Part shown: piece after piece, positions 1 to 64,000 of the stretch
How the letters are laid out: every line of letters begins with the position of its first letter
Numbering within the stretch: the stretch's first letter is position 1
Notes under the pieces: model-generated
Database searches by the model: none
Seen by the model: the letters and a program-made list of their open reading frames with translations, nothing else
Told to the model about the DNA's origin: nothing
Source: Ignisphaera aggregans DSM 17230
GTDB taxonomy: Archaea > Thermoproteota > Thermoprotei_A > Sulfolobales > Ignisphaeraceae
DNA length: 64,000 nucleotides
Assembly: GCA_000145985.1 (NCBI GenBank)
Contig: CP002098.1
Coordinates: forward strand, 186,001 to 250,000
Reading direction: 5' to 3'
Made by a program: the position numbers and the translations under genes

Positions 1-903
1 TGAATACATGTCTAATAACATGTGTATTGCTATCTTGAGATCTCTATAGCTATTTTTATATAGAGCTAGGGTTGTTATAATAGCTGTTTCTATATTGATG
101 TCCCACAGATTTTCTATTGTGTCTAAGCCAAAACCTATCAAGATATTGTTACTAGGAACAGTAACTATAGGTGGTAGACCTCGAGACCTTAGAAAAGCGT
201 CTTTATATGGACATATAACTACTCTTGACTTGTTGCTGTTAAGAATCTCTATTTCCCATGATGTAACCCAGTTTAGATGTAGTAAAACCATGTTTGATGT
301 TAGGAGGGAGTGTTTAGCTAGATATTCTATGGGGAAAACACCTCTCGTTTTCTTGAACCTGAAAACATTATTGAGATCTTCAGATATGGGTATGTAGATA
401 TCAATAGAGTTCTCTTTGCCAAATTCGATAATCTTTACAAAGGTGTTCTCGTCAATCTCTATTGATGGTATATTGATTATAGGTCTATATAGCTCATCCT
501 GTGAGTACACATCAACAGAACTCAGATCACCATAAGTTTTAATTATAGGGCCTGTGGCTATCCTCATGCCGAGTTCTTTAGCTATCTTTGCAACAACCCT
601 ATGGTTCTCTCCCATAAACTGTATTGCACCTACACCATGGGAGAGAAGCAACAGTAATACGATTCTATAATACTCCTCCACATTGTCAATATCCTTAGGT
701 ATGTTTATATGTGTATGTGAACTTGCAAAAGCGGGAAACACTATTGATTTGCTACAATCTATTACTTCATCATCTTTATATTCTTTGCATATACCGAGAC
801 ATACAATCTTATTTCCACTAAAAACAATATCGATATGTTCATATATTTTTATAGGATTGAATGATGTAACTACATATCTGCAATTCTTTAACAATATGTT
901 CAC
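1..903 (-). CDS. Metal-dependent amidohydrolase, 3' end cut by window edge
   Basis: The minus strand is open from a GTG at 903 to the window edge, about 301 codons, with the stop outside. The N-terminus (about 1-55) reads like the beta-rich cap domain of amidohydrolases, ending in a P-A-F-A stretch, followed by the metal motif HTH (His63, His65). Further on are HLNW and CPYKDAFLRSRGLPP, then GFGLDTIENLW, positions where cytosine deaminase, TrzN and SsnA-type enzymes carry later substrate and metal contacts. The substrate cannot be told. It is divergent from the PUA gene (57 bp between starts). The two short plus-strand ORFs here are shadows. The family is fairly sure; the exact start is less so. 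Confidence 0.7.
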   Translation of the reverse strand, partial: MNILLKNCRYVVTSFNPIKIYEHIDIVFSGNKIVCLGICKEYKDDEVIDCSKSIVFPAFASSHTHINIPKDIDNVEEYYRIVLLLLLSHGVGAIQFMGENHRVVAKIAKELGMRIATGPIIKTYGDLSSVDVYSQDELYRPIINIPSIEIDENTFVKIIEFGKENSIDIYIPISEDLNNVFRFKKTRGVFPIEYLAKHSLLTSNMVLLHLNWVTSWEIEILNSNKSRVVICPYKDAFLRSRGLPPIVTVPSNNILIGFGLDTIENLWDINIETAIITTLALYKNSYRDLKIAIHMLLDMYS

Positions 904-960
904 AGTCTCACTAGAACTTATTTTTAATCTAGTTGCACATATAGATTTAGAGGATCTTAA

Positions 961-1503
961 ATGTCTAGCTCTATCAAACTTCAGTATCTATCAAAGAAAT
1001 CCATAAAGGAAATTCTAAATAGTGTTATATCAAGGAAGGAGATTAGCGAGAAATTCATAGAGTTTCTACAGAATGCCGAGGATGTGAAGATGGGATATAC
1101 AGAGGATTTTGAGATATATGTATTCGATGCTATTCCAGCACTATTTAGGGTAAAGGATTTCAAGATATATATCCCAACATTATACGCATTGAACTATTTT
1201 CTAAATACATACAAGATCCATATAGTCCCCTCAGTCGTTGTCGATCATGGTGCTATTGAACCTCTTAAACGTGGAGCAGATGTAATGATGCCAGGAATTA
1301 AGAAAATTAATCAAATGTTCAAAAAAGAAGATATTGTTGGAGTATTAGAACCTCAGGAAAAATATTTCATTGTTGTTGGTATAGCATTAATTGATTCAAA
1401 TAATATTGTTATTGGTGGTAAGGGAAAATGTATTGCTAATATCTCTAGACTCGATGATAAGATATGGAGAGCATCACTACAATTAGCAAAAAGTCTAGGT
1501 TGA
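961..1503 (+). CDS. PUA domain RNA-binding protein (MCT-1/Tma20-like)
   Basis: This 180-residue protein has an N-terminal alpha/beta domain (about 1-85) and a C-terminal PUA domain (about 88-175). The PUA part is seen in VVVDHGAIEPLKRGADVMMP and the following valine/glycine-rich strands ending in GGKGKC. Archaeal proteins of this size and order resemble eukaryotic MCT-1/Tma20, which binds RNA and acts in translation re-initiation or recycling. That role is known for the eukaryotic family and only inferred here. ATG at 961 is the only sensible start. The gene is divergent from the amidohydrolase and stands alone on its strand. Confidence 0.75.
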   Translation: MSSSIKLQYLSKKSIKEILNSVISRKEISEKFIEFLQNAEDVKMGYTEDFEIYVFDAIPALFRVKDFKIYIPTLYALNYFLNTYKIHIVPSVVVDHGAIEPLKRGADVMMPGIKKINQMFKKEDIVGVLEPQEKYFIVVGIALIDSNNIVIGGKGKCIANISRLDDKIWRASLQLAKSLG

Positions 1504-1522
1504 GAAAGACTCTTGTAAACAC

Positions 1523-2080
1523 TTATATACTTTTAATTCTAAATAGAGGCTCAAGATCTTTTCTATATATGGAGATTCCAGCAATATTATCAATAATTTC
1601 TATTCTAAGAATATATTCATACCTCTTAAAATCTACCTCAGCAATACCTATCATCTCAATATAATTTCCAACATATCTCAAGAGAGAAGAACAGGAATCA
1701 ATATAGTTACCTCTCTTCCTACATTTGCCAAGAATCTTAGGTGGATATCTATCAATTCTCTTAGTTAATATAAGTTCTAATGAACAATGTGCTATATCTT
1801 CATAGCTAGCTCTACATACAACATCTATTGGTATTATCCAAAAACCCTTGATACTATGTTGAAGTAGGGCTCTAACTATTGTTAATGAATCTGAAAATTT
1901 CTTATCAGAATATATAATAGAGATACCTCTACCAAATAAAGGTTTGCAACTAAAACCTCTATCAATAAAAATCAGAACATTCATAACATCTTGACATATA
2001 TCACCTTCTAGACCTATCTTCCCTGTAACTATACCAATAATATGCTCAGAACTCTTGACATCGATCATAGATATCTCCAC
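1523..2080 (-). CDS. THUMP domain protein (Tan1-like)
   Basis: A 185-residue protein. The C-terminal two thirds match the THUMP pattern: a central IIPIDVVCRASYEDIAH segment, then ILTKRIDRYPPK, and a final strand pair YEYILRIEIIDNIAGISIYR. The last piece corresponds to the usual 'xYxVxVEVxGxxxgIsI' THUMP ending. Proteins of this size without a catalytic domain resemble Tan1, which helps a partner acetylate cytidine 12 of serine and leucine tRNAs. It lies just upstream of a tRNA-Leu gene on the opposite strand, which is suggestive but may be chance. The domain call rests on pattern recognition. Confidence 0.6.
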   Translation of the reverse strand: MEISMIDVKSSEHIIGIVTGKIGLEGDICQDVMNVLIFIDRGFSCKPLFGRGISIIYSDKKFSDSLTIVRALLQHSIKGFWIIPIDVVCRASYEDIAHCSLELILTKRIDRYPPKILGKCRKRGNYIDSCSSLLRYVGNYIEMIGIAEVDFKRYEYILRIEIIDNIAGISIYRKDLEPLFRIKSI

Positions 2081-2120
2081 GCTCGTACTTCATCACAGCA
2101 ATAAAAATATAACCTGAGAA

Positions 2121-2133
2121 ACCTTATAATCTC
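2121..2133 (+). promoter_or_regulatory. Probable TATA box of the tRNA-Leu gene
   Basis: The stretch reads ACCTTATAATCTC, a good archaeal TATA element with a purine-rich lead-in (GAGAAACC). It ends about 38 bases before the mature tRNA 5' end, leaving room for a short 5' leader to be removed by RNase P. The call is based on sequence appearance and position only. Confidence 0.5.
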
Positions 2134-2169
2134 AAATACAGTAACAACTAAATAAGATTTGAGGATCAA

Positions 2170-2255
<86 letters not shown>

Positions 2256-2380
2256 TTAATCATTCTTATATTTCATTTAAGCTAATTATTGATGAGCTGA
2301 TAAATATTGCTTATGGTGTACAGTTCCTTTTCATTAATGCTTAAAGGCTAGTCTGCTTTGTTTTTAAATAGGTATAAACA

Positions 2381-3490
2381 ATGAATTTCTTTGTTAAAAA
2401 TGGTGAAATATACAAATTAGATGGAGCTACTGGAAAACCCAAGATTATATATTTATTTGGTGTTAATTGGTTTGGTTTTGAGACGAGGGACTATGTTGTT
2501 CATGGTTTGTGGGCTAGGAATTGGGTTGATATGTTGCAGCAGATTAAGAGTCTTGGGTTTAATGCTATTAGATTGCCTTTCTGTACATATTCTGTTCAGG
2601 AAGGTACAATGCCAAATAGTAATGCGATTAACTATAACATTAATCCAGATCTTCAAGGTCTTACATCTATAGAGATTATGGAGAAGATTGTTGCGAAGGC
2701 TAATGAACTTGGTATATATATATTGCTTGATTATCATAGGCTTGGCTGCGATCAGATAGAGCCTCTGTGGTATTCTGATCAAGTGAGTGAACAGCAGTTT
2801 ATAGATACATGGGTAAGTGTTGCAAAGAGATTTGCAAAATATCCAAATGTTATAGGTGCAGATATTAGAAATGAGCCATGGGGAGCCACATGGGGTACAG
2901 ATGACCCAGCAACAGATTGGAGACTAGCAGTAGAGAAAGTAGCTCCAAAGATTCTTGAGGTAGCTCCACACTGGCTAATATTTGTAGAGGGGACATATAA
3001 AACAAGACCAGATATAGATGAAAGGAGTTGGTATCCATATTATTCATATTATGTATTTTGGGGAGAAAATCTTAGGGCTGTTAGATACTACCCAGTTAGA
3101 CTGCCATATGAGAAAATAGTGTATTCACCACATACATATGGGCCAGATGTATTTCGTCAACCATATTTTGATGACCCTATATTTCCAGAGAATATGCGTA
3201 GCATATGGATGGAGCGATTCGGCTATGTAAAAACTGAATTGGGATACGCATTAGTAGTAGGAGAATTTGGTGGAAGGTATGGCCATGGTGGAGATCCAAG
3301 GGATATTATATGGCAAATAAAATTTGTTGATTGGTTGATAGAGAATAGGATATGTAACTTCTTCTACTGGAGCTGGAATGCAAATAGTGGCGATACAGGT
3401 GGTATTCTAAAGGATGACTGGACAAATATCTGGGAAGATAAATACCAAAACCTGAAGCGGCTTATGGACTATTGTAGTTCAATTAATTAG
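2381..3490 (+). CDS. Glycoside hydrolase family 5 (cellulase/mannanase-type)
   Basis: A 369-residue single-domain GH5 TIM barrel that hydrolyses beta-glycosidic bonds with retention. GVNWFGFET (27-35) and IRLPFC mark the first strands, and LLDYHR holds the conserved His. The family signature IGADIRNEPWG contains the acid/base Glu165, and VVGEFGG contains the nucleophile Glu295. The late tryptophan-rich FFYWSWNANSGDTGG is also typical. There is no signal peptide, transmembrane segment or carbohydrate-binding module, so an intracellular enzyme acting on imported oligosaccharides, or export by another route, is likely. A T-rich TATA-like element lies at about 2358-2370. Exact substrate (cellulose, mannan, other) is unknown. 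Confidence 0.85.
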   Translation: MNFFVKNGEIYKLDGATGKPKIIYLFGVNWFGFETRDYVVHGLWARNWVDMLQQIKSLGFNAIRLPFCTYSVQEGTMPNSNAINYNINPDLQGLTSIEIMEKIVAKANELGIYILLDYHRLGCDQIEPLWYSDQVSEQQFIDTWVSVAKRFAKYPNVIGADIRNEPWGATWGTDDPATDWRLAVEKVAPKILEVAPHWLIFVEGTYKTRPDIDERSWYPYYSYYVFWGENLRAVRYYPVRLPYEKIVYSPHTYGPDVFRQPYFDDPIFPENMRSIWMERFGYVKTELGYALVVGEFGGRYGHGGDPRDIIWQIKFVDWLIENRICNFFYWSWNANSGDTGGILKDDWTNIWEDKYQNLKRLMDYCSSIN

Positions 3491-3628
3491 GATAGTTTTA
3501 CTAATTTCATAACCTTATCTATGGCTATTCTATAAAAATACTTTAGCTTAGAAACACATATATTTATATTTAGAGTATTAAAATATGTGATGTATTGTGT
3601 ATTTGTATAAAATGTTCTGGGTCATTGA

Positions 3629-4570
3629 TTGATATGGTGTTTAAACTTGTATGGTATTGTACACAGTTTGAGAAAGGCATACAAGACTATGGTGATAATA
3701 GTTATACTTTCGGTAGTTGGTACTGTAACAGAGCTTGTATTTGCATATCTATCTTCTTCCATGATTCTCTACACAGATACTGTGCATTGGATTATCGATA
3801 CAGCATTAGAGATATTTCTACTATTCTCATTATATTTTGCTGCTCGAATGTATAGAAGATTTTCTTGGGGAGCACTATATCTAGAATCAATATCTATGTT
3901 TATACTTGTCTTAGTTATATTCATTGTTTATGGATATCTATTTATTGATTACATCCATTCATTCGTATTAACAACATCAAATAGTATAAAAGCATCAACT
4001 TCTAATCCATACCTTTCATTGGTAACAATATTTGGTGGTGTTTTGACACTAACATCCCTATATATTCAGCAAAGAACATATAAAACTCTTAAGTTAGAGA
4101 TACTAAAAATGGATTATAGACATGCTATTCTAGATACAATATCTTCAGTAATAGCTACACTAGGTTTATATTTAACCTCCATCACAAATAATGTTATTAT
4201 TGAGTTTATAACTATGATCTTTATAATGTTTTTTATATTTCACAGTCTCGCAAGCTATTTTAGAGATTCAATTCTTTCACTAATAGGTATGAATGTTGAT
4301 CCTGAGCTTAAATATAAGTTATATAAAAGTATTAGTTCCATTGATTACATCAGTATAAAGGATATAAATATAAGGAGAATAGGATCATTCTATGTTGTTA
4401 GGATTATAGTACTGATAGACCCTAATACCACAATAGCTGAAGCGCATAGACTAAGAAATAGGATTATAAATCTATGTAGAGAGCAATCTGAGTTAATATA
4501 TCATGTAGATGTAATCTTTTATCCCAGGAAAAAATCTAAAAGGATTAAAAGACTAGATAAAGCGAGATAA
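3629..4570 (+). CDS. Cation diffusion facilitator (CDF) family metal transporter
   Basis: A 313-residue membrane protein with about six transmembrane segments (roughly 21-44, 55-73, 88-106, 128-146, 168-186, 190-208) and a C-terminal cytoplasmic domain (about 222-300) of the CDF type. Metal-site motifs are visible: D50/H53xxxD57 in TM2 and H165xxxD169 in TM5. CDF proteins export divalent metals (Zn, Co, Ni, Fe, Mn) in exchange for protons. The adjacent downstream NikR-like regulator suggests nickel or cobalt, by inference only. Start could be ATG 3629 or the in-frame ATG at 3689, 20 residues in. Confidence 0.8.
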   Translation: MIWCLNLYGIVHSLRKAYKTMVIIVILSVVGTVTELVFAYLSSSMILYTDTVHWIIDTALEIFLLFSLYFAARMYRRFSWGALYLESISMFILVLVIFIVYGYLFIDYIHSFVLTTSNSIKASTSNPYLSLVTIFGGVLTLTSLYIQQRTYKTLKLEILKMDYRHAILDTISSVIATLGLYLTSITNNVIIEFITMIFIMFFIFHSLASYFRDSILSLIGMNVDPELKYKLYKSISSIDYISIKDINIRRIGSFYVVRIIVLIDPNTTIAEAHRLRNRIINLCREQSELIYHVDVIFYPRKKSKRIKRLDKAR

Positions 4571-4616
4571 AATATAGATATCTTGTCTATGTATAAAATG
4601 TATTAGGGTAAAATAT

Positions 4617-5027
4617 ATGGAAAGAAGAGGGATAAAATTTGGCGTATATATTCCAGAGGATATTGCTATGGAGTTAGAGGATATAATGAAGAGTATGGGT
4701 ATAGATAATAAGTCTAAGGTTATTCAAGAAGCTTTAAGAGTATTTGTACTAGAGAATAAATGGTATTTTACAAAGAGTGTAGCCGGTTCTATAGCAATAC
4801 TATACAATCATGATGTAGATGAGGTAGATGAAAAATTAACAGATATTCAGCATGAGTATATTGATATAATAAAGGCATCAATGCACGTACACTTAGATGA
4901 AAAGAAATGTATGTTATTAATAGCTGTAAAGGGTGAAAGCTCTAAAATAAAAGAACTGATCGGAAAACTTCATACCATTCGAGGAGTTCTTCTCATAAGA
5001 CATGTACTTCTATCATTAGAAGATTGA
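4617..5027 (+). CDS. nikR: NikR-like nickel-responsive transcriptional regulator
   Basis: A 136-residue protein with an N-terminal ribbon-helix-helix DNA-binding domain (about 5-48) and a C-terminal ACT-like regulatory domain (about 52-134). The four square-planar nickel ligands of NikR are all in place: His79, the HVH pair His90 and His92, and Cys98 (motif SMHVHLDEKKC). NikR binds nickel as a tetramer and represses metal-uptake genes in known cases. Here it sits 46 bp downstream of a CDF exporter in the same direction, so it may control that gene or sites elsewhere. ATG 4617 fits the RHH start. Confidence 0.85.
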   Translation: MERRGIKFGVYIPEDIAMELEDIMKSMGIDNKSKVIQEALRVFVLENKWYFTKSVAGSIAILYNHDVDEVDEKLTDIQHEYIDIIKASMHVHLDEKKCMLLIAVKGESSKIKELIGKLHTIRGVLLIRHVLLSLED

Positions 5028-5144
5028 ACACAATATATTTTTATATCGTAATTATAGTCATCTATTCTATTTTGCCATGTGACAAAGAATTAAACGTAAC
5101 ATTTTTAATTCTGATCATTGAATGGTTAAAAAAAGGTGTAAAAA

Positions 5145-5543
5145 TTGTCATATAGGAGAGCAGTATTAACATTCATAATAGTGATAATAGTAATGACCTT
5201 GATAAACTATTCAGAGGCTACAATCCATTACAATATCTTGGGGCAGGAGATAGCTGGGTCTACAAATACAACAAATTATAATACAACAGTAAGCACCATA
5301 ACTATAATTTCAACAGTATACACCACTATTACAACTACTATAGGTATCTATCACACTATAACTCATACCACTATACTCACGTTAGACCGAGGAGTAATGC
5401 CAGAGATAGTAATATTCATAGTTATGATATGTACTATCATAGCTCTTATCATAGGATATATAATAGGTTTGAAGATACGTAAGGAGGAACATGAGAAGCC
5501 TAGAGAAGAGGTTGGTAAGAAGGTCATAGCTAAGCGGAGATAA
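5145..5543 (+). CDS. Small Thr-rich extracellular protein with C-terminal anchor
   Basis: I do not recognise this family. The 132-residue protein starts at TTG 5145, with GGTG at 5135-5138 acting as the likely ribosome binding site. Residues 8-20 form a signal-peptide-like hydrophobic stretch. Residues 39-80 are very rich in Thr, with several N-x-S/T sites. A transmembrane helix follows at about 87-109, then a basic cytoplasmic tail (110-132). The design is that of a short glycosylated surface stalk. It stands alone between NikR and the convergent YkgJ-like gene. Confidence 0.6.
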   Translation: MSYRRAVLTFIIVIIVMTLINYSEATIHYNILGQEIAGSTNTTNYNTTVSTITIISTVYTTITTTIGIYHTITHTTILTLDRGVMPEIVIFIVMICTIIALIIGYIIGLKIRKEEHEKPREEVGKKVIAKRR

Positions 5544-5549
5544 TAGAGC

Positions 5550-6149
5550 TTAAGTTATAAAGTATTGGAGTAATTCCATAGGACTAGGATATCTATTATG
5601 TTGTTCCCTAAAGTTTTTAATAATACTATATATGATACTCCAAGTTTTCTTCGCTGCTAAGCAATAAGATGGGATTTTGGGAACCACTATAGAAATTTCT
5701 TCTGAGCTTCTTAGTATCTCTATTTGTTCTTCCTCTGTAGCAAAAGGATATGAAAGACATGCATATGGCTTATACTTATGAACACTACATCTCCAACCAT
5801 CTTGAAATGGACAGGGTCTACGTAGATAACAATCTCCATGACATATTAAAGCTCTGTATAGATTCTCCTTATCTATTATTGTTAATAGATCATCTATATC
5901 AAATGAATACAACGGTATTAAAGCTCCATATTTACAACAAATTCCTCCACAAAGTTCGCATTCTTTCGATGTATCTACTGAGACATTCATGATAATTTGA
6001 TATGTTAATAGGTAAAGAGCTTTAGTAACAATTGCATTATTGCTAAATTGAGAAAAGTAGTCAAAAACATTAATAATACTTTGTAAATCTCCTCTAAGAG
6101 CATTTTTGATTATTCTATGAATCTCATCTATTTTCTCCATGGACTTCAC
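5550..6149 (-). CDS. YkgJ/UPF0153-type cysteine-cluster protein
   Basis: A 199-residue protein with the YkgJ cysteine pattern: Cys64, Cys67 and the pair Cys71-Cys72 (CELCGGICC), followed by Cys103, Cys107, Cys113, Cys121 and Cys131 (in PCPF, WRCSVHKYKPYAC). The family is thought to bind a zinc or iron-sulfur centre and its function is unknown. An N-terminal helical extension of about 60 residues precedes the cluster. The long frame opens at GTG 6149, but ATG 6140 is an equally good start. Confidence 0.75.
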   Translation of the reverse strand: MKSMEKIDEIHRIIKNALRGDLQSIINVFDYFSQFSNNAIVTKALYLLTYQIIMNVSVDTSKECELCGGICCKYGALIPLYSFDIDDLLTIIDKENLYRALICHGDCYLRRPCPFQDGWRCSVHKYKPYACLSYPFATEEEQIEILRSSEEISIVVPKIPSYCLAAKKTWSIIYSIIKNFREQHNRYPSPMELLQYFIT

Positions 6150-6254
6150 ACTATATAATTAGCATATCAGGATATTAATTGTGGACATGAAGGTTTTAAA
6201 ATGTTGATATAATTTGTATGTATATTTAATAATTGAATGAGTATTCTAGAGATA

Positions 6255-6869
6255 TTATGCAATTCTTATACATGTTTTCAAAATCTCTAGAATTTGTCTA
6301 TTGTGTATATCGAGTAATGAAGCAAATAATGCTGAGGCTAATGCCGAAGAAATTTTCCCTGCAAGGCTTTGATCAATACTATCTGCCTTGCTTATGAGGA
6401 AAAGCAATAATGATGAATACTTTATCAATAATGTTGATGTATTTATATATGTTTCATCAATCATTTTCTGGATATTGGCGCATTCATAAACATGTTCATT
6501 TAGTCTTTGAGTAATATTACGTAGTTCAATTATTCTATTAATCATATTTGTTAGTGTAGAAATCAATATAGCATCATATTTTAAGCCGTTCAATTGATTT
6601 ATTCTATTGATCATACCACTATATTCTGATAGAAGATTAGCTATGATATTTCTACACAAATTAATATCATTGAATATTTTCATTTCTATTCTACACTGAG
6701 ATACTAATGCTGATATCTTGGTAAAGGAATCTAAGAGATATGTTATATCCTCCATAGATGTGCAGCATTTATGAGAAATACATATCCTAGGATTCTCAGA
6801 GTGAGCCTTTGGGGTCTTCATCCCTGTATCACACAGTCTTAGGCTGCCCACATCATCATCGACTAGCAC
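6255..6869 (-). CDS. Hypothetical protein, mostly alpha-helical
   Basis: No family recognised. The 204-residue frame has a polar, cysteine-containing N-terminus (about 1-38, with HKCC) followed by long amphipathic helices rich in Ile, Leu and Asn. There is no transmembrane run except a weak LLLFLISKA stretch. An internal ATG at residue 39 (MEDITYLLDSF) would remove the odd N-terminus, so the true start is uncertain. Codon use resembles its neighbours. It could be a lineage-specific protein. Confidence 0.5.
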   Translation of the reverse strand: MLVDDDVGSLRLCDTGMKTPKAHSENPRICISHKCCTSMEDITYLLDSFTKISALVSQCRIEMKIFNDINLCRNIIANLLSEYSGMINRINQLNGLKYDAILISTLTNMINRIIELRNITQRLNEHVYECANIQKMIDETYINTSTLLIKYSSLLLFLISKADSIDQSLAGKISSALASALFASLLDIHNRQILEILKTCIRIA

Positions 6870-7170
6870 AAATCTTAAAGTGTTATATAGATAAAATATT
6901 TTTAATATTTCTATATTTCTACGTCATCTCTCTGATGCATTAAGTTGTACAAGTGTTTAAGTCTGTATCATCATAGTTTCAAACAGTATTGACTATATCT
7001 CTAGAGGTCTTAGCCATATAAACGTATTTAGATCTTGAAATTGCTATATTCATAACTCTTCTTTGGATAGGGGTGCTATAATAAGAAAAATCTATGAGTT
7101 TTCATCTACAATTTGAGATAGGATTTTTGTGGTGAATGATAACTAATGCCTAAGTATTATATACTTTCTT
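6870..7170. other. 301-bp gap with a possible helicase remnant
   Basis: No intact gene fits. The only structure I see is on the minus strand at 7101-6979: a 40-codon open piece bounded by stops that contains QRRVMNIAISRSKYV. This looks like the C-terminal motif VI of superfamily 1 helicases (consensus RR-x-N-V-A-x-S/T-R-A-K). It may be the relic of a lost helicase gene, but it is short and could be chance. The rest is AT-rich and unremarkable. Confidence 0.3.
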
Positions 7171-7815
7171 TTATTTCTTCATATAGCTAAGCAACGTCTT
7201 TGGCTTTGCAGTCATGTCTTGGGGGTTCGTGGACATTTTATCGATGCATTCCTTTACAATTTTAAGATCTTGTATGAGTAAGTTCTTGAGATTGGGATTG
7301 TATAGTCCTGCAGCTGGATGTATTGTTGGTATTACATAGACTGTAAGATCAAAAATCTTCATATTATAGACCCTTCCTCTCATCTTCATTATTCCTTCCC
7401 ATCTCTCTTTACCCATGAAGAAAATAGTTTTTCCAGCAATATTTCCAAGGGTTACAATTATCTTAGGTTTTATGAGCCTTATCTGGGTTTCTAAATATAT
7501 GCCACACTTCTCAATTTCTTCATCACTTGGCTCTCTATTATTTGGAGGTCTGCATTTTACAACATTTGTAATATATACGCTATCCCTAGAAATACCCAGA
7601 TTCTCCATAATCATAGTCAAAAGTTTTCCAGCAGCACCTACAAATGGTCTACCCATCTCATCCTCTGTAGCACCCGGTGCTTCACCTATAAACATAACAA
7701 ATGCATCCTTAGGGCCTTCGCCAGGTACAGCGTTTTTCCTATTTCTATATAGTTGGCATCTTGTACAGTTTCTAATAGCATTCTCTAGTTCCTGCCATGA
7801 ATAATCTAAAGACAT
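7171..7815 (-). CDS. udg: Type IV uracil-DNA glycosylase (4Fe-4S)
   Basis: This enzyme removes uracil from DNA after cytosine deamination, a heavy load at high temperature. Counting from the upstream GTG at 7824, Cys20, Cys23, Cys91 and Cys107 are the four [4Fe-4S] ligands (CTRC, VVKCRPP, EKCGIY). GEAPGATEDEMGRPFVG is the uracil-pocket motif, and the late TIHPAAGLYNP carries the second active-site motif. I prefer ATG 7815 (MSLDYSWQELE) as the start. Length is normal for the family. It is monocistronic. Confidence 0.92.
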   Translation of the reverse strand: MSLDYSWQELENAIRNCTRCQLYRNRKNAVPGEGPKDAFVMFIGEAPGATEDEMGRPFVGAAGKLLTMIMENLGISRDSVYITNVVKCRPPNNREPSDEEIEKCGIYLETQIRLIKPKIIVTLGNIAGKTIFFMGKERWEGIMKMRGRVYNMKIFDLTVYVIPTIHPAAGLYNPNLKNLLIQDLKIVKECIDKMSTNPQDMTAKPKTLLSYMKK

Positions 7816-7824
7816 TATCTTCAC

Positions 7825-8173
7825 AACCTAAAACATATGTCTAAAATAAGAAACATAGATGTTACAGTATTTATATCTAACCGCTTTAAATATCTTCAGA
7901 TATACAAACAATTCATAGAGCTTCCAATCTTAAACAACCTTATTCAAGTTTCGCAGAGCTCTATTGAGATAGATACTACATATCTTCTATTTGACGGTCT
8001 CTCATATCCTCATACAGATATTGATTGTACGAAATATTCAGAGGTATTTCAATTAAATCTTTATAAATGTTTACAATTAATCTGTCTACATTTCAATACC
8101 ATAGAATAGACGAAATATGTATTAGCTTAAAAGAGCTTATTATCCCTATGCTATAGATATATCTTATGCTATA
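7825..8173. other. 349-bp gap with one doubtful small ORF
   Basis: A plus-strand frame of 90 codons (7837-8109) begins only about 20 bases from the udg start and must overlap the udg promoter. Its product has no recognisable motif, and its amino acid make-up (many Tyr, Cys, Ile, Asn) looks like random AT-rich sequence. A minus-strand frame at 8356-8093 is antisense to the next gene. I call neither a gene. Nothing else stands out. Confidence 0.35.
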
Positions 8174-8188
8174 GTGGGGCGCAGATCT

Positions 8189-8395
8189 ATGGGGCTTAAA
8201 CATGGTAAGTATGTATATGTTAAGAGAAGTGATGGTTACTATATTAAGGTAAGGGTTTTGAAGAGTAGGGGAGATGAAGATCAAGATAAATATATAGTTA
8301 TAGGGCCTAAGACACATAAAGTACCTCCAACTGCAACTATAATTAGAGAAGAGCAATTGCCTGAGAAGATAAGGGAAAAACTTTATGCTATATAA
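8189..8395 (+). CDS. Small conserved-looking basic protein, unknown function
   Basis: A 68-residue protein beginning at ATG 8189 (MGLKHGKYVYVKRSDGYYIK); an in-frame GTG at 8174 would add five residues. It is predicted to be beta-rich at the N-terminus, with a helix at the end (EEQLPEKIREKLYAI). The good coding character, basic pI and tidy strand pattern make it likely real. I think similar short proteins of unknown function occur in other Crenarchaeota, but I cannot name the family with certainty. A candidate C/D box RNA follows at once. Confidence 0.65.
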   Translation: MGLKHGKYVYVKRSDGYYIKVRVLKSRGDEDQDKYIVIGPKTHKVPPTATIIREEQLPEKIREKLYAI

Positions 8396-8407
8396 TGAGT
8401 GAAATGT

Positions 8408-8464
8408 TGGGATGATGTTGTCGACGTATGTGGAGTGGTGACGAAGGGTCGATATTCTGACCTT
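8408..8464 (+). ncRNA. Candidate C/D box guide sRNA (imperfect boxes)
   Basis: In the 79-bp gap between two genes there is a locally GC-richer stretch with ATGATGT (8412-8418, one mismatch to box C RUGAUGA), GTGACGA (8438-8444, one mismatch, as C') and CTGA (8457-8460, box D). The C' to D spacer is 12 bases, the usual guide length in archaea, and total length is near 55. No clear D' box is seen. The complement of the D guide, AATATCGACCC, looks like rRNA, but I cannot place it. Confidence 0.45.
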
Positions 8465-8474
8465 CCTTATGGCA

Positions 8475-9047
8475 TTAATATAGATAGAGTTTTCTTTTGG
8501 CTAATCTAGTTTGTATTAAATTGATATGCTCATCTTCAGTAAATACAAATCTTCTAGCCATTGGATTAGAGATTCCTATGACATAGAACCATAGAAATCT
8601 ATCAAATCCATTTTCATCTACAATATGTTTTACAAAGAAGGGACTCCAACTACTTATGGGGAAATCGAGTGTAACAATAATTGTGCCTATGGATAATTCT
8701 TTTTCTAGTTTTTTGGCTATTTCCTCAAGTATAGATCTATAAAGATAGAGGTAGATGATTGTAGGAGCAGGCTCTAAATCAGATAGTGATACTGTAAAGA
8801 AATCTCTACATATAACCCTTATCTTATCCTTAACATTAAGGAGTTGTGAAGATATTTCAACAATATTACATAGAGTTTTATCAATCTCTATACAAATTCC
8901 ATTTGCACCAAGCCTAGCAAAGCTTAGTATTACTCTTCCATCTCCACATCCCATATCTAATACAGTATCATCTCTATCTATATTAATGCTATTTACCAGG
9001 TACTCTATTATAGCATGTGGTGTAGGTATCCAGGGCACTAATTCCAT
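8475..9047 (-). CDS. Class I SAM-dependent methyltransferase
   Basis: A 190-residue Rossmann-fold methyltransferase. Motif I is VLDMGCGDGRV (29-39), the SAM-binding glycine loop, and it is followed by an acidic residue ending strand 2 (CIEID). The N-terminal WIPTPHAIIEYLV is shared by small archaeal methyltransferases of unknown substrate. The length is that of a bare catalytic domain with no target-recognition module, so the substrate cannot be predicted. It is a single gene, divergent from ribK. Confidence 0.8.
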   Translation of the reverse strand: MELVPWIPTPHAIIEYLVNSINIDRDDTVLDMGCGDGRVILSFARLGANGICIEIDKTLCNIVEISSQLLNVKDKIRVICRDFFTVSLSDLEPAPTIIYLYLYRSILEEIAKKLEKELSIGTIIVTLDFPISSWSPFFVKHIVDENGFDRFLWFYVIGISNPMARRFVFTEDEHINLIQTRLAKRKLYLY

Positions 9048-9143
9048 AGATCTATATCACACTATATTCATAGAATTCAGACATAGTTGTTAAAAGCTTA
9101 TTATCACATCCCATTCTAATGAGTAAAGAATAGGTTAGAGTAA

Positions 9144-9536
9144 ATGAAAGAAATGATTGTTAAAGTTATAGGTAATGTTGTTAGTGGATTAGGTGAAGGA
9201 AAAAAGTATGTGGATATATATAGTGATAGAATCTATGAAGTACTAGGAATAAAACCTTATAAGGGTACTTTAAACATAGCCATTAGGAGTGAATATATAG
9301 AACAGTTATCTAATTGTTTTGAGAAAGGGAAGGTATATGTTATAGAACCTCCATGCAATAGATATGGAAGAGTATTTGCATTAAAATCTATTCTTAAAGA
9401 CTTGGAAGTATATGTAATTAGACCCGAGAAGACAAGGCATGGAGCAAATATTATAGAGATAATTTCTGATAAAAATCTTAGGGAATTACTAGAGTTAAAG
9501 GATGGGGATATTATTGAGCTATACATATATTGTTGA
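9144..9536 (+). CDS. ribK: CTP-dependent riboflavin kinase
   Basis: Makes FMN from riboflavin using CTP, as shown for the archaeal DUF120/RibK family. The 130-residue protein has the family hallmarks: GLGEGKKYVDI (about 17-27), the PYKGTLNIAI strand pair, and the late RPEKTRHGANIIEII segment. There is no fused helix-turn-helix, unlike some homologs. It ends about 57 bp before lysS in the same direction, so the two may be co-transcribed. Confidence 0.9.
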   Translation: MKEMIVKVIGNVVSGLGEGKKYVDIYSDRIYEVLGIKPYKGTLNIAIRSEYIEQLSNCFEKGKVYVIEPPCNRYGRVFALKSILKDLEVYVIRPEKTRHGANIIEIISDKNLRELLELKDGDIIELYIYC

Positions 9537-9592
9537 AAATCTATATATTTTTACTCTTGTATCTAGATAAGAGACAAGATGAGGAATAAATA

Positions 9593-11143
9593 ATGTTAGA
9601 GAGACATAGAATTTGGAAATTTATAGATATTGGGATAGATCCATATCTCACTGAGTATAGATATGAGGTAACAGCATCAATAGCCGACATAAGGAAAAGA
9701 TATGCACATCTTAATAGTGGTGAAGAGACGAAGGATGTATATTCTATAGCAGGAAGAGTAATGGGTCTGAGGAGACATGGTAAAATAGTATTTGGGGTAT
9801 TAAGTGATGGTACTGAAAATATACAGTTAGTATTCAGATATGATATCGTTGGAGAAAGGCTTTGGAAATTAGTTGAAATACTCAATGTTGGAGACGTTAT
9901 AGGTGTTAGGGGTAGACCTATAAAAACGCTTCGAGGCGAACTATCTATACTTGTAGAAGATTTTAGAGTGCTTTCTATAACATGGAGGGACTATCCTGAG
10001 AAATGGCATGGAATTGTAGATTCTGAGAAGAGATATAGGCTTAGATATCTAGATATAATGTTAAATGAAAAGGTTAGAAATGCCATAATCTCTACATATA
10101 AAATAGAGAAAGCCTTTAGGGATTTCTTAGATTCAAGAGGCTTCATAGAGATTCATACCCCAAAGCTACAGCCAATTTATGGTGGAGCACTTGCAAGACC
10201 CTTTATAACTAAAATGTATGCACTTGATAAGACACTTTATCTAAGTATAGCACCTGAAACTTATCTTAAAAGAGCTGTTGTTGCAAATCTTTTTAAAGTT
10301 TATGAAATAGCTGTGTGTTTCAGAAATGAAGATATTGATGCTCAGCACTATCCGGAGTTTGTACAGATAGAAATCTATCAAGCATTTGCAGATTGGAATG
10401 ATATGATGGAGCTTGTAGAAAATATGATAGCATATGCAGTTAAACAGACATTTGGAGACTATAAGATTGAGGTATTAAGGGATACTGGAGAAAGAGTAGA
10501 GCTTGACTTCAAACCTCCATGGAGGAGAATATCACTAGAAGATTCTATAGAAATTTTTAGTGGGATCAAGATCAAGAATAAAGAATATGATGAACTCATA
10601 GAAATAGCGAGATCTCTTGATATATCAATAGATGATCCAAGGAGAGGGAAAATAATAGAGAAGATTTTTGAAAAGGTAGTTGAACCCAAGCTACTTCAAC
10701 CAACATATATAACACTATATCCCAGAGATATATCTCCTTTAGCAAGACCTTATAGGGAGGATCCAAGGTATTCAGAAAGATTTGAAATATTCTTAATGGG
10801 GCTAGAGATAGGTAATGGATATAGTGAGCTAAACAATCCTGTAGTCCAATATTATTTCTTTAAAAAGGAGGAGGATCTAAGATCTAGGGCTAGAGCTAAA
10901 GAGGATCTAGAATATCATCCCATGGATAAAGACTATGTAAGGGCTCTTGAATATGGTATGCCACCTACAGCTGGCGTTGGAATTGGTATTTATAGACTTG
11001 TTATGCAGCTATTAGGACTTTCTAGTATAAAGGATGTAATCCCCTTTACAATAGTTGAACAAGATGAATTTAGTACTATAGCAGAGCAGTTTGAAGACAT
11101 ACTTAGATATTATAGAGAGAAACTACAACTAGATAAACTATAG
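9593..11143 (+). CDS. lysS: Lysyl-tRNA synthetase, class II
   Basis: Charges tRNA-Lys. The 516-residue protein has an N-terminal OB-fold anticodon-binding domain (about 45-135) and a class II catalytic core. Motif 2 is CFRNEDIDAQHYPEF with the LysRS-specific follow-up YQAFADWNDMM, and motif 3 is GVGIGIYRLVMQLLG. The tyrosine in motif 3 replaces the more usual Asp (GIGIDRLVM), a mild deviation. Many archaea use class I LysRS instead; class II is common in Crenarchaeota. No class I copy is seen in the window. Confidence 0.92.
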   Translation: MLERHRIWKFIDIGIDPYLTEYRYEVTASIADIRKRYAHLNSGEETKDVYSIAGRVMGLRRHGKIVFGVLSDGTENIQLVFRYDIVGERLWKLVEILNVGDVIGVRGRPIKTLRGELSILVEDFRVLSITWRDYPEKWHGIVDSEKRYRLRYLDIMLNEKVRNAIISTYKIEKAFRDFLDSRGFIEIHTPKLQPIYGGALARPFITKMYALDKTLYLSIAPETYLKRAVVANLFKVYEIAVCFRNEDIDAQHYPEFVQIEIYQAFADWNDMMELVENMIAYAVKQTFGDYKIEVLRDTGERVELDFKPPWRRISLEDSIEIFSGIKIKNKEYDELIEIARSLDISIDDPRRGKIIEKIFEKVVEPKLLQPTYITLYPRDISPLARPYREDPRYSERFEIFLMGLEIGNGYSELNNPVVQYYFFKKEEDLRSRARAKEDLEYHPMDKDYVRALEYGMPPTAGVGIGIYRLVMQLLGLSSIKDVIPFTIVEQDEFSTIAEQFEDILRYYREKLQLDKL

Positions 11144-11282
11144 CAGATTGTAGATTGTTTATATACCAATTATATCACTATAATAACCATTTGCAGTTAA
11201 TTAAACCATTAAACTTGTAATTTGTGTACGATAAGTATAATATCTCTTCTAGATATAAACTATATACGGCTGGGGATAGAAT

Positions 11283-12089
11283 ATGCCTATAGGAGCGGCT
11301 GAAGTAGTTGGAATATTGTTATTGCTAATAGTATTAACAGTAATTCTTTCTAGATCTTTAAGAGTTGTTAGAGAATGGGAAAGATTAATTGTTTTAAGGC
11401 TTGGGAAATATGTAGGTATTAAAGGTCCTGGACTAGTACTGTTGGTACCATTTGTTGATAGAGGTCTTATTGTTGATATAAGGCTTCATACTATTGATGT
11501 ACCTAAACAAGAGGTTATAACGAAAGATAATGTTACAATAAAAGTTGATGCAGTAGTCTATTATAGAGTTGTGGATCCTGAGAAAGCTATACTAAGGGTT
11601 AGGGATTATAATTATGCAATTGCATTATTGGCACAAACAACATTAAGGGATGTTATTGGTCAAATAGAGTTAGATGATGTTTTATCGAAGAGAGAGGAAA
11701 TTAATAAGAGAATTCAAAATATAATTGATGGTATAACTGAGCCTTGGGGTATAAAAGTATCTATGGTTACGATAAAAGCTGTAGAGCTACCTGAAGGAAT
11801 GATAAGAGCCATGGCATATCAAGCTGAGGCTGAAAGAATTAGACGTGCTAGAATTATAGAAGCAGAGGCTGAGAGAACAGCATCAGCTATTCTCTCAGAC
11901 GCTGCATTAATATATGAGAAGCATCCTATAGCTCTTAGGCTTAGAGAACTTCAAACCTATGTTGATATAGCTAAGGAGAAAAATGTTATAATAATAACAG
12001 AGAGTCTAGGTGCTAAGACAACAGCAGAGGCTATAGCTACAGCATTAGCGACTACTTCTATTCAAAGGGGAGAAGGGAAGAAAGAATAG
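11283..12089 (+). CDS. Stomatin/prohibitin-family (SPFH) membrane protein
   Basis: A 268-residue protein with an N-terminal transmembrane helix (about 7-23), the SPFH domain (about 28-190) and a C-terminal coiled coil rich in EAEAER repeats (about 185-235). It is the archaeal p-stomatin type, which forms membrane oligomers. It lies 9 bp before the NfeD-type protease. The pair is the classic stomatin operon, in which the protease cleaves the hydrophobic C-terminus of stomatin. Here that end is LATTSIQRGEGKKE, preceded by AEAIATA. Confidence 0.9.
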   Translation: MPIGAAEVVGILLLLIVLTVILSRSLRVVREWERLIVLRLGKYVGIKGPGLVLLVPFVDRGLIVDIRLHTIDVPKQEVITKDNVTIKVDAVVYYRVVDPEKAILRVRDYNYAIALLAQTTLRDVIGQIELDDVLSKREEINKRIQNIIDGITEPWGIKVSMVTIKAVELPEGMIRAMAYQAEAERIRRARIIEAEAERTASAILSDAALIYEKHPIALRLRELQTYVDIAKEKNVIIITESLGAKTTAEAIATALATTSIQRGEGKKE

Positions 12090-12098
12090 GTATAGAAT

Positions 12099-13442
12099 AT
12101 GAATAAATCCAAAATACAAATTTTATGGATATTATTATTCTTCATGGCTACCATATTTATAGTCCATGTAAGTTTTTTATATTCTCAACAAACTCTCAAT
12201 ACAAAAGCTATTTTAATAAGAATAGATGGTATTGTCGGGACTATAGATAAGCCAACAGAGGACTATGTAAGGTATGCCTTGAGTTTAGCTACTGATAGAG
12301 GTGTTCCATTAATAATAATAGTGAATAGCTATGGAGGTTACTTAGAATCAACTATAAATATTGCTGATATTCTTCTCAATGCCAAGGTGCCTGTAATAGG
12401 ATTCATAGCCGATAAGGCATTTAGTGCTGCAAGCATAGTTGTACAGCCTATGCATATAGTTGCGATAACACCCTATGGTGTTATAGGTGCTGCACAACCC
12501 ATACAAATAAATCCTGTTACAGGACAATATGAATATGTAAATGAGAGTAAGGTTATAAATAGTATTGTTGCTTTGGCCACAAGATATGCTGAAGCTAGGG
12601 GAAGAAATAAGACAGCTGTTGAGATGTTTATACGAAGAAACCTAGTTTTAAGAGGGGAGGAAGCTGTGAAATATCATGTTGTAGATATTATTGCAAATGA
12701 CCTAGACGATCTTATAAATAAAGTGAATAATCAAATGGTAACAATATCGTATGGAGATCATAGATATAACGTTACAATAAGAATAGATGGGTATGAGTAT
12801 ATAGAGCCAGGGCTTCAGATACAGCTATATGCATATCTAAGAGATTCACTAATAAATTCTATATTATGGTTCATAGGATTTTTTGGAACATTTATACTAT
12901 TATTAACTGGAAGAATAGATTTAATACCATTTACAATAGTATTTCTATTGTTAGCACTTGTAGGAGGGGGTATGGATATAAATGTGGTATCTGTATTACT
13001 TATAGGATTAGGAAGTATATTAATTGCAATAGAACTTGTGACACCAGGTTATGGTATTTTAGGAATTAGTGGTATAATAGCTTTAACATTTGGTTTTCTA
13101 TTAATGCCCATGGCACCAGCAACATATCTTTATCCGAGTGTTATTGAATCGATTAGAATAATAATTCTAATATTGGGTGGAGGATTAGGAGCACTCTTTT
13201 CATTCATTATGTATAAGATTTTAGAAACTAATAGGAAAAGAAAACATATTCAAATCTCGTCCATTGTACAAGCTCAGATCGGTAAAGTTGTTGAGAAAAT
13301 AGAACCTAATAAGAAAGGATTGGTTATGGTTGGTGGAGAATATTGGTCAGCTGAATCTGATGAGGTCATAGAACCTGGTGAAGAAGTTGAAGTAATAGGG
13401 CGGAAGGGCTTCACATTAATTGTGAGAAAGAAAAGGACATAG
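12099..13442 (+). CDS. NfeD/1510-type membrane serine protease
   Basis: A 447-residue membrane protease paired with stomatin. A signal or transmembrane helix (about 8-27) leads to a ClpP-like domain (about 35-230). By alignment with the Pyrococcus 1510-N protease, the Ser-Lys dyad is Ser112 (in FSAASIV) and Lys151 (in ESKVINS); GVIGAAQPI forms the oxyanion region. About four transmembrane helices (250-380) follow, then a C-terminal soluble NfeD OB-fold (about 385-445). No SD-quality gap precedes it; the 9-bp spacing implies one transcript with stomatin. Confidence 0.9.
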   Translation: MNKSKIQILWILLFFMATIFIVHVSFLYSQQTLNTKAILIRIDGIVGTIDKPTEDYVRYALSLATDRGVPLIIIVNSYGGYLESTINIADILLNAKVPVIGFIADKAFSAASIVVQPMHIVAITPYGVIGAAQPIQINPVTGQYEYVNESKVINSIVALATRYAEARGRNKTAVEMFIRRNLVLRGEEAVKYHVVDIIANDLDDLINKVNNQMVTISYGDHRYNVTIRIDGYEYIEPGLQIQLYAYLRDSLINSILWFIGFFGTFILLLTGRIDLIPFTIVFLLLALVGGGMDINVVSVLLIGLGSILIAIELVTPGYGILGISGIIALTFGFLLMPMAPATYLYPSVIESIRIIILILGGGLGALFSFIMYKILETNRKRKHIQISSIVQAQIGKVVEKIEPNKKGLVMVGGEYWSAESDEVIEPGEEVEVIGRKGFTLIVRKKRT

Positions 13443-13573
13443 CATTCAAAATATATGACAAAATCTATCTATGCTTGATATAGACGATGACTATAGATAC
13501 TCGTTCAATAATATTTAAAATTTAACTTATTCATCTATATAAAAATTTGATAATTATCATATTGGTGATTATC

Positions 13574-14515
13574 TTGAATAGCAAAAAACTTGTATTAGCG
13601 GTTCATGGTGGTGCTGGAAGATGGAATTTGGATAATGATACTAGAGAGGCAGTCTATAGATCGTTGCGAGATGCTCTTAATGCTGGATTTAATGTATTGA
13701 AATCTGGTGGAAAAGCATTAGACGCTGTGGTTGAAGCTGTAAAGGTATTAGAAGATTCAGAGATTTTTAATGCAGGTATTGGAAGTGCATTAAATGCTCT
13801 TGGCTATGTTGAGATGGATGCGGGTATCATGGATGGTAGAAGTCTGAGAGCTATAGGTATTGGAGCTACTAGATATCCTAAAAATCCTATAGTTTTAGCA
13901 AGATATGCTATGGAATATACAGATCATGTTATTATTGTCGGTGAAGGTGCTGATAGATTAGCAAAAATATTGCGTCTAGAGCCTAGAAATAATTACATAC
14001 CTAGTAAGATAGTTGCAAAATATAGAGAGTTGGTAAAGAACCCTAGAAGTATTGGTTATTGGAAAAAACTTCCAGAGATTTTACCAAAATTTTTAGTTGG
14101 AGATACAGTAGGAGCTGTTGCAATGGATGATGAAGGTAATGTAGCAGCCGCTGCAAGTACAGGTGGGGTATGGTTGAAGCTTCCTGGTAGAATTGGAGAT
14201 ACGCCTATTGTTGGAGCAGGATTCTATGCTGATAACAGAGGGGGAGCAGCTGTTGCAACAGGTTTAGGTGAAGTCATAATAATGTATGGTTTGACTAGGA
14301 AAGCTGTAGAAAAAATGATCTCTGGATTAGATGCTAATACTGCTTGTGTTACTACTATAAGAGAATTGACATCAATTTATGGGGATAATAATGCAGGGAT
14401 ACTTTGTTTAGATCTAAGAGGCGAGATAGTAGCTGTTCATAACACTCCGGCTATGCCTTATGGATACATAGAAGATTTAGAATTAAAAATATCTTTTAGT
14501 GGGGTTAAGATTTAG
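13574..14515 (+). CDS. Plant-type L-asparaginase / isoaspartyl peptidase (Ntn hydrolase)
   Basis: Hydrolyses asparagine or isoaspartyl dipeptides; family members self-cleave to expose a catalytic Thr. That Thr is in VGDTVGAVAMD (about residue 178 from the start I prefer). The N-terminal LAVHGGAGRW and the GIGSALNALGYVEMDAGIMDG segment are also diagnostic. The frame opens at TTG 13547, but TTG 13574 has GGTGAT at 13564-13569 in ideal Shine-Dalgarno position and removes an unnatural isoleucine run, so I start there (313 residues). Confidence 0.9.
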   Translation: MNSKKLVLAVHGGAGRWNLDNDTREAVYRSLRDALNAGFNVLKSGGKALDAVVEAVKVLEDSEIFNAGIGSALNALGYVEMDAGIMDGRSLRAIGIGATRYPKNPIVLARYAMEYTDHVIIVGEGADRLAKILRLEPRNNYIPSKIVAKYRELVKNPRSIGYWKKLPEILPKFLVGDTVGAVAMDDEGNVAAAASTGGVWLKLPGRIGDTPIVGAGFYADNRGGAAVATGLGEVIIMYGLTRKAVEKMISGLDANTACVTTIRELTSIYGDNNAGILCLDLRGEIVAVHNTPAMPYGYIEDLELKISFSGVKI

Positions 14516-14524
14516 TTTCAATCT

Positions 14525-15244
14525 CTATTCTTCGGATTCCTCTTCAACCTCTTCATATTTAGCTATTGGTGCTATAGAAGCTCTTTCTCTAATTGCATTA
14601 ACCATTTTTAGTGCTTCATCAGCACTTACATGTCTCGCACTTTGAACGACAGTGGATAGAGTATCTCTAAGTACATCTTCAAGAGTTCTGCCAGATGGTA
14701 TCTCAAGTTTAACTTTTTCAAATATAGCTGGTGTAGGTTCTATGACCGCCCCTCTTTTTAGTATAGCTAAGGCCTCATTTACAGGTGTTACAATAGCTGC
14801 ACCCACATCTCTATCATTTAATCTTAGAGCATATATTATATCACCATCGAATGTTTCACCAATTTTCACTATATTAAAAGCCACAGCTGCTGTTGCAATT
14901 TCAACAGCTTTTGAAATAAGTTTCTTTGTTATATTGTCAACTTCCTCTTGAGGAATTCTTCTAAAGGCTTCAATAACAATAGTATCCCATTTCCACACAA
15001 TATTTTTATTAGCTTCATCAATATCATAGTCTATTCTAATTCTAACGACATCACCTTTATCGATTTTTATTTGTTCAACTAGAACTGTATAGAGAAATCT
15101 GTTTAGTTGTGCTACGGCAAAAGCTATCTTTTGGCTCCATTCCTTATCTCTACGTACATAGTCTCTTAGTTGTGCAAACATTGTACGCCTAATCTTATCT
15201 GCATAAGCACCTGCTATAACGAAACCTGAGCTTAGCCTAGGCAT
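14525..15244 (-). CDS. Archaeal protein of the DUF2258 type
   Basis: Conserved archaeal protein of unknown function, about 239 residues from ATG 15244 (a GTG at 15256 gives 243). GGTGA sits upstream of the ATG with an 8-base spacer. It begins PRLSSGFVIAGAYADKIRRT and includes VRIRIDYDIDEANK and an acidic tail EEVEEESEE. It is soluble, rich in Ala and Val, with mixed alpha/beta structure. The DUF number is from memory and less sure than the statement that this is a widespread archaeal family. It is convergent with the asparaginase gene. Confidence 0.65.
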   Translation of the reverse strand: MPRLSSGFVIAGAYADKIRRTMFAQLRDYVRRDKEWSQKIAFAVAQLNRFLYTVLVEQIKIDKGDVVRIRIDYDIDEANKNIVWKWDTIVIEAFRRIPQEEVDNITKKLISKAVEIATAAVAFNIVKIGETFDGDIIYALRLNDRDVGAAIVTPVNEALAILKRGAVIEPTPAIFEKVKLEIPSGRTLEDVLRDTLSTVVQSARHVSADEALKMVNAIRERASIAPIAKYEEVEEESEE

Positions 15245-15359
15245 ATATCCAGTCACCCGAGTACTAAATATTTCTCAGAGAACATAAACCTTTCTGAGGT
15301 ATCTTTCCTCTAGAAATAGATAAGCCTTTATATGTAGATCCTCAATCTATCAATAATAG

Positions 15360-16712
<1,353 letters not shown>

Positions 16713-16718
16713 TAGTTT

Positions 16719-16940
16719 TTGAAGATAGAACTTGAGCTTATTGAAGTATATAGATATGAGGGAATCCCTAGTAAAAGATTTAGATTCCAAATCAGAAATA
16801 CAAATATATACATTAATGTCTCTGCAGATGATGTTGAAGAAGCACTGAAAAAAGCAGAAGATATAATAAAACGTTTAGAACTAGATAAAAAACTCGTTAA
16901 AAAAATTAGTGGCGATAGTGGAGATCGAAATGCCAAGTAG
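16719..16940 (+). CDS. Small hypothetical protein, 73 residues
   Basis: It starts at TTG 16719, six bases after the aminotransferase stop, and reads through the start region of the next gene (overlap with 16930). Two or three beta strands (KIELELIEVYRYEG, FRFQIRNTNIYINVSA) precede a charged helix (DDVEEALKKAEDIIKRLELDKK). I know no family. The tight packing on both sides and the compact alpha/beta design suggest it is a real translationally coupled gene. Confidence 0.55.
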   Translation: MKIELELIEVYRYEGIPSKRFRFQIRNTNIYINVSADDVEEALKKAEDIIKRLELDKKLVKKISGDSGDRNAK

Positions 16941-17181
16941 GAAAATGGAATGTATAGTTTGTGGCAGAATTTTTTATGAGGGACAGGGTATAAGGATAAG
17001 TATAGCTGGAAAAGAATATACATTTCATTCAAAGTCTTGCGCCTTAAAATTCGTTAAAAATCTTTTCTTATACTTAGATCCAAAAGATTTAGAAAATGCA
17101 GCTAAGTTAGCTGAAAAAGAATTCATTGAGCATTTAAAGGAGCTCCGAGAACAAAGAAAGAAAAATCTAGAGAGAATATAG
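16930..17181 (+). CDS. TRASH-like zinc/metal-binding small protein
   Basis: An 83-residue protein from ATG 16930 (GTG 16909 and 16918 are in frame upstream; GGAG just before the ATG favours it). Residues 6-40 carry MECIVCGRIFYEG and TFHSKSCALKF, a Cys-x2-Cys ... His-x3-Cys arrangement like TRASH or related treble-clef metal-binding domains. A long charged helix makes up the rest. TRASH proteins often sense or carry metals, but the role here is not known. Confidence 0.6.
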   Translation: MPSRKMECIVCGRIFYEGQGIRISIAGKEYTFHSKSCALKFVKNLFLYLDPKDLENAAKLAEKEFIEHLKELREQRKKNLERI

Positions 17182-17211
17182 TATTGTTTATCTGTAAATA
17201 CTAAATAGCCA

Positions 17212-17592
17212 CTATCTTTTTGATGAGTATATAGGGCATAGAGCTCCAATGAAAGAGAGTTTTCTAATATTAATTCTCTGAGTACCTTCAACTTCATTGA
17301 CAGCATCAATACCGAAGGTCTTTCTTAAACTATCAACAGCATCGTTAGATAGTTTCCATCCCATACATAGACCATTATTGTTAAACTTACATGTAGAACA
17401 TCTCCAGTTTCCTAAGGAATTTACGATATTCATGATAGTTCTTATTGTGTTTATATATTGGACAACCTCATTATGAGAATTTACTATTTCTTCTATCTTC
17501 TTCAAAATAGCATCTATGGAGTTTCTCAACTCAATCAGATCATGATTTGGCATAATATTTGTCTCAGGTTGTAATGTACTTTGTTCAGACAA
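17212..17592 (-). CDS. Cysteine-motif hypothetical protein
   Basis: About 126 residues from TTG 17592, which has GGTGA five bases upstream; a GTG at 17601 also exists. A helical first half (coiled-coil-like, DLIELRNSIDAILKKIEEIV) leads to WRCSTCKFNNNGLCMGWKLS and a last Cys in GALCPIYSSKR. Four cysteines in this spacing suggest a zinc or iron-sulfur site. I recognise no named family. It is probably co-transcribed with nothing: 53 bp separate it from the AK6 gene on the same strand. Confidence 0.5.
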   Translation of the reverse strand: MSEQSTLQPETNIMPNHDLIELRNSIDAILKKIEEIVNSHNEVVQYINTIRTIMNIVNSLGNWRCSTCKFNNNGLCMGWKLSNDAVDSLRKTFGIDAVNEVEGTQRINIRKLSFIGALCPIYSSKR

Positions 17593-17654
17593 TACTGTCA
17601 CCTAAGAAATATCTCTATCTAGTACATAATTAAATATGTCGGCTCATTAGCTCT

Positions 17655-18236
17655 TCAACGTTTTAACAATTCTATTATTTTTAAAAGTTTCTCTTGAGGT
17701 AAAATCGAAAGCCAGTCTATTGTATGTCCATAATAAGCAGATTTTTCACCAAAGAGAATTTCTATGATTTCTAATGCTATTTCTTCGCTGTTTCTCGATG
17801 TTGCATTAATTTCTATTACTAAATCTTCTCCAAGTTCATCAATAGCATTCAACGTACAGATAGAAAGTAGTTCTGCCTCCACATTTTCAATAACCTTGTT
17901 AAGACTCCACCCCCTCTTTAATAAAATATTCATTAACTCTTCTGGATCTCTCCTAATAACGAATACAACCTCTAGTATTTCTTTAGGTGTTATTTCAGCA
18001 TAATGACTATCAATGATCATGGCCCCATTACTATTATATAGCTTTAAAAGTTCATGTCTAACCCTATCTTCATCTATAACATTTGTTTGTCTTTCCGAAT
18101 CATAGAAGAGAATTAGATTATTCTCTATAACATATTTGCTAAGATCTATGACAGGAATACCCAGGTACTGTGATAATATCTTAGCTGTACTACTCTTACC
18201 TGTTCCAGGAGTTCCAGAGATACCTATGGATTTCAT
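17655..18236 (-). CDS. AK6-type adenylate kinase (Fap7/hCINAP family)
   Basis: A 193-residue P-loop kinase with GTPGTGKSS at 8-16 and the AK6 feature PVIDLSKYVIENNL (33-46). DSHYAEITP and VFVIRRDPEEL follow, equivalents of the family's later Walker B-like and LID regions. In eukaryotes and archaea this family acts as an adenylate kinase/ATPase that helps mature the small ribosomal subunit. Length is normal, and ATG 18236 fits the family start. Confidence 0.88.
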   Translation of the reverse strand: MKSIGISGTPGTGKSSTAKILSQYLGIPVIDLSKYVIENNLILFYDSERQTNVIDEDRVRHELLKLYNSNGAMIIDSHYAEITPKEILEVVFVIRRDPEELMNILLKRGWSLNKVIENVEAELLSICTLNAIDELGEDLVIEINATSRNSEEIALEIIEILFGEKSAYYGHTIDWLSILPQEKLLKIIELLKR

Positions 18237-18432
18237 TTAAATTCCCTTTGTAATTCGATATAGTTTTAATGTTACACAGCCTTTTAGCAATATGCATCTA
18301 AATTTTATTAGGTGTAAAACTTTTAATACCACAATAATTTAATTGAGGAGCTACAGTAATATCTAATTGACATTTATTAGGGTGGTATACTTATCTCACT
18401 AAATTCATGCTAATTATCTTTTGGGACAAAAT

Positions 18433-19092
18433 ATGGTTTCACTCTCAGATTTTGAAAAAAGATGGGCTGGCGGACCTACGGTAGGAGAAAAGTTTAAAGA
18501 ACTATTCAAGAAAAAGGAGCCTATCAAGCAAAAGATTGTGATGGCAGACTATAAGATAAGGGCTATGGTCAGTAGATTAGATGTATTTATAGAGAGACTT
18601 AGGGAGAGAGATAGGACACTATTTGAAAGAGTTGTTGATGCATTAACTCAGGGAGATGAAGTTAGGGCAACTATGTATGCAAATGAGATTGCTGAGATTA
18701 GAAAGATGGTTAAGCAGCTAACAATAACTCAAGTAGCTCTTGAGCAAGTAGCCCTAAGGCTAGATACTGTATTAACTATGGGCGATATAATGTCAGGGCT
18801 AATACCTGTTGTAGGTGTTGTAAAAGAGCTAAGGCAAATTATTAAAGGAATAATGCCTGAGATGTCCTTAGAATTATCAGAGATTGAAGAAGGTCTTAGA
18901 GATGTAGTTATATCTGCAGGAGAAGCTTTGGGTATGCCAACAGGAGATATCTATGCATCACCTGAGGCCAGAAAGATACTAGAAGAAGCTAAGATTGTAG
19001 CTGAACAGAGAATGAAGGAGAAATTCCCAGAATTACCAGCACTTGGAGTGTCACAGCAGAAAGCAACAGCTCCTGCTACAGGCTCTGTATAA
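18433..19092 (+). CDS. ESCRT-III-like protein (CdvB family / Snf7)
   Basis: Membrane-remodelling filament protein used in crenarchaeal cell division and vesicle budding. About 219 residues from ATG 18433 (TTG 18421 would add four). LSDFEKRWAGG starts the Snf7 core, whose basic helices 1-2 (about 20-85) and acidic later helices (about 130-160) are clear. The C-terminus ends in a Pro-containing KFPELPALG that may act as an MIT-interacting (MIM2-like) motif, and no winged-helix domain is present. No cdvA or cdvC is adjacent, so it is likely a CdvB paralog rather than the main operon copy. Confidence 0.85.
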   Translation: MVSLSDFEKRWAGGPTVGEKFKELFKKKEPIKQKIVMADYKIRAMVSRLDVFIERLRERDRTLFERVVDALTQGDEVRATMYANEIAEIRKMVKQLTITQVALEQVALRLDTVLTMGDIMSGLIPVVGVVKELRQIIKGIMPEMSLELSEIEEGLRDVVISAGEALGMPTGDIYASPEARKILEEAKIVAEQRMKEKFPELPALGVSQQKATAPATGSV

Positions 19093-19154
19093 TCTAAAGC
19101 ATAGCTGAATTTGCATAACGCTTTTAAGACTTTTTCCTAAATGTTTTTCTAGTG

Positions 19155-19445
19155 ATGATAATGCAAAGCAAATCTAATATTGTTATCGGTAGGATACTGG
19201 GTTATAAAAGAGGTGGTGGAAGGCAGTACAATAATAAAGTCTTGATCAAGGTATTTATAGATAGTAAAAATATTCATAAGTTAATAGGTTCAAAGGTTAT
19301 AGCAAAAGATTCTAAAGATAATACGTATAATGGTAAAATAGTTAAGATACATAGCACAAAGAATACTGTTGCAATAGCACATTTTAAGCCTAATATTCCA
19401 GGGCAGTTGATAGGATCCACAGTTAGCATATTCCTATTAAAATAG
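19155..19445 (+). CDS. rpl35ae: Ribosomal protein L35Ae (eL33)
   Basis: A 96-residue large-subunit protein of archaea and eukaryotes. GRILGYKRGGGRQYNNKVLI (about residues 12-31) and HFKPNIPGQLIGSTV near the end are family hallmarks. GTG 19152, ATG 19155 and ATG 19161 are all possible starts. A TATA-like CTTTTAAGAC lies about 35 bases upstream (19121-19130). The gene stands alone between the ESCRT-III gene and DNA ligase. Confidence 0.9.
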   Translation: MIMQSKSNIVIGRILGYKRGGGRQYNNKVLIKVFIDSKNIHKLIGSKVIAKDSKDNTYNGKIVKIHSTKNTVAIAHFKPNIPGQLIGSTVSIFLLK

Positions 19446-19450
19446 GGGCC

Positions 19451-19465
19451 TCAGAGTAACTCTGA
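19451..19465. repeat. Short perfect hairpin after rpl35ae
   Basis: TCAGAG-TAA-CTCTGA, a 6-bp perfect inverted repeat with a 3-base loop, starts six bases after the L35Ae stop. It is not followed by a strong T run, so a terminator role is uncertain. On the minus strand the same stretch supplies a CTGA that pairs with an ATGATGA at 19501-19495, giving a C/D-box-like spacing; the hairpin would hide that D box. Confidence 0.4.
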
Positions 19466-19670
19466 TATATCATTAACTCTTTCTTGCCAGGTTATCATCA
19501 TCGGAAAGTCTTTGTTTTCTATGAAAATCTTAATTGTGTTTGGCTAAAAACCCTATCTATTTTAAATAATCGTCATTCTAAGTACTTATTATTATCTAAT
19601 GGTAAAGATTAATTATGCTGTAGGGTATATCTGCTCTGTAAGATATAAGATATATGTAAGGAGGTAAACT

Positions 19671-21485
19671 ATGGAATTTTCAATTGTGGCACAAACTCTA
19701 GATATATTAGAGAAAACTAGTAGCAAGATACAACAGGCAGCAGCTTTAGCACTATTATTCAAAAAGACTCCTTCTAATGTTATAGATAAAGTTGTCTACA
19801 TCATCCAAGGAACTCTATGGCCTGATTGGAAAGGGCTTCCAGAGCTTGGCATAGCTGAGAAAGGGGTGCAGAAAGCAATATCTATGGCTCTAGGGGTGAG
19901 TGAAGCTGAGGTTGAAAGGGTGTACAAGAGTTTAGGAGACTATGGACTAGCTGTTGAGAGATTAAAACTAGGTAAGCAGAATAAGTCTGTAGGTCTAGTA
20001 GGATTTATTAAATCGGCTAAGGGAGAGGTATACAAAAAACTGACTGTTGATGAAGTATATAGCCAGTTGGTCAAGATAGCAATGCTTCAAGGCGAGGGTA
20101 GCAGAGATATGAAGTTAAGGTTACTTTCTTCTCTTCTAGCTGTTGCTGATCCAAAAGAAGCTAAATATATCGTTCGATTTATTGAAGGAAGGTTGAGACT
20201 AGGTGTTGGAGAAGCAACGATAATGGATGGATTAGCATCAGCGTTTGGTGCGCCTAGGGATCTCATTGAGAGAGCATATAATATATATCCTGATCTAGGT
20301 GCAATAGCAAAGCTTCTAGCAGAAAAGGGTGTTGTAGAGCTAAAGAATATTAAACCTACGCCAGGCATTCCATTGAGACCAATGTTGGCAGAACGAGCTA
20401 GTGATCCAACAGAGATATTGAATAAGGCTGGAATACCAGCTTTAGCAGAGTTCAAATATGATGGTGAACGAGCACAAATACATAAGAAAGGCGATAGAAT
20501 ATGGATTTTCTCTAGGAGATTAGAAGAAATAACGAATCAATATCCAGATGTTGTAGAGATGGCGCTAAAGAGAATAAAGGCTGAAGAGGCTATTGTCGAA
20601 GGCGAAATTATAGCTATAGATCCAGAAACAGGGGAATTTAGACCTTTTCAAGAGTTGATGCATAGAAAGAGGAAGAAGGATATACATGAAGCTTTAAAGG
20701 AGTATCCTGTTGTTGTAAGGCTATTTGATTGTCTATATGTAGATGGTATTGATATGACGCTTAAGATTCTTCCAGAGAGGAGGGAGATGCTTAGGAAGAT
20801 AATTGATGAATCAGAGGAATTCAAATTGGCAGAGGGTATGATAGTTAATAATACAGCAGAGTTAGAAACATTCTTCTTAAAGGCTGTAGAAGCGGGTTGC
20901 GAGGGCCTGGTTGTAAAATCGCTTGGAAGAGATTCTGTATATCAGGCTGGGGTTAGAGGATGGCTATGGATAAAGTATAAGAGAGATTACAAGAGTGAGA
21001 TGACAGATACTGTTGATTTGGTTGTTGTAGGGGCATTCCACGGTAGGGGAAAAAGAGCAGGTACATATGGAGCACTATTGTTAGCAGCATATGATCCTGA
21101 AAGTGATACATTTAAAACCGTCTGTAAAGTGGGAACAGGTTTTACAGATGAAGAACTCGCTGAACTTCCAAAGAAACTAGAACCATATAGACTACCCCAT
21201 AAGCATCATAGGGTTGATAGCGATATAGAAGCTGATGTATGGTTTGAGCCTGCAGTAGTTATGGAGGTTACTGGTGCAGAACTAACACTATCCCCTCTAC
21301 ACACATGTTGTAGAGGGATGGTAAAACAAGGTGTAGGTATATCAATAAGATTTCCAAGATTTGTGAGATGGAGACCAGATAAGTCACCTAAAGAGATAAC
21401 TACAACTAAGGAAATACTAGAGATGTATTATAGGCAACTCAGAAAAGTTTCACAGACTACAACAGGGGTGGGAGAAGAGAGATAA
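19671..21485 (+). CDS. lig: ATP-dependent DNA ligase
   Basis: Replicative and repair ligase of archaea. The 604-residue protein has the N-terminal DNA-binding domain (about 1-215), the adenylation domain with catalytic Lys262 in AEFKYDGERAQIH, motif III FDCLYVDG, motif IV EGLVVKS, motif V WLWIKYKRDY, and a C-terminal OB fold ending in RFPRFVRWRPDKSP. Unlike most genes here it has a strong Shine-Dalgarno AAGGAGG eight bases before ATG 19671. Length is standard. Confidence 0.95.
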   Translation: MEFSIVAQTLDILEKTSSKIQQAAALALLFKKTPSNVIDKVVYIIQGTLWPDWKGLPELGIAEKGVQKAISMALGVSEAEVERVYKSLGDYGLAVERLKLGKQNKSVGLVGFIKSAKGEVYKKLTVDEVYSQLVKIAMLQGEGSRDMKLRLLSSLLAVADPKEAKYIVRFIEGRLRLGVGEATIMDGLASAFGAPRDLIERAYNIYPDLGAIAKLLAEKGVVELKNIKPTPGIPLRPMLAERASDPTEILNKAGIPALAEFKYDGERAQIHKKGDRIWIFSRRLEEITNQYPDVVEMALKRIKAEEAIVEGEIIAIDPETGEFRPFQELMHRKRKKDIHEALKEYPVVVRLFDCLYVDGIDMTLKILPERREMLRKIIDESEEFKLAEGMIVNNTAELETFFLKAVEAGCEGLVVKSLGRDSVYQAGVRGWLWIKYKRDYKSEMTDTVDLVVVGAFHGRGKRAGTYGALLLAAYDPESDTFKTVCKVGTGFTDEELAELPKKLEPYRLPHKHHRVDSDIEADVWFEPAVVMEVTGAELTLSPLHTCCRGMVKQGVGISIRFPRFVRWRPDKSPKEITTTKEILEMYYRQLRKVSQTTTGVGEER

Positions 21486-21606
21486 TACTCATCATGTAAC
21501 TATTTAATATTAGTATAGCTTTGGTATGAAGCCCAAAACTATTTTATCCTTGGCCTACTTTCTTAGATGCTTGAAAAGGTGAGCCATACTGAGTATAGAT
21601 ACATTG

Positions 21607-22944
21607 ATGGGATATCGAGGTAAAACTAGAGAAGTCTTGGAGAAACTTGGGGCATCTATAGGATGTAGAATAAGATTGTCTACTAAGGATAATGTGTTTA
21701 TAGAGGGAATTCTCATGCCAAAACACGAGTTTAGTTCGCCTGAGATTATAGTTATAAAGCTTGATAATGGTTATAATATTGGTATAAGCATTGATAGAGT
21801 TGTGAAAATAGAGTTAGTTATGTGTAGAAGTATTCCAAGTCCTCCAAAAACAATTATGGAAAAAATTGGTGGTTTACCTATAACAAAAATTCTTGGTTGT
21901 GGGGGTACTATAGCAAGTAAGGTAGAATATGAGACTGGAGCTGTTAAACCTGTTATGGAGCCTTCAGAGCTATTAGAACTCGTCCCTGAGCTCAAGGGAT
22001 TGGCTAACTATGAAATGGAGGTGGTATTCAATATTCTCAGCGAAGATATGACTCCTTCTCATTGGGAAGTAATAGCACATAGAGTCTATAATGCTATAAT
22101 TAGTGGTGTTGATGGAATTGTAATTACACATGGAACAGATACTATGAGCTATACCGCAGCTGCACTAGCATTTGCATTAAGAAATTTACCCATGCCAATA
22201 TCAATTGTAGGTGCACAAAGGAGTAGTGATAGACCTAGTACCGATGCAGCATTAAATCTATTTGCAGCTGTCTTAACAACGCTAAAAGCACCATTTGGCG
22301 AAGTTGTAGTTGTTATGCATGCAACTTCATCGGATACAGAAGCATATGTACATAGAGGTGTAAAGGTTAGAAAAATGCATAGCAGTAGAAGGGATGCATT
22401 TCAAAGCATAAATGACATACCTCTAGCAAAGGTAGATCTAATTAAAAGAGAGTTCATTTTAATTAATAATAGATTTATTGGGAGAGCAAAGAATAGATCT
22501 GATGTTATAGCACAGATAGGATTTGATGATAAAGTAGCATTAGTTAAAGCGTATCCAGGCTTTCAAAAAGAGATAATAGATTTTCTCGTAGATAAGGAAT
22601 TCCATGGAATAGTTATTGAAGGAACAGGCTTAGGTCATATCGGAAGCTATGTTATTGATTCAATAAAAAGAGCTATCGAACATGAGATACCAGTGGTAAT
22701 GACTACACAGACATTATTTGGTAGAGTTAATATGAATGTATATACAACAGGTAGAAAGCTTCTAGAAATAGGGGTCATACCTGGCGAAGACATGTTGCCA
22801 GAGACAGCCTATGTAAAACTGTCATGGATACTTAAGCAAACGAGAAATCTATCAGAAGTTAGAAAAATGATGCTTACAAACTATGTAAATGAGTTTAATC
22901 CAACATTAAGAGAGGAACATTTTCCTATTTGGGTTAGAACATAA
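21607..22944 (+). CDS. gatD: Glu-tRNA(Gln) amidotransferase subunit D
   Basis: Archaea make Gln-tRNA by amidating Glu-tRNA with GatDE; GatD is the asparaginase-like ammonia-producing subunit. The protein has an N-terminal beta-barrel domain (about 1-75), then the asparaginase I domain with LGCGGTIASKVEYETGAVKP (nucleophile Thr about 101) and ITHGTDTMSYTA, the second catalytic Thr-Asp motif. ATG 21607 is preferred over TTG 21604. gatE, often next to gatD in archaea, is not in this window. Confidence 0.92.
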   Translation: MGYRGKTREVLEKLGASIGCRIRLSTKDNVFIEGILMPKHEFSSPEIIVIKLDNGYNIGISIDRVVKIELVMCRSIPSPPKTIMEKIGGLPITKILGCGGTIASKVEYETGAVKPVMEPSELLELVPELKGLANYEMEVVFNILSEDMTPSHWEVIAHRVYNAIISGVDGIVITHGTDTMSYTAAALAFALRNLPMPISIVGAQRSSDRPSTDAALNLFAAVLTTLKAPFGEVVVVMHATSSDTEAYVHRGVKVRKMHSSRRDAFQSINDIPLAKVDLIKREFILINNRFIGRAKNRSDVIAQIGFDDKVALVKAYPGFQKEIIDFLVDKEFHGIVIEGTGLGHIGSYVIDSIKRAIEHEIPVVMTTQTLFGRVNMNVYTTGRKLLEIGVIPGEDMLPETAYVKLSWILKQTRNLSEVRKMMLTNYVNEFNPTLREEHFPIWVRT

Positions 22945-23047
22945 TTATTATCCTCATTAATGGATATGGAGACGGAATTGAATAGTATTAAGAGCAAGGA
23001 TTCAACTTAGCTTATAAACCTTCAATGGTAAAAATAACTAACAATCA

Positions 23048-24184
23048 ATGGTTTGGTGCAAATATTTGGAAATAAAGTATAAACTGCTAATTGTTATATC
23101 TGTAATACTAGTAATAGTAATTATAGGTATTTTATTCATAAAAATGGGAATACCATTACAATTATTTCAACAAAATACTACGACGTCAACTACATTAAGC
23201 ACTACAGTTTCAACTATAACTAAAACCAATCTTGCTAAATTGCCTGACAATACGTTTTTCGTGATATATCTTTATAACAAGCCAAATCTAACAATATATA
23301 ATGAAGTATCTAATGTATTTAGTAAAGCAATAGCTGTTAATAGTAGTAATGCTATTAATGTAACATTTAATGTTAACTTAGTAAGATATAGCGATTTACC
23401 TATACAACTAAAACAGTATCTTAGTAATTATACTGTATACCCAGTCATAGGGATAGTGTCATCTAAGCTTGATAAGGATAAGGCAAAGATAATACCATTA
23501 ATATTTGATGAAATTAATGGCACTTTTATAGTGAAGAAAGATTTACTTAGCTACCTATACTACTACTGGGGATTTACGTCTATAGGTGAAAAAATTGTTA
23601 TTGAGACAAATGTTATGCCTAGTCATGACATAACATATACTCCTATATATGGATTGCCTAATGCTAGATACTATCTATTCATATATGAGGATATATATTG
23701 TCCATATTGTGCAAAATTCTATGTGGAAACAATTCCAGAAATTAGTAATTTGATTGCTAATGGAACTATAGCTATTATTCCTAAGAACTTAATTGTTCAC
23801 AGTGGTGTTGAACCTATCCATAGATACTTAATTGCTGTATATCTTGAATCCAGAAATGCTTCCGCAGTATTCAAAGTCATTGAGATTTTATATAAACAGG
23901 TATATGACTATAGCTTTAAGGATCAGTCTATAGGTCTTCCAGACATGGAACAGGTAAGGAATATAGTTAAAGAGATTGTTGGTGTAGATCCGAATGTAGA
24001 ACAATACAATGATACTATATCGAAAATATTGTTGGAGGATAGTAGTGAAGCTGTTGAAAATTATTGGATATATGGAACACCTGGTTTTGTTCTTTGGGAT
24101 AGAGAAAAGGGTTATGGTATAATATTTGTTGGCTTCAGATCTAGTAGTGATATAATTAGTATTATCAATTCTATCAATAAGTGA
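23048..24184 (+). CDS. Membrane-anchored DsbA-like thioredoxin-fold protein
   Basis: A 378-residue secreted protein. An N-terminal transmembrane anchor (12-31) is followed by a Thr/Ser-rich linker (44-60), a Asn-glycosylation-prone domain of unknown fold (about 65-195), and a DsbA-like thioredoxin domain (about 205-378). The redox motif is CPYC (Cys218, Cys221), and IYGTPGFVLWD carries the cis-Pro. It should make or shuffle disulfide bonds outside the membrane. The TATA-like GCTTATAAACC at about 23010-23020 is a probable promoter. Confidence 0.82.
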   Translation: MVWCKYLEIKYKLLIVISVILVIVIIGILFIKMGIPLQLFQQNTTTSTTLSTTVSTITKTNLAKLPDNTFFVIYLYNKPNLTIYNEVSNVFSKAIAVNSSNAINVTFNVNLVRYSDLPIQLKQYLSNYTVYPVIGIVSSKLDKDKAKIIPLIFDEINGTFIVKKDLLSYLYYYWGFTSIGEKIVIETNVMPSHDITYTPIYGLPNARYYLFIYEDIYCPYCAKFYVETIPEISNLIANGTIAIIPKNLIVHSGVEPIHRYLIAVYLESRNASAVFKVIEILYKQVYDYSFKDQSIGLPDMEQVRNIVKEIVGVDPNVEQYNDTISKILLEDSSEAVENYWIYGTPGFVLWDREKGYGIIFVGFRSSSDIISIINSINK

Positions 24185-24211
24185 TAACGAAATTGCTGTA
24201 TAGATTAAAAT

Positions 24212-24970
24212 CTATGTTAGATCTCCACAGGAGCATGTCAATTCATGTATAATTCTATGCAATTCCTCTATACCAATGAACTCCTTTGCAGAGACTCTTG
24301 GAACACGTGTAGCTTTAGCATATTGCCAAATAATATTAAGAATATTTGATAGCATTTCTCCATAGAGACCCTTATTTCTAATATTCTCTATCACTATATC
24401 TATATCGCTAATGGTATCTCCTACTATTAATAGAGATTGGACTAGATCTATCTTGTTTATTACTGGGACTACATCTATACCCATTCTAGCTTGTAGAGCT
24501 GTTGACATTATTGATATAAATGCATAGTCCTCATATCTCTTAATAACATCTGCATCTAGAACAAATACAGCGACAACATTATTGGATAGTTTCTTAAGCT
24601 CATTAACAAGCTTTATAGCTATATCTCTAAATATGAATACTTCCATCTGTCCAGGAGTATCTATAAGAATAAAATCTGTATCAATATACTTTAGATCTTC
24701 AAATATATAGATCATTTCATTAGCTATTATATCCATAGCCTTTACAAGTACTCCATTTGGACCAAGACCAAATTCCTTTGAAATTCTATGTATATCTATC
24801 AAATCCCTTATATCTAGATCTGGTTTGTATGGGATAAACTCAGTAGCAGGATCTAGATTTACTATAAATATTCTAGCTCCTAGGAACTCCCTTAGCCATC
24901 TAGAATAACTTGATGTGAGACTTGATTTACCTGAGCCTGCAGGTCCTAAGAATATTATTATTGCAACCAT
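24212..24970 (-). CDS. GPN-loop GTPase
   Basis: A 252-residue GTPase with P-loop GPAGSGKSS (9-17), switch region NLDPATEFIPY, the diagnostic Gly70-Pro71-Asn72 loop (GLGPNG), the DTPGQMEVF switch II, and NKIDL specificity motif. Eukaryotic GPN proteins help assemble RNA polymerase II and related complexes; archaea keep one copy whose task is not settled. ATG 24970 fits the family start. It is followed on the same strand after its stop by intergenic sequence only. Confidence 0.9.
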   Translation of the reverse strand: MVAIIIFLGPAGSGKSSLTSSYSRWLREFLGARIFIVNLDPATEFIPYKPDLDIRDLIDIHRISKEFGLGPNGVLVKAMDIIANEMIYIFEDLKYIDTDFILIDTPGQMEVFIFRDIAIKLVNELKKLSNNVVAVFVLDADVIKRYEDYAFISIMSTALQARMGIDVVPVINKIDLVQSLLIVGDTISDIDIVIENIRNKGLYGEMLSNILNIIWQYAKATRVPRVSAKEFIGIEELHRIIHELTCSCGDLT

Positions 24971-25043
24971 AGGCGATCCCTATACTCTCTATATTAATAC
25001 ATAGATTATACTAGCGAAGCTTTTCTGTATTAATATACTAAGT

Positions 25044-26030
25044 CTATTTAAAACCAAGTCCTATAGTTATGATAAATGCTGTTAATGATGAAAGAAAACT
25101 AATAGTATATACTATTATAACAAGTTCTTTTTCACTTAGTGGAGTATTTGAAAAGAGTGTTAATAATCTAATAAATGTTATAGGGGCTTTCCCTATCCTT
25201 GGATGGATACAGCCATTTTCATCAACATATGTAGGTCTTTCAACTTGTTCTTTTTGTAGAAAGCCTTTTACTGATGATATATAATAGAAACCGTTTATAA
25301 ACATAGGGAATGTGGATAAGACTATGTAGAATTCTACTCTACATATAATCGCTGTATATGCAAGTAGTGAGCCGAGTACATATGCACCTGTATTCCCATT
25401 GAACATTTTTGCAGGATATATATTGAAGGGTAGATATGAGAGAATAGCTATAGAGAAGAGCAGGGGGATGGCTATGTCATTTAGTGGAGCATGTGTATAT
25501 ATCTTAAGGAGCACAGCAAATCCTATAGATGATAGTGTTATAAATGGTAGTGTTCCGTTATGTGTATCAAACATATTTGCTGCATTTAGATATACTGTTG
25601 TAGCTCCAGCCATAAGCAATGGATATAAAGATGATATTCTTATATATCCGAGGAATGGAATCCAAGGTCTTGGTACATATACATTAAATATCATTAGTGG
25701 TACTACAGGTAGAAGTCCTAGAATTATTTTCCATCTAGATTTAAGATCTATAACATCATCTATAAGCCCTATGATAAATGATATCGATAGATAAACTATA
25801 AATGATATAAATATTTCGTAGCTAATGATTTTATAAAGCCGTAACAAAGTTATGCCAATATAGAGACCTATAACAAGTGAGAATCCTCCTATACATGGAA
25901 TCCTAATATCTCCCTGTTTATGTACATCTTTACATAATAATCCTAATTTTTGTTCAATTCTAATTAATAATAATGATGATGATATGATTATAATAGTTGT
26001 AATTATCATTGGAATTACTAATACCAGCAT
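25044..26030 (-). CDS. Lipid-linked GlcNAc-1-phosphate transferase (MraY/Alg7-like GT4)
   Basis: A 328-residue polytopic membrane enzyme with about ten hydrophobic helices. Family motifs are IPCIGGFSLVIG, FIIGLIDDVIDLKSRWK (the catalytic Asp-Asp), and NAANMFDTHNGTLPF, corresponding to the NxxNxxDgxNGL metal and nucleotide site. Such enzymes transfer a sugar phosphate from UDP-sugar to dolichyl phosphate, the first step of archaeal N-glycan assembly. The nature of the sugar is unknown. Confidence 0.82.
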   Translation of the reverse strand: MLVLVIPMIITTIIIISSSLLLIRIEQKLGLLCKDVHKQGDIRIPCIGGFSLVIGLYIGITLLRLYKIISYEIFISFIVYLSISFIIGLIDDVIDLKSRWKIILGLLPVVPLMIFNVYVPRPWIPFLGYIRISSLYPLLMAGATTVYLNAANMFDTHNGTLPFITLSSIGFAVLLKIYTHAPLNDIAIPLLFSIAILSYLPFNIYPAKMFNGNTGAYVLGSLLAYTAIICRVEFYIVLSTFPMFINGFYYISSVKGFLQKEQVERPTYVDENGCIHPRIGKAPITFIRLLTLFSNTPLSEKELVIIVYTISFLSSLTAFIITIGLGFK

Positions 26031-26079
26031 TTTATATCGTGGTTAACTTATATTGGGAGGAAAAATAAAGGTTTAGGTA

Positions 26080-26667
26080 TTATAGTGAAAATTTGATATA
26101 TTCCCTCCTATACAATTTTAAATCATCCTCTAATGCATAGATATCGATAGTTACATGTCCATCACTACTAATGGTTAGTACAATAAAGGTTGGAGTCATA
26201 GATCCTCCACCTCCGCCCCACACACCAGTTATAGAACCTGGATTTAAATGAAGTATACCTGAATCAAAAGCTATATTTGGCGTATGTGTATGTCCCGATA
26301 TAAGTATCCTAGCATTCAACTCTTTCGCAATTCTAGATAGCTTAGAGATGTTACCCCTAGGATAAACCTGATCACCATGGATAACACCTATATTGATACC
26401 ATATGCATCAAATATTTCCTTCTCAGGAAGATCTATATAATCCATATTCCCCTGGACCATGTATGTCTCTTTCCCAAGAGTTCTAACGTATTCTATCACT
26501 TTATAATCTGTAAAATCACCTGCATGAACAACTATATCATATTTTTCTCTCTCAATAAATAATCTAATTTTAGAAGGAATTTCAAAAGCTCTATCAGGTA
26601 TATGAGAATCGCTCATCACTAAAATTCTCTTGACATCACCACTAATTTTTCCTTGAGATACACGCAT
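26080..26667 (-). CDS. YfcE/MJ0936-type metallophosphodiesterase
   Basis: A 195-residue calcineurin-like phosphoesterase. Metal ligands are in MSDSHIPD (about 18-25), HAGDFTDY, GNMD, IHGDQ and ISGHTHTP, in the standard order. Archaeal members hydrolyse phosphodiesters with Mn or Ni; the cellular substrate is unknown. Length is normal for the single-domain family. It ends 49 bp after the start region of the GT4 gene on the same strand and may be transcribed ahead of it. Confidence 0.88.
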   Translation of the reverse strand: MRVSQGKISGDVKRILVMSDSHIPDRAFEIPSKIRLFIEREKYDIVVHAGDFTDYKVIEYVRTLGKETYMVQGNMDYIDLPEKEIFDAYGINIGVIHGDQVYPRGNISKLSRIAKELNARILISGHTHTPNIAFDSGILHLNPGSITGVWGGGGGSMTPTFIVLTISSDGHVTIDIYALEDDLKLYRREYIKFSL

Positions 26668-26851
26668 ATCATATCACACCACATAATCTAATTGTTAATG
26701 CCTCTGAACATAAAATAACTCTACATTACTATTGTGAATTACATTCTGAATATAAGGAATTATGTTAATTATTAAATTTATTAGGTAAATTTTAAATGAG
26801 ATAATAGTGATTTATAGATAAGCTTAAAAGTCTACTAACATGGTAAAGTCG

Positions 26852-26883
26852 GTAACATATTATATATACTAGATATATACTAG
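26852..26883 (+). promoter_or_regulatory. PadR gene promoter/operator with tandem 11-bp repeat
   Basis: ATATATACTAG occurs twice head to tail (26862-26872 and 26873-26883), ending 18 bases before the padR ATG at 26902. The first copy also contains the only good TATA-like element. A protein bound to these repeats would block TBP, so autoregulation by the PadR protein encoded next is likely. That is inferred from layout. Confidence 0.5.
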
Positions 26884-26901
26884 AATTCGGGTGCAAATAT
26901 T

Positions 26902-27357
26902 ATGAGGAGAGCAGGTTTCAGAGGGTATCTAGGACTCCTGATACTTAAGATATTGAGTGAAAGTCCTATGCATGCTTATGGAATTCTAAAAAGACTTAGG
27001 GAAATTACAGGTCATGAAGAACTTAGTGTTGGTGTATTGTATCCTGTTTTAAGAACCCTGATTAATAAGGGCTTGGTTGATATTCGTATTGATAGAGTTG
27101 ATGGTGAGGAGAGGAAGGTGTATTATGTTACTGACAAAGGGAAGAAGCTTCTTGATGAGAGGGCTAGTAGTGTAGATGAAGCTCTAAGGGTTGCTAATAG
27201 ATTTAAGATTTTAAAGAGTATTGAGGTGGATAGGGTTTTTAGAACTATAAGGAGCTTGTTTGAGATTGCAGATTCTTTGAGTGAGGATAAGTGTGAGAAG
27301 CTAAGGAGATTGTTTAGGGGTTTTGAGGAAGAGGTTAATAGGATTATAGGTGAATAG
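26902..27357 (+). CDS. PadR-family transcriptional regulator
   Basis: A 151-residue winged-helix regulator. GYLGLLILKILSESPMHAYGILKRL (about 6-30) and SVGVLYPVLRTLINKGLV are the PadR helix-turn-helix, followed by the wing DGEERKVYYVTDKGK and a C-terminal dimerisation helix (about 85-150). PadR proteins often repress drug or lipid exporters next to them, and this one overlaps the region of an ABC exporter start. ATG 26902 is clear. Confidence 0.9.
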   Translation: MRRAGFRGYLGLLILKILSESPMHAYGILKRLREITGHEELSVGVLYPVLRTLINKGLVDIRIDRVDGEERKVYYVTDKGKKLLDERASSVDEALRVANRFKILKSIEVDRVFRTIRSLFEIADSLSEDKCEKLRRLFRGFEEEVNRIIGE

Positions 27358-27358
27358 T

Positions 27359-28336
27359 ATGGATGATGTAATAGTTGTTGAAAATCTTGTTAAGAAGTTT
27401 AAGGATGTTGTAGCTGTTAACGGTATTAGTTTTAGTGTGAAGAGAGCAGAGATATTTGGGTTATTAGGTCCTAATGGTGCAGGTAAGACTACAACAATAC
27501 ATATTATTGCAACATTGCTTAGACCAACATCTGGAAGGGTTATGGTTGTAGGTTATGATGTTGTTTCAAATCCGTATGAGGTGAGGAAGAGGATAGGTAT
27601 AATTTTTCAGGATCCAAGTCTTGATATGGATCTTTCAGCCTACGATAATATGTATATTCATGGAAGGTTATATGGGTTAAGAGGAGAGGAGTTACATAGA
27701 AAGATAATGGAGCTTTTAGATTTTGTTGATTTAAAACAATATGCAAATAAGATAGTTAGAAACTTTTCAGGAGGTATGAGGAGAAGATTAGAGCTTGCAA
27801 GGGGGCTTCTACATGAACCTGAGATATTGATACTTGATGAACCTACCATAGGCTTAGATCCACAGACTAGAGCAAGGATATGGGAATATATAACAAGGAT
27901 TCAGAATGAGAAGGGGATAACGATATTAATGACTACACACTATATGGATGAAGCTGAAGAATTATGTCATCGTATAGCTATAATGGATAGGGGTAAGATT
28001 GTTGGTATGGGTACAGCAGATGAATTGAAACAGATTATAGGATCAGATATAGTTATAGCAAAATTTGATAAGCCGATGTGTATTGATGAAGAGTTTGTTA
28101 AGGAATGTAAAATATTGGCTGATGGAAGGACTGAGATAGTTGTTAGTAATGCTTCAAAGATATTGCCACAGATATTTGAATATGCTGAAGCGAAAGGTGT
28201 TAAAATTCTTGAGATCAGCTATAGGAGACCTACACTAAATGAGGTATTTCTACATCTCACTGGAAGAGAGTTGAGAGAGTCTTTAGAGGAGCATCCATTA
28301 TCGCCAAAGATTGAGAGAATGAGAAGGTTTAGGTGA
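27359..28336 (+). CDS. ABC exporter ATPase (DrrA type)
   Basis: Nucleotide-binding subunit of an ABC-2 exporter, 325 residues. Walker A GPNGAGKTT (about 37-45), Q-loop FQDPSLD, signature NFSGGMRRRLELARG, Walker B ILILDEPTIGLDP and the switch His in TTHYMDEAEE are all intact. A C-terminal domain of about 90 residues with the DrrA-like GRELRESLEE is present. The frame opens at GTG 27350, but ATG 27359 has GGTGA at 27349-27353 five bases upstream and only one base after the padR stop, so I use it. Confidence 0.92.
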   Translation: MDDVIVVENLVKKFKDVVAVNGISFSVKRAEIFGLLGPNGAGKTTTIHIIATLLRPTSGRVMVVGYDVVSNPYEVRKRIGIIFQDPSLDMDLSAYDNMYIHGRLYGLRGEELHRKIMELLDFVDLKQYANKIVRNFSGGMRRRLELARGLLHEPEILILDEPTIGLDPQTRARIWEYITRIQNEKGITILMTTHYMDEAEELCHRIAIMDRGKIVGMGTADELKQIIGSDIVIAKFDKPMCIDEEFVKECKILADGRTEIVVSNASKILPQIFEYAEAKGVKILEISYRRPTLNEVFLHLTGRELRESLEEHPLSPKIERMRRFR

Positions 28337-28341
28337 GCATT

Positions 28342-29136
28342 ATGAGTAGTATAGACTCTATTGCTATAATGATATATAGACAGGTAAAGAGGTATATAGG
28401 TGCAAGATCTAGAATTGTAACGACATTTGTACAACCAGTTATATGGATATTCTTCTTTGGGCTTGGCATGGGATCGCTATTCACATTTAACAATCCATAT
28501 ATAGATACATTGATGAAGCAACAGTTTGGAGGTCTTGACTATATAACGTTCTTAACGAGTGGTGTAGTTGCAATGACAATATTTACAGCATCATTTATAA
28601 GTGGAGTATCTGTTATTTGGGATAAACAGTTTGGATTTCTAAAGGAAACTCTTGTGGCACCTGCACATAGGGCTAGCATAATAATTGGTAGATCTATAGG
28701 TGATGCACTTACAATCTTGTTACAGGCAACAATAATAACATTGATATCAAAGGCTATAGCACCAGGACTAAGATTAACAGGGTTACTACCAGCTCTTGTA
28801 TATGGATTCATCTTATCTCTAGGATTAATCTCTCTCGGTATAGCGATAGCTACAAAAATGACGAGTCCCGAAGGGTTTCAGATGATAGTTAATCTCGTTA
28901 TGATGCCACTACAATTCTTAAGCGGAATATTCTTCCCAATTAGTAGATTGCCAGATTGGGCACAGATAATAGCTAAACTAAATCCATTGACCTACGCTGT
29001 TGATGGAATGAGATACTGGTTGACTGGGGTAAGCACATTTGATCCACTAATCGATGTAGCACTCTTAGTGGTTCTCTCAGGAATTCTAATGATTATAGCT
29101 GTAAGAATGTTTGAAAAAGCTACTATAGAGGAATAG
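28342..29136 (+). CDS. ABC-2 type exporter permease
   Basis: Membrane subunit of the exporter, 264 residues, six transmembrane helices typical of ABC-2 (DrrB-like) permeases. The PLQFLSGIFFPISRLPDWAQ (about residues 191-210) and NPLTYAVDGMRYWLTG segments are the ABC-2 signature. Start ATG 28342 is preceded by GGTGA (28332-28336), in which TGA is the stop of the ATPase gene, so translation is coupled. Substrate unknown; the PadR link suggests a drug or hydrophobic compound. Confidence 0.88.
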   Translation: MSSIDSIAIMIYRQVKRYIGARSRIVTTFVQPVIWIFFFGLGMGSLFTFNNPYIDTLMKQQFGGLDYITFLTSGVVAMTIFTASFISGVSVIWDKQFGFLKETLVAPAHRASIIIGRSIGDALTILLQATIITLISKAIAPGLRLTGLLPALVYGFILSLGLISLGIAIATKMTSPEGFQMIVNLVMMPLQFLSGIFFPISRLPDWAQIIAKLNPLTYAVDGMRYWLTGVSTFDPLIDVALLVVLSGILMIIAVRMFEKATIEE

Positions 29137-29151
29137 CACAGCTATAACTCG

Positions 29152-29760
29152 CTATTGAATAGCTAAAATCTCTCTAATTCCGCTCACAAACATTTCTACA
29201 GCAAATGATGCTATAATTATAGACATAAATCTTCCAATTCCATTGACAAAGGTGGTTCCAGTAAGCCTTACTATATTTTGCGAAATAAGAAGGATGATAT
29301 AGGTTGCAATAAATGCTATGTAAGCCGCTATCAAGGTATTTATAATGCCATAAAGTCTCGATGCCGTGATTAGCAGTGTCATGGTACCTGGACCAACAAT
29401 TAATGGCGTAGCTATTGGAACAATAATATATTCTCCTACATTTATCTTCTCAGGTTTATGACCGGTTATTAATGTGTCTATAGCTGTAGCCATAAGTATT
29501 ACTCCTGCAGCTATCTTAAGGGATGAGATACTAAGTCCAAATATAGAGAGAATTATCCCTCCAGCTATTGAAAATAGTGTTAAAAGGATGAATATTGCAA
29601 TAGCTGCACGATTAATCATTCTTCTAGCATCACTAGGTTTAAGATCAGCTATTACCTCTATCAATGGTGGTAATGCTGCTAACGGATCCATTATAGCAAA
29701 TATCTGCACTGATAAGGTTATAATGATAGAGATATCAATTTTTATTAAATCCATATACAT
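29152..29760 (-). CDS. MarC/UPF0056 family membrane protein
   Basis: A 202-residue protein with six transmembrane helices. FAIMDPLAALPPLIEV near the N-terminus and PIATPLIVGPGTMTLLI in the middle are MarC hallmarks. The family is widespread; the old link to antibiotic resistance was withdrawn and no transport substrate is agreed. ATG 29760 is the likely start. It is convergent with the ABC permease (15 bp). Confidence 0.88.
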   Translation of the reverse strand: MYMDLIKIDISIIITLSVQIFAIMDPLAALPPLIEVIADLKPSDARRMINRAAIAIFILLTLFSIAGGIILSIFGLSISSLKIAAGVILMATAIDTLITGHKPEKINVGEYIIVPIATPLIVGPGTMTLLITASRLYGIINTLIAAYIAFIATYIILLISQNIVRLTGTTFVNGIGRFMSIIIASFAVEMFVSGIREILAIQ

Positions 29761-29830
29761 CAGGATTCAGCTAATGTAAAAACAAATTTATAAGCTTTAA
29801 ATATTGAGATTCTAAGAATGGCTTTAGATC

Positions 29831-30715
29831 ATGGATAAAGAATTAAATAGACATGGTATTGCCAATATCATGCTTTTCATTATTGCTCTAGTAAGCATAG
29901 GTTCTGCTTCAATACTTGTTAGACTATCTAATGCGAGCCCATACTCCTGTGCTTTCTGGAGACTCTTCTTAGCATCAGTATTTCTCTACATAAGTTCCAT
30001 AATAACTAAAAATAGACTTAATTTGAGAGAATTGACAGAGAGAACCACACCTCTAGTAATTTTCTCAGGAATCTGTCTAGGTCTACACTTTGTTACATGG
30101 ATGGACTCCCTCTTTAGAGTTCCAATAGCAGTAAGTACAACAATAGTTGTTGCCTACCCAATTCATTTAATGATGATTGAATCAGTATTAGAGAAGGAAT
30201 ATCCAAAGATTAGAGAGATTATAGGTATTTCTATAGCATATATCGGTATACTAATGTTTTTTGGAGGAACAGTTATAACACGCGATATCGATATCATTGG
30301 TGTTGTAGAGAGCTTTATTGCATCAATATTTGCTGCAATATATTTCTATATAGGAAGAATTATAAGAAAGAGAATTGATATCTATAGCTATACAATACCT
30401 ACATATATAACAGGGTCGTTGATAGCAATAATATATGGTTTTACTGTTAATGATAATGTATTTCTATACATATATAATTCATGGCTATGGCTATTGTTAT
30501 TAGCATTAATACCTATGATAGGTGGTCACACCATTATGAATTATCTATTGAAGTTCTATAAGAGTTCAAGAGTATCATCAATAGCACTTGGAGAGCCTAT
30601 AGTAGCAACACTACTTTCCATTCCAATCTTAGGCGAAATTCCTTCTCCACATCTCATATTACCAATGATACTAACTCTATCTGGTATAGGAATAGTATTA
30701 TTGTATCAGGAATAG
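29831..30715 (+). CDS. EamA/DMT-superfamily transporter
   Basis: A 294-residue membrane protein with ten predicted helices in two EamA repeats. SIGSASILVRLSNASPYSCAFWRL and the paired SSRVSSIALGEPIVATLLSIPILGE near the end are typical of the RhaT/EamA group. Such proteins export or exchange small metabolites (amino acids, nucleosides, sugars). The 3' end overlaps the convergent ITPase-like gene by 10 bp. Confidence 0.88.
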   Translation: MDKELNRHGIANIMLFIIALVSIGSASILVRLSNASPYSCAFWRLFLASVFLYISSIITKNRLNLRELTERTTPLVIFSGICLGLHFVTWMDSLFRVPIAVSTTIVVAYPIHLMMIESVLEKEYPKIREIIGISIAYIGILMFFGGTVITRDIDIIGVVESFIASIFAAIYFYIGRIIRKRIDIYSYTIPTYITGSLIAIIYGFTVNDNVFLYIYNSWLWLLLLALIPMIGGHTIMNYLLKFYKSSRVSSIALGEPIVATLLSIPILGEIPSPHLILPMILTLSGIGIVLLYQE

Positions 30716-31236
30716 ATGTTCTGATTAATAAATGGTATTAGAGCCATTGTAACAGCATAGAATACCAAATCCTCTCTTCTAATCCTACCCTTCGACAAAA
30801 TACTTATAAATCCCCCCTTCTCCCCTATATTCTTAGTATGGAAATAGCTATCAACAACCTCTTCAAGTTCTCTATATTCTCCAGCCAGGATCTTTTCAAC
30901 AAATGTCTTAGGAACCATAAACATTGGTGAAAATCCATAGAATCCTATACCATTTCTATCAATAACAAAGGCTATTTGAACATCAAAAAACTTATCTTCT
31001 ATAGGTATAAATCCTGCCTCAACACCAACACCAAAATCACATCTTTCTCCAATAGCTAGAGAAGATATGGCTCTCCTCCTAGCACCTTCAATTATTTGTT
31101 CAAGTCCTATTGGCTGTGGAGGGATACCAGTTTGAACATTATATCCTTTGATATTAACATTATTATAAAACATACTGAAGGCATTCTTAACACCTTTGAG
31201 TTTAGTAGGATTAGTACTACCTACACATACCTCCAT
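30706..31236 (-). CDS. Inosine/xanthosine triphosphatase (YjjX/DUF84)
   Basis: House-cleaning phosphatase for ITP and XTP. The 176-residue protein has VGSTNPTKLKGVKNAF at the start, the LEQIIEGARRRA helix, and GVGVEAGFIPIEDKFFDV with the catalytic acidic residues. It matches the length and order of YjjX/DUF84 proteins such as MJ0226-related NTPases. ATG 31236 is clear. The 3' ends of this and the EamA gene overlap by 10 bp, so the two mRNAs are complementary there. Confidence 0.88.
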   Translation of the reverse strand: MEVCVGSTNPTKLKGVKNAFSMFYNNVNIKGYNVQTGIPPQPIGLEQIIEGARRRAISSLAIGERCDFGVGVEAGFIPIEDKFFDVQIAFVIDRNGIGFYGFSPMFMVPKTFVEKILAGEYRELEEVVDSYFHTKNIGEKGGFISILSKGRIRREDLVFYAVTMALIPFINQNIYS

Positions 31237-31278
31237 TCCACTACACCTTTTGCTAGCTAGAGTTGTTGCAAATATTAG

Positions 31279-33786
31279 CTATTTTCTTCTTCTAACAATA
31301 GTTATGTATGTAGTAAGTAACATTATTAAAGTTGCTATGAATAGTATTGTTGATATTATTGTTAAGTTTTCTATTCTCTTGCTTAGCGAATTCACATTCT
31401 CTATACCTCTACTAATATTTGATATTATACTAGATAGAGATTTTTCTTGCTCCTGATACTTTGTATAGATATATGAGATATCTCTATTCATTTTTGTAAT
31501 ATTTAAAGTAATATCGTTGATAAGATTCAATGCATTATTTAGTGTTGTATTAAGTATACTAATTCTGGTCATTGCTTGGCTAGTTGTACTATCAATATCT
31601 GCTATAATATCTCTACTCTTAACAGTTAGAGTCATAGGATAAGTTATTGTTCCATTATTTGTAGAAACTTCTATTGATATTATGATATCTCTAGACTCTG
31701 AGGTAATATTATTGATATAGAACCAGACTCTATATAGCTGGGGAAGAATCTTTGATATATTGAGAACCTTGAACTCTATGTCTAAAGGTCTAATAAGATT
31801 GATACTTATATTTGTTATATTGATATTACTACTTATTGAGATATCGAAATAATCTATTCTTTTTATTGTATAGTAATCCTTTGTTTTTACTAGAATTGAA
31901 AAGATATTGATTGAAGGGTTATAGATTTTTGTTATATAGGTATTATTTATAACGACAGTCCTACTATAGTTTAGTGGAAGTATTGAGATAGAGTCTCTAA
32001 GTACTATTGATGGTGTTGAAAGATCTACTAGAGTTAAATTATAGTTTCCCTTCTCAACATAGGGTATGAGTAAATTAGCGAGATATGTTCCACGTAGATC
32101 TGCAAAATCTAATGTCAATATATTGTTACCTAGATATAATACTATTAGATCTCCTATTCCGATACCAGAGATAAGAATAGAGATATTTCTTCCTGGAATT
32201 GCTGTTCTATTGCTTAATATTAATGCAGGTGTAACAATAACTATTGTTCTATTATATAATGTTCCATCTTTATCAACAAATATTAACGTATTTCCACCTA
32301 TATGTGTTGGAGGAATAGAAATTGTTATTACGGTATTCCTAACATATGGGCCTTTATATACATTTATCCCAGATAGAAAGATGAGAACCTCTTTGCTTAC
32401 ATCTAGATTTTGTGGATATATATTTATACTGCTCAGAGGTCTTGCTACGGAGGGGGAAAACTTCAAATCAATTATATTGATAGATCTTCCAAGAGCTTTT
32501 GAAGTAGCAAGGAAAGCATCAATAAGTCCGTATCCCGATCCATTATATGGTAATGGTGATGCGGTCGAGGTTAGAATATCATATACTTTTTCAACAAGAG
32601 AAGATCCGTAATAACCTTTAGATTTTAGTATCTCGGAGAGTATTCCAGCTATACCTGCTACAATTGGTGTAGATGCACTAGTGCCACTACCTATAGCTAT
32701 AAGTCCTCCGGGAAAAGCACCAGGTATATCAACACCTGGTGCAACTACATCTGGTTTACGATATACTGATGGATACTCTCCCTTGAATGGCCAATCAGAT
32801 GGAGGTTCAGGCCATTCAACATATTCATAGCTACTAAACCATGCTAAACTATTATCTTTATCTATGGCTCCAACACCTATAACACCCCAAATATTTCCAG
32901 GGTTAGCTGAGCTATAGGGTCCAGAGTTACCTATTGCTGCTACAGGAATTATGCCATTCTCTATTAATTTTCTTATAGCTGGTAAGAAGATATTTGTGTA
33001 GTTACTCTCACTACCAAAGCTCATAGATACTACATCTGGTTTTGATATATTTAATGGTCTTCCATTGCAATCATATGGCTTTAAAACCCATTCAAGTCCT
33101 GCTAATATCTGTGCAGCAGTACCATAACCTCCAGGAAGAACTAGAGCTACCATAATTTTAGCATCTGGCGCAACACCAAATCTATAACGTGTAGCATCAC
33201 CACCTACAGCTATACTTGAAACCCATGTCCCATGTCCATGGGTATCATGAGGTTTTGAACAAACGGGATTACCCTTCCTATCAAATTCTATCCATGCAGA
33301 TAGCTTGCCTATGAGTAATGGGTGATAGGGATCTATACCAGTATCAAGAATAGCTATATTCACTCCTCGACCTGTATTATTAAGTAATTGCCAAACAATA
33401 TCTGCTGAAACTCTAGATATAGCCCAAGACCATGCATTAGTAGATCCAGCATCATTACTAATTTCATTTATATGCATATATGTTTTAAATGATGCCAATG
33501 TGCTATGGATAGATACATTAAAGTTAGGAACAGTATACAGGTTGTAGCTATTTAATTTTGGAATACTCTCATAGGGACATAGAGCTAAGACTATATCGAA
33601 AACACTATATATTCTCTCTAAGACACATCCCTGAGATACTATAAAAGTAATATCATTGTCATCCTTATACAGTATTAATATCTCGCTATATTTTGTTTTT
33701 GCTATAATAGTTTGATAGGGTATCAACATATAGATAAATATCACTATTATAATTAGTATGGATAATAATCTTCTCATTAAAAACAT
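31279..33786 (-). CDS. Surface-anchored subtilisin-like serine protease (S8) with coiled-coil stalk
   Basis: An 835-residue secreted protease. Signal peptide about 5-25, propeptide about 26-125, subtilase domain about 128-430 with catalytic Asp148 (ILDTGIDP), His185 (GHGTWVSS) and Ser370 (SGTSASTP) and oxyanion Asn287. Residues about 440-715 form beta-sandwich domains rich in N-x-S/T sites. A predicted coiled coil (about 730-805) leads to a single C-terminal transmembrane helix (about 808-828) and the basic tail RRRK. The plan recalls proteases bound to the S-layer stalks of Staphylothermus. Confidence 0.9.
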   Translation of the reverse strand: MFLMRRLLSILIIIVIFIYMLIPYQTIIAKTKYSEILILYKDDNDITFIVSQGCVLERIYSVFDIVLALCPYESIPKLNSYNLYTVPNFNVSIHSTLASFKTYMHINEISNDAGSTNAWSWAISRVSADIVWQLLNNTGRGVNIAILDTGIDPYHPLLIGKLSAWIEFDRKGNPVCSKPHDTHGHGTWVSSIAVGGDATRYRFGVAPDAKIMVALVLPGGYGTAAQILAGLEWVLKPYDCNGRPLNISKPDVVSMSFGSESNYTNIFLPAIRKLIENGIIPVAAIGNSGPYSSANPGNIWGVIGVGAIDKDNSLAWFSSYEYVEWPEPPSDWPFKGEYPSVYRKPDVVAPGVDIPGAFPGGLIAIGSGTSASTPIVAGIAGILSEILKSKGYYGSSLVEKVYDILTSTASPLPYNGSGYGLIDAFLATSKALGRSINIIDLKFSPSVARPLSSINIYPQNLDVSKEVLIFLSGINVYKGPYVRNTVITISIPPTHIGGNTLIFVDKDGTLYNRTIVIVTPALILSNRTAIPGRNISILISGIGIGDLIVLYLGNNILTLDFADLRGTYLANLLIPYVEKGNYNLTLVDLSTPSIVLRDSISILPLNYSRTVVINNTYITKIYNPSINIFSILVKTKDYYTIKRIDYFDISISSNINITNISINLIRPLDIEFKVLNISKILPQLYRVWFYINNITSESRDIIISIEVSTNNGTITYPMTLTVKSRDIIADIDSTTSQAMTRISILNTTLNNALNLINDITLNITKMNRDISYIYTKYQEQEKSLSSIISNISRGIENVNSLSKRIENLTIISTILFIATLIMLLTTYITIVRRRK

Positions 33787-33892
33787 ATTTTCACCTGGCT
33801 TCTTGACTATATCTTTTCTAAAGGTTAATAAAGTATTTCCATCGATGTAAGATTTTTATATCTGTCTAATCAATATCTATATGTGATTAGAA

Positions 33893-34843
33893 ATGGTTAT
33901 AATATCTGTTGTTGGAAGCATACATATGGATTTCTATATAAAGTTGCCAAAACTTCCTCAACCAGATGAAACAGTAATGGGCTATGGATTTACTATGATG
34001 CCAGGGGGCAAGGGCGCAAATCAAGCTGTATGTGCAGCAAGGCTCGGTGCAAAGACATATATGATTGGACGTGTTGGTAAAGATATTTTTGGTGAAAGAG
34101 CACTACAATCATTGGCTTCAGCAGGTGTAAATATAGATTATGTGGCGATAGATGAGGAAGCCCATACAGGAATAGCATTCATTCTTCTCAATACAGCTGG
34201 CGAGAATATGATAGCTGTAGCACCAGGAACAGATTATAGAGTTTCAGAGAGAGATGTTGATAGAGCTATAGATGTAATAAAACAATCAGATTCATTACTA
34301 TTACAACTTGAGATACCGATCAATACTGTTGTATATGCAGCTAAAATTGCTTATAGACATGGTGTTAGAGTATTACTCAATCCTGCACCAGCTATGGCCC
34401 TACCTAAAGAGCTCTATAGCTATATAGATGTCTTAGTTCCTAATAGAACAGAAGCAGAGATGCTAACATCCATCAAAATAAATAGTATTGATGATGCAGT
34501 AAAAGCTGGGAGAGAATTAATAGGGATGGGTGTAGAGAATGTTATTATTACAATGGGGAATAGAGGAGCGGTAATAGTGTCCAAGGACTTTTATCACCAT
34601 GTACCAGCATTTAAGGTAGATGTTGTTGATACAACAGGTGCTGGAGATGTTTTTGTCGCCGCTCTTGGAGTATTTCTATCTAGGGGCATGGATATAGTTA
34701 GTGCATGTAGATATGCCTGTGCAGCTGCAGCACTAAAGATAAGTAGAATGGGAGCTCAATCTGCCCCAACATTAGATGAGGTAGAGAATTTCATTAGACA
34801 ACATCAATTGATTAGTAGTGTGAAAATATATGGAGTTAGTTAA
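33893..34843 (+). CDS. PfkB-family sugar/nucleoside kinase (ribokinase-like)
   Basis: A 316-residue ribokinase-fold kinase. GSIHMDFYIKLPKLPQPDET (about 7-26) and GGKGANQAVCAARLG are the N-terminal PfkB signature with the substrate-binding site, while DTTGAGDVFVAALGVFLSRG carries the catalytic Asp and anion hole. Close to ribokinase but archaeal members include nucleoside kinases, so the substrate is open. Its last 14 bases overlap the HAD gene. Confidence 0.88.
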   Translation: MVIISVVGSIHMDFYIKLPKLPQPDETVMGYGFTMMPGGKGANQAVCAARLGAKTYMIGRVGKDIFGERALQSLASAGVNIDYVAIDEEAHTGIAFILLNTAGENMIAVAPGTDYRVSERDVDRAIDVIKQSDSLLLQLEIPINTVVYAAKIAYRHGVRVLLNPAPAMALPKELYSYIDVLVPNRTEAEMLTSIKINSIDDAVKAGRELIGMGVENVIITMGNRGAVIVSKDFYHHVPAFKVDVVDTTGAGDVFVAALGVFLSRGMDIVSACRYACAAAALKISRMGAQSAPTLDEVENFIRQHQLISSVKIYGVS

Positions 34844-35465
34844 GGCTATAGTATTTGATATAGATGGAACACTAGTATATCTTCCAGTAAAGTGGAATAA
34901 AGTTTTAGAAGAATTGATAAATCTAGGTATTACAGATGCAAGAAGTTTTCTAGCTATAATATCGAGATACCATGGAACTGAAATTTTTCATAGAATAAAT
35001 AAAATTGTTGAAGATGAAGAGCTTAAAGCAATTGAAAAAATGGTCATACTAGATGATTCACCAACATATGTAAAGAAGCTATGTAGCAAATACAAAATAG
35101 GTTTTGTGACTATGCAAAGCAGAAATGTTGCAAAGAAAATTCTACAGCTATTGGAACTAGATAGATGTAGCCATGTAGTATTGACACGAGAAGAGGCTAG
35201 AACAAGAATAGAACAAATATCGAAGATTATAGGAATACTAGGGGTAAACCCCAGCGAAGTTTTATTCTTTGGAGATAAAATTATAGATGCAATAGCAGCT
35301 ATAGTTAATGGAGTTAAAGCAGTAATTATCTTGAGAGGTAATGTGAATTTAAGGATAAGCGATACTGATGATCTTGAGGAAGATCTAGAGGTCTTAGGCA
35401 TACCTATAGCTAGAGATCTCAGAATGGCTATAGAATATGCTAAAAGTCTTAAATACATAGAATAG
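34830..35465 (+). CDS. HAD-superfamily hydrolase (phosphatase)
   Basis: A 211-residue HAD phosphatase with the nucleophile motif FDIDGTLV (Asp9, Asp11), a helical cap (about 20-75), motif II (VTMQS), and motif IV LFFGDKIIDAIAA. It overlaps the upstream PfkB kinase by 14 bp and so is translationally coupled; a kinase and phosphatase pair acting on related sugar or nucleoside phosphates is a reasonable guess. Substrate unknown. Confidence 0.82.
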   Translation: MELVKAIVFDIDGTLVYLPVKWNKVLEELINLGITDARSFLAIISRYHGTEIFHRINKIVEDEELKAIEKMVILDDSPTYVKKLCSKYKIGFVTMQSRNVAKKILQLLELDRCSHVVLTREEARTRIEQISKIIGILGVNPSEVLFFGDKIIDAIAAIVNGVKAVIILRGNVNLRISDTDDLEEDLEVLGIPIARDLRMAIEYAKSLKYIE

Positions 35466-35556
35466 ATTTATATTAAGGTAAAGTATAATTCTCTTCTCAT
35501 CTTCTCCATAATTTATTTACATAAATATTCTAAATCATGGTATTTATATCATAGGC

Positions 35557-35600
35557 TATGTATATTTTAATTAAGTTATGTATATGAGGTATTTTTAAGC
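35557..35600 (+). promoter_or_regulatory. Purine operon promoter with two direct repeats
   Basis: TATGTATAT occurs at 35557-35565 and 35577-35585, exactly 20 bp apart, so both copies face the same side of the helix. A TATA box TTTTTAAG follows at 35592-35599, about 37-44 bases before purC. Repeats placed just upstream of BRE/TATA are typical for archaeal regulators. No regulator gene is linked. The promoter is likely, the operator a hypothesis. Confidence 0.5.
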
Positions 35601-35635
35601 GTATTCATTAGGTATAGTATAGTACAGTGGTAAAA

Positions 35636-36367
35636 ATGTCTCTGAAAATCCTATATGAAGGTAAGAGTAAACGTGTTTATGTAAAAAATGAGGATGAACT
35701 TGTTATGGAGTTTAAAGATGATGTTACAGCTATGGACGGTGCCATAAAAGCTTCTGCAAGTGGTAAGGGTGTTTTAGCTGCTAGGATGAGTGCATATTTC
35801 TTTAAGGTGTTGGAGGACAATGGTATAGAGACACACTATATAGATTATGATGGGACTAGAAACATAACTGTAAAGAGATTGTCTATAGTTCCTATAGAAG
35901 TTATAGTTAGGAATTATGCATATGGATCTCTCCTCAAGAGAATGCCTCTATATAAATCTCTTCAAAAACTTGATCCTCCACTTATAGAGTTTCACTATAA
36001 GGATGATAGTCTTCACGATCCACTTATACTACCTGAGGATATTCTCAATGTAGGTTTGTTAAGCCGAAATGAGCTTGACTATATAGTTGAAACAACCCTT
36101 AGAGTAAACAAGGTTCTTGACAATATATTCTCATCTAAGGGCTTAAGATTTGTAGATCTAAAGCTTGAGTTTGGAAGGGATAAGAATGGCAGACTTATTG
36201 TAGCTGATGAGATTAGTGGTGATACCTTTAGAGTTTTGGATGAGAATGGTAATCATCTAGATAAAGAGATATTCAGGAAAACTAAAGATGTAAACATTAT
36301 GGTCAAAGCATATATCGAACTCTGTAAAAGGCTTGGAATAGAAGTGAAAGATGTTGTATCAAGTTGA
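35636..36367 (+). CDS. purC: Phosphoribosylaminoimidazole-succinocarboxamide synthase
   Basis: First gene of the purine operon; joins CAIR and aspartate with ATP. The 243-residue protein (ATG 35636; GTG 35627 also in frame) begins LKILYEGKSKRVYV and has TVKRLSIVPIEVIVRNYAYGS and VDLKLEFGRDKNGRLIVADE, the SAICAR synthetase signatures. Only 10-20 bases separate start and likely transcription start. It overlaps purS by 17 bp. Confidence 0.95.
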   Translation: MSLKILYEGKSKRVYVKNEDELVMEFKDDVTAMDGAIKASASGKGVLAARMSAYFFKVLEDNGIETHYIDYDGTRNITVKRLSIVPIEVIVRNYAYGSLLKRMPLYKSLQKLDPPLIEFHYKDDSLHDPLILPEDILNVGLLSRNELDYIVETTLRVNKVLDNIFSSKGLRFVDLKLEFGRDKNGRLIVADEISGDTFRVLDENGNHLDKEIFRKTKDVNIMVKAYIELCKRLGIEVKDVVSS

Positions 36368-36605
36368 GGTTATAATATCTCTTAAGAAGGGTATTAGAGA
36401 TCCTGAAGCTGAGACTATACATAAGCATCTAATTCTTAGAAAAGGTTTCGATTCTATAAAATCCGTTAGAGCAGGCAAATACCTTCTCTTCTCTGTAGAT
36501 ACCGATAGTCCTGAGAAAGCACTTGAGATTGTTAAAACAATGTGTGAAAAGCTGAGGATATACAACCCAGTTATTCACGATATAGAGGTGAGACTCTCTG
36601 GCTAG
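36351..36605 (+). CDS. purS: FGAM synthase subunit PurS
   Basis: Small structural subunit of the three-part FGAM synthase (PurS-PurQ-PurL). The 84-residue protein starts YQVEVIISLKKGIRDPEAET, the standard PurS opening, and ends YNPVIHDIEVRLSG. It overlaps purC by 17 bp and its last codons contain the ribosome binding site and apparent CTG start of purQ. Confidence 0.92.
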   Translation: MLYQVEVIISLKKGIRDPEAETIHKHLILRKGFDSIKSVRAGKYLLFSVDTDSPEKALEIVKTMCEKLRIYNPVIHDIEVRLSG

Positions 36606-37287
36606 GATAGCAGTCATAAAGTTTCCTGGTACTAACTGTGATGAGGATGTAGCTCATGCTATAAATACCGTGACCAGCCTTAAAGCTGAGGTCATATGGT
36701 ATAAGGATTTTACTCTTGATCCTTGGGATGCCATTGTTATACCTGGAGGTTTTAGCTATGGTGATTGGCTTAGAGCTGGTGCTATAGCAGCTAGAACAAG
36801 TGTTCTGGAGAGAATTGCTGAAGCTGTGGATAGGGGAATACCTGTTCTAGGTATATGCAATGGTTTTCAGATACTTGTTGAAGCAGGTCTATTGCCAGGA
36901 GCGCTAACAGTTAACGATATTGGAAGATTTGTCTGCAAATGGGTTAAACTGTATGTTGAAAGACCTAGGGGTCCATGGCTATCTCTTGCAGAGGATGGTA
37001 TGGAGCTCGATATGCCTATAGCACATGCTGAAGGCAGATATATTGTAGATAGTGAAACATATAACAGCATCCTTATGAAAAGCCCATTGATTAGATATAA
37101 AGATGGTTGGAATTCAAATGGAAGTCTCTATAATATTGCAGGTGTAGCTAGTGAAGATGGATATGTATTAGGGCTTATGCCACATCCAGAAAGAGCCTCA
37201 GAAGAAGAACTCACTCCACCTCGTTTTTCTCCAGGTGGTAGAGTGATATTCAAAAGCATTGAATATTCAATTAAAAGGGGATGGTAG
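36598..37287 (+). CDS. purQ: FGAM synthase glutaminase subunit PurQ with apparent CTG start
   Basis: Glutamine amidotransferase supplying ammonia to PurL. The first ATG/GTG/TTG in frame (GTG 36670) would delete the conserved N-terminal strand IAVIKFPGTNCDEDVAHA. An in-frame TGA at 36589 limits any extension, leaving CTG 36598 as the only near-cognate codon before that strand, with GGTGA at 36587-36591 six bases upstream. From CTG the protein has 229 residues, a normal PurQ length. The catalytic Cys is in LGICNGFQ; His/Glu in HPERASEEE. Confidence 0.85.
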   Translation: MARIAVIKFPGTNCDEDVAHAINTVTSLKAEVIWYKDFTLDPWDAIVIPGGFSYGDWLRAGAIAARTSVLERIAEAVDRGIPVLGICNGFQILVEAGLLPGALTVNDIGRFVCKWVKLYVERPRGPWLSLAEDGMELDMPIAHAEGRYIVDSETYNSILMKSPLIRYKDGWNSNGSLYNIAGVASEDGYVLGLMPHPERASEEELTPPRFSPGGRVIFKSIEYSIKRGW

Positions 37288-39482
37288 TGCCATTAACAAA
37301 TGATGAGATAGAAGAGATCAAGAGGATCCTAGGGAGGGAACCAACAGTAGAAGAGCTTGCTATGTTTGAAGCACAGTGGAGTGAGCATTGTTCCTATAAG
37401 AGTAGTAGATTGTTGCTAAGACTTTTACCTACAAAAGCAAAACATGTTGTTTTGGGGCCGGGTAGAGATGCTCCAGCTGTAGAAGTTTTTCCAGATGTTC
37501 TAGTAGTCTTTAAGATTGAGAGTCATAATCATCCATCAGCTGTAGATCCCTATAATGGAGCTGCAACAGGTATAGGGGGTATTGTAAGAGATATTCTAAC
37601 CCTTGGTGCAAAACCAATAGCACTCCTGGATCTTCTATACATGGGCAATCCAAGAGATCCTCATGCAAATTGGCTTATAAGAGGTATTGTAAAGGGTATT
37701 AGCGACTATGGGAATAGGATAGGGATACCAACTGTAGCTGGAGACACATGGTTTGATGAAGCCTTCAATAAACAGCCTCTTGTGAATGTTGCATGTGTAG
37801 GTATAGTATCTCCTGATAAAGCTGTTTTATCGGGTCCAAAATCAGGGGATCTAATACTTATTATAGGTAATGCAACAGGTAGAGATGGTCTCTTGGGAAG
37901 CAGCTTTGCTTCACGTCCACTAGCAGAAGATGTTGACAAAGATATAGGTGCTGTCCAGGTTGGAGATCCCCTAACTGAGAAGCTTCTCATAGATGTTATC
38001 CAGATTCTTGTAGAGAAAAATCTTGTGAACTACATAAAGGATCTTGGCGGCGGAGGCCTCACAACAGCTTTAAGCGAATCTGCTGCTGATCATGGTCTTG
38101 GAGCAGTTATTTATCTAGACAAGCTCCACACTAGACAGAGCTTAACACCTCTAGAACTCTTGGTATCTGAGAGCCAGGAGAGAATGCTTCTAGCGGTTCC
38201 ACCTACAAAGATAGAGGATGTGAAAAACATTCTTGAGGGGTATGAGGTTCCCTATAGCATTATAGGATATTTTGATGATAGTGGTATTATAAAAGTATTT
38301 TATATGGATAGAAAGGTTGTTGAAGCACCTGCTAAAGAACTCGCAAAACCAAGGGCTATCAGAAGACCGTCAAAACCTCCAACAGAAGCTTTGAAGGGGT
38401 TTGAGCCAATTATACTACCAGATACTGAGATAGATATAGAGAAGACAATTCTCTTGCTTCTATCGTCACCTAATATCGCTTCAAAGAAATGGATCTATGA
38501 ACAGTATGACCATGAGGTCGGTGCTAGAACTATAATAAAACCTGGATATGGTGATGCAGCTGTACTAAGACTTTTAGATGGGTCTAGAAGAGGTATAGCA
38601 GTTAAAGGAGATGCAAATCCTAGATATACCTATCTAGATCCATTCAACGGTGCAGCAAATGTTGTATCTGAATGCTATAGAAATCTAACAGCTGTAGGAT
38701 CAACACCTCTTGCAATTGTTGACGAACTTAATGCTGGAAATCCAGAGAAGCCTGAGCATTATTGGTATTTTGAGGAAATGTTGAAGGGTCTTGCCTGGAT
38801 ATCTGATGAACTTGGTCTTCCCATAGTCGGTGGAAAGGTTAGTTTCTATAACGAGGACTCAAGAGGTGTTCAAGTAAAACCAACACTAACTGTGGTAGGT
38901 GTTGGAAGGATTGATGATATTAGTTATGCTAGGGGTATGGGCTTTAGAGAATATGGCTCATACATAGTAGTTATAGGTACTACATATCCAGAGATTGGAG
39001 GTACAGAATATCTATATAGAGTACATGGAATAGAACATGGAGAGATACCTAAGCCAAGACCAACATATGAAATTAGCCATGGCAATATAGTTAGAAGGCT
39101 TATACATAGAGATATAGCTTTATCTGTCCACGATATAGGTCTTGGAGGTCTTGGAATAGCTCTCATAGAGATGGCTATAGTTAGTGGAATAGGTTTTGAT
39201 GTAGATCTCTCCGTTATTCCTATGAGAGCTGTTGATAGATTGGATGTTCTATTATTTTCAGAGACACAGGCCAGATATATTATTGAAATCGATGGTAGAA
39301 GGCTTGATGAAGCTAAGAAGATTCTTGATGAAAGTAGTGTTGTGTATAGTGTTATAGGTGTTACAAAGGGTTATGAAAAGACAGTGTTTAGATACAATGG
39401 AAACGTTGTAGCCTCCATAGATCTCATCAATGCTGTAGATATATACATGAACTCTCTTGAGAGAGAGCTGGAGGTGGTATAG
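37281..39482 (+). CDS. purL: FGAM synthase large subunit PurL
   Basis: ATP-dependent amidation of FGAR, small-type PurL of 733 residues that needs PurS and PurQ. EAQWSEHCSYKSSR (about 30-43), FKIESHNHPSAVDPYNGAATGIGGI and the second-half DPFNGAANVVSECYRNLTAVG repeat the two AIRS-like halves. The start overlaps the purQ end by 7 bp. Codon use and tight packing match the operon. Confidence 0.95.
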   Translation: MVVPLTNDEIEEIKRILGREPTVEELAMFEAQWSEHCSYKSSRLLLRLLPTKAKHVVLGPGRDAPAVEVFPDVLVVFKIESHNHPSAVDPYNGAATGIGGIVRDILTLGAKPIALLDLLYMGNPRDPHANWLIRGIVKGISDYGNRIGIPTVAGDTWFDEAFNKQPLVNVACVGIVSPDKAVLSGPKSGDLILIIGNATGRDGLLGSSFASRPLAEDVDKDIGAVQVGDPLTEKLLIDVIQILVEKNLVNYIKDLGGGGLTTALSESAADHGLGAVIYLDKLHTRQSLTPLELLVSESQERMLLAVPPTKIEDVKNILEGYEVPYSIIGYFDDSGIIKVFYMDRKVVEAPAKELAKPRAIRRPSKPPTEALKGFEPIILPDTEIDIEKTILLLLSSPNIASKKWIYEQYDHEVGARTIIKPGYGDAAVLRLLDGSRRGIAVKGDANPRYTYLDPFNGAANVVSECYRNLTAVGSTPLAIVDELNAGNPEKPEHYWYFEEMLKGLAWISDELGLPIVGGKVSFYNEDSRGVQVKPTLTVVGVGRIDDISYARGMGFREYGSYIVVIGTTYPEIGGTEYLYRVHGIEHGEIPKPRPTYEISHGNIVRRLIHRDIALSVHDIGLGGLGIALIEMAIVSGIGFDVDLSVIPMRAVDRLDVLLFSETQARYIIEIDGRRLDEAKKILDESSVVYSVIGVTKGYEKTVFRYNGNVVASIDLINAVDIYMNSLERELEVV

Positions 39483-40853
39483 ATGTGCGGCATAGCTGGA
39501 TATGTAGGATATGGCGATACATTATCAATACTTCTACAGCTTTTAATAGAGCTTCAGCATAGGGGTCAGGAAGCAAGCGGTATAGCTGTTGTGACAAAGG
39601 ATGGCAGGCTCTATGTAGTTAGTGGCAAAGGTCTTGTCTCAGAGATTTTCTCATATAGTCACATCGATATCCCTAGAGAGAACGTCTTTGGTGGTATAGG
39701 GCACGTCAGATATGCAACATCTGGAGGTTATATGGATGCAGTTACACAGCCTATAGCTATAGGTGATCGTATTAAGATAGCAATAGCTTTTAATGGAACT
39801 ATAGCAAACTATAAGCTGTTGGCTAATGAATACAGGCTAAAGGTTTCTAGCGATACAGAGTTTTTTGCAAATGCCATATATATAGAAACTATGGAGAACA
39901 AGGGCGATGTGGTAGAGGCTCTCAAGGTACTAGCGGAGAAGATTATTGGTGGTTATAGTATTGTTGTTCTAACCAATGAACCAAGAATAATTTTTGCAAA
40001 GGATCCACGTGGATTTAGACCACTTTCATATGTATACAATGGCGATGAACTGTACATAGCTTCTGAAACATCTGCTCTTGAAACTGTTGTTGGTGGTGTT
40101 TGGAGAGAGGTTGAACCTGGAGAGATCATAGTCTTTGATGGAACATCTATTGAGAGAACAGCGGCTAGAAAGATCTATGATCCTACACCATGTGTTTTTG
40201 AATATGTCTATTTCTCAAGAATAGACTCTGTATTTAATGGAGTTAGCATATATACATCGAGAATTAGGATGGGTATAGAACTTGCTAAAATGGATAATAT
40301 AGAGGCAGATGTCGTTATACCTGTACCCGATAGCGGTAGAGCTGCTGCAATAGGGTATAGCAAAGCTAGTGGGATACCTATTGAGGAAGGTATATATGCA
40401 AATAAATATCTTGGGAGAGGCTTCATAACACCTCCACATATTAGAGACTATGTATCTAGGCTAAAGTATGGATTCATAAAAAGCGTTGTTGATGGTAAAA
40501 AAGTTGTTCTTGTGGATGACTCCATAGTTAGGGGAACAACGATGAGAAGCATTGTGTTGAGACTTAGGGAAGCTGGTGCTAGCGAGGTTCATGTAAGGAT
40601 AGCAAGCCCTCCATTCAGATATCCATGTTTCATGGGTATAGATGTTGCATCGAGGCAAGAGCTTTTGGCATGGTCTAGCATGACCCTAGAGGACATCAGA
40701 AAGAGTATAGGTGCTGATAGTATTCTCTATAATACTGTAGATGCTTTGACTAGAGCTGTAGGTCTATGTAGCCTCTGTACAGCGTGTTTTACTGGGAGAT
40801 ACCCATTCAATGGGTATACAGCTTCAGATCTAGAAAATATGTTTTCTAGGTGA
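39483..40853 (+). CDS. purF: Amidophosphoribosyltransferase (catalytic copy)
   Basis: First committed step of purine synthesis: PRPP plus glutamine to phosphoribosylamine. The 456-residue protein starts Met-Cys2-Gly directly, so there is no propeptide. Glutaminase residues are intact: GHVRYATSG, AFNGTIANY and SSDTEFF. The PRPP loop is VLVDDSIVRGTTMR. Cysteines in PTPCVFE, RYPCFMG and CSLCTACF correspond to the [4Fe-4S] ligands of Bacillus-type PurF. Its ATG follows the purL stop without a gap. Confidence 0.95.
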   Translation: MCGIAGYVGYGDTLSILLQLLIELQHRGQEASGIAVVTKDGRLYVVSGKGLVSEIFSYSHIDIPRENVFGGIGHVRYATSGGYMDAVTQPIAIGDRIKIAIAFNGTIANYKLLANEYRLKVSSDTEFFANAIYIETMENKGDVVEALKVLAEKIIGGYSIVVLTNEPRIIFAKDPRGFRPLSYVYNGDELYIASETSALETVVGGVWREVEPGEIIVFDGTSIERTAARKIYDPTPCVFEYVYFSRIDSVFNGVSIYTSRIRMGIELAKMDNIEADVVIPVPDSGRAAAIGYSKASGIPIEEGIYANKYLGRGFITPPHIRDYVSRLKYGFIKSVVDGKKVVLVDDSIVRGTTMRSIVLRLREAGASEVHVRIASPPFRYPCFMGIDVASRQELLAWSSMTLEDIRKSIGADSILYNTVDALTRAVGLCSLCTACFTGRYPFNGYTASDLENMFSR

Positions 40854-40858
40854 TACAC

Positions 40859-42121
40859 ATGACGGGATTGTTAGCTATATATGCATTTGATGATCTTTGG
40901 GATATAACAAACTACCTTAGATATGGATCTATGGCGCTACAGCATAGAGGCTTTGAAAAAGGTATTACTTGTTATCCAAAGGACAACACCATTAGATGTA
41001 TAGAGTTTACCTCTCTAGATATATTCGACCATAAGCTAAATACATCTGTAGGTATCGTGGCTCTGTATAACGAAAACAATATTTATATTGGTAAAGCATC
41101 TAGCAGTGGTACTGAGGTTGTTGTTCTTGCTGATAGAACATATAGCGAATTAGATGTTGTTGCAAATAATATCGCCAAGCTATTAACAGAGCATCCCAGC
41201 GGCGATATAGTTAACACTCTTTCATCTATATTTAATAATCCCGATATCCCAACGTTTATTGCTTTAACGAATAGGGGAGAGGTTATTGTGTGGAGAAGTG
41301 GTATGGGACTTACACCACTTGTTTTAGGTGGCTATGGATTTGATATGGCTATAGTGGCTTCAGAGAGTGTTGCTATAGATATTCTTGGTGCTGAATATAG
41401 AAAAGATTTTGATTTGGGTGAAGGGGCATATATATCTAGGTACATATTCAAGGTATTCAAATTAAAGGTTTCTGAAGATAGTGCTATTTGTGCATTTGAA
41501 TTACTCTATCTAGCAAGACCTGACTCTATAGTTGGAGGTGTGAGTGTTTATCATTTCAGAAAGAGGCTGGGGGAGGAACTTGCATCGAGATTTGACAAAT
41601 CTATTGATATTGTTGTAGGTGTGCCAGAAACATCTTATCCATATGCATTAGGTTTTTCCCAAAGACTTGGAAAACCATTGGAACTAGCACTTGTGCCTAC
41701 AGGTTCTAGACAAAGGTCTATGCTTAAGGTAGATCCTATGGATAAGATCATAGCCATCCACCTAAAGATGAACCCCATTAAATCTGCTCTAGAGGGTAAG
41801 AAGATAGCTCTTGTCGATGATAGTATGGTCACAGGAGCAACTATAAAGACTGTTTCACAGTTGTTAAGATTTGGTGTAGGTGTTGAAGAGATACATCTGG
41901 TTATAGCAAGTCCTCCACTAATATCGAATTGTCCCTATAGAGTGTTTAACCTAGATGTTGAGAAACTTATTGCTGCTAACCTTAGCAGTACTCTCATGGT
42001 TAAGTATCTAGATGTTGATAGCATTTCATGGATAGACCACGAGACTATGGATAAAATTGCAAGAGATTTTAGAATTAGGTTATGCGGAAAATGTTTTGGT
42101 AGGAATTTCTTTGGTGGATAA
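40859..42121 (+). CDS. PurF paralog lacking the glutaminase cysteine
   Basis: A 420-residue PurF-like protein directly after purF. From ATG 40859 (GGTGA 40849-40853, with TGA as purF stop, five bases upstream) it begins Met-Thr-Gly where PurF has Met-Cys-Gly. The other glutaminase residues (GHVRYAT, FNGxxxN, SDTE) are missing, although LQHRGFEKG remains. The phosphoribosyltransferase half is kept, including PRPP loop LVDDSMVTGATIK and four cysteines in the PurF Fe-S positions (SAICAF, SNCPYR, LCGKC). It cannot use glutamine as PurF does. A regulatory partner or new transferase are possible. Confidence 0.85.
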   Translation: MTGLLAIYAFDDLWDITNYLRYGSMALQHRGFEKGITCYPKDNTIRCIEFTSLDIFDHKLNTSVGIVALYNENNIYIGKASSSGTEVVVLADRTYSELDVVANNIAKLLTEHPSGDIVNTLSSIFNNPDIPTFIALTNRGEVIVWRSGMGLTPLVLGGYGFDMAIVASESVAIDILGAEYRKDFDLGEGAYISRYIFKVFKLKVSEDSAICAFELLYLARPDSIVGGVSVYHFRKRLGEELASRFDKSIDIVVGVPETSYPYALGFSQRLGKPLELALVPTGSRQRSMLKVDPMDKIIAIHLKMNPIKSALEGKKIALVDDSMVTGATIKTVSQLLRFGVGVEEIHLVIASPPLISNCPYRVFNLDVEKLIAANLSSTLMVKYLDVDSISWIDHETMDKIARDFRIRLCGKCFGRNFFGG

Positions 42122-43626
42122 TGATGAAGGTTCTACTTGTTGGATCCGGTGGAAGGGAGCACGCTTTAGCTACAATGATTAGATACAGTGCTATTAAGCC
42201 AAAACTCTATGTCGTTTCAGACTATCTGAATCCAGGGCTATATAGAGAGTCTGAGGAGAGTGGAGGGAGATTATATGTAGCAAATACCTCCAATCCATAT
42301 GAAGTGTTGAAAATTGTAGAAGAGGTTTCACCTGACCTCATAGTTATAGGGCCTGAAGAACCACAGTTTGCTGGGGTTGCAGATGTTTTGAGGGAAAAAG
42401 GATTTACGGTATTTGGAGCTGGAGCAAGGTGTGCAGAGATTGAGAAGAGTAAGGTTTTTGCAAGAACACTTATGTGGAAATACTCTATACCTGGGAGACT
42501 GTTTTTCAAAGCCTTTAGAGATGTTGATGAGGCTAGAACATTTATTGAATATGCAGGTGATGTTGTTATAAAACCTGCTAGACAGGCTGGTGGTAAGGGT
42601 GTAAAGGTTCTTAGAGATACAAAGGCATATCTATCTAGAGATGTTGGTGAGGTTAAGAAGAGCTATATAGATATTTTGCATAGACATATGGAGGAATACA
42701 AAGATATAGACTATAGAATTCTAGTTGAGCAGAGGGTTGAGGGTGTAGAGTATACAGTACAAGTGGTTACAGATGGTTCTACAGCTCTACCCCTACCCGT
42801 AATACAGGATCATCCACATGCATATGAATTTGATGTAGGTCCTGAGACAGGTGGTATGGGGAGCATAATGGGTCCTGGATGGACTTTACCCTTCATAACA
42901 TCTGATGAGTATAGAAAGAGTATAGAGATTGTTGAAGAGGTTCTTAGAGCTCTTCAGAAAGAGGTTGGAGATCAGTATCGTGGTGCTTTTGCAGGACAGA
43001 TGATGTTGACGGGTCTATGGGGACCGACAATAATAGAGTTCTATAGTAGGTTTGGAGATCCGGAGATATCTAATCTTGTCCCTGTTGTTGAAAGTGATTT
43101 TCTCGAAATTCTAGATAGGGCTGCTGAGGGTAGGCTTGCAGGGGTGAAGCTTTCTATAGATGAGGAGAAGGTTGTTATTGTAAAAGCAATTGCACCTGCT
43201 GGTTATCCAGATAGCAAGAAGCTTGCATCTGGTCATCCAATAGCTATAGATGATAGAGGTATTAGGGAGAAAGGCTGTATACCACTCTATGCAAGTATTG
43301 AGATGTCTAGCAATGGTGTTTTCTATACAAAGGGTTCTAGGGTTATAGAAATTGTGTGTAGTGGTAATAGCTATGAGGATGCATATAGAAGATCTGAGGA
43401 AGCTGTTAGATATGTTCAGACACTAGATGGATGGCCATTGTTCTACAGGAGTGATATAGGTTCACAGAAGCTTCTTGAGTATAGATCTAGAGTTGCTGAG
43501 AGGGTTAGAAGGGTATATCTGTCTAGAGCTAGGAGGGGTTTGTTGGGCGAGGCCATGGTATGGATACCTGGGCAGGGGATTTTGTCAAACCCCTTGTTAT
43601 CACCTATAAAGGTGGGTGGTCTATGA
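42121..43626 (+). CDS. purD: Phosphoribosylamine-glycine ligase
   Basis: Makes GAR from phosphoribosylamine, glycine and ATP. The 501-residue ATP-grasp protein has GSGGREHALA at the N-terminus, GPEEPQFAGVADVLREKG, VIKPARQAGGKGVKVL and the HPHAYEFDVGPETGGMGS signature. It is about 70 residues longer than bacterial PurD, with the extra length mostly at the C-terminus (about 425-501, many Arg). Its ATG shares one base with the upstream stop (TAATG). Confidence 0.93.
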   Translation: MMKVLLVGSGGREHALATMIRYSAIKPKLYVVSDYLNPGLYRESEESGGRLYVANTSNPYEVLKIVEEVSPDLIVIGPEEPQFAGVADVLREKGFTVFGAGARCAEIEKSKVFARTLMWKYSIPGRLFFKAFRDVDEARTFIEYAGDVVIKPARQAGGKGVKVLRDTKAYLSRDVGEVKKSYIDILHRHMEEYKDIDYRILVEQRVEGVEYTVQVVTDGSTALPLPVIQDHPHAYEFDVGPETGGMGSIMGPGWTLPFITSDEYRKSIEIVEEVLRALQKEVGDQYRGAFAGQMMLTGLWGPTIIEFYSRFGDPEISNLVPVVESDFLEILDRAAEGRLAGVKLSIDEEKVVIVKAIAPAGYPDSKKLASGHPIAIDDRGIREKGCIPLYASIEMSSNGVFYTKGSRVIEIVCSGNSYEDAYRRSEEAVRYVQTLDGWPLFYRSDIGSQKLLEYRSRVAERVRRVYLSRARRGLLGEAMVWIPGQGILSNPLLSPIKVGGL

Positions 43627-44837
43627 ATAGAAGGGAATATCTATCTACCCCAATGTTTGAAGGATCTATAAAGATCATGTTACTTGGAAGCGGTGAACTT
43701 GGTAAGGAAGTTGCTATAGAGGCACAGAGACTTGGTTTAGAGGTTATAGCTGTAGATAGATATGAATGGGCTCCAGCTATGCATGTTGCCCATAGGAGAT
43801 ATGTTATAGATATGCTTAATCCAAATGCTCTTAAAGCTGTTGTAAGAAAAGAGAAACCTGATGTTATAATACCTGAGATAGAGGCTATAGCTGTAGATGC
43901 TCTTGAGGAGCTAGAGTCTGAGGGATTCTATGTTGTTCCAAACGCTAGAGCTGTTAAGATAGCTATGAATAGGATAGAGCTTAGAAAATTTGCTGCTGAG
44001 GTACTAGGACTTCCAACAACTAGATATAGATTTGCTGAAAATCCTGATGAAGCTGTTGAGGCATGTGAGGAAGTCGGCATACCATGTCTTATAAAGCCTG
44101 AGATGAGTAGTAGTGGACATGGGCATGCAAAGGTATTGGATCCATCGCCAAAGGTTATAAGGGAAGCTTATGAATATGCTGTCTCACATGCTAGGGGAAG
44201 GAGTAGGAGGGTAATTGTAGAGGAGTTTGTGCAGCTAGAAACAGAATTCACAGTGCTGTCATATAGATATGTAGCAGATAATGGTGTTGTTACAGAGACA
44301 TGTGAACCTGTAGAGCATTGGAGATATGGAGAGTATCACTATATAGAGTCTTGGCAACCATCATCAAAACCTATGGATATACTAAATAAAGCTAGGGAGA
44401 TTGGAATAAGGGTTGCAAATGGTCTTGGAGGTTTTGGTATATTTGGTGTAGAGATATTTCTTACAAAAGATGGTAGAGTTCTATTTAGTGAAGTTGCTCC
44501 AAGACCACATGATACAGGTATGGTTACGATGGTTAGTCAAGAGCTTAGCGAATTTGCTATACATGTAAGAGCTGCTATAGGTCTACCAGTTCCAAAGCCT
44601 AAAGTAATATCTCCAGGGGCCAGTCTCGCTATATATGTTGATAAAGATGGTATATGGGCTCCAAAGGTATATGGGGTATACAATGCATTGAAGATACCTG
44701 GTGTAGATATTAGAATATTTGGAAAGCCGTTTACATATAAAGGTAGGAGGATGGCTGTATTGCTAGCTAGAGGATCAACAGTTGAGGAAGCTCTTGAGAA
44801 AGTTAGAAATGCCTCTAAATACACTTTTGTGGGGTGA
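43623..44837 (+). CDS. purT: Formate-dependent GAR transformylase
   Basis: Formylates GAR using free formate and ATP instead of formyl-folate. The frame opens at 43560, but ATG 43623 overlaps the purD stop as ATGA and matches the family start, giving 404 residues. [20 protein letters not shown] and [18 protein letters not shown] are PurT signatures; the ATP-grasp core has [18 protein letters not shown] and [17 protein letters not shown]. With PurP it makes the whole operon formate-based. Confidence 0.95.
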
Positions 44838-44842
44838 TCCCC

Positions 44843-45247
44843 ATGCCCTGTAAAGGTAAAGTAGCTATAATTGTTGGGAGTCAGAGAGATCTTCCCCATG
44901 CAGAAAAAGCGGCAGCTGTGTTAAAAGAACATGGAATTGAATATGAGATAAAGGTTTTGAGTGCACATAGAAATCCGAAGGAGCTTGAGGAATACATAAA
45001 TGTAGCAGATGTAGATCTATTCATAGCTATGGCTGGTCTAGCAGCACATCTACCAGGCTTTATAGCGTCAAGAACACAGAAGCCTGTTATAGGAGTTCCA
45101 CTAAATGTGGCTCTAGGAGGATTGGATGCCCTCTTGAGTATTGTTCAAATGCCTAGAGGAGTACCTGTAGCAACTGTAGGTATAGACAATGCTGAAAATG
45201 CTGCATATCTAGCTATCAGAATTCTAAGACTCTGTATGGAGAAATAG
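44843..45247 (+). CDS. purE: AIR carboxylase / N5-CAIR mutase PurE
   Basis: Produces CAIR. From ATG 44843 (GGTGA 44833-44837, with TGA as purT stop, five bases upstream) the protein has 134 residues. It contains [16 protein letters not shown], the [13 protein letters not shown] active-site helix and [17 protein letters not shown]. No purK is in the operon, so this PurE may take CO2 or bicarbonate directly; that is an inference from absence in the window. Confidence 0.93.
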
Positions 45248-45249
45248 AT

Positions 45250-46275
45250 ATGGCTGGCAATAATATTTGGACATACTCTAAAGCGGGTATAGATCTATCT
45301 AAGCATAGATCTATGCATAGATATGCCTTAGAGAACATCGCTAAGCTAGCCAAGGAGCTAGGGATTAACATCAAGAATATAGGGTCATACACAACATTTA
45401 TAGGTGTTGAAGGTGTTGATATAGCATTGCATGTTGATGGTGTTGGAACAAAAACAATTGTGTTAAGTAAGTTGAATAGATATGAGGTTATCGGATGGGA
45501 TTGTGTGGCTATGAACGTAAATGATGTTGTATGTGATGGTGCTAGACCTCTAGCTCTTATAGATTATATTGCTATGCCTAGAGATGATGAAGAGATTTTT
45601 AAGAGGATATTTGATGGTATTATAAATGCTGCGAGAATAGCGAGGGTAGCTGTTGTTGGTGGGGAGACAGCTATATTGCCAGATCTTGTAAATAGTGTTG
45701 ATGCTATCTGTATGGTTGTTGCGGTAAAGAGAAATAGTTTTGTTAATAGAGCTAGAAGAGGAGATATTGTTATAGGTGTAAATAGCTGGGGTCTTCATGC
45801 AAATGGCTATACACTTGTTAGAAGAGTTATTGAGTCTACGGTAAATAGCTATAATATCTCTATAGATGGTATAGATCTTGGAGAGGAATTGTCTAGACCA
45901 ACAGCAATATATTCAAATCTTGTTATGGAGGCTATAGAGCAAGGGCTTGTAAATTCTATTGCCCATATAACTGGTGGTGCTTTTAGAAAGGTTAAAAGGG
46001 TTCTGGGAGACGATCTCGATATGTATATCAGGATGCCTGAACCACCAAAAATATTTAGTTTGATTATGAAACTAGGCAATATCCCTGTCACTGAGATGTA
46101 TAGTGTTTTTAATATGGGTATAGGACTTGTATTTACAACTCCTATAGAGAAGGTTCAAAGTCTTATGGAATTGATAGAGAGAAACGGTTTTAATGCGTAT
46201 AAACTTGGTGAAGTTGTAAGTGGTTCAGGATCAATCTATATAGATACACCTTTTGGTGAGAAGCTTGAGCTCTAG
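45250..46275 (+). CDS. purM: AIR synthase
   Basis: Closes the imidazole ring (FGAM to AIR) with ATP. The 341-residue protein has [36 protein letters not shown] and [14 protein letters not shown], all PurM signatures, and ends in the typical [10 protein letters not shown] ... [13 protein letters not shown] 45250 lies two bases after the purE stop. Its last 11 bases overlap the next gene. Confidence 0.95.
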
Positions 46276-47374
46276 ATATTCCGTAAATGAGCTTCTTAAT
46301 GGATACGACACTAAGTCTATATCTATATCAACTATAGCAAGTCATTCAGCTTTAGATGTATTTGATGGTGCTAAGGACGAGGGCTTTAAAACTATAGCTA
46401 TATGTCAAAGGGGTAGGGAGAAACCATATCTAAGATTTAGGAGAATTATTGATATGCCTATAATACTGGATAGATTTGCTGATGTTATTAAACAAGATGT
46501 TATTGATATGCTTAGAAAAAACAATGCTATTTTCATTCCAAATAGAAGTTTTGCTGTTTATGTGGGATATGATAATATTGAGTCAAGGTTTCCTATACCA
46601 ATATTTGGTAATAGATATCTCCTTAGATATGAGGAGAGGGTTGGGGATAAGAACTATTACAAGATACTTGATTTAGCTGGTATAAGAAGACCAAAAACAT
46701 TTTCATCTCCAGATGAAATTGATAGACCTGTAATGGTCAAACTTCCACACGCTAGGAAGAGGGTTGAAAGAGGATTCTTTATAGCTATAGATAGAGATGA
46801 CTTTCAGAAGAGATTCAATAAACTTGTTGCTGATGGCATTATAAAGCCAGAGGATATGTCTAGAGCATCTATAGAAGAGCTTATAATTGGCGCTCATTTC
46901 AATGTCAATTACTTCAATAGTATCGCTAGAAAAGATGTAGAGATAATTAGCATTGACAGAAGACTACAGACAAATCTAGATGGATTTCTGAGAATGCCTG
47001 CAGATATACAGTTGGAGCTTAGAGATATAATGGATATCGAAATGATTGAAATAGGACATGAAATGGCTACCATTAGAGAGAGCATGCTTGAAAAGCTGTT
47101 TGAGATAGGCGATAAATTTGTTGAGGCAACAAAGATTATAGAGTCTCCGGGTATCATAGGACCATTCACCCTACAGCTAATGGTTACATCAGATCTAGAT
47201 GTAGTTGTATTTGATGTTGCTCCCAGAATTGGTGGTGGAACCAATGTTCACATGGGTATAGGTAGTCAATATAGTAAGCTCTACTTTGGAAAGCCTATCA
47301 GCATGGGGAGAAGGATTGCTATGGAGATAAGAGAATGCATAGAACTTAACTGTATTGATAAGATCATTACATAG
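46265..47374 (+). CDS. Divergent PurP paralog
   Basis: A 369-residue ATP-grasp protein of the PurP (FAICAR synthetase) family. Start TTG 46265 has GGTGA at 46255-46259 five bases upstream; TTG 46253 and GTG 46256 are alternatives. The fold is kept ([23 protein letters not shown] and the final GxGS-YSKL region), but the ATP-binding loop is [16 protein letters not shown] where PurP has KLPGAKGGRGYF. The C-terminal FEFSGRIVAGTN is here [12 protein letters not shown]. Normal FAICAR synthesis is doubtful. It may perform another late purine step. Confidence 0.82.
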
Positions 47375-47383
47375 GGTACGGAT

Positions 47384-48730
47384 ATGACGCTAGATATCTG
47401 TCCCCTTGAATGGAGATACGCTTCGCAGGAAATGAGATATATTTTCTCTAGAGAGAATTTCATTAATAAGATGATAGAAGTTGAAACAGCTATTATGAGA
47501 GGATTAGAGAAAAGTGGTTTTGCACCCAATGGATGTTGGGAGAGGATAGCCAAGGTTGCAGGGGCTATAAATCCCAGAGAGATTGATGAACTTGAAAAGA
47601 GGCTTGGACATGATGTAGCAGCTCTTGTAGCAATACTATCAGAGAGGGTTGGTATGCCATGTGGAAACTATGTGCATCTGGGAGCTACAAGCTATGATAT
47701 TGTTGATACAGCGTGGGCATTAGTATTGAGAGACGCCATCAACTTGGTTAAGAAGAAGCTTAGAAGGGTTATCGAAATACTAATTGATTTTGCCTATAGA
47801 TATAGAGATGTTGTTATGGTTGGAAGAACCCATGGTAAACACGCACTTCCTATAACATTTGGGTTTAAAATGGCTAACTATGTATATGAGTTCTCAAGAT
47901 CTTTTGAGAGGCTGTGTGATGTTGAGAAAAGGGTTGTTAGGGGTAAGATTGCAGGTGCTGTAGGTACAATGGCTGGATGGTTTGGTAAGGGGCTAAGTGT
48001 TGAGAAAGAAGCCCTTGAGTATCTAGGTCTAGAGTCTCATGCTATAGCTACACAGGTTGCACCAAGAGATGGTTTTGCAGAACTTGTATCAGCTCTAGCA
48101 ATACTTGGGTCACAACTAGATAGATTTGCTCTTGAGATTAGAGAACTTATGAGAGACGAAATTGCGGAGGTGTTTTACTCAGCTGGAGAGATTGGTAGTA
48201 GTGCTATGCCACATAAGAGAAATCCTACTACAGCTGAGAGGATATGTGGATTAGCAAAAATATTGAGGGGGCTTGTATTGACAGCCCTAGAAAATATACC
48301 ACTTATGCATGAGAGGGATTTGACTAATAGTAGTGCTGAAAGAATACTGATTCCACATGCATTTCTAGTGATAGATCAGATGCTTGAGGATATGCTATCC
48401 ATATTATCGAAACTGAGTATAGATGAAGCAAATATGATGAGGAATTTAGAGCTATCTAAAGGGAATATCATGAGCGAGTGTATAATGTCTAAACTCGTTT
48501 TGAAGGGAGGTGTGCCGAGGGTTCAAGCACATGAAATTATGAGGAAACTATCGAGAGAATCCTATGAAAAGGGTATTCATCTAAAGGAGGTAGTTTTATC
48601 AAGCGATATAGTCAAGATGTTAAGTGTTAATGATATTGAGGAGTGTTTTGACTATAGAAAATATCTTGGGAGCTATAACGAGTTGATAGATAGAGCTATA
48701 GAATATGCAAAAAATGCTATAGGGATTTAA
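47384..48730 (+). CDS. purB: Adenylosuccinate lyase
   Basis: Splits fumarate from SAICAR and adenylosuccinate. The 448-residue protein has the fumarase/aspartase signature GSSAMPHKRNPTTAERICG (about 281-299), MVGRTHGKHALPITFG with the catalytic His, and VHLGATSYDIVDTAW. It sits between the two purP-like genes, so SAICAR lyase and the formylating step are neighbours. ATG 47384 lies nine bases after the previous stop. Confidence 0.95.
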   Translation: MTLDICPLEWRYASQEMRYIFSRENFINKMIEVETAIMRGLEKSGFAPNGCWERIAKVAGAINPREIDELEKRLGHDVAALVAILSERVGMPCGNYVHLGATSYDIVDTAWALVLRDAINLVKKKLRRVIEILIDFAYRYRDVVMVGRTHGKHALPITFGFKMANYVYEFSRSFERLCDVEKRVVRGKIAGAVGTMAGWFGKGLSVEKEALEYLGLESHAIATQVAPRDGFAELVSALAILGSQLDRFALEIRELMRDEIAEVFYSAGEIGSSAMPHKRNPTTAERICGLAKILRGLVLTALENIPLMHERDLTNSSAERILIPHAFLVIDQMLEDMLSILSKLSIDEANMMRNLELSKGNIMSECIMSKLVLKGGVPRVQAHEIMRKLSRESYEKGIHLKEVVLSSDIVKMLSVNDIEECFDYRKYLGSYNELIDRAIEYAKNAIGI

Positions 48731-48731
48731 A

Positions 48732-49802
48732 ATGATTGATATTGATAAGATTTTAGAGAATTATGATCTCGATAAACTATCTATAGCTACACTTGCTAGC
48801 CATACATCTCTCCAGATAGTTCATGGAGCTAAGCTAGAGGGTTTTAAAACTATTGTTATTGTTCTTAGAGATAGGCTGTGGTTCTATGAACAGTTTAAAC
48901 ATTTAATTGATGAGTATATAGTTGTTGATAGTTGGAGAGATGTTTGTAGCAAGAATGTTGTATCCAGATTGAGAGAGTCTAACGCTGTTATGGTTCCCCA
49001 TGGTAGCTATGTTGAGTATATAGGGCTTGACTGTGCTGAGAATATCGAGGTTCCGATTTTTGGTCTCAGAGGTTTATTTAGAGTTGAGGCAGATCAACAT
49101 CTAAAGATGGATTTGTTAAAAAAGGCAGGTATTCCAATACCAAAGATATATAGTTTTGATGAGAATATTGATAGACCTGTTATAGTTAAGCTTCCTGGTG
49201 CAAAGGGTGGAAGGGGGTATTTTGTAGCTTCAGATAGTAAAAAGGTTTTTGATAAGCTTAAGACCTATGTTGATAGAGGTATTATAAAATCTATTGATGA
49301 AGCTATAATCCAGGAGTATCTAGTGGGTGTTACAGCATATTATCACTATTTCTATAGCCCTATACTAAATAGGTTAGAGATTATGGGTGCAGATATAAGA
49401 TATGAATCCGATATAGATGGGCTAAGGAGAATGCCTCTAGAGGTAATAAATGCTATTGGTATTGAACCAACATTTACTGTAGTTGGAAATATACCTCTTG
49501 TCCTAAGAGAAAGCCTATTGCCAAAAATACTGGAGTACGGACTAAGATTTGTTGAAGTAACAAAGAAATATATTCCGCCTGGTATTATAGGGCCATTCTG
49601 TTTAGAGAGTGTGATTGATAGGGATATGAATATAAAGGTCTTTGAGTTTTCTGGAAGGATTGTAGCTGGAACAAATATATATATCTATGGCAGTCCATAC
49701 TCATATCTATATTGGAATGAGCCTATGAGTACAGGTAGAAGAATTGCTAGAGAAATCAAATTAGCTATAGAGAAAAATATTATTAAAAATATTTTAACGT
49801 AA
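48732..49802 (+). CDS. purP: FAICAR synthetase (formate-AICAR ligase)
   Basis: Makes FAICAR from AICAR, formate and ATP without folate, the archaeal route. The 356-residue protein has all family features: LSIATLASHTSLQIVHGAK, the ATP loop VIVKLPGAKGGRGYFVAS, GVTAYYHYFYSPILNRLEIMG and FEFSGRIVAGTNIYIYGSPYSYL. Last gene of the operon; ATG 48732 follows the purB stop by one base. IMP cyclohydrolase (PurO or PurH) is not seen in the window. Confidence 0.93.
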   Translation: MIDIDKILENYDLDKLSIATLASHTSLQIVHGAKLEGFKTIVIVLRDRLWFYEQFKHLIDEYIVVDSWRDVCSKNVVSRLRESNAVMVPHGSYVEYIGLDCAENIEVPIFGLRGLFRVEADQHLKMDLLKKAGIPIPKIYSFDENIDRPVIVKLPGAKGGRGYFVASDSKKVFDKLKTYVDRGIIKSIDEAIIQEYLVGVTAYYHYFYSPILNRLEIMGADIRYESDIDGLRRMPLEVINAIGIEPTFTVVGNIPLVLRESLLPKILEYGLRFVEVTKKYIPPGIIGPFCLESVIDRDMNIKVFEFSGRIVAGTNIYIYGSPYSYLYWNEPMSTGRRIAREIKLAIEKNIIKNILT

Positions 49803-49810
49803 TATAGGGT

Positions 49811-50320
49811 TTACTTAGGTTTATAGAATGGATGTTCCACTTTATCCTTCTTCTCAAGTATTTCATCAATCTTTGGCTCTCCCGCCATAGCTCTTTTAAT
49901 AGCTAGTTTTGTTGCCTCATAGTTATATCTATAGATTTTATCTGGGTCTTTTGCAGCTGGATGTATAAATACTCCACATATAATGACGACATCATCTACA
50001 ATATCCTTTGGTATAACACCTTCAGCAACACTATCTGCAACAGCCTTGGCAACAGCATATTGAGCAGGCCCGAAGATTAATTCAGCTTGCTTCATATTCT
50101 TTATAGTAACCTTGGGTACTATTAGAGTAACAGGTTTTACAAGCAGATTAGGTGTTAATACAGCAAATAGTTTTGTATGGCCATATGATTGATGAGCTAA
50201 GCCAAATGCAAAGCCTATGCCTGCAGGACCATCTTTATCCCCTATGATTAAATCTATATGTGCTACTTCATTGCCTTCGCCCACTAGTGCTTCTCCAAAT
50301 CTCATGCCAATTTTTCCCAT
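49811..50320 (-). CDS. fae: Formaldehyde-activating enzyme (stand-alone)
   Basis: Condenses formaldehyde with tetrahydromethanopterin to methylene-H4MPT. The 169-residue protein has [20 protein letters not shown] with the catalytic His (about 21), [51 protein letters not shown] and the C-terminal HPFYKP. It lacks the Hps (hexulose phosphate synthase) fusion usual in many archaea, and no hps gene is near. It is convergent with purP (8 bp) and beside the pterin gene cluster. Confidence 0.92.
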
Positions 50321-50401
50321 AAAGATCCCATGTATTAGCTAATTAGCTGAGTATATAAGGTTTATAGATAAGACTTAAGACTAGTGATGTGGTGAATATT
50401 T

Positions 50402-51401
50402 ATGTTAATTGAGGGTTACTTTTTTGAGGTTGGTGGTAGAGATATATTCTATGTAAAGGGAATTGTAAATCCTCCTGGCGGCGTCATAGGGTTTCCTAAG
50501 TATATTAAGGATCCTAGTGGGGATAGAATTAATAGAAATGGTGAGAGATACAGAAAGATTCCTGGTATTGAAGATGAGATTCGCCATATCTTAAAATTCT
50601 ATCAAGGATTTATGAGATATGATGATTTTTTTCTGTGGAGAAATACCTATAATACCTATGGAAGTGATATCAAGGGTTTACGACCCTATAGCAAAGGCTA
50701 TGAATATTATAGAGCTTCGAAATGTTGATGGCGTAATAGGTGATGTAAGAGATATGGTTAGCGATATTATTAATGCTACAAATGTTAAGAGCATAGGTGT
50801 TTCAGGATCTATTCTTGTTGATTTATATAGAGAGGATTCTGATATAGATCTTGTTATCTATGGTGAAGAAGAGGGAAGGAGGGTCTATGAATATCTTTCA
50901 GAAGTTATAGATAAGGGTTCTTCACAGTATAGAAGATATAGCATAAATAATATTGAGAAGCTATTTAGAGAAAGATCAAAGGAAACACCAATAGATATAC
51001 ATGAGCTCTTAAAGCAGGAGAGTAGAAGGGTATTGGAGGGGTTTTATAGAAATAGAGAGTATTTCATAAGATTAGTAAGATATCCAGGAGAGGATGAGCT
51101 TTATGGTACATACAAATGTGTTAAAATTGGTAGAGTAGTTGTAAAGCTTATGGTGGTAGACGATCGTTATGCTATCTATACACCTTGTAGATATGGTGTA
51201 GAGGTAATTGAGATTATTGAGGGCGAAAATATTGATATAGATGAGGTATATACATTACGAGGGAGATTTATAGATGTAGCTAAACAGGATGATATAATTA
51301 TAGCTTCTGGAACTGTTGAAAAGATAATGTTTAGAAGTGGTAGGATAGTATATAGACTTTACCTAGGTAGTAAGGGTGACTATGTTATCAGAATTAAGTA
51401 A
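50402..51401 (+). pseudogene. Archaeal nucleotidyltransferase split by a one-base frameshift
   Basis: Two overlapping frames encode halves of one protein: 50402-50728 (N-terminal, starting MLIEGYFFEVGGRDIFYVKG) and 50619-51401 (C-terminal, with nucleotidyltransferase motif GSILVDLYREDSDIDLVIYG). Dropping one T from the T7 run at 50626-50632 joins them as RYDDFFCGEIPIIPMEV, giving about 332 residues like archaeal COG1665-type proteins. The catalytic Asp pair is kept, so the gene may still work by slippage, or this is a recent mutation or sequence error. Function unknown; the neighbourhood suggests the pterin pathway. Confidence 0.75.
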
Positions 51402-51447
51402 AAATAAATTTTTTACATAGCCTTGTACTGTATATGTGTGATTAAGC

Positions 51448-52092
51448 ATGATGGATGAAATTGAAGTGTATAGATTATTATTGAGTATGGGTTTTAGTGA
51501 GGATACATTTATTGAGAGTGTTGTATTGGTGAGGAGGAATAGTGATATTATCAATGTTTTACCACTGGGTTTGAGATATGATTATAGAGGTTTCTTATTA
51601 GCAAAGATATATAGGGGATCGCGAACCTATGACATAATATCAAAGGGGTTAGCAAATAAATTCACTATATGTTTGACACAGAAACCGGAGACATTTTTCT
51701 ATGCAATTTTTAGAAAGGATATAATAATCAATACGTTTAATGAGGCTAAATGTCCTAGAAAGTTATGTGATGCATGTATTGATACAGAGATTAAATCTAT
51801 TGAACAGGGAGAGGATTATTTGAGAGTTGAGTTGAAACCTGTAAATATAACCATATCTCAGGGATATCCAAAGGGCTTTACAAGAGCTTCAGCTGCAATA
51901 ATAGAAGCACTGGTTTATTATACTAAGCTTCCCTTTGTTAGTGATGATGAGAAGAGGAAGTATGTTGAGAGGATTAAGATTATGAGAGAGATAGTATATA
52001 GATCTTCGAAGAAGGATATGTATAGAGAGATGATAGATAATATTGTAGATAGAGCAATGAGATATATAGCATATACTGGGGATGTGAGATAA
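51448..52092 (+). CDS. DUF447 family protein (flavin-binding split-barrel type)
   Basis: A 214-residue protein with the DUF447 pattern: ESVVLVRRNSDIINVLPLG, then FLLAKIYRGSRTYDII and a C-terminal helical part (SAAIIEALVYYTKL ... EIVYRSSKKDMYREMID). The first half resembles flavin reductase-type split barrels. DUF447 genes recur beside methanopterin biosynthesis genes in archaea and methylotrophs (from memory), in keeping with this cluster. The exact reaction is not known. ATG 51448 or 51451. Confidence 0.75.
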   Translation: MMDEIEVYRLLLSMGFSEDTFIESVVLVRRNSDIINVLPLGLRYDYRGFLLAKIYRGSRTYDIISKGLANKFTICLTQKPETFFYAIFRKDIIINTFNEAKCPRKLCDACIDTEIKSIEQGEDYLRVELKPVNITISQGYPKGFTRASAAIIEALVYYTKLPFVSDDEKRKYVERIKIMREIVYRSSKKDMYREMIDNIVDRAMRYIAYTGDVR

Positions 52093-52093
52093 G

Positions 52094-53269
52094 ATGCGTG
52101 TAGCGGGTATTGATCCAGGTACTAAATCTTTTGATATAGTTGTGGTAGAGGATGATAGAGTTGTATTTGAGAAGAGCATTGAGACTATAGAAATTGCTAA
52201 AGATCCTCAGATTCTCATAGACGCACTTAGAGATTTATCTGTAGACTATATCGTAGGTCCTTCAGGATACGGTGTACCGGTTACATTTGGTAATGAGATT
52301 TTAGATCCTAGGAGATTTGCTGTTGAGATACTATTGCTTAGTACGGAAGAGGATATTGAGAATGGTGTAAAAATTGGTGAGATAGGGATATGGGTTTATG
52401 ATGCACTTGCAAAGGTTGTTACATATCTGGTTAACCACTATAGAGATAGAGTTCTATTCATACCCTCTGTCATACAGTTGCAAACAGTTCCGTGGTATAG
52501 AAAGATAAATAGGATTGATATGGGAACTGTTGATAAATTGGCTTCAGCATTTCTAGCTATATACAATGAAAGTATTAGAGAGTCGAAGAGCTTAAATGAT
52601 ATTAATATCATTGTAGCTGAAATTGGTTTTGGATATATAGGTATTATAGCTGTAAAAGAGGGGAGAGTAGTAGATGGTATTGGAGGTACATATGCATCTA
52701 TAGGTACATTAACAGCAGGTGCTATGGATCTAGAGGTAGTTGTTGGTGTGAAGAGATGGAATAGGTGGGATGTATTCCACGGAGGAGTATTTTGGACTTC
52801 TAATACATTTGATTTAGAGGATCTTATTAGAGCTTATAAAAATTCTGAAGAGCCATTGGCATCACTATATCTCTCCTTTATTGAGGGTATAGCAAAAGAT
52901 ATTGCTAGAGCTATGACGGTGGTACCAAGGGTTGATAAAGTAGTTTTGACTGGTAGATATAGTAGGAATAGAGATATAGTTAAACATCTTCTAGAGCTTG
53001 TTAGAGATGTTGAAATAGCAGGGATACAGGGTTTAAAAGGTGCAGTAATAAGTAAGGAGGCGGGTCAAGGATATGCTGCAATAGGTGAGGGTATTGTAGG
53101 TGGATATTTTGCTGATATTGTAGATCATATGAAGATAAAAGAGGCATGTGGTACTGTTGTAGATTATGTAGTTCATCAAGCAGCTAAAGGATTTAGGGAG
53201 AGGATTATAAAGGCGTATAGAGATTTGGTTAAGAATCCAAGGTTTTGTGAAAAACTCTATATACGATAG
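52094..53269 (+). CDS. DUF1464 family ASKHA-fold protein (predicted kinase)
   Basis: A 391-residue protein of the sugar kinase/actin fold. VAGIDPGTKSFDIVVVEDD (3-21) is the phosphate-1 loop, EIGFGYIGIIAVKEGRVVDGIGGTYAS the second phosphate loop, and VDKVVLTGRYSRNRDI the adenosine motif. DUF1464 proteins were once called predicted butyrate kinases, but the position here, one base after DUF447, points to the pterin cofactor pathway. Substrate unknown. Confidence 0.78.
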   Translation: MRVAGIDPGTKSFDIVVVEDDRVVFEKSIETIEIAKDPQILIDALRDLSVDYIVGPSGYGVPVTFGNEILDPRRFAVEILLLSTEEDIENGVKIGEIGIWVYDALAKVVTYLVNHYRDRVLFIPSVIQLQTVPWYRKINRIDMGTVDKLASAFLAIYNESIRESKSLNDINIIVAEIGFGYIGIIAVKEGRVVDGIGGTYASIGTLTAGAMDLEVVVGVKRWNRWDVFHGGVFWTSNTFDLEDLIRAYKNSEEPLASLYLSFIEGIAKDIARAMTVVPRVDKVVLTGRYSRNRDIVKHLLELVRDVEIAGIQGLKGAVISKEAGQGYAAIGEGIVGGYFADIVDHMKIKEACGTVVDYVVHQAAKGFRERIIKAYRDLVKNPRFCEKLYIR

Positions 53270-53287
53270 CTATATCTTTATCACTAT

Positions 53288-53683
53288 CTATTCTTCTTCA
53301 ATAATATCCTCAATATATGCTAGGGTATAGTCTAGCTCTGGTATATATCTTAGTCTTGCCTTGACCTTAGTTTTTCCATAGCTAGTAACTATAGTTACAT
53401 CAAGATTTCTTGACCTGAGGGTTGTATATCTATAGGGATTATCATCCTTTGGTATATCTATTGATATACTGACCTTAGCCTCGGATTTAAATGGCTGTGA
53501 AAGTATGGCATATTCAATAACTTTTTCAAGAAGCTTTACCTCTTCCTCAAACTTTATTGGTATACCCATGAATTGATGTATAACCATTCCAAGTGCTATA
53601 CCGGCTTCAAAAACTGCTCTATCTCTATTGCTAACCTTTGGAGAGAAGTATATTTTTGCAGGGTCAGAGCTATGTTCATCCAT
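53288..53683 (-). CDS. mptD: Archaeal 7,8-dihydroneopterin aldolase
   Basis: Cleaves dihydroneopterin to 6-hydroxymethyl-dihydropterin in the methanopterin route (DUF372 family). The 131-residue protein has YFSPKVSNRDRAVFEAGIAL (12-31), GMVIHQFMGIPIKF with the conserved His, and YRYTTLRSRNLDVTIVTSYG near the end, then LDYTLAYIEDI. Its ATG overlaps the upstream flavoprotein stop by 8 bases, so both are co-translated. Confidence 0.88.
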   Translation of the reverse strand: MDEHSSDPAKIYFSPKVSNRDRAVFEAGIALGMVIHQFMGIPIKFEEEVKLLEKVIEYAILSQPFKSEAKVSISIDIPKDDNPYRYTTLRSRNLDVTIVTSYGKTKVKARLRYIPELDYTLAYIEDIIEEE

Positions 53684-54428
53684 TTTCTATTACCTCACGA
53701 ATTTTTTCCATTAGTTCACTAACATTACTAGCTACATATGTATATCTCTGTTTTTTAAGAATATCTATATTCCTAAGATCTATATCTCTAGGCTCTAAAT
53801 ATATCTTCTCCCAACATTTCACAGCTTTAAAAGGACATGCATACATACATTTCTCACAACCTATACATTTAGATAGATCTATCCTAGGAAATCCCTCGAT
53901 AATTGTAATGGCATTTACAGGACAAATATCTTTAGCTAGACATTTAGTACAATTATATGTTTTACACACATCTCTATCTACATGACATGGAGTTTCAGTA
54001 ACAATATAACCGCTTTCACTAGGTATATCTGTTGGAAGAATATACACATTGACACCTCCTTTTACAGCTTGAGCATATAGAGCTGATGCAATGTTATCTG
54101 CAATTCCATTAACAATTTTTGCAATAGTGTTTGCAGTTGCAGGAGCTATTACTAAAGCAGTATATCTCCTAAGATTTAGACGTCCAATATAATACATACC
54201 TTCGTCCTCAACCAGAAACTCTTCATAATATCCTCCACTAGCTATATTTCTAACAATAGGCAGAACACCAAATATCCTAGATACTTCATATCCCCATCTA
54301 GTCATAAACACTGTTATCTTGATATTATAGATGTTTTTGATATTCGCCATAGATTTGACTATCTCTCTCAAGTTTGCTCCTCCACCAGTTATACACCAGG
54401 CTATAGACTTCAATGTATAACACCTCAA
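53676..54428 (-). CDS. Dihydromethanopterin reductase-like flavoprotein with two [4Fe-4S] motifs
   Basis: A 250-residue fusion. Residues 1-165 are an archaeoflavoprotein/phosphopantothenoylcysteine decarboxylase-type FMN domain (AWCITGGGANLREIV, APATANTIAKIVNGIADN). Residues about 165-215 are a ferredoxin module with CxxCxxxxxCP and CIGCEKCMYACPF. This matches the DmrB/DmrX group, which reduces dihydromethanopterin to the active tetrahydro form. It overlaps mptD, with which it forms a two-gene operon. Confidence 0.82.
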   Translation of the reverse strand: MRCYTLKSIAWCITGGGANLREIVKSMANIKNIYNIKITVFMTRWGYEVSRIFGVLPIVRNIASGGYYEEFLVEDEGMYYIGRLNLRRYTALVIAPATANTIAKIVNGIADNIASALYAQAVKGGVNVYILPTDIPSESGYIVTETPCHVDRDVCKTYNCTKCLAKDICPVNAITIIEGFPRIDLSKCIGCEKCMYACPFKAVKCWEKIYLEPRDIDLRNIDILKKQRYTYVASNVSELMEKIREVIENG

Positions 54429-54491
54429 TATCTTGATAGGATAAAGATCTATATTTCTTCAAATGTTTTATTGTTATAGGTAGTATAGTAT

Positions 54492-56054
54492 ATGGCAAGA
54501 ATACTTATTGTTACAGGTAAAGTTGCAGAACCTATGATTAGAGACATAGTTAAGAGGGTAGATAAGCATAGGGTAGATGTATTTGTTGCACCAGTACCTA
54601 TAGCTGCTTTTATTACACCTGAATATGTCGTCTCTATTCTTTCGAATAGCAATATAGATGTAAAAAGCTATGATATTATAATGCTACCTGGACTCTGCAA
54701 AGGAAGTGCTAGGATTATCGAAGAGAAACTCGGTGTAAAAGCTGTTAAGGGACCAACAAATGCTTATGATTTATTAGAGGTTTTAAAACTAGATGACTTC
54801 TCCCTATTATCTCCAGATGAACCTGCAGATAACGTTATGGGTAATGTTTTACGATCCTTAGCAAAATCGCTACTAAGTGATGTAGAGAGAGAGGTATGTA
54901 AGAGGGAATGTATTTATATAGGAAAGCTAAAGGTCCCCATAACACCACCTCCCATGAGAATTGCCACAGAGGTCTGTGAGGCTCATATCTATAGAGATGA
55001 AGATATCATTAAGAAGGTAGAGCAGTATATAGATAGTGGAGCTGACATAATAAGTATAGGCTTTGAAGCACTAGAACCACATCCAGATCATGTTGAAAGG
55101 ATTATAAAGCTCATTAGAAAATGTTATGATATTCCTATAGCTATTGATACTTCTATACCAAGTGAGATAATAAGGGGTATTGAGGCAGGAGCTGATATGG
55201 TTATAAATATAACGCTACAGAACATCGAAGAAGTATATAAGTATCTAAGGGATGTAGCAATAGTTGTTATACCATTTGATACTGAAACCAAGACTATTCC
55301 TATGTCAATAGATAGAAGGATAGAAATTTTAGAGAAGACTATCGATGTATTAAAGCAAAAGGGTATTGAAAAAATATTTGCTGATATAGTTCTAGATCCT
55401 CCAGGCTCTACATTAGCTTCATTAATAGGATTCTACGAATTTAAGAGGAGACATCCAGATATACCTTTATTCATGGGTATAGGAAATGTTACTGAGTTAA
55501 TAGATGCTGATAGTATAGGGGTTAACGCTATAATGGCAATGTTTGCTCAAGAGATTGGTGCAAGTATACTGCTCACTGTTGAGAAAAGCCCTAAGGCAAG
55601 AGGTTCAACTCTTGAACTAAAAATAGCTACACAAATGGCTACTATTTCCTATGTCAAAAAATCTCTTCCTAAAAATCTAGGGATAGATCTTCTAGTTGTT
55701 AAGGATAAGAGAAGATACGATATAGACTTTGGTGAAGAGGTTGATGAAACTATATTAGCAACAAATGAAGATATGCAATATTCACTTGACCCTCTTGGAA
55801 TATTTAAGATTAGAGTAAATCATGATGAAGGTGTAATAGAAGCTCTATATATTGGGAGGAAGGGAAAGATATTGATAAAGGGAAGAACAGCTAAAGCTAT
55901 CAGAAATGAGATATTGTCAAGGGGTTTAATATCACAATTATCTCACGCTTTCTATCTAGGGATGGAATTAGCTAAAGCTGAAGAGGCTTTAAGATTAGGT
56001 AAAAACTATATACAGGAATTTCCATTATTTAAAAAGTTGGAGTATATTAAATAG
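54492..56054 (+). CDS. Dihydropteroate synthase-like protein of methanopterin synthesis
   Basis: A 520-residue protein. An N-terminal Rossmann-like domain (about 1-140, LPGLCKGSARIIEEKLGV) precedes a DHPS-type TIM barrel (about 160-390) with GADIISIGFEALEPHPDHV and PIAIDTSIPSEIIRGIEAGADMVIN. The remaining C-terminus (about 400-520) is specific to archaeal homologs. It should join hydroxymethyl-dihydropterin-PP to ribofuranosylaminobenzene phosphate. Followed by the RFAP synthase gene after 9 bases, a fitting pair. Confidence 0.85.
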   Translation: MARILIVTGKVAEPMIRDIVKRVDKHRVDVFVAPVPIAAFITPEYVVSILSNSNIDVKSYDIIMLPGLCKGSARIIEEKLGVKAVKGPTNAYDLLEVLKLDDFSLLSPDEPADNVMGNVLRSLAKSLLSDVEREVCKRECIYIGKLKVPITPPPMRIATEVCEAHIYRDEDIIKKVEQYIDSGADIISIGFEALEPHPDHVERIIKLIRKCYDIPIAIDTSIPSEIIRGIEAGADMVINITLQNIEEVYKYLRDVAIVVIPFDTETKTIPMSIDRRIEILEKTIDVLKQKGIEKIFADIVLDPPGSTLASLIGFYEFKRRHPDIPLFMGIGNVTELIDADSIGVNAIMAMFAQEIGASILLTVEKSPKARGSTLELKIATQMATISYVKKSLPKNLGIDLLVVKDKRRYDIDFGEEVDETILATNEDMQYSLDPLGIFKIRVNHDEGVIEALYIGRKGKILIKGRTAKAIRNEILSRGLISQLSHAFYLGMELAKAEEALRLGKNYIQEFPLFKKLEYIK

Positions 56055-56063
56055 GGTTTTAAT

Positions 56064-57038
56064 ATGAAGGTAGTTGTAGATGCACCATCAAGATTGCATT
56101 TGGGATTCTATAACTTTTTTGAGGATGGAATAGCATATGGGGGTCTTGGTGTAGCTATTGAGGAGCCAAAATTTTTAGTAAGGCTATGGAGATCAAACAA
56201 ATTTGAAATTAGTAATGAGACTGGGGTAGAGCTAAGTGATATAATAGGGAAAGTAGTTGAGAAGTTTAATATCATGAACATAGGTATATCGATTGAAAAA
56301 GCTATACCGAGACATGTAGGTCTAGGTTCTACAACTCAAGGGATATTAAGTCTTGGGTATGGTATTTCTAAGCTATTCAACTTTAACTATAGTGTAAGGG
56401 ATATAGCACTTATGTTTGGTAGGGGAAGAGATTCTGGGATAGGTATAGCTGTTTTTGAAAAAGGAGGATTTGTTGTCGATTCAGGGAGAAGGATAGATGG
56501 TATAGTTGAACCCCCTAAAGATCTTAAAGATCTTCCACTACCCATAATCAGAAAGGTTATTCCAAGAAACTGGTATTTTCTTGTGTTTATTCCAAAAGGT
56601 ATTAGAGGGTTGGATGAAGTAACAGAGAGGAGGGCTATGGATCAACCCTCTCCTCTTCCAAAGGATTTGCAGTACGAATTATATAAATTGGTTTTGCTAC
56701 ACATCTTACCATCAATAGATAGAAGAGATATTGTTGTATTTGGTAAGGCAATTACCAAGCTACAGGTTATTGTTGGAACATATTTTTCTAGGTATCAAAA
56801 GGGTATATATTGTTGTGAAGAAACAGAGATAATCATAAATTCGCTATTGAGCCACGGTGCTCATGGTGCTGGACAAAGTAGCTGGGGACCTACAGCATAT
56901 GGCATTGTCGAAGGGAGAAAAAGAGCATTGAGAATCCTAGACAAGGTTCTTAACGATATCTATAGAAAGGGTTTTGAATGTCACTATATGGTTGTTAGAG
57001 CGAGGAACTATGGAGCGGAGATATCATGGGAAGAATAA
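56064..57038 (+). CDS. mptG: Beta-ribofuranosylaminobenzene 5'-phosphate synthase
   Basis: RFAP synthase condenses PRPP with 4-aminobenzoate, losing CO2 or hydroxybenzoate chemistry being excluded, to start the arylamine side of methanopterin. The 324-residue GHMP-fold protein has PSRLHLGFYNFFEDGIAYGG (9-28), PRHVGLGSTTQGILSLG (GHMP loop) and GRGRDSGIGIAVFEKGG. The late GAHGAGQSSWGPTAYG matches the second phosphate-binding region. Strong family match; the acceptor acid could differ. Confidence 0.88.
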   Translation: MKVVVDAPSRLHLGFYNFFEDGIAYGGLGVAIEEPKFLVRLWRSNKFEISNETGVELSDIIGKVVEKFNIMNIGISIEKAIPRHVGLGSTTQGILSLGYGISKLFNFNYSVRDIALMFGRGRDSGIGIAVFEKGGFVVDSGRRIDGIVEPPKDLKDLPLPIIRKVIPRNWYFLVFIPKGIRGLDEVTERRAMDQPSPLPKDLQYELYKLVLLHILPSIDRRDIVVFGKAITKLQVIVGTYFSRYQKGIYCCEETEIIINSLLSHGAHGAGQSSWGPTAYGIVEGRKRALRILDKVLNDIYRKGFECHYMVVRARNYGAEISWEE

Positions 57039-57085
57039 CTTATATTTTGAAGACCAAGTTCTTATTGGACATATTTTATTGGAAA

Positions 57086-57838
57086 TTATTGTGGTATCAG
57101 CTTAATATCATTGATACCTGTATCTGAGAGAGAATACATCTCTACACCTTTTCTAATTAGCCTTAAGATAAGCTTTTTAGCTATATCCAATTTTATCATC
57201 TTAATCCTTGGATCCTTTTCTCTTCCTATAGCTGAATATTTACCGATAGGCCCGTTAAAATTCATACCTCCTAAAATAAATCTCTTAACGCCAAGACCAT
57301 AGGCAATATATATTGCTCTATCTCCATCTGTAAAACCACCAAAGTTATATACATATGGCCTTGGCTCTACCTGTGTAGTCCCTATGATATATCCCTTGAA
57401 TCTCAATACATTAAAGAGTCTGTCAATGTTATCCCCATGAGCATGAACAAATATGTATACACCAAATCTACTAAGATACTCTATATCATTTAGATTTCCA
57501 TCGAGATCTGTAACAATTGCTGTAGGAATAATCCCTATCTCTAATAGATATGAAGATGCACCATCAGATACAAATATAGGGATATTCCTAATCAAATCAT
57601 TTTTCTCAGCAACATCAACATCTTTCTCAAGGCTTGGTCCTGCACCAAAGACTATAGCTACTCCTCTTGCCGAAATTATTCTAGAAATATCATTAGGGTG
57701 TATCACATTAATAGCTTTTTGAAGAATAGAGCTTAGAGTATCTGTTGAGATTTGATCCATATCAAAATTTAGTGGAAGAACACTTCTAATCCAGAGGTAT
57801 ATCTTATTCCACTCATCACGATCTATATACCAGTTCAT
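57086..57838 (-). CDS. mptE: 6-hydroxymethyl-7,8-dihydropterin pyrophosphokinase (archaeal type)
   Basis: Archaeal HPPK replacement (DUF115 family). From ATG 57838 (GGTGG just upstream; ATG 57856 is also in frame) the protein is 250 residues. VAIVFGAGPSLEKDVD, FVSDGASSYLLEIGIIPTAIVTDLDGN and FGGFTDGDRAIYIAYGLGVK are the family signatures. It activates the pterin with ATP for the DHPS-like enzyme encoded on the other strand nearby. Confidence 0.9.
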   Translation of the reverse strand: MNWYIDRDEWNKIYLWIRSVLPLNFDMDQISTDTLSSILQKAINVIHPNDISRIISARGVAIVFGAGPSLEKDVDVAEKNDLIRNIPIFVSDGASSYLLEIGIIPTAIVTDLDGNLNDIEYLSRFGVYIFVHAHGDNIDRLFNVLRFKGYIIGTTQVEPRPYVYNFGGFTDGDRAIYIAYGLGVKRFILGGMNFNGPIGKYSAIGREKDPRIKMIKLDIAKKLILRLIRKGVEMYSLSDTGINDIKLIPQ

Positions 57839-57952
57839 TTTGACCACCTTTTGCATTGGTGGAAGAGGTAAAGAGTGTGGAGTATTTTATTCTCTTCATA
57901 TTCAGAGCTTTACATTCATCCATTTACTTAGAGTTTTAATAAGCTTAGGATG

Positions 57953-58813
57953 CTAGAGGCCTAACTCAATTAGTTGTTCTAATGTTGTTTTCTTATATGC
58001 ATAGAGATTATGTGGATGTATACTTTCATAACTTTCAACTTCAACCTCTATAATAGTCTGTTTATCAAAACTCTTTATCTCTTTACCTATATTCCATATC
58101 GCTTCTCTTACAACATCCTCAATAAACATGGGCTTCTTATGAGCTTCTAAAACAAGTTTAGCTTCTTGAGTTCTCTTCAGAAGGGTGAATGTAGGTGCTG
58201 AGACACTATTAAATAGTGTTCTCGCTATCTTTTCTATTCCTATGAAGTTGCCCCTAGATATGATTCTACCTTTGAGCACTACTCTCTGCATATGGCTAGG
58301 AGCAATCTCAATATTTTGATTTAACATTGATGCTATTGACTCTTTAGCGCTGGGACATACTGTTATACCCTTTACCCCTACACTAAGTTTCCAAAATCTC
58401 TCGCCATTTCTTAGCCTCTCTACCTCTACCTCTATCTCTATTGGTTCAAGTCCTCTAATTCCATGGTACTCTATTTCAATATAATATGTTAGTTTTGCAT
58501 TGACAATAGCTCTCTTAATATATTCATGTTTCTCCAAAAGTTTTAGAGCCATTGCATCTAGATACTCTTCAATTGTCTTAGCCTCATATCTCTCTTCAAT
58601 AACCTCTAATAGAGCTTCAGCAGTTCTAGATAGATGTACACCCCTCCTACTACTATCAACATCTACATATAGACTTATATCGGCATCTAATGCAATAGAA
58701 CCTTTATCTGTCCTTAGCACAAGTTTTCTTCTCACATTTTTAAACCCCAGCATCTCAATATCTATTGATATTGTAGGTTCTTTATCCTGAAGCTCCATTT
58801 TGTCAACAACCAC
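57953..58813 (-). CDS. mptA: GTP cyclohydrolase MptA (FolE2 type)
   Basis: First step of archaeal pterin synthesis: GTP to 7,8-dihydroneopterin 2',3'-cyclic phosphate. The 286-residue tunnelling-fold protein has RRGVHLSRTAEALLEVI (about 56-72), GITVCPSAKESIA with the metal-binding Cys, and PSHMQRVVLKG. The cyclic phosphodiesterase MptB that would follow is not in the window. Start is GTG 58813 or ATG 58798. Lies 20 bp after the MetE-like gene. Confidence 0.9.
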   Translation of the reverse strand: MVVDKMELQDKEPTISIDIEMLGFKNVRRKLVLRTDKGSIALDADISLYVDVDSSRRGVHLSRTAEALLEVIEERYEAKTIEEYLDAMALKLLEKHEYIKRAIVNAKLTYYIEIEYHGIRGLEPIEIEVEVERLRNGERFWKLSVGVKGITVCPSAKESIASMLNQNIEIAPSHMQRVVLKGRIISRGNFIGIEKIARTLFNSVSAPTFTLLKRTQEAKLVLEAHKKPMFIEDVVREAIWNIGKEIKSFDKQTIIEVEVESYESIHPHNLYAYKKTTLEQLIELGL

Positions 58814-58832
58814 CTTATCCCTATACCTCGGT

Positions 58833-59807
58833 TTAAGATATGTGGAATTGCTTTATAGCTTTGACTATATTCTCAAGCTTCTTTATAGCTACCATATACT
58901 CTCTTTCCTCATCTTTTAACACACCTCTAAAGCCACCAAAACCACAATCACCAGAGATAAGATCTATACGACCACCAGTTTTCTCATAAGATTTTCTCAA
59001 TATCTCTAAGATGTTGTCTAACTCCTCTATCTGAATCTTCTTTGCACTAACAACACCTGGCGATATAATCTTATCATATTTTTCAATAATTGTTCTATCT
59101 ATAACTTCAAGATTTTCCGATGTATCATGGAATTCTAAGCTTATATATCTTATCCTAGGTGCTTGTGCTACTACTTCAAGGATTTTCCTATGTATTGGTC
59201 CACATATATGGATACCAAATTCAACACCTCCTATACTGCTTACCCTATCCAGATATTCAACTATATCTTCTTCCCTATAGTTAAACAGCATTCTTCTCCT
59301 GCCAATTACAAGAGATAGCGATGGTTCATCTATAAATATTATATTGTAGCCTAGTTCAGCTACATATCTAACCATATTTTCAACGAATCCTATGAAGAAC
59401 ATCTTTAAAATATCTTTATTAGCTAAAGCTGTAGATGAAATTCCCTTGGAGATATCCTCCGATAGATAGATACGTGAAGCTAATGTGAATGCCCCTGTTA
59501 TTGGAGCTCTAATACCCTTAAACACAATGTTTCTCTCTCTAATATACTTCATCGCTATTTCTGCATCGTCTATGTGAAAATATCTAACTTTTGTTAGATC
59601 TAATAGTTCTTCTCGTGAGAAGAAAAATTCTCTATTCCTATATACCACTCCATGTATTTCTAACGGCTGGAGATAGATTTCAATGAAACTTCTTAGCTGG
59701 GGATATGGCGGCACATCTAGACCTATCTTCGCCATATCATCAATAATACGTCTAATATTTTCATCACTATAACTAAGTGGAAAGCTTCCAACATGGCTAC
59801 TCCTCAT
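58833..59807 (-). CDS. Core MetE-like methionine synthase
   Basis: A 324-residue protein equal to only the C-terminal catalytic half of cobalamin-independent methionine synthase. SSHVGSFPLSYS opens it; zinc ligands appear as His200 and Cys202 (HICGP), Glu225 (SLEFHD) and Cys288 (GDCGFGG). It lacks the N-terminal half that binds polyglutamyl-folate. Such short enzymes in archaea methylate homocysteine from methyl-pterins or a corrinoid protein. Being in the pterin cluster, methyl-H4MPT-type donors are a good guess. Confidence 0.85.
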   Translation of the reverse strand: MRSSHVGSFPLSYSDENIRRIIDDMAKIGLDVPPYPQLRSFIEIYLQPLEIHGVVYRNREFFFSREELLDLTKVRYFHIDDAEIAMKYIRERNIVFKGIRAPITGAFTLASRIYLSEDISKGISSTALANKDILKMFFIGFVENMVRYVAELGYNIIFIDEPSLSLVIGRRRMLFNYREEDIVEYLDRVSSIGGVEFGIHICGPIHRKILEVVAQAPRIRYISLEFHDTSENLEVIDRTIIEKYDKIISPGVVSAKKIQIEELDNILEILRKSYEKTGGRIDLISGDCGFGGFRGVLKDEEREYMVAIKKLENIVKAIKQFHIS

Positions 59808-59892
59808 AGATTCTCACATATGTAACATTCTTTAACCAGACTCTTCATATTTCAACATATGCAAACTTTAAATTTTGTCTTAGTGAATAGAG

Positions 59893-60807
59893 ATGACTGG
59901 ATATTTAGAGGAATCAATAGCTAGGCTTAGGAATATTGTAGATAATTATGATGAAGTGGTTAATACTGTTATAAATCTTAGAGATCTATTGATATTTGAG
60001 TATAATTTGATGAATAGAAGATTAGTTCATCTAAGAGAGATTTCTAGAGCTATATTTGTAGGAGATATACATGGAGATTTGGATACACTTATAGAATTGC
60101 TAAGGATTTTAGACATAGATAATGAACTTAGGAGAGGTACATATCTAGTATTCCTAGGGGATTATATAGATCGAGGACCTTATCAATTAGAGGTTATAAT
60201 GTTTTTAGCTATTCTAAAGTCTATTTGGAGAGATCGTATAGTAATGCTAAGAGGTAATCACGAACCACCAGAGTGGCTACCTCCATCTCCCCATGACTTT
60301 CCTGAGATATTGATGGAGAGATTTGGATATAGAAAGGGTTTGGAAATCTATGAGACTATGAAAACAATCTTTGACTTATTACCACTAGCTCTCTACATCC
60401 CTAGAAAGGTATTGGCTGTTCATGGAGGACCACCAATTTCAAGAGTTTTGAGATATGATGATATTAATGATATATTCAGCATTGAGAATGATAAGGAGGC
60501 TATTGAAGAGATATTGTGGAGCGATCCTATAGATGAAGATATAGAATATGTTTATAGCTATCGTGGTGCAGGTAAATTATGGGGTAGGAAGATAACTATG
60601 CTTACACTACAAAAACTAGGTATAGAGCTGATTATTAGGGGACACGAGCCTTCTTATGAAGGCTATAAGTTTAATCATGACAATAGAGTTTTGACTATTT
60701 TCTCTATGAAGGGCTTTTATGGTAATATGGGCGCAGCTTGTCTAAGGATAGATTTTGATGATAAGGAATGGTTTAAAAATATCGCTAAAAATATCATTAC
60801 AATATAG
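59893..60807 (+). CDS. PPP-family serine/threonine protein phosphatase
   Basis: A 304-residue metallophosphatase with the three PPP motifs in order: FVGDIHGDLD, VFLGDYIDRGPY and MLRGNHEPP, then LAVHGGPP and IRGHEPSYEG with the last metal-binding histidines. Close to eukaryotic PP1/PP2A catalytic cores. Archaeal members dephosphorylate Ser/Thr on proteins. It has an N-terminal helical extension of about 50 residues. Confidence 0.9.
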   Translation: MTGYLEESIARLRNIVDNYDEVVNTVINLRDLLIFEYNLMNRRLVHLREISRAIFVGDIHGDLDTLIELLRILDIDNELRRGTYLVFLGDYIDRGPYQLEVIMFLAILKSIWRDRIVMLRGNHEPPEWLPPSPHDFPEILMERFGYRKGLEIYETMKTIFDLLPLALYIPRKVLAVHGGPPISRVLRYDDINDIFSIENDKEAIEEILWSDPIDEDIEYVYSYRGAGKLWGRKITMLTLQKLGIELIIRGHEPSYEGYKFNHDNRVLTIFSMKGFYGNMGAACLRIDFDDKEWFKNIAKNIITI

Positions 60808-60814
60808 TTTTATG

Positions 60815-62164
60815 CTACAATATACCCTTTGATAATACTCTTGCAGCAACTATTAATGGATGCCATACAGGAGCTGTTGCAGGCATATAGCTTAGATCTG
60901 AGAAGAATAGATCTTCTATAGTCACCCCCCTCTCAATAGCTATTGCAACAATATCTATATATCCAGCGACAATAGGATCCCACCCCACGATCTGTACACC
61001 TATTATCTTACTACTGCTACTCTCTATAATCATTTTGATATATACATCTTTAGAGGATGGATAGTAGTGAGCCTTTGTTTTCGCTCTTATCATCTTCGCT
61101 TCATATTTAATGTTTAGAGTTTTTGCCTCTTTTTCACTAATACCAGTTCTAGCAATATACAAGTCATAGAATTTTGTAATAGCTGTACCTATGACTCCTG
61201 GAAATCTTAGTATTCTTCCTCTAGCAGCATTTGCACCAGCAACAACACCTTCTTTATTAGCTGTAGGTGCTAGAGGTATCCATGTTCTTCTCTTTGTAAT
61301 TCTATGTATTTTTTCAGCTACATCTCCAGCAGCATATATGTCATCTATATTAGTCTCCATAAACTCATTAACCTCTATAGCACCTGTAGATCCAATTTTT
61401 ATACCAGCTTTTTGAGCTAGAGAAACATTGGGTTTAACCCCCATAGCTAGGATAACACCATCAACTCTATAGCTATTCACATTAGTTACAATACTTTCAA
61501 CTCGTTCCCTTCCATCAAAACCTATAACCTGTTCACCTAGATGAACCTCTACCCCCTTCTTTATGAGTTCATCAGCTACAATCTTAGCCATATCCTCATC
61601 TAATGATGCTGGAAGCAAGCTACTCTCTTTTTCAAACAATATAACCCTTTTCCCCAGCTCTAAAAGAGCTTCAGCCATCTCTATACCTAGATAGCTACCA
61701 CCAACAATACTAATAGTCCTCAGATTAGATAACTCATCCCTAAGATGGTGTACATATGCTGGATGTCTAATGGCATAAATACCCTTAAGATCTATACCTG
61801 GAATCCTCGGTATTATGGGTATGGCACCCGTAGCTATTATAAGTTTATCCCATATAATCTTCTCCTTGGTGTAATTATTTTTCTTCACCACCTCTACAAA
61901 ATGTTTATCAATATCTATATCTATAACCTCTGAATTAATTAAAACCTTGATTCCCCTCTCCCTCTCAAATACCTCTGGCGTATATGTGACAAGACTATCT
62001 CTACTACTAACTATACCAGAAATGAAATACGGTATACCGCAAGGACCATGAGTAATCATATCAGTAGCTTCAATAAGTATAACATTAGCATTAGGCATAA
62101 GTCTCTTTGCTCGTGCCGCTGCAGCAGAACCTGCAGCTCCACCACCAATAACTACTATATTCAA
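60815..62164 (-). CDS. CoA-disulfide reductase / NADH oxidase-like flavoprotein
   Basis: A 449-residue FAD- and NAD(P)H-dependent oxidoreductase. VIGGGAAGSAAAARAKRL (5-22) binds FAD, Cys42 in HGPCGIPYFISG is the single redox cysteine as in CoADR/NOX, SIVGGSYLGIEMAEALLELG binds NAD(P)H, and NIDDIYAAGDVAEK is the second FAD motif. Archaeal homologs reduce CoA disulfide, oxygen or sulfur (NSR-like), so substrate is open. Starts at TTG 62164. Confidence 0.88.
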   Translation of the reverse strand: MNIVVIGGGAAGSAAAARAKRLMPNANVILIEATDMITHGPCGIPYFISGIVSSRDSLVTYTPEVFERERGIKVLINSEVIDIDIDKHFVEVVKKNNYTKEKIIWDKLIIATGAIPIIPRIPGIDLKGIYAIRHPAYVHHLRDELSNLRTISIVGGSYLGIEMAEALLELGKRVILFEKESSLLPASLDEDMAKIVADELIKKGVEVHLGEQVIGFDGRERVESIVTNVNSYRVDGVILAMGVKPNVSLAQKAGIKIGSTGAIEVNEFMETNIDDIYAAGDVAEKIHRITKRRTWIPLAPTANKEGVVAGANAARGRILRFPGVIGTAITKFYDLYIARTGISEKEAKTLNIKYEAKMIRAKTKAHYYPSSKDVYIKMIIESSSSKIIGVQIVGWDPIVAGYIDIVAIAIERGVTIEDLFFSDLSYMPATAPVWHPLIVAARVLSKGIL

Positions 62165-62604
62165 GGCTTATCACAAACATTTAACATTAACCATACCTTA
62201 AAAACTTTATCTCAATGAAAGTAGTATTATTGATATACAAGTCTATCCCACTACGAATCATATTATAATATCATATCTTTAGAAGAATAATTACAGGGCT
62301 ATAGATTACTTTTAGTACAAACAATCCATAGATCTAATACTCGATGATACTTATCTATCATTAAAGGTCTAGTAGAGCTTTACGAGTATCAAATAAGGGA
62401 TCTTAACCTGTTGATGTCATTCGTAATGTTATATGATGCTTTAATGAGCTTATCAGTAAAAGGGTGTTTGTTGTTGAGACAAAAACATATATGTGGAGAT
62501 TAATGATACTAATACCTAGCGAAATGTTTAAGAATCTGAGATACAAAAATATAAAGAAGATTTATAGCTTAGTAGGAAATTGTTATGGAATGGTGAGATA
62601 AACC
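62165..62604. other. 440-bp gap without a recognised gene
   Basis: AT-rich sequence between the CoADR-like gene and a small membrane protein. The best open stretch is about 50 codons ending near 62506 without a good start or motif. A GGTGAG at about 62594 serves the next gene. I see no tRNA, repeat or box-C/D arrangement here. Confidence 0.4.
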
Positions 62605-62823
62605 TTGAGTCTCGCAGATCATTATAGATACTTCTTAACTATGCTATTCTGGGCCTTAATCTTAGAGATAATAGTAATTGTATACTATGCTGCATCTTCA
62701 TTGTATGACAGGTTTGAATTTGCGCTAACATTATTTTTGTTCATAATAACAGTTATAGCAATAGCTATAATCATAAGAAACATTAGAAAAGAATTACGTG
62801 AACATATTATTCCTACAACCTAG
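62605..62823 (+). CDS. Small two-helix membrane protein
   Basis: A 72-residue protein starting at TTG 62605 with GGTGAG about nine bases upstream. Two transmembrane helices are clear (about 12-31 and 37-57), followed by a charged cytoplasmic tail NIRKELREHIIPTT. No family recognised. The good ribosome binding site and tidy membrane topology argue it is real. It stands alone. Confidence 0.5.
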   Translation: MSLADHYRYFLTMLFWALILEIIVIVYYAASSLYDRFEFALTLFLFIITVIAIAIIIRNIRKELREHIIPTT

Positions 62824-63149
62824 AATATAAAAATAGAAATGTTAAGGTTTGTATAGATCTGTCAATAGAGATGGAAATACAGAGTTCTATTATAGATCAA
62901 ATATTGTATGCTATAAAAGCTCTATTAAATCATTAATACTGGCTTCCTTACTTAGGATCTATGGGTTTATTGGGAGTTGATCTTAGGTTTTTGTAAAACA
63001 TAGAATATTAATATTATTTTTACTAAACCAAATATCATTTTGAGTAAGATGTAGATAAACAACAATGTAATATTAACAATAGTAGCATAATAAAATATTT
63101 TAGCTAGATACAATAGCATTATATTCAGATGCTATTATTAGCCACATAT
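62824..63149. other. Gene-free stretch before the C/D RNA
   Basis: About 330 AT-rich bases between the small membrane protein and the guide RNA. All six frames are broken by stops and no motif is seen. TAATAAAATATTTTAGC at about 63090 may act as promoter for the guide RNA, though the TATA to RNA distance is longer than usual. Confidence 0.35.
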
Positions 63150-63151
63150 CC

Positions 63152-63208
63152 AATATGATGAAGAGTTACCTCGCTGAACGATGAAGACACCTGGTTTCAT
63201 CTGAATAG
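63152..63208 (+). ncRNA. C/D box guide sRNA
   Basis: All four boxes are present in order and at archaeal spacing: C box ATGATGA (63155-63161), 12-base guide, D' box CTGA (63174-63177), one-base-off C' ACGATGA (63178-63184), 16-base guide, D box CTGA (63201-63204). Such RNAs with L7Ae, Nop5 and fibrillarin direct 2'-O-methylation of rRNA or tRNA at the base pairing five bases upstream of D or D'. Targets would contain CGAGGTAACTC and ATGAAACCAGGTGT; I cannot place them without a search. Confidence 0.85.
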
Positions 63209-63243
63209 TTTATGTTGTTTATAGCTAATCTAGTGAAGCGATA

Positions 63244-63558
63244 CTAGCTAGTAGATCTAATTATAAATCTGGGAGGTTCTATCGATTCACTTTTACATCT
63301 TGGACATTTAGAGGGCTTTTTTGGTTCATCGAGATCAAATATATATCCACATCTTCTACATTTTGGCGGTATCATTAATAGAGCCTTTGTATGATTAGAT
63401 CTCCTAATACTTTTTGCAATATGTCTAAGATGTTCATATATTTCCCTAGGATTTTCTATTCCAACGATATTGGCTATAGCATCTACATCTAATGGCTCTG
63501 GAGAACTCTCCAAAACTTTAGTTATCTTCTTTCTAATACTATCTTCTATATCATTCAT
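63244..63558 (-). CDS. HTH and zinc-ribbon protein (putative transcription regulator)
   Basis: A 104-residue protein. Residues 1-60 form a winged-helix-like domain (DIEDSIRKKITKVLESSPEP, IANIVGIENPREIYEHLRHIAKS) and residues 65-95 a zinc ribbon, CRRCGYIFD ... CPRCKS. Small archaeal proteins of this build are often annotated as transcriptional regulators. It lies near nrdD in the same direction (134 bp) and might relate to it, but that is only proximity. Confidence 0.75.
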   Translation of the reverse strand: MNDIEDSIRKKITKVLESSPEPLDVDAIANIVGIENPREIYEHLRHIAKSIRRSNHTKALLMIPPKCRRCGYIFDLDEPKKPSKCPRCKSESIEPPRFIIRSTS

Positions 63559-63692
63559 AGATTATCGCCATAGCTTTGAATCTTAATTGAAAACCTTAGC
63601 GATATATATATCCTAGGAATATCTTATAACATTTTTAATGTTTTAGAATGATGCCAATTAAAAAGATTTCTATGAAAATTGCTTAGTATTGT

Positions 63693-64000
63693 TTATCTTG
63701 CAAGTTCCTCTAATTCTCTACTTAGATCTCTTCTCACATAGAATTCTGCTACTCTACCACTATTCCACGATTTTACTGGTCTATAATATCCCACTATTCT
63801 ACTCCACATATCCATTGATGTACCACATGATGGACATCTAGCTGTTCTTCCAATCACCCTTCTTCCACAGTTTGGACACACAGATATTGTTGGGGTTATA
63901 GACATATAGACAATGTCTTTCTCTCTAAGGGTTCTCAGCACAAATTTTGATATTACTTCGGGATCTATTTCACTGTCAATGAATATATGTTTAATTACTC
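63693..64000 (-). CDS. nrdD: Anaerobic ribonucleotide reductase C-terminus, 5' part outside window
   Basis: The minus frame is open to the right edge, giving the last 102 residues of a larger protein. The apparent start at 63941 is internal, since the frame continues upstream as SEIDPEVISKFVLRTLREKD. SITPTISVCPNCGRR and CPSCGTSMD are the NrdD zinc site, and SRIVGYYRPV carries the glycyl-radical glycine. The rest of NrdD and the activase NrdG lie outside or elsewhere. The enzyme makes deoxynucleotides without oxygen. Confidence 0.88.
   Translation of the reverse strand, partial: VIKHIFIDSEIDPEVISKFVLRTLREKDIVYMSITPTISVCPNCGRRVIGRTARCPSCGTSMDMWSRIVGYYRPVKSWNSGRVAEFYVRRDLSRELEELAR

Follow-up and report, generated by a model that had tools for sequence, protein, structure and literature searches.

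How does an operon that encodes an otherwise complete purine pathway make IMP when both enzymes known to catalyse the last step are absent? The window, a 64,000-nt stretch of contig CP002098.1 of Ignisphaera aggregans DSM 17230, raises this question with a pur operon in the order purC-S-Q-L-F-F'-D-T-E-M-[PurP-II]-purB-[PurP-I]. For Crenarchaeota and Pyrococcus, no last purine enzyme was known in 2011 (PMC3261824) and it was still unidentified in 2019 (PMC6797443). The first-pass annotation had proposed that the divergent PurP could close the ring or form a mixed oligomer with PurP, and had named a PurO or PurH homologue elsewhere in the genome as a finding that would speak against its proposal. 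Searches with PurO (PF07826) and PurH (TIGR00355) profiles gave no match in the one-contig 1.88-Mb genome (G000, 99.84% complete); in the PurO search, M. jannaschii and H. volcanii gave positive-control matches. The pathway being otherwise complete and PurO and PurH absent, these results support ring closure by the divergent PurP. The features are as follows.

35627..46275, + strand: purC, purS, purQ, purL, purF, purF', purD, purT, purE and purM
from 39483, + strand: purF
from 40850, + strand: purF', without the nucleophile Cys
from 42121, + strand: purD
from 43560, + strand: purT
from 44834, + strand: purE
45250-46275, + strand: purM
46253..47374, + strand: divergent PurP (cluster II), 373 aa, TTG start; PF06849 and PF06973, 161.7 and 264.9 bits
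46343..46345, + strand: His31 (M. jannaschii His27), 100% in types I, II and III
46739..46786, + strand: loop replacing the Gly-rich P-loop, residues 163-178; 2 residues longer, glycines gone, Arg173 invariant
47057..47059, + strand: His269 (M. jannaschii Asn258)
47225..47245, + strand: RIGGGTN, residues 325-331, with Arg325 (M. jannaschii Arg314), the Arg conserved across all three types
47384..48730, + strand: purB, TIGR00928, 420 bits against a cut-off of 326
48732..49802, + strand: P-loop PurP (cluster Ib), 356 aa; PF06849 and PF06973, 157 and 259 bits
49188..49223, + strand: P-loop KLPGAKGGRGYF of the cluster Ib PurP, residues 153-164; glycines 99-100% in 122 cluster I sequences

As the first-pass annotation had stated, purB is sandwiched between the two PurP genes, and the loops of both were quoted correctly. 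The genes are tightly packed: purM overlaps PurP-II, and the gaps from PurP-II to purB and from purB to PurP-I are 9 and 1 nt. The divergent gene may start at the TTG at 46253, rather than at 46265. PurF' keeps the phosphoribosyltransferase domain and lacks the N-terminal Cys.

Within the PurP family the divergent gene belongs to cluster II, an ancient, well-conserved line of paralogues of the formate-dependent AICAR ligase. The PurP domains DUF1246 and DUF1297 span its whole length, and the long glycine-less loop, His269 and its position in the tree all place it in cluster II; the Gly-rich P-loop of the ligase is missing from it and present in the copy at 48732. The two window proteins are 40% identical across 366 aligned positions. 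An AlphaFold2 model of the divergent protein (pLDDT 92.3) superimposes on M. jannaschii PurP (2r7k) with a Z-score of 45.1 and an rmsd of 2.0 over 356 residues, at 42% identity. The protein matched neither the PurO profile PF07826 (E <= 0.001), PF01808 nor PF02142, nor, among NCBIfam profiles, TIGR00355 (E <= 0.001). Of the two clusters, II was the better conserved in all 8 genome pairs compared.

Residue conservation was read from an alignment that left out five ORFs without a start motif. In M. jannaschii PurP, His27 and Arg314 contact the formyl group and Asn258 the carboxamide (Brown et al., PMC3261824). Cluster II retains the residues that hold AICAR or FAICAR (His31, Ser99, Ser277 and Arg325) as well as Lys163 of the ATP-grasp fold; the P-loop is lost in both II and III, and the pocket is kept. 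Arg98, Arg129, Arg173, Glu208, Asn217, Asn219, Gln308 and Asp321 form a nearly invariant set that cluster II has acquired. Glu199, Gln297 and Gly317 are common to cluster II and M. jannaschii PurP, whereas cluster Ib has Gln, Glu and Ala. Position 258 (M. jannaschii numbering) is Asn in all 122 cluster I sequences and His in 17/17 type III and 94% of 164 cluster II sequences; since nine of the latter have Asn, His is not strictly defining for the cluster. These nine proteins, all from Heimdallarchaeia, weaken the case for His269 as an essential general base; searches covering their genomes found neither PurH nor PurO. Gln308, which is Glu in the window cluster I protein, was rejected as a lost metal ligand because M. 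jannaschii PurP also has Gln. The first-pass annotation had taken the GGGTN site as altered in the divergent copy, and this reading was not borne out: M. jannaschii PurP has DGGTN, it is the supposedly canonical window copy (VAGTN) that departs, and many cluster II proteins have PGSP or PGCP.

We surveyed 250 genomes of the window's phylum together with Asgard archaea; statements on Euryarchaeota are those of Brown et al. In a 136-row tree, cluster I separated from clusters II and III with SH-aLRT 100, four rows of the cluster I clade carrying a false type III label assigned by ORF length. When types were read by sequence in 93 phylum genomes, 59 had I and II, 15 had III, 12 had II with I not fetched, 5 had I, and one each had I+II+III and I+III; of the five, G181 also carries a truncated piece of II, and G184 a II match whose sequence was not fetched. 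The 37 Asgard genomes read in this way comprised 32 with I+II and 5 with II, and the 80 named loci 50 with I+II (the two genes lying <=200 nt apart in 39) and 30 with II, some of the II entries merely wanting the contig or stretch that bears I. The I+II module is spread over many families of the phylum. Profile E-values gave 202 genomes with II or III, a count that leaves out the A1-matching G029, G030, G125, G170, G196 and G238 (cluster I piece, remnant or fragment only). Among loci read, cluster I stood without II/III only in G029, G125 and G170, none of them PurC-positive, and the G125 locus runs to a contig edge.

PurO was found in 0 of the 250 phylum genomes. PurC, a rough marker of the pathway, was present in 168: 160 of these have cluster II or III, 6 have PurH and no PurP, and 2 are incomplete MAGs with neither. 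PurH occurred in 7/160 PurC-positive genomes with II/III versus 6/8 without (Fisher p = 1.6e-6, ignoring relatedness). The anti-correlation with PurH anticipated by the first-pass annotation is therefore seen in the phylum, and it is weaker in Asgard archaea, where PurH accompanies PurP in 11/44 genomes and is present in 34/75 without it (p = 0.03). Weak PurH matches (<35 bits, mostly in frames of ~1,080-1,100 aa) were excluded and probably represent a carbamoyl-phosphate synthase domain; the PurH of G234 is the PurH1 part only, at a contig end. The 7/160 and 11/44 genomes with both systems argue against a simple equation of cluster II with the cyclohydrolase. Cluster II persists in several lineages alongside PurH or a PurH2-only protein, and genus g70 has PurH2 alone beside cluster II/III. 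PurP and PurH likewise coexist in Archaeoglobi and Methanosarcinales, and T. kodakarensis carries PurO alongside Ib and II (Brown et al., PMC3261824). Moreover, PurH anti-correlates with the whole PurP module, so this pattern cannot tell which PurP closes the ring.

Gene neighbourhoods point to the same module. In 22 PurC-less genomes with surroundings read, purP-II, purP-I and guaB were consecutive in 7, with purA next in 6; a PurP pair set before enzymes that use IMP is the arrangement that an AICAR-to-IMP module would be expected to have. Across 119 PurP loci, all gene families found in >=14 loci were known purine enzymes, which leaves cluster II and PurF' as the only surplus proteins; no conserved operon gene of another kind offered itself as the cyclohydrolase.

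We are fairly confident that the PurP proteins together make IMP in the absence of PurH and PurO; at the level of modules, I+II, or III alone, likely does so. Most archaea of the phylum have two versions of PurP and no known last-step enzyme, so the odd second PurP probably closes the ring. For the Ignisphaera genome in particular, we give an even chance to cluster II supplying the cyclohydrolase step, a role (IMP cyclohydrolase, EC 3.5.4.10) assigned from genomic context. The first-pass proposal is partly supported: it is likely at the level of the module, and the anti-correlation on which it was to be judged leaves the ring closer unnamed. In the proposed mechanism, cluster I would convert AICAR, ATP and formate to FAICAR, which cluster II would most likely close to IMP. 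Having no working ATP loop, cluster II would need only to bind FAICAR: His31 and Arg325 would hold the formyl group with the carboxamide positioned for attack, the arginines may stabilise the iminol form, and water would leave last. Biochemical proof of formate-dependent AICAR formylation exists for M. jannaschii PurP only. The two PurP proteins of P. furiosus (PF1517 and PF0421, one of them Ib and the other II) each lacked AICAR formyltransferase activity alone (cited in PMC3261824), so that even the role of cluster I is established only for M. jannaschii-type PurP.

A further PurP lineage, which we name type III (452-494 aa; loci L172, L174, L176, L178-L185, L187 and others), bears on both last steps. 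In the tree it branches with cluster II, beside the Asgard members (SH-aLRT 97), and it descends from cluster II. It shares with cluster II the long loop, His at 258, Arg93/124/164, Gln297 and Asp310; it differs in being ~100 aa longer, with inserts after M. jannaschii positions 64, 146, 218 and 305, and in having Ala for Ser94. The four inserts are confined to type III, defined as >450 aa plus the inserts, and the window protein (373 aa) falls outside it. Fifteen phylum genomes have type III without cluster I or II, and in eight PurC-positive, PurH-less genomes it is the sole recognised protein for both last steps. Six of the eight (G031, G047, G082, G124, G148 and G172, from five families) are >=90% complete with <=5% contamination; the other two (G243 and G261) have 7-9% contamination. 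In G148, type III lies inside a purE/B/Q/L/S/F/C cluster. Genomes with type III and no cluster I imply either that the II/III lineage also formylates AICAR or that another enzyme is missing. We suggest, tentatively, that type III may be a single-protein AICAR-to-IMP synthase, an ATP-grasp enzyme responsible for AICAR formylation as well as ring closure. If so, it would do alone the work of the I+II pair, of PurH, or of PurP plus PurO. Its genomes offer a clean test, because one gene there has to perform both last steps or contribute to them.

Other readings of the locus have to be weighed against these. Spontaneous closure of FAICAR in hot cells, with some other role for cluster II, would suit the window's relatives, which we take to be hyperthermophiles, but it is very improbable: the gene set lacking PurO and PurH recurs in Asgard archaea and in phylum families that presumably include mesophiles. 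Moreover, FAICAR did not cyclise in buffer (60 C, pH 7.3, 30 min; PMC6797443), and S. solfataricus extracts convert AICAR to IMP (PMC3261824). We find it scarcely credible that PurF' is the missing cyclohydrolase. It lies in the same operon, it has a phosphoribosyltransferase domain but no N-terminal Cys, and almost any enzyme that binds a nucleotide monophosphate might do the step (Brown et al., PMC3261824); however, it is the nearest relative of 20/47 PurF-family genes in the 119 neighbourhoods, and the type III operons L176, L181, L182 and L184 have a single PurF.

Two further explanations, each unlikely in our estimation, concern the PurP proteins themselves. Clusters I and II could form an obligate mixed assembly with partner-dependent sites, the complex carrying AICAR to IMP or only to FAICAR. 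The joint travel of the two genes in 50/80 named loci and the inactivity of each P. furiosus protein on its own would fit such an assembly, but 15 phylum genomes have type III and no cluster I, and M. jannaschii PurP (Ia) functions alone with PurO (PMC3261824). Alternatively, cluster II/III could be a second or main AICAR formyltransferase, perhaps with another formyl donor, in which case the cyclohydrolase would be a protein not yet recognised, encoded at another place in the genome. Genomes with type III only require such a transferase, and cluster II has the ATP-grasp Lys with Glu199, Gln297 and Gly317 as in the M. jannaschii enzyme. Against this, II and III are without the P-loop, the 119 loci hold no conserved gene of unknown function around PurP, and the retention of cluster I beside II almost everywhere would go unexplained. 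Ring closure by cluster II, within a module that likely makes IMP, is the reading that we retain.

The PurP pair and the guess that one member closes the ring were already put forward by Brown et al. (2011, Biol Direct 6:63; PMC3261824), who called the phyletic pattern 'imperfect' and reported that testing had not borne the idea out; Ignisphaera does not occur in that paper. Their cluster II and the window protein show no notable difference: both have the long glycine-less loop, His for Asn258, His27 and Arg314 kept, and a partner cluster Ib gene near purB. New here are the 250-genome PurP/PurH/PurO survey, the purP pair before guaB/purA and the type III lineage; the available portions of the literature searched, including PMC4177761 and PMC12892359, yielded neither a description of type III nor a named crenarchaeal cyclohydrolase. 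Set side by side across genomes, the patterns of I, II, III, PurH and PurO bring the problem down to a handful of complementation tests. With PurO and PurH2, the divergent PurP shares only the proposed reaction; there is no sequence match, and its model has the ATP-grasp fold. With M. jannaschii PurP (MJ0136; 2r7k/l/m/n), it shares the fold, the AICAR pocket, the ATP-grasp Lys, Glu199 and Gln297, and it departs from that enzyme in the replacement of the ARGGRG P-loop and in the change of Asn258 to His.

Two PurP proteins around purB, in an operon without the known IMP cyclohydrolases PurO and PurH, had been noticed in the first-pass annotation, and gene order and whole-genome searches confirmed this arrangement. 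The genome (G000, one contig of 1,875,953 bases, where the window is G000:C1:186001-250000) contains two PurP genes, 40% identical in pairwise comparison of their products, and searching it whole returned neither PurO nor PurH. The pur operon reads purC, S, Q, L, F, F', D, T, E, M, PurP, purB, PurP, with these features:

40850-42121, PurF', beside purF: resembles PurF but lacks the nucleophilic Cys at the N-terminus
46253-47374, divergent PurP of cluster II
48732-49802, P-loop PurP of cluster Ib
49811-50320, minus strand, Fae (formaldehyde-activating enzyme; TIGR03126, 264 bits), its end and that of the plus-strand cluster I purP lying 8 nt apart

The adjoining Fae gene may point to a link with one-carbon supply. 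PurF' was already described in the sections consulted of Brown et al. (2011, PMC3261824).

Residues were compared, in M. jannaschii numbering, across 122 cluster I, 164 cluster II and 17 type III rows, type III being a third PurP lineage about 100 aa longer. The pocket residues His27, Arg264, Glu265 and Arg314 and the ATP-grasp Lys156 are 98-100% conserved in all three groups, and the P-loop glycines in cluster I only. Arg93, Arg124, Arg164, Phe166, Glu199, Gln297, Asp310 and Gly317 are about 100% conserved in cluster II and type III. M. jannaschii PurP shares Glu199, Gln297 and Gly317 with cluster II, where cluster I rows carry Gln, Glu and Ala; the charges at 199 and 297 are thus swapped between the 122 cluster I rows and M. 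jannaschii PurP, cluster II and type III. Cluster II proteins of Heimdallarchaeia (L240-L243, L284-L288, L094, L101, L103) have Asn instead of His at the carboxamide position, which is the case in 9 of the 164 rows. The AlphaFold2 model of the divergent PurP matched M. jannaschii PurP with Z 45.1, and a PDB sequence search gave only three distinct PurP sequences, all placed in cluster I by Brown et al. Cluster II is not decaying, since in each of eight genomes having both copies the cluster II copy lies nearer its window counterpart than the cluster I copy does to its own (II/I identities 69/60, 61/54, 61/53, 59/53, 59/53, 56/52, 53/51 and 49/43%).

Cluster II profile matches occurred in 208 of 250 genomes of the phylum, 202 being counted as II/III after removal of six with remnants or fragments. 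PurH-type proteins were found in 14 (weak rows excluded), PurO in none of the 250, and PurC, our marker of the de novo pathway, in 168. Among these 168, 153 have II/III without PurH, 7 have both, 6 have PurH without PurP, and 2, the incomplete MAGs G034 (85% complete) and G036 (76%), have neither. Shortened or broken purP remnants in PurC-less genomes of family f2 (G029, G030, G170; loci L011, L014, L160) are a sign of recent pathway loss.

Both PurP genes lie on 50 of 80 loci, spaced within 200 nt on 39. II/III occurs without PurC in 42 genomes, and we examined the surroundings in 22. All six sampled PurC-less genomes of genus g40 carry purP-II, purP-I, guaB and purA, and G173 carries the first three close to a contig end. 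These seven units are:

L206, L290-L293, L298, L302: purP-II, purP-I, guaB, with purA in six of seven (guaB and purA confirmed by NCBIfam in one, L206)

In the remaining 15, guaB was not seen beside PurP; purB and purA lie alongside in two (G111, G174). A PurP pair kept without PurC beside IMP-using enzymes fits a unit making IMP from AICAR, apparently leading from AICAR through IMP to AMP/XMP without de novo synthesis. We would guess that histidine synthesis or salvage supplies the AICAR.

Type III is mostly the sole PurP of its genome: 15 phylum genomes have this single longer PurP-like protein and lack clusters I and II. The exceptions are G227, which has a cluster I gene as well, and G169, with an I+II pair on another contig. 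Example loci are:

L172, L174, L176, L178-L185, L187: type III PurP

It often lies in pur operons, pur genes surrounding it at L174, L175, L176, L181, L182, L184, L185, L187 and L189; in G124 and G047 no pur neighbour was found within 15 kb. In the tree the type III proteins group together (SH-aLRT 100) within the cluster II half, adjoining a group of Asgard cluster II (97), although the exact placement is less certain given the quick tree and the long clade stem. Type III descends from cluster II. PurC is present in 11 of the 15 type III-only genomes, 8 of them without PurH. Provided these assemblies are correct, type III performs both last steps there, or else at least one further, unrecognised enzyme takes part.

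In 119 Asgard genomes, PurP was found in 44, PurH in 45, both in 11, and PurO in none. None of 24 genomes reached through the PurP locus set has PurH. At the Asgard loci examined, cluster I is, genome by genome, always accompanied by II; G489, G491, G543 and G560 have a single match, of type II.

A module in which I+II, or III, makes IMP would account for replacement by PurH, for the guaB/purA units and for the near-absence of cluster I alone. Within it, ring closure is assigned to cluster II because cluster I activity is known from M. jannaschii, and because II lost the ATP loop and kept the FAICAR pocket. The case for this role, proposed in the first-pass annotation, is weakened by the coexistence with PurH and PurH2, by the Heimdallarchaeia Asn and by a possible formylating activity of the lineage from which II and III stem. 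We therefore predict that cluster II closes the ring with the odds evenly poised.

The two PurPs of the window fall squarely within the scheme of Brown et al., whose paper, in the sections consulted, divides archaeal PurP into clusters Ia/Ib, with P-loop, and II, marked by a loop two residues longer and His replacing Asn258. Those sections report exactly one cluster II per species carrying Ib, and PurO/PurH2 absent from every Crenarchaeote studied; they suggest one of two PurPs as a possible cyclohydrolase, with an imperfect pattern and experiments without success by 2011. In the portions consulted of a 2019 paper (PMC6797443), the crenarchaeal cyclohydrolase is still termed unidentified, and no spontaneous cyclisation of FAICAR took place at 60 °C.

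Follow-up and report, generated by a model that had tools for sequence, protein, structure and literature searches.

A locus of Ignisphaera aggregans DSM 17230 probably encodes both the biosynthesis and the use of a tetrahydromethanopterin (H4MPT)-like carrier with an arylamine-ribosyl side chain, with DUF1464 as one of the pathway enzymes. To our knowledge, methanopterin biosynthesis still includes several steps for which no enzyme is known, and DUF1464, an undescribed conserved protein with a predicted ASKHA fold, is a named candidate for one of them. The locus points to a fermenting crenarchaeon that has Fae and in which an H4MPT-like carrier would serve methionine and thymidylate formation, without methanogenesis or a full formaldehyde-oxidation route.

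Gene content of the locus

The window, by which we mean the whole stretch of 64,000 nucleotides that was analysed, was searched with protein family profiles. MptA, MptE, MptD, the DHPS-like protein, the RFAP synthase (RFAPS) homologue, the DmrB-like protein, DUF447, DUF1464 and the core MetE were each located where the sequence-only reading had placed them, and its division of the block into four alternating transcription units was borne out. The genes are as follows.

47384..48730, + strand, PurB, adenylosuccinate lyase (TIGR00928, 420 bits; single copy by tblastn)
49811..50320, - strand, Fae, formaldehyde-activating enzyme (PF08714, 252 bits; TIGR03126, 264 bits, cut-off 118)
50402..51401, + strand, nucleotidyltransferase gene (overlapping frames 50402-50728 and 50619-51401; PF01909, 28.9 bits)
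51448..52092, + strand, DUF447 protein (PF04289 and PF20766, above cut-off)
52094..53269, + strand, DUF1464, copy A, predicted ASKHA-fold kinase (PF07318, 273.6 bits, above cut-off)
53288..53683, - strand, MptD, archaeal dihydroneopterin aldolase (PF04038, 119.5 bits, cut-off 25)
53676..54428, - strand, DmrB-like flavin/Fe-S protein (TIGR02700, 194 bits, below the cut-off of 251; 4Fe-4S domains)
54492..56054, + strand, DHPS-like enzyme with DUF6513, pterin-binding and PterinBD domains (TIGR00284, 422 bits, cut-off 257)
56064..57038, + strand, RFAP-synthase (MptG) homologue, copy A (TIGR00144, 146 bits, cut-off 113.5)
57086..57856, - strand, MptE-like 6-hydroxymethylpterin diphosphokinase (PF01973, 84.9 bits, cut-off 34.6)
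57953..58813, - strand, MptA, archaeal GTP cyclohydrolase (TIGR00294, 222.9 bits, cut-off 220)
58833..59807, - strand, core MetE, catalytic domain only (PF01717, 25.5 bits, cut-off 21)

The genes are tightly packed: the dmrB-like gene and mptD overlap by 8 nt, and mptA is separated from the core metE gene on the same strand by 19 nt. The fae gene, which had been overlooked previously, is divergent from the block and lies 81 bp away, and a purine operon (PurF, PurD, PurT, PurE, PurM, two PurP and PurB) precedes the block. Promoter and terminator scans gave no signal beyond chance level.

The pterin half of the carrier would be built by MptA, MptD and MptE, all of which score above their Pfam/NCBIfam cut-offs, and the DHPS-like enzyme, which clears its family cut-off, would link the pterin and arylamine halves. 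Reductions would be carried out by flavoproteins, namely the DmrB-like protein, which is below the TIGR02700 equivalog cut-off although this is its best match and covers the full length, and possibly DUF447, whose relatives of known structure are 2iml and 2ptf. A recent paper (PMC13140500) connects DUF447 with cannulae in Pyrodictiaceae, a link that was probably misled. Several HD-domain ORFs were found in the genome by their HD motif, and none is named MptB by NCBIfam; MptB had not been seen in the sequence-only reading either.

The genome also contains genes whose products could use such a carrier. The Fae protein is 55% identical to that of Azospirillum. The core MetE of 324 aa has the motifs HIC (200-202) and GDCG (286-289), whose HxC and later Cys match the zinc ligands of MetE; tblastn found no second MetE in the genome, and genes for ThyX and SHMT are present. 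Fae and SHMT would charge the carrier with formaldehyde or the serine carbon, and ThyX and core MetE would consume its one-carbon unit, the outputs being methionine, thymidylate and serine/glycine. The genome was searched as unjoined 20 kb stretches spanning all of it, so that a match crossing an edge could be missed or split; in this search MetF (PF02219) was not found. An FhcC-like match at 339 kb, which has no support from FhcA, FhcB or Ftr, was taken to be a glutamate-synthase-type domain.

The earlier proposal that this organism makes its own H4MPT-like carrier gains from the presence of most pathway genes and of the users Fae, MetE, ThyX and SHMT. Haloferax, a folate user, also has DUF447 and an RFAPS homologue (PMC8305020), so that these genes alone are no proof of an H4MPT-like product. 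One could envision that the product is folate or another pterin, and that the RFAPS-like protein, DUF447 and DUF1464 serve some other C-ribosyl compound, a view with which the loss of two RFAPS residues described below would also agree. We consider this improbable. Fae, an enzyme of H4MPT chemistry, adjoins the block; DUF1464 and DUF447 occur in clusters of bacteria that also hold Mch, Ftr and Fhc; a second RFAPS in the genome retains the two residues; and the purine enzymes PurT and PurP draw on formate, which is what one would expect if 10-formylfolate is not available. An H4MPT-like carrier is thus the product that we favor.

The nucleotidyltransferase gene at the start of the block had also been proposed to take part in the pathway. 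The gene is frameshifted in a T7 run near 50627, which had gone unnoticed; intact relatives have an N-terminus to which the first of the two frames corresponds. Its family abuts DUF1464 in seven genomes of the Sulfolobus family, to which S. acidocaldarius belongs. It is near mpt genes in a few further genomes but is mostly apart from them, and it occurs in 10 genomes that lack RFAPS; a role as a general pathway-specific gene was therefore rejected.

DUF1464: predicted fold, distribution and co-inheritance with RFAPS

No paper on DUF1464, PF07318, PF04289, COG2441 or COG2457 was found among the open-access papers searched. The structural model of the window copy of DUF1464 (pLDDT 93) has the fold of the ASKHA acetate/butyrate kinase family: its top PDB matches are butyrate and acetate kinases (E about 1e-14), although the TM-score is only 0.5-0.6 at about 16% identity. 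Glycine-rich, Asp and Lys motifs are invariant in 79 sequences. The protein is far below the butyrate kinase profiles (NF002834, 42 vs 222 bits; TIGR02707, 30 vs 289), and its fold matches further include ROK sugar kinases and N-acetylmannosamine kinases. The fold by itself gives no substrate.

DUF447 and DUF1464 had been suggested to belong to the mpt pathway, and their independent occurrence was sought in 121 Thermoproteota genomes. Every genome with DUF1464 also has an RFAPS homologue (40/40), as do 45 of the 46 with DUF447. A pathway gene lies within 5 kb of 23 of 41 DUF1464 genes, compared with about 1.6 expected, and in 13 of 25 genera when counted by genus (1 expected); for DUF447 the corresponding figures are 25/46 genes and 16/25 genera. 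Co-occurrence and neighborhood both tie the two families to the pathway, as had been suggested. Of 80 named loci, 43 have no pathway gene inside 5 kb, though many of them are in H4MPT-using lineages. DUF1464 is also found in bacterial H4MPT clusters of at least four phyla (Chloroflexota, Acidobacteriota, Caldisericota and a deltaproteobacterium), where it adjoins the DHPS-like gene, Ftr, MtdB or Mch, and in Archaeoglobi (L165) it adjoins RFAPS and DHPS. Its recurrence in archaeal and bacterial gene sets of this type makes DUF1464 a good candidate for a missing kinase of the pathway.

A second RFAPS-DUF1464 operon (copies B), which the sequence-only reading did not include, was found in Ignisphaera at 598 kb. 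RFAPS and DUF1464 are co-directional, and often overlapping, in this and seven other loci (L032, the second Ignisphaera copy; L015, L020, L033, L034, L159, L160 and L162). RFAPS-B and DUF1464-B each form a supported clade, and the branching of the two, which span G017, Methanosarcinales and Desulfurococcales-type members, is near-matching, which suggests that the pair is an operon that was inherited together.

DUF1464 is missing from several genomes that carry RFAPS. When the surroundings of RFAPS in such genomes were inspected for a replacement, just one membrane protein recurred. PurA, which is nearby in one family, was rejected as evidence for a replacement, being also near RFAPS in a DUF1464-positive genome.

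One alternative that we regard as a real possibility, though short of an even chance, is that DUF1464 acts as a kinase later in the pathway, its target being the ribosyl/ribityl side chain or some lineage-specific tail instead of the phenol. The sugar kinases among its fold matches would agree with this, as would its absence from the several RFAPS genomes and from the methanogen controls, which fits a lineage-specific tail, and the fact that it often adjoins DHPS or MptD instead of RFAPS. The co-inherited RFAPS-B/DUF1464-B pair, however, has no later pathway gene alongside and points to an RFAPS-adjacent step, and the presence of DUF1464 in bacteria of several phyla speaks against a tail special to crenarchaea.

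The RFAPS copies and a putative phenol kinase step

In the arylamine branch, RFAP synthase would couple 4-hydroxybenzoate (or pABA) with PRPP. The window RFAPS is above the cut-off of its family and far under that of the stricter equivalog NF040726 (164 vs 328 bits), which copy B also fails to reach (145 bits). In an alignment of 59 homologues, the window copy has N17 and I23 where the M. thermautotrophicus enzyme has D19 and R26, and copy B keeps both the D and the R. Both residues were tested by mutagenesis of the M. thermautotrophicus enzyme (PMC6787355). Because the window copy is altered at two tested residues, the off-cluster paralogue may be the main RFAP synthase.

If this is true, the window copy might no longer be the first-step enzyme and might carry out another PRPP-dependent ribosylation. 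Several related two-copy genomes show the same split, one RFAPS being altered and the other having D and R. We nevertheless find such a displacement doubtful. Single-copy genomes are also altered at these positions (Trp in L247; Asn/Lys in L248), the D19N mutant retains some activity and R26K chiefly raises the KM for pABA (PMC6787355), and the second ribosylation has a further candidate in CitG, encoded at 1553 kb.

We propose that DUF1464 acts early in the arylamine branch by phosphorylating an intermediate, for which the phenol of beta-RFH-P, the RFAPS product, would be the likeliest choice. Aspartate would then replace the phenol oxygen, and PurB would release the aniline. The bifunctional PurB of M. 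jannaschii also makes the methanopterin arylamine, by a route that requires phosphorylated beta-RFH-P and PurB (PMC3261824), and tblastn found no further PurB in the Ignisphaera genome besides the one upstream of the block. We put forward the assignment of DUF1464 as the missing phenol kinase, through which aspartate and PurB would convert the phenol to the aniline, only tentatively, and think it rather less than likely. If it is correct, the phenol kinase would be a new ASKHA activity common to archaea and bacteria, and methanogens would have an unrelated enzyme in its place.

Comparison with known systems

Ignisphaera shares with H4MPT biosynthesis in the methanogen M. jannaschii the proteins MptA, MptD and MptE, the RFAPS family, the TIGR00284 DHPS-like enzyme, the DmrB-like protein and DUF447. 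It differs in having DUF1464, which had no match in the control genomes of M. jannaschii and M. acetivorans, and in that Mch and Ftr were not found by tblastn. As the M. jannaschii PurB acts in the phenol route, yet DUF1464 has no match there, another enzyme would perform the kinase step in that organism.

The bacterial "archaeal-like" H4MPT/methanofuran clusters (the Azospirillum plasmid L146; M. extorquens) resemble Ignisphaera in RFAPS, the DUF6513/DHPS-like protein, DUF447, Fae and a CitG homologue. Both have a dihydroneopterin aldolase, but that of the bacteria belongs to another family. Unlike these bacteria, Ignisphaera has no genomic match for FhcA, FhcB, Ftr, Mch, MtdB or the methanofuran genes MfnB and MfnF, and no DUF1464 was seen in the Azospirillum cluster.

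With respect to the modified folate ("sulfopterin") of Sulfolobus, S. acidocaldarius likewise has DUF1464, DUF447, RFAPS, MptE and the DHPS-like enzyme, and in members of its family DUF1464 is accompanied by a nucleotidyltransferase of the kind found in the block. Its genes, in contrast, are scattered, its DUF1464 is shorter (about 300 aa), and MptD has no match. Finally, DUF1464 resembles the acetate and butyrate kinases in its fold, its N-terminal phosphate motif and its later glycine-rich motifs, but is distinguished from them by an invariant motif of its own, IDxGTxDK.

Gene content and probable use of an H4MPT-like carrier

The genome of Ignisphaera aggregans, an anaerobic, fermenting hyperthermophile (PMC3035270), is a single contig of 1,875,953 bases, of which the window is 186001-250000. 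Profile searches recovered every gene named in the sequence-only reading, but that inventory lacked Fae, placed the start of the nucleotidyltransferase (NT) wrongly and missed its frame change; its interpretation of the cluster was largely right, not complete.

39483-49802: purine operon 5' of the cluster, with two PurF-like and two PurP genes
49811-50320, minus: Fae, formaldehyde-activating enzyme, well above the curated cut-off
50402-51401, plus: NT gene, frame change in a T7 homopolymer
Unit 1, plus: NT-DUF447-DUF1464
Unit 2, minus: MptD-DmrB, 8-nt overlap
Unit 3, plus: DHPS-like-RFAP synthase (RFAPS, copy A)
Unit 4, minus: MptE-MptA-MetE

The true NT start is 50402 rather than 50619; intact relatives align over both frames, and the frame change could stem from a sequencing error or be a genuine lesion. 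The purine operon carries the formate-using PurT and PurP together with PurB, the sole PurB found when the genome was searched, as for several gene look-ups, in separate 20 kb stretches, one by one. Its second PurF-like gene fits the PurF model over only part.

Users of the carrier in the genome are SHMT, ThyX, Fae and the core MetE. MetF is absent, and bacterial queries against the 20 kb stretches gave no match for Mch, Ftr, FhcA, FhcB or MtdB. Because these users are present, the oxidation enzymes and MetF were not found and purine synthesis is formate-using, an H4MPT-like carrier probably supplies methionine, thymidylate and serine/glycine, formaldehyde being captured by Fae. Haloferax, a folate user, also has DUF447 and an RFAPS homologue, so gene content does not decide the pterin product.

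Association of DUF1464 and DUF447 with RFAPS

We examined 121 evenly drawn Thermoproteota genomes. An RFAPS match was accepted only if its E value was under about 1e-15, since weaker ones are likely to be other GHMP kinases. All 40 genomes with DUF1464 had an RFAPS homologue, as did 45 of the 46 with DUF447, the lone exception being a partial match. A pathway gene lay within 5 kb of 23/41 DUF1464 genes (about 1.6 expected) and 25/46 DUF447 genes (about 1.8 expected), or 13/25 and 16/25, respectively, when each genus was counted once; the expectation presumes random placement and independent genera, and p-values are indicative only. The independent occurrence that would count against the proposed tie to the mpt genes was therefore not found. 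The NT, also put forward as a pathway gene, fared less well: RFAPS co-occurred in 47 of 57 NT-bearing genomes and few NT copies adjoin pathway genes, although NT directly adjoins DUF1464 in seven genomes of the family that includes S. acidocaldarius. In six of the eight loci that lack DUF1464 (L228-L234, L050), a conserved membrane protein, possibly a transporter, is encoded next to the operon of DUF447, RFAPS and DHPS.

The genome holds a second pair, with ThyX about 8 kb away:

Genome 598340-600440 (10340-12440 of stretch L032): RFAPS-B (598.3-599.3 kb) and DUF1464-B, 8-nt overlap

Trees of RFAPS (59 rows) and DUF1464 (54 rows) each contain one clade of Ignisphaera copy B, one further genome (G017), Methanosarcinales and Desulfurococcales-type sequences, with nearly matching inner branching. 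Since the spread of this clade cuts across the species tree, the pair seems, from these trees, to have moved between lineages as a unit, and nothing else points as strongly as this co-inheritance to a role for DUF1464 beside RFAPS. Copy A falls below the equivalog cut-off and has both D19 and R26 changed; copy B keeps the equivalents of both, yet is also below the cut-off. In L248, a relative with a single copy, these two positions are Asn and Lys, and such changes leave some activity in the tested enzyme (PMC6787355), so copy A may still be active.

Possible roles of DUF1464 and DUF447

The AlphaFold model of DUF1464 (pLDDT 93) best matches butyrate and acetate kinases (E about 1e-14, TM 0.57-0.59, 16% identity). 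Residues G5, D7-T10, S12, D142, G144-T145, D147-K148, E176, G178, D212, E214, G287-R288 and K321 vary little or not at all; D142, within the stretch aligned by sequence to the butyrate kinase catalytic-helix region, is a putative catalytic residue. As summarized in PMC3261824, citing White 2011, the methanopterin arylamine arises from phosphorylated beta-RFH-P via a succinyl intermediate, from which M. jannaschii PurB releases beta-RFA-P. A phosphorylated intermediate thus implies a phenol kinase. To our knowledge, no gene has been assigned to this step. Given its kinase fold, pairing with RFAPS and nearness to DHPS, DUF1464 is a candidate, and would phosphorylate the phenol of beta-RFH-P, feeding the succinyl intermediate and PurB. 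Against this role, M. jannaschii lacks DUF1464 and would have to rely on another enzyme for this step; a search for a replacement gene near RFAPS in DUF1464-negative genomes found none. We regard membership of DUF1464 in the H4MPT-type pathway as very likely and kinase activity as probable, whereas the phenol of beta-RFH-P is a tentative and rather doubtful substrate.

DUF447 has relatives of solved structure (2iml, 2ptf), which we take to be FMN proteins, and its genes sit between or beside RFAPS, DHPS and CitG. Tentatively, it could be a reductase, carrying out, for example, the ribosyl-to-ribityl step. CitG (triphosphoribosyl-dephospho-CoA synthase-like) directly adjoins DUF447 at two loci (L243 4118-5826, L244 18092-19770) and is a candidate for methanopterin's second ribosylation. 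DUF1464 is also present in the MAG of Pyrodictium sp. DIMAG01 (L156), whose DUF447 has been tied to cannulae (PMC13140500); cofactor synthesis is a better fit.

DUF1464 across archaea and bacteria

A pattern scan of GTDB genomes gave 293 DUF1464 relatives; 37 of the best 80 lie no more than 5 kb from a gene of H4MPT or related C1 metabolism. Archaeoglobi (L165) have a DHPS-DUF1464 pair with RFAPS divergent from it, and in Methanosarcinales MAGs (L159) two DUF1464 genes come after RFAPS. Caldisericota (L184) combine DUF447, RFAPS, an HPPK-MptA fusion, DmrB-like, DHPS-like and DUF1464 genes. The order in a deltaproteobacterium (L205) is FhcB, FhcA, HPPK-MptA fusion, PTPS, DHPS-like, DUF1464, Ftr, FhcC, Mch, RimK and CitG, apparently with similar arrangements in Thermoleophilia (L223) and Anaerolineae (L214). 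The fusion of HPPK (FolK) to an MptA-type cyclohydrolase (L184 2531-4003, L205 2479-3933) apparently stands in for MptE in bacterial H4MPT clusters. PTPS-like genes, which recur in DUF1464/H4MPT clusters (L152, L175, L199, L202, L205, L214), perhaps substitute for MptB or MptD. The Ignisphaera cluster as such is a variant of an already known type of gene set; the new element is DUF1464, read as a gene of the H4MPT pathway in both domains, with a role that is open to testing.
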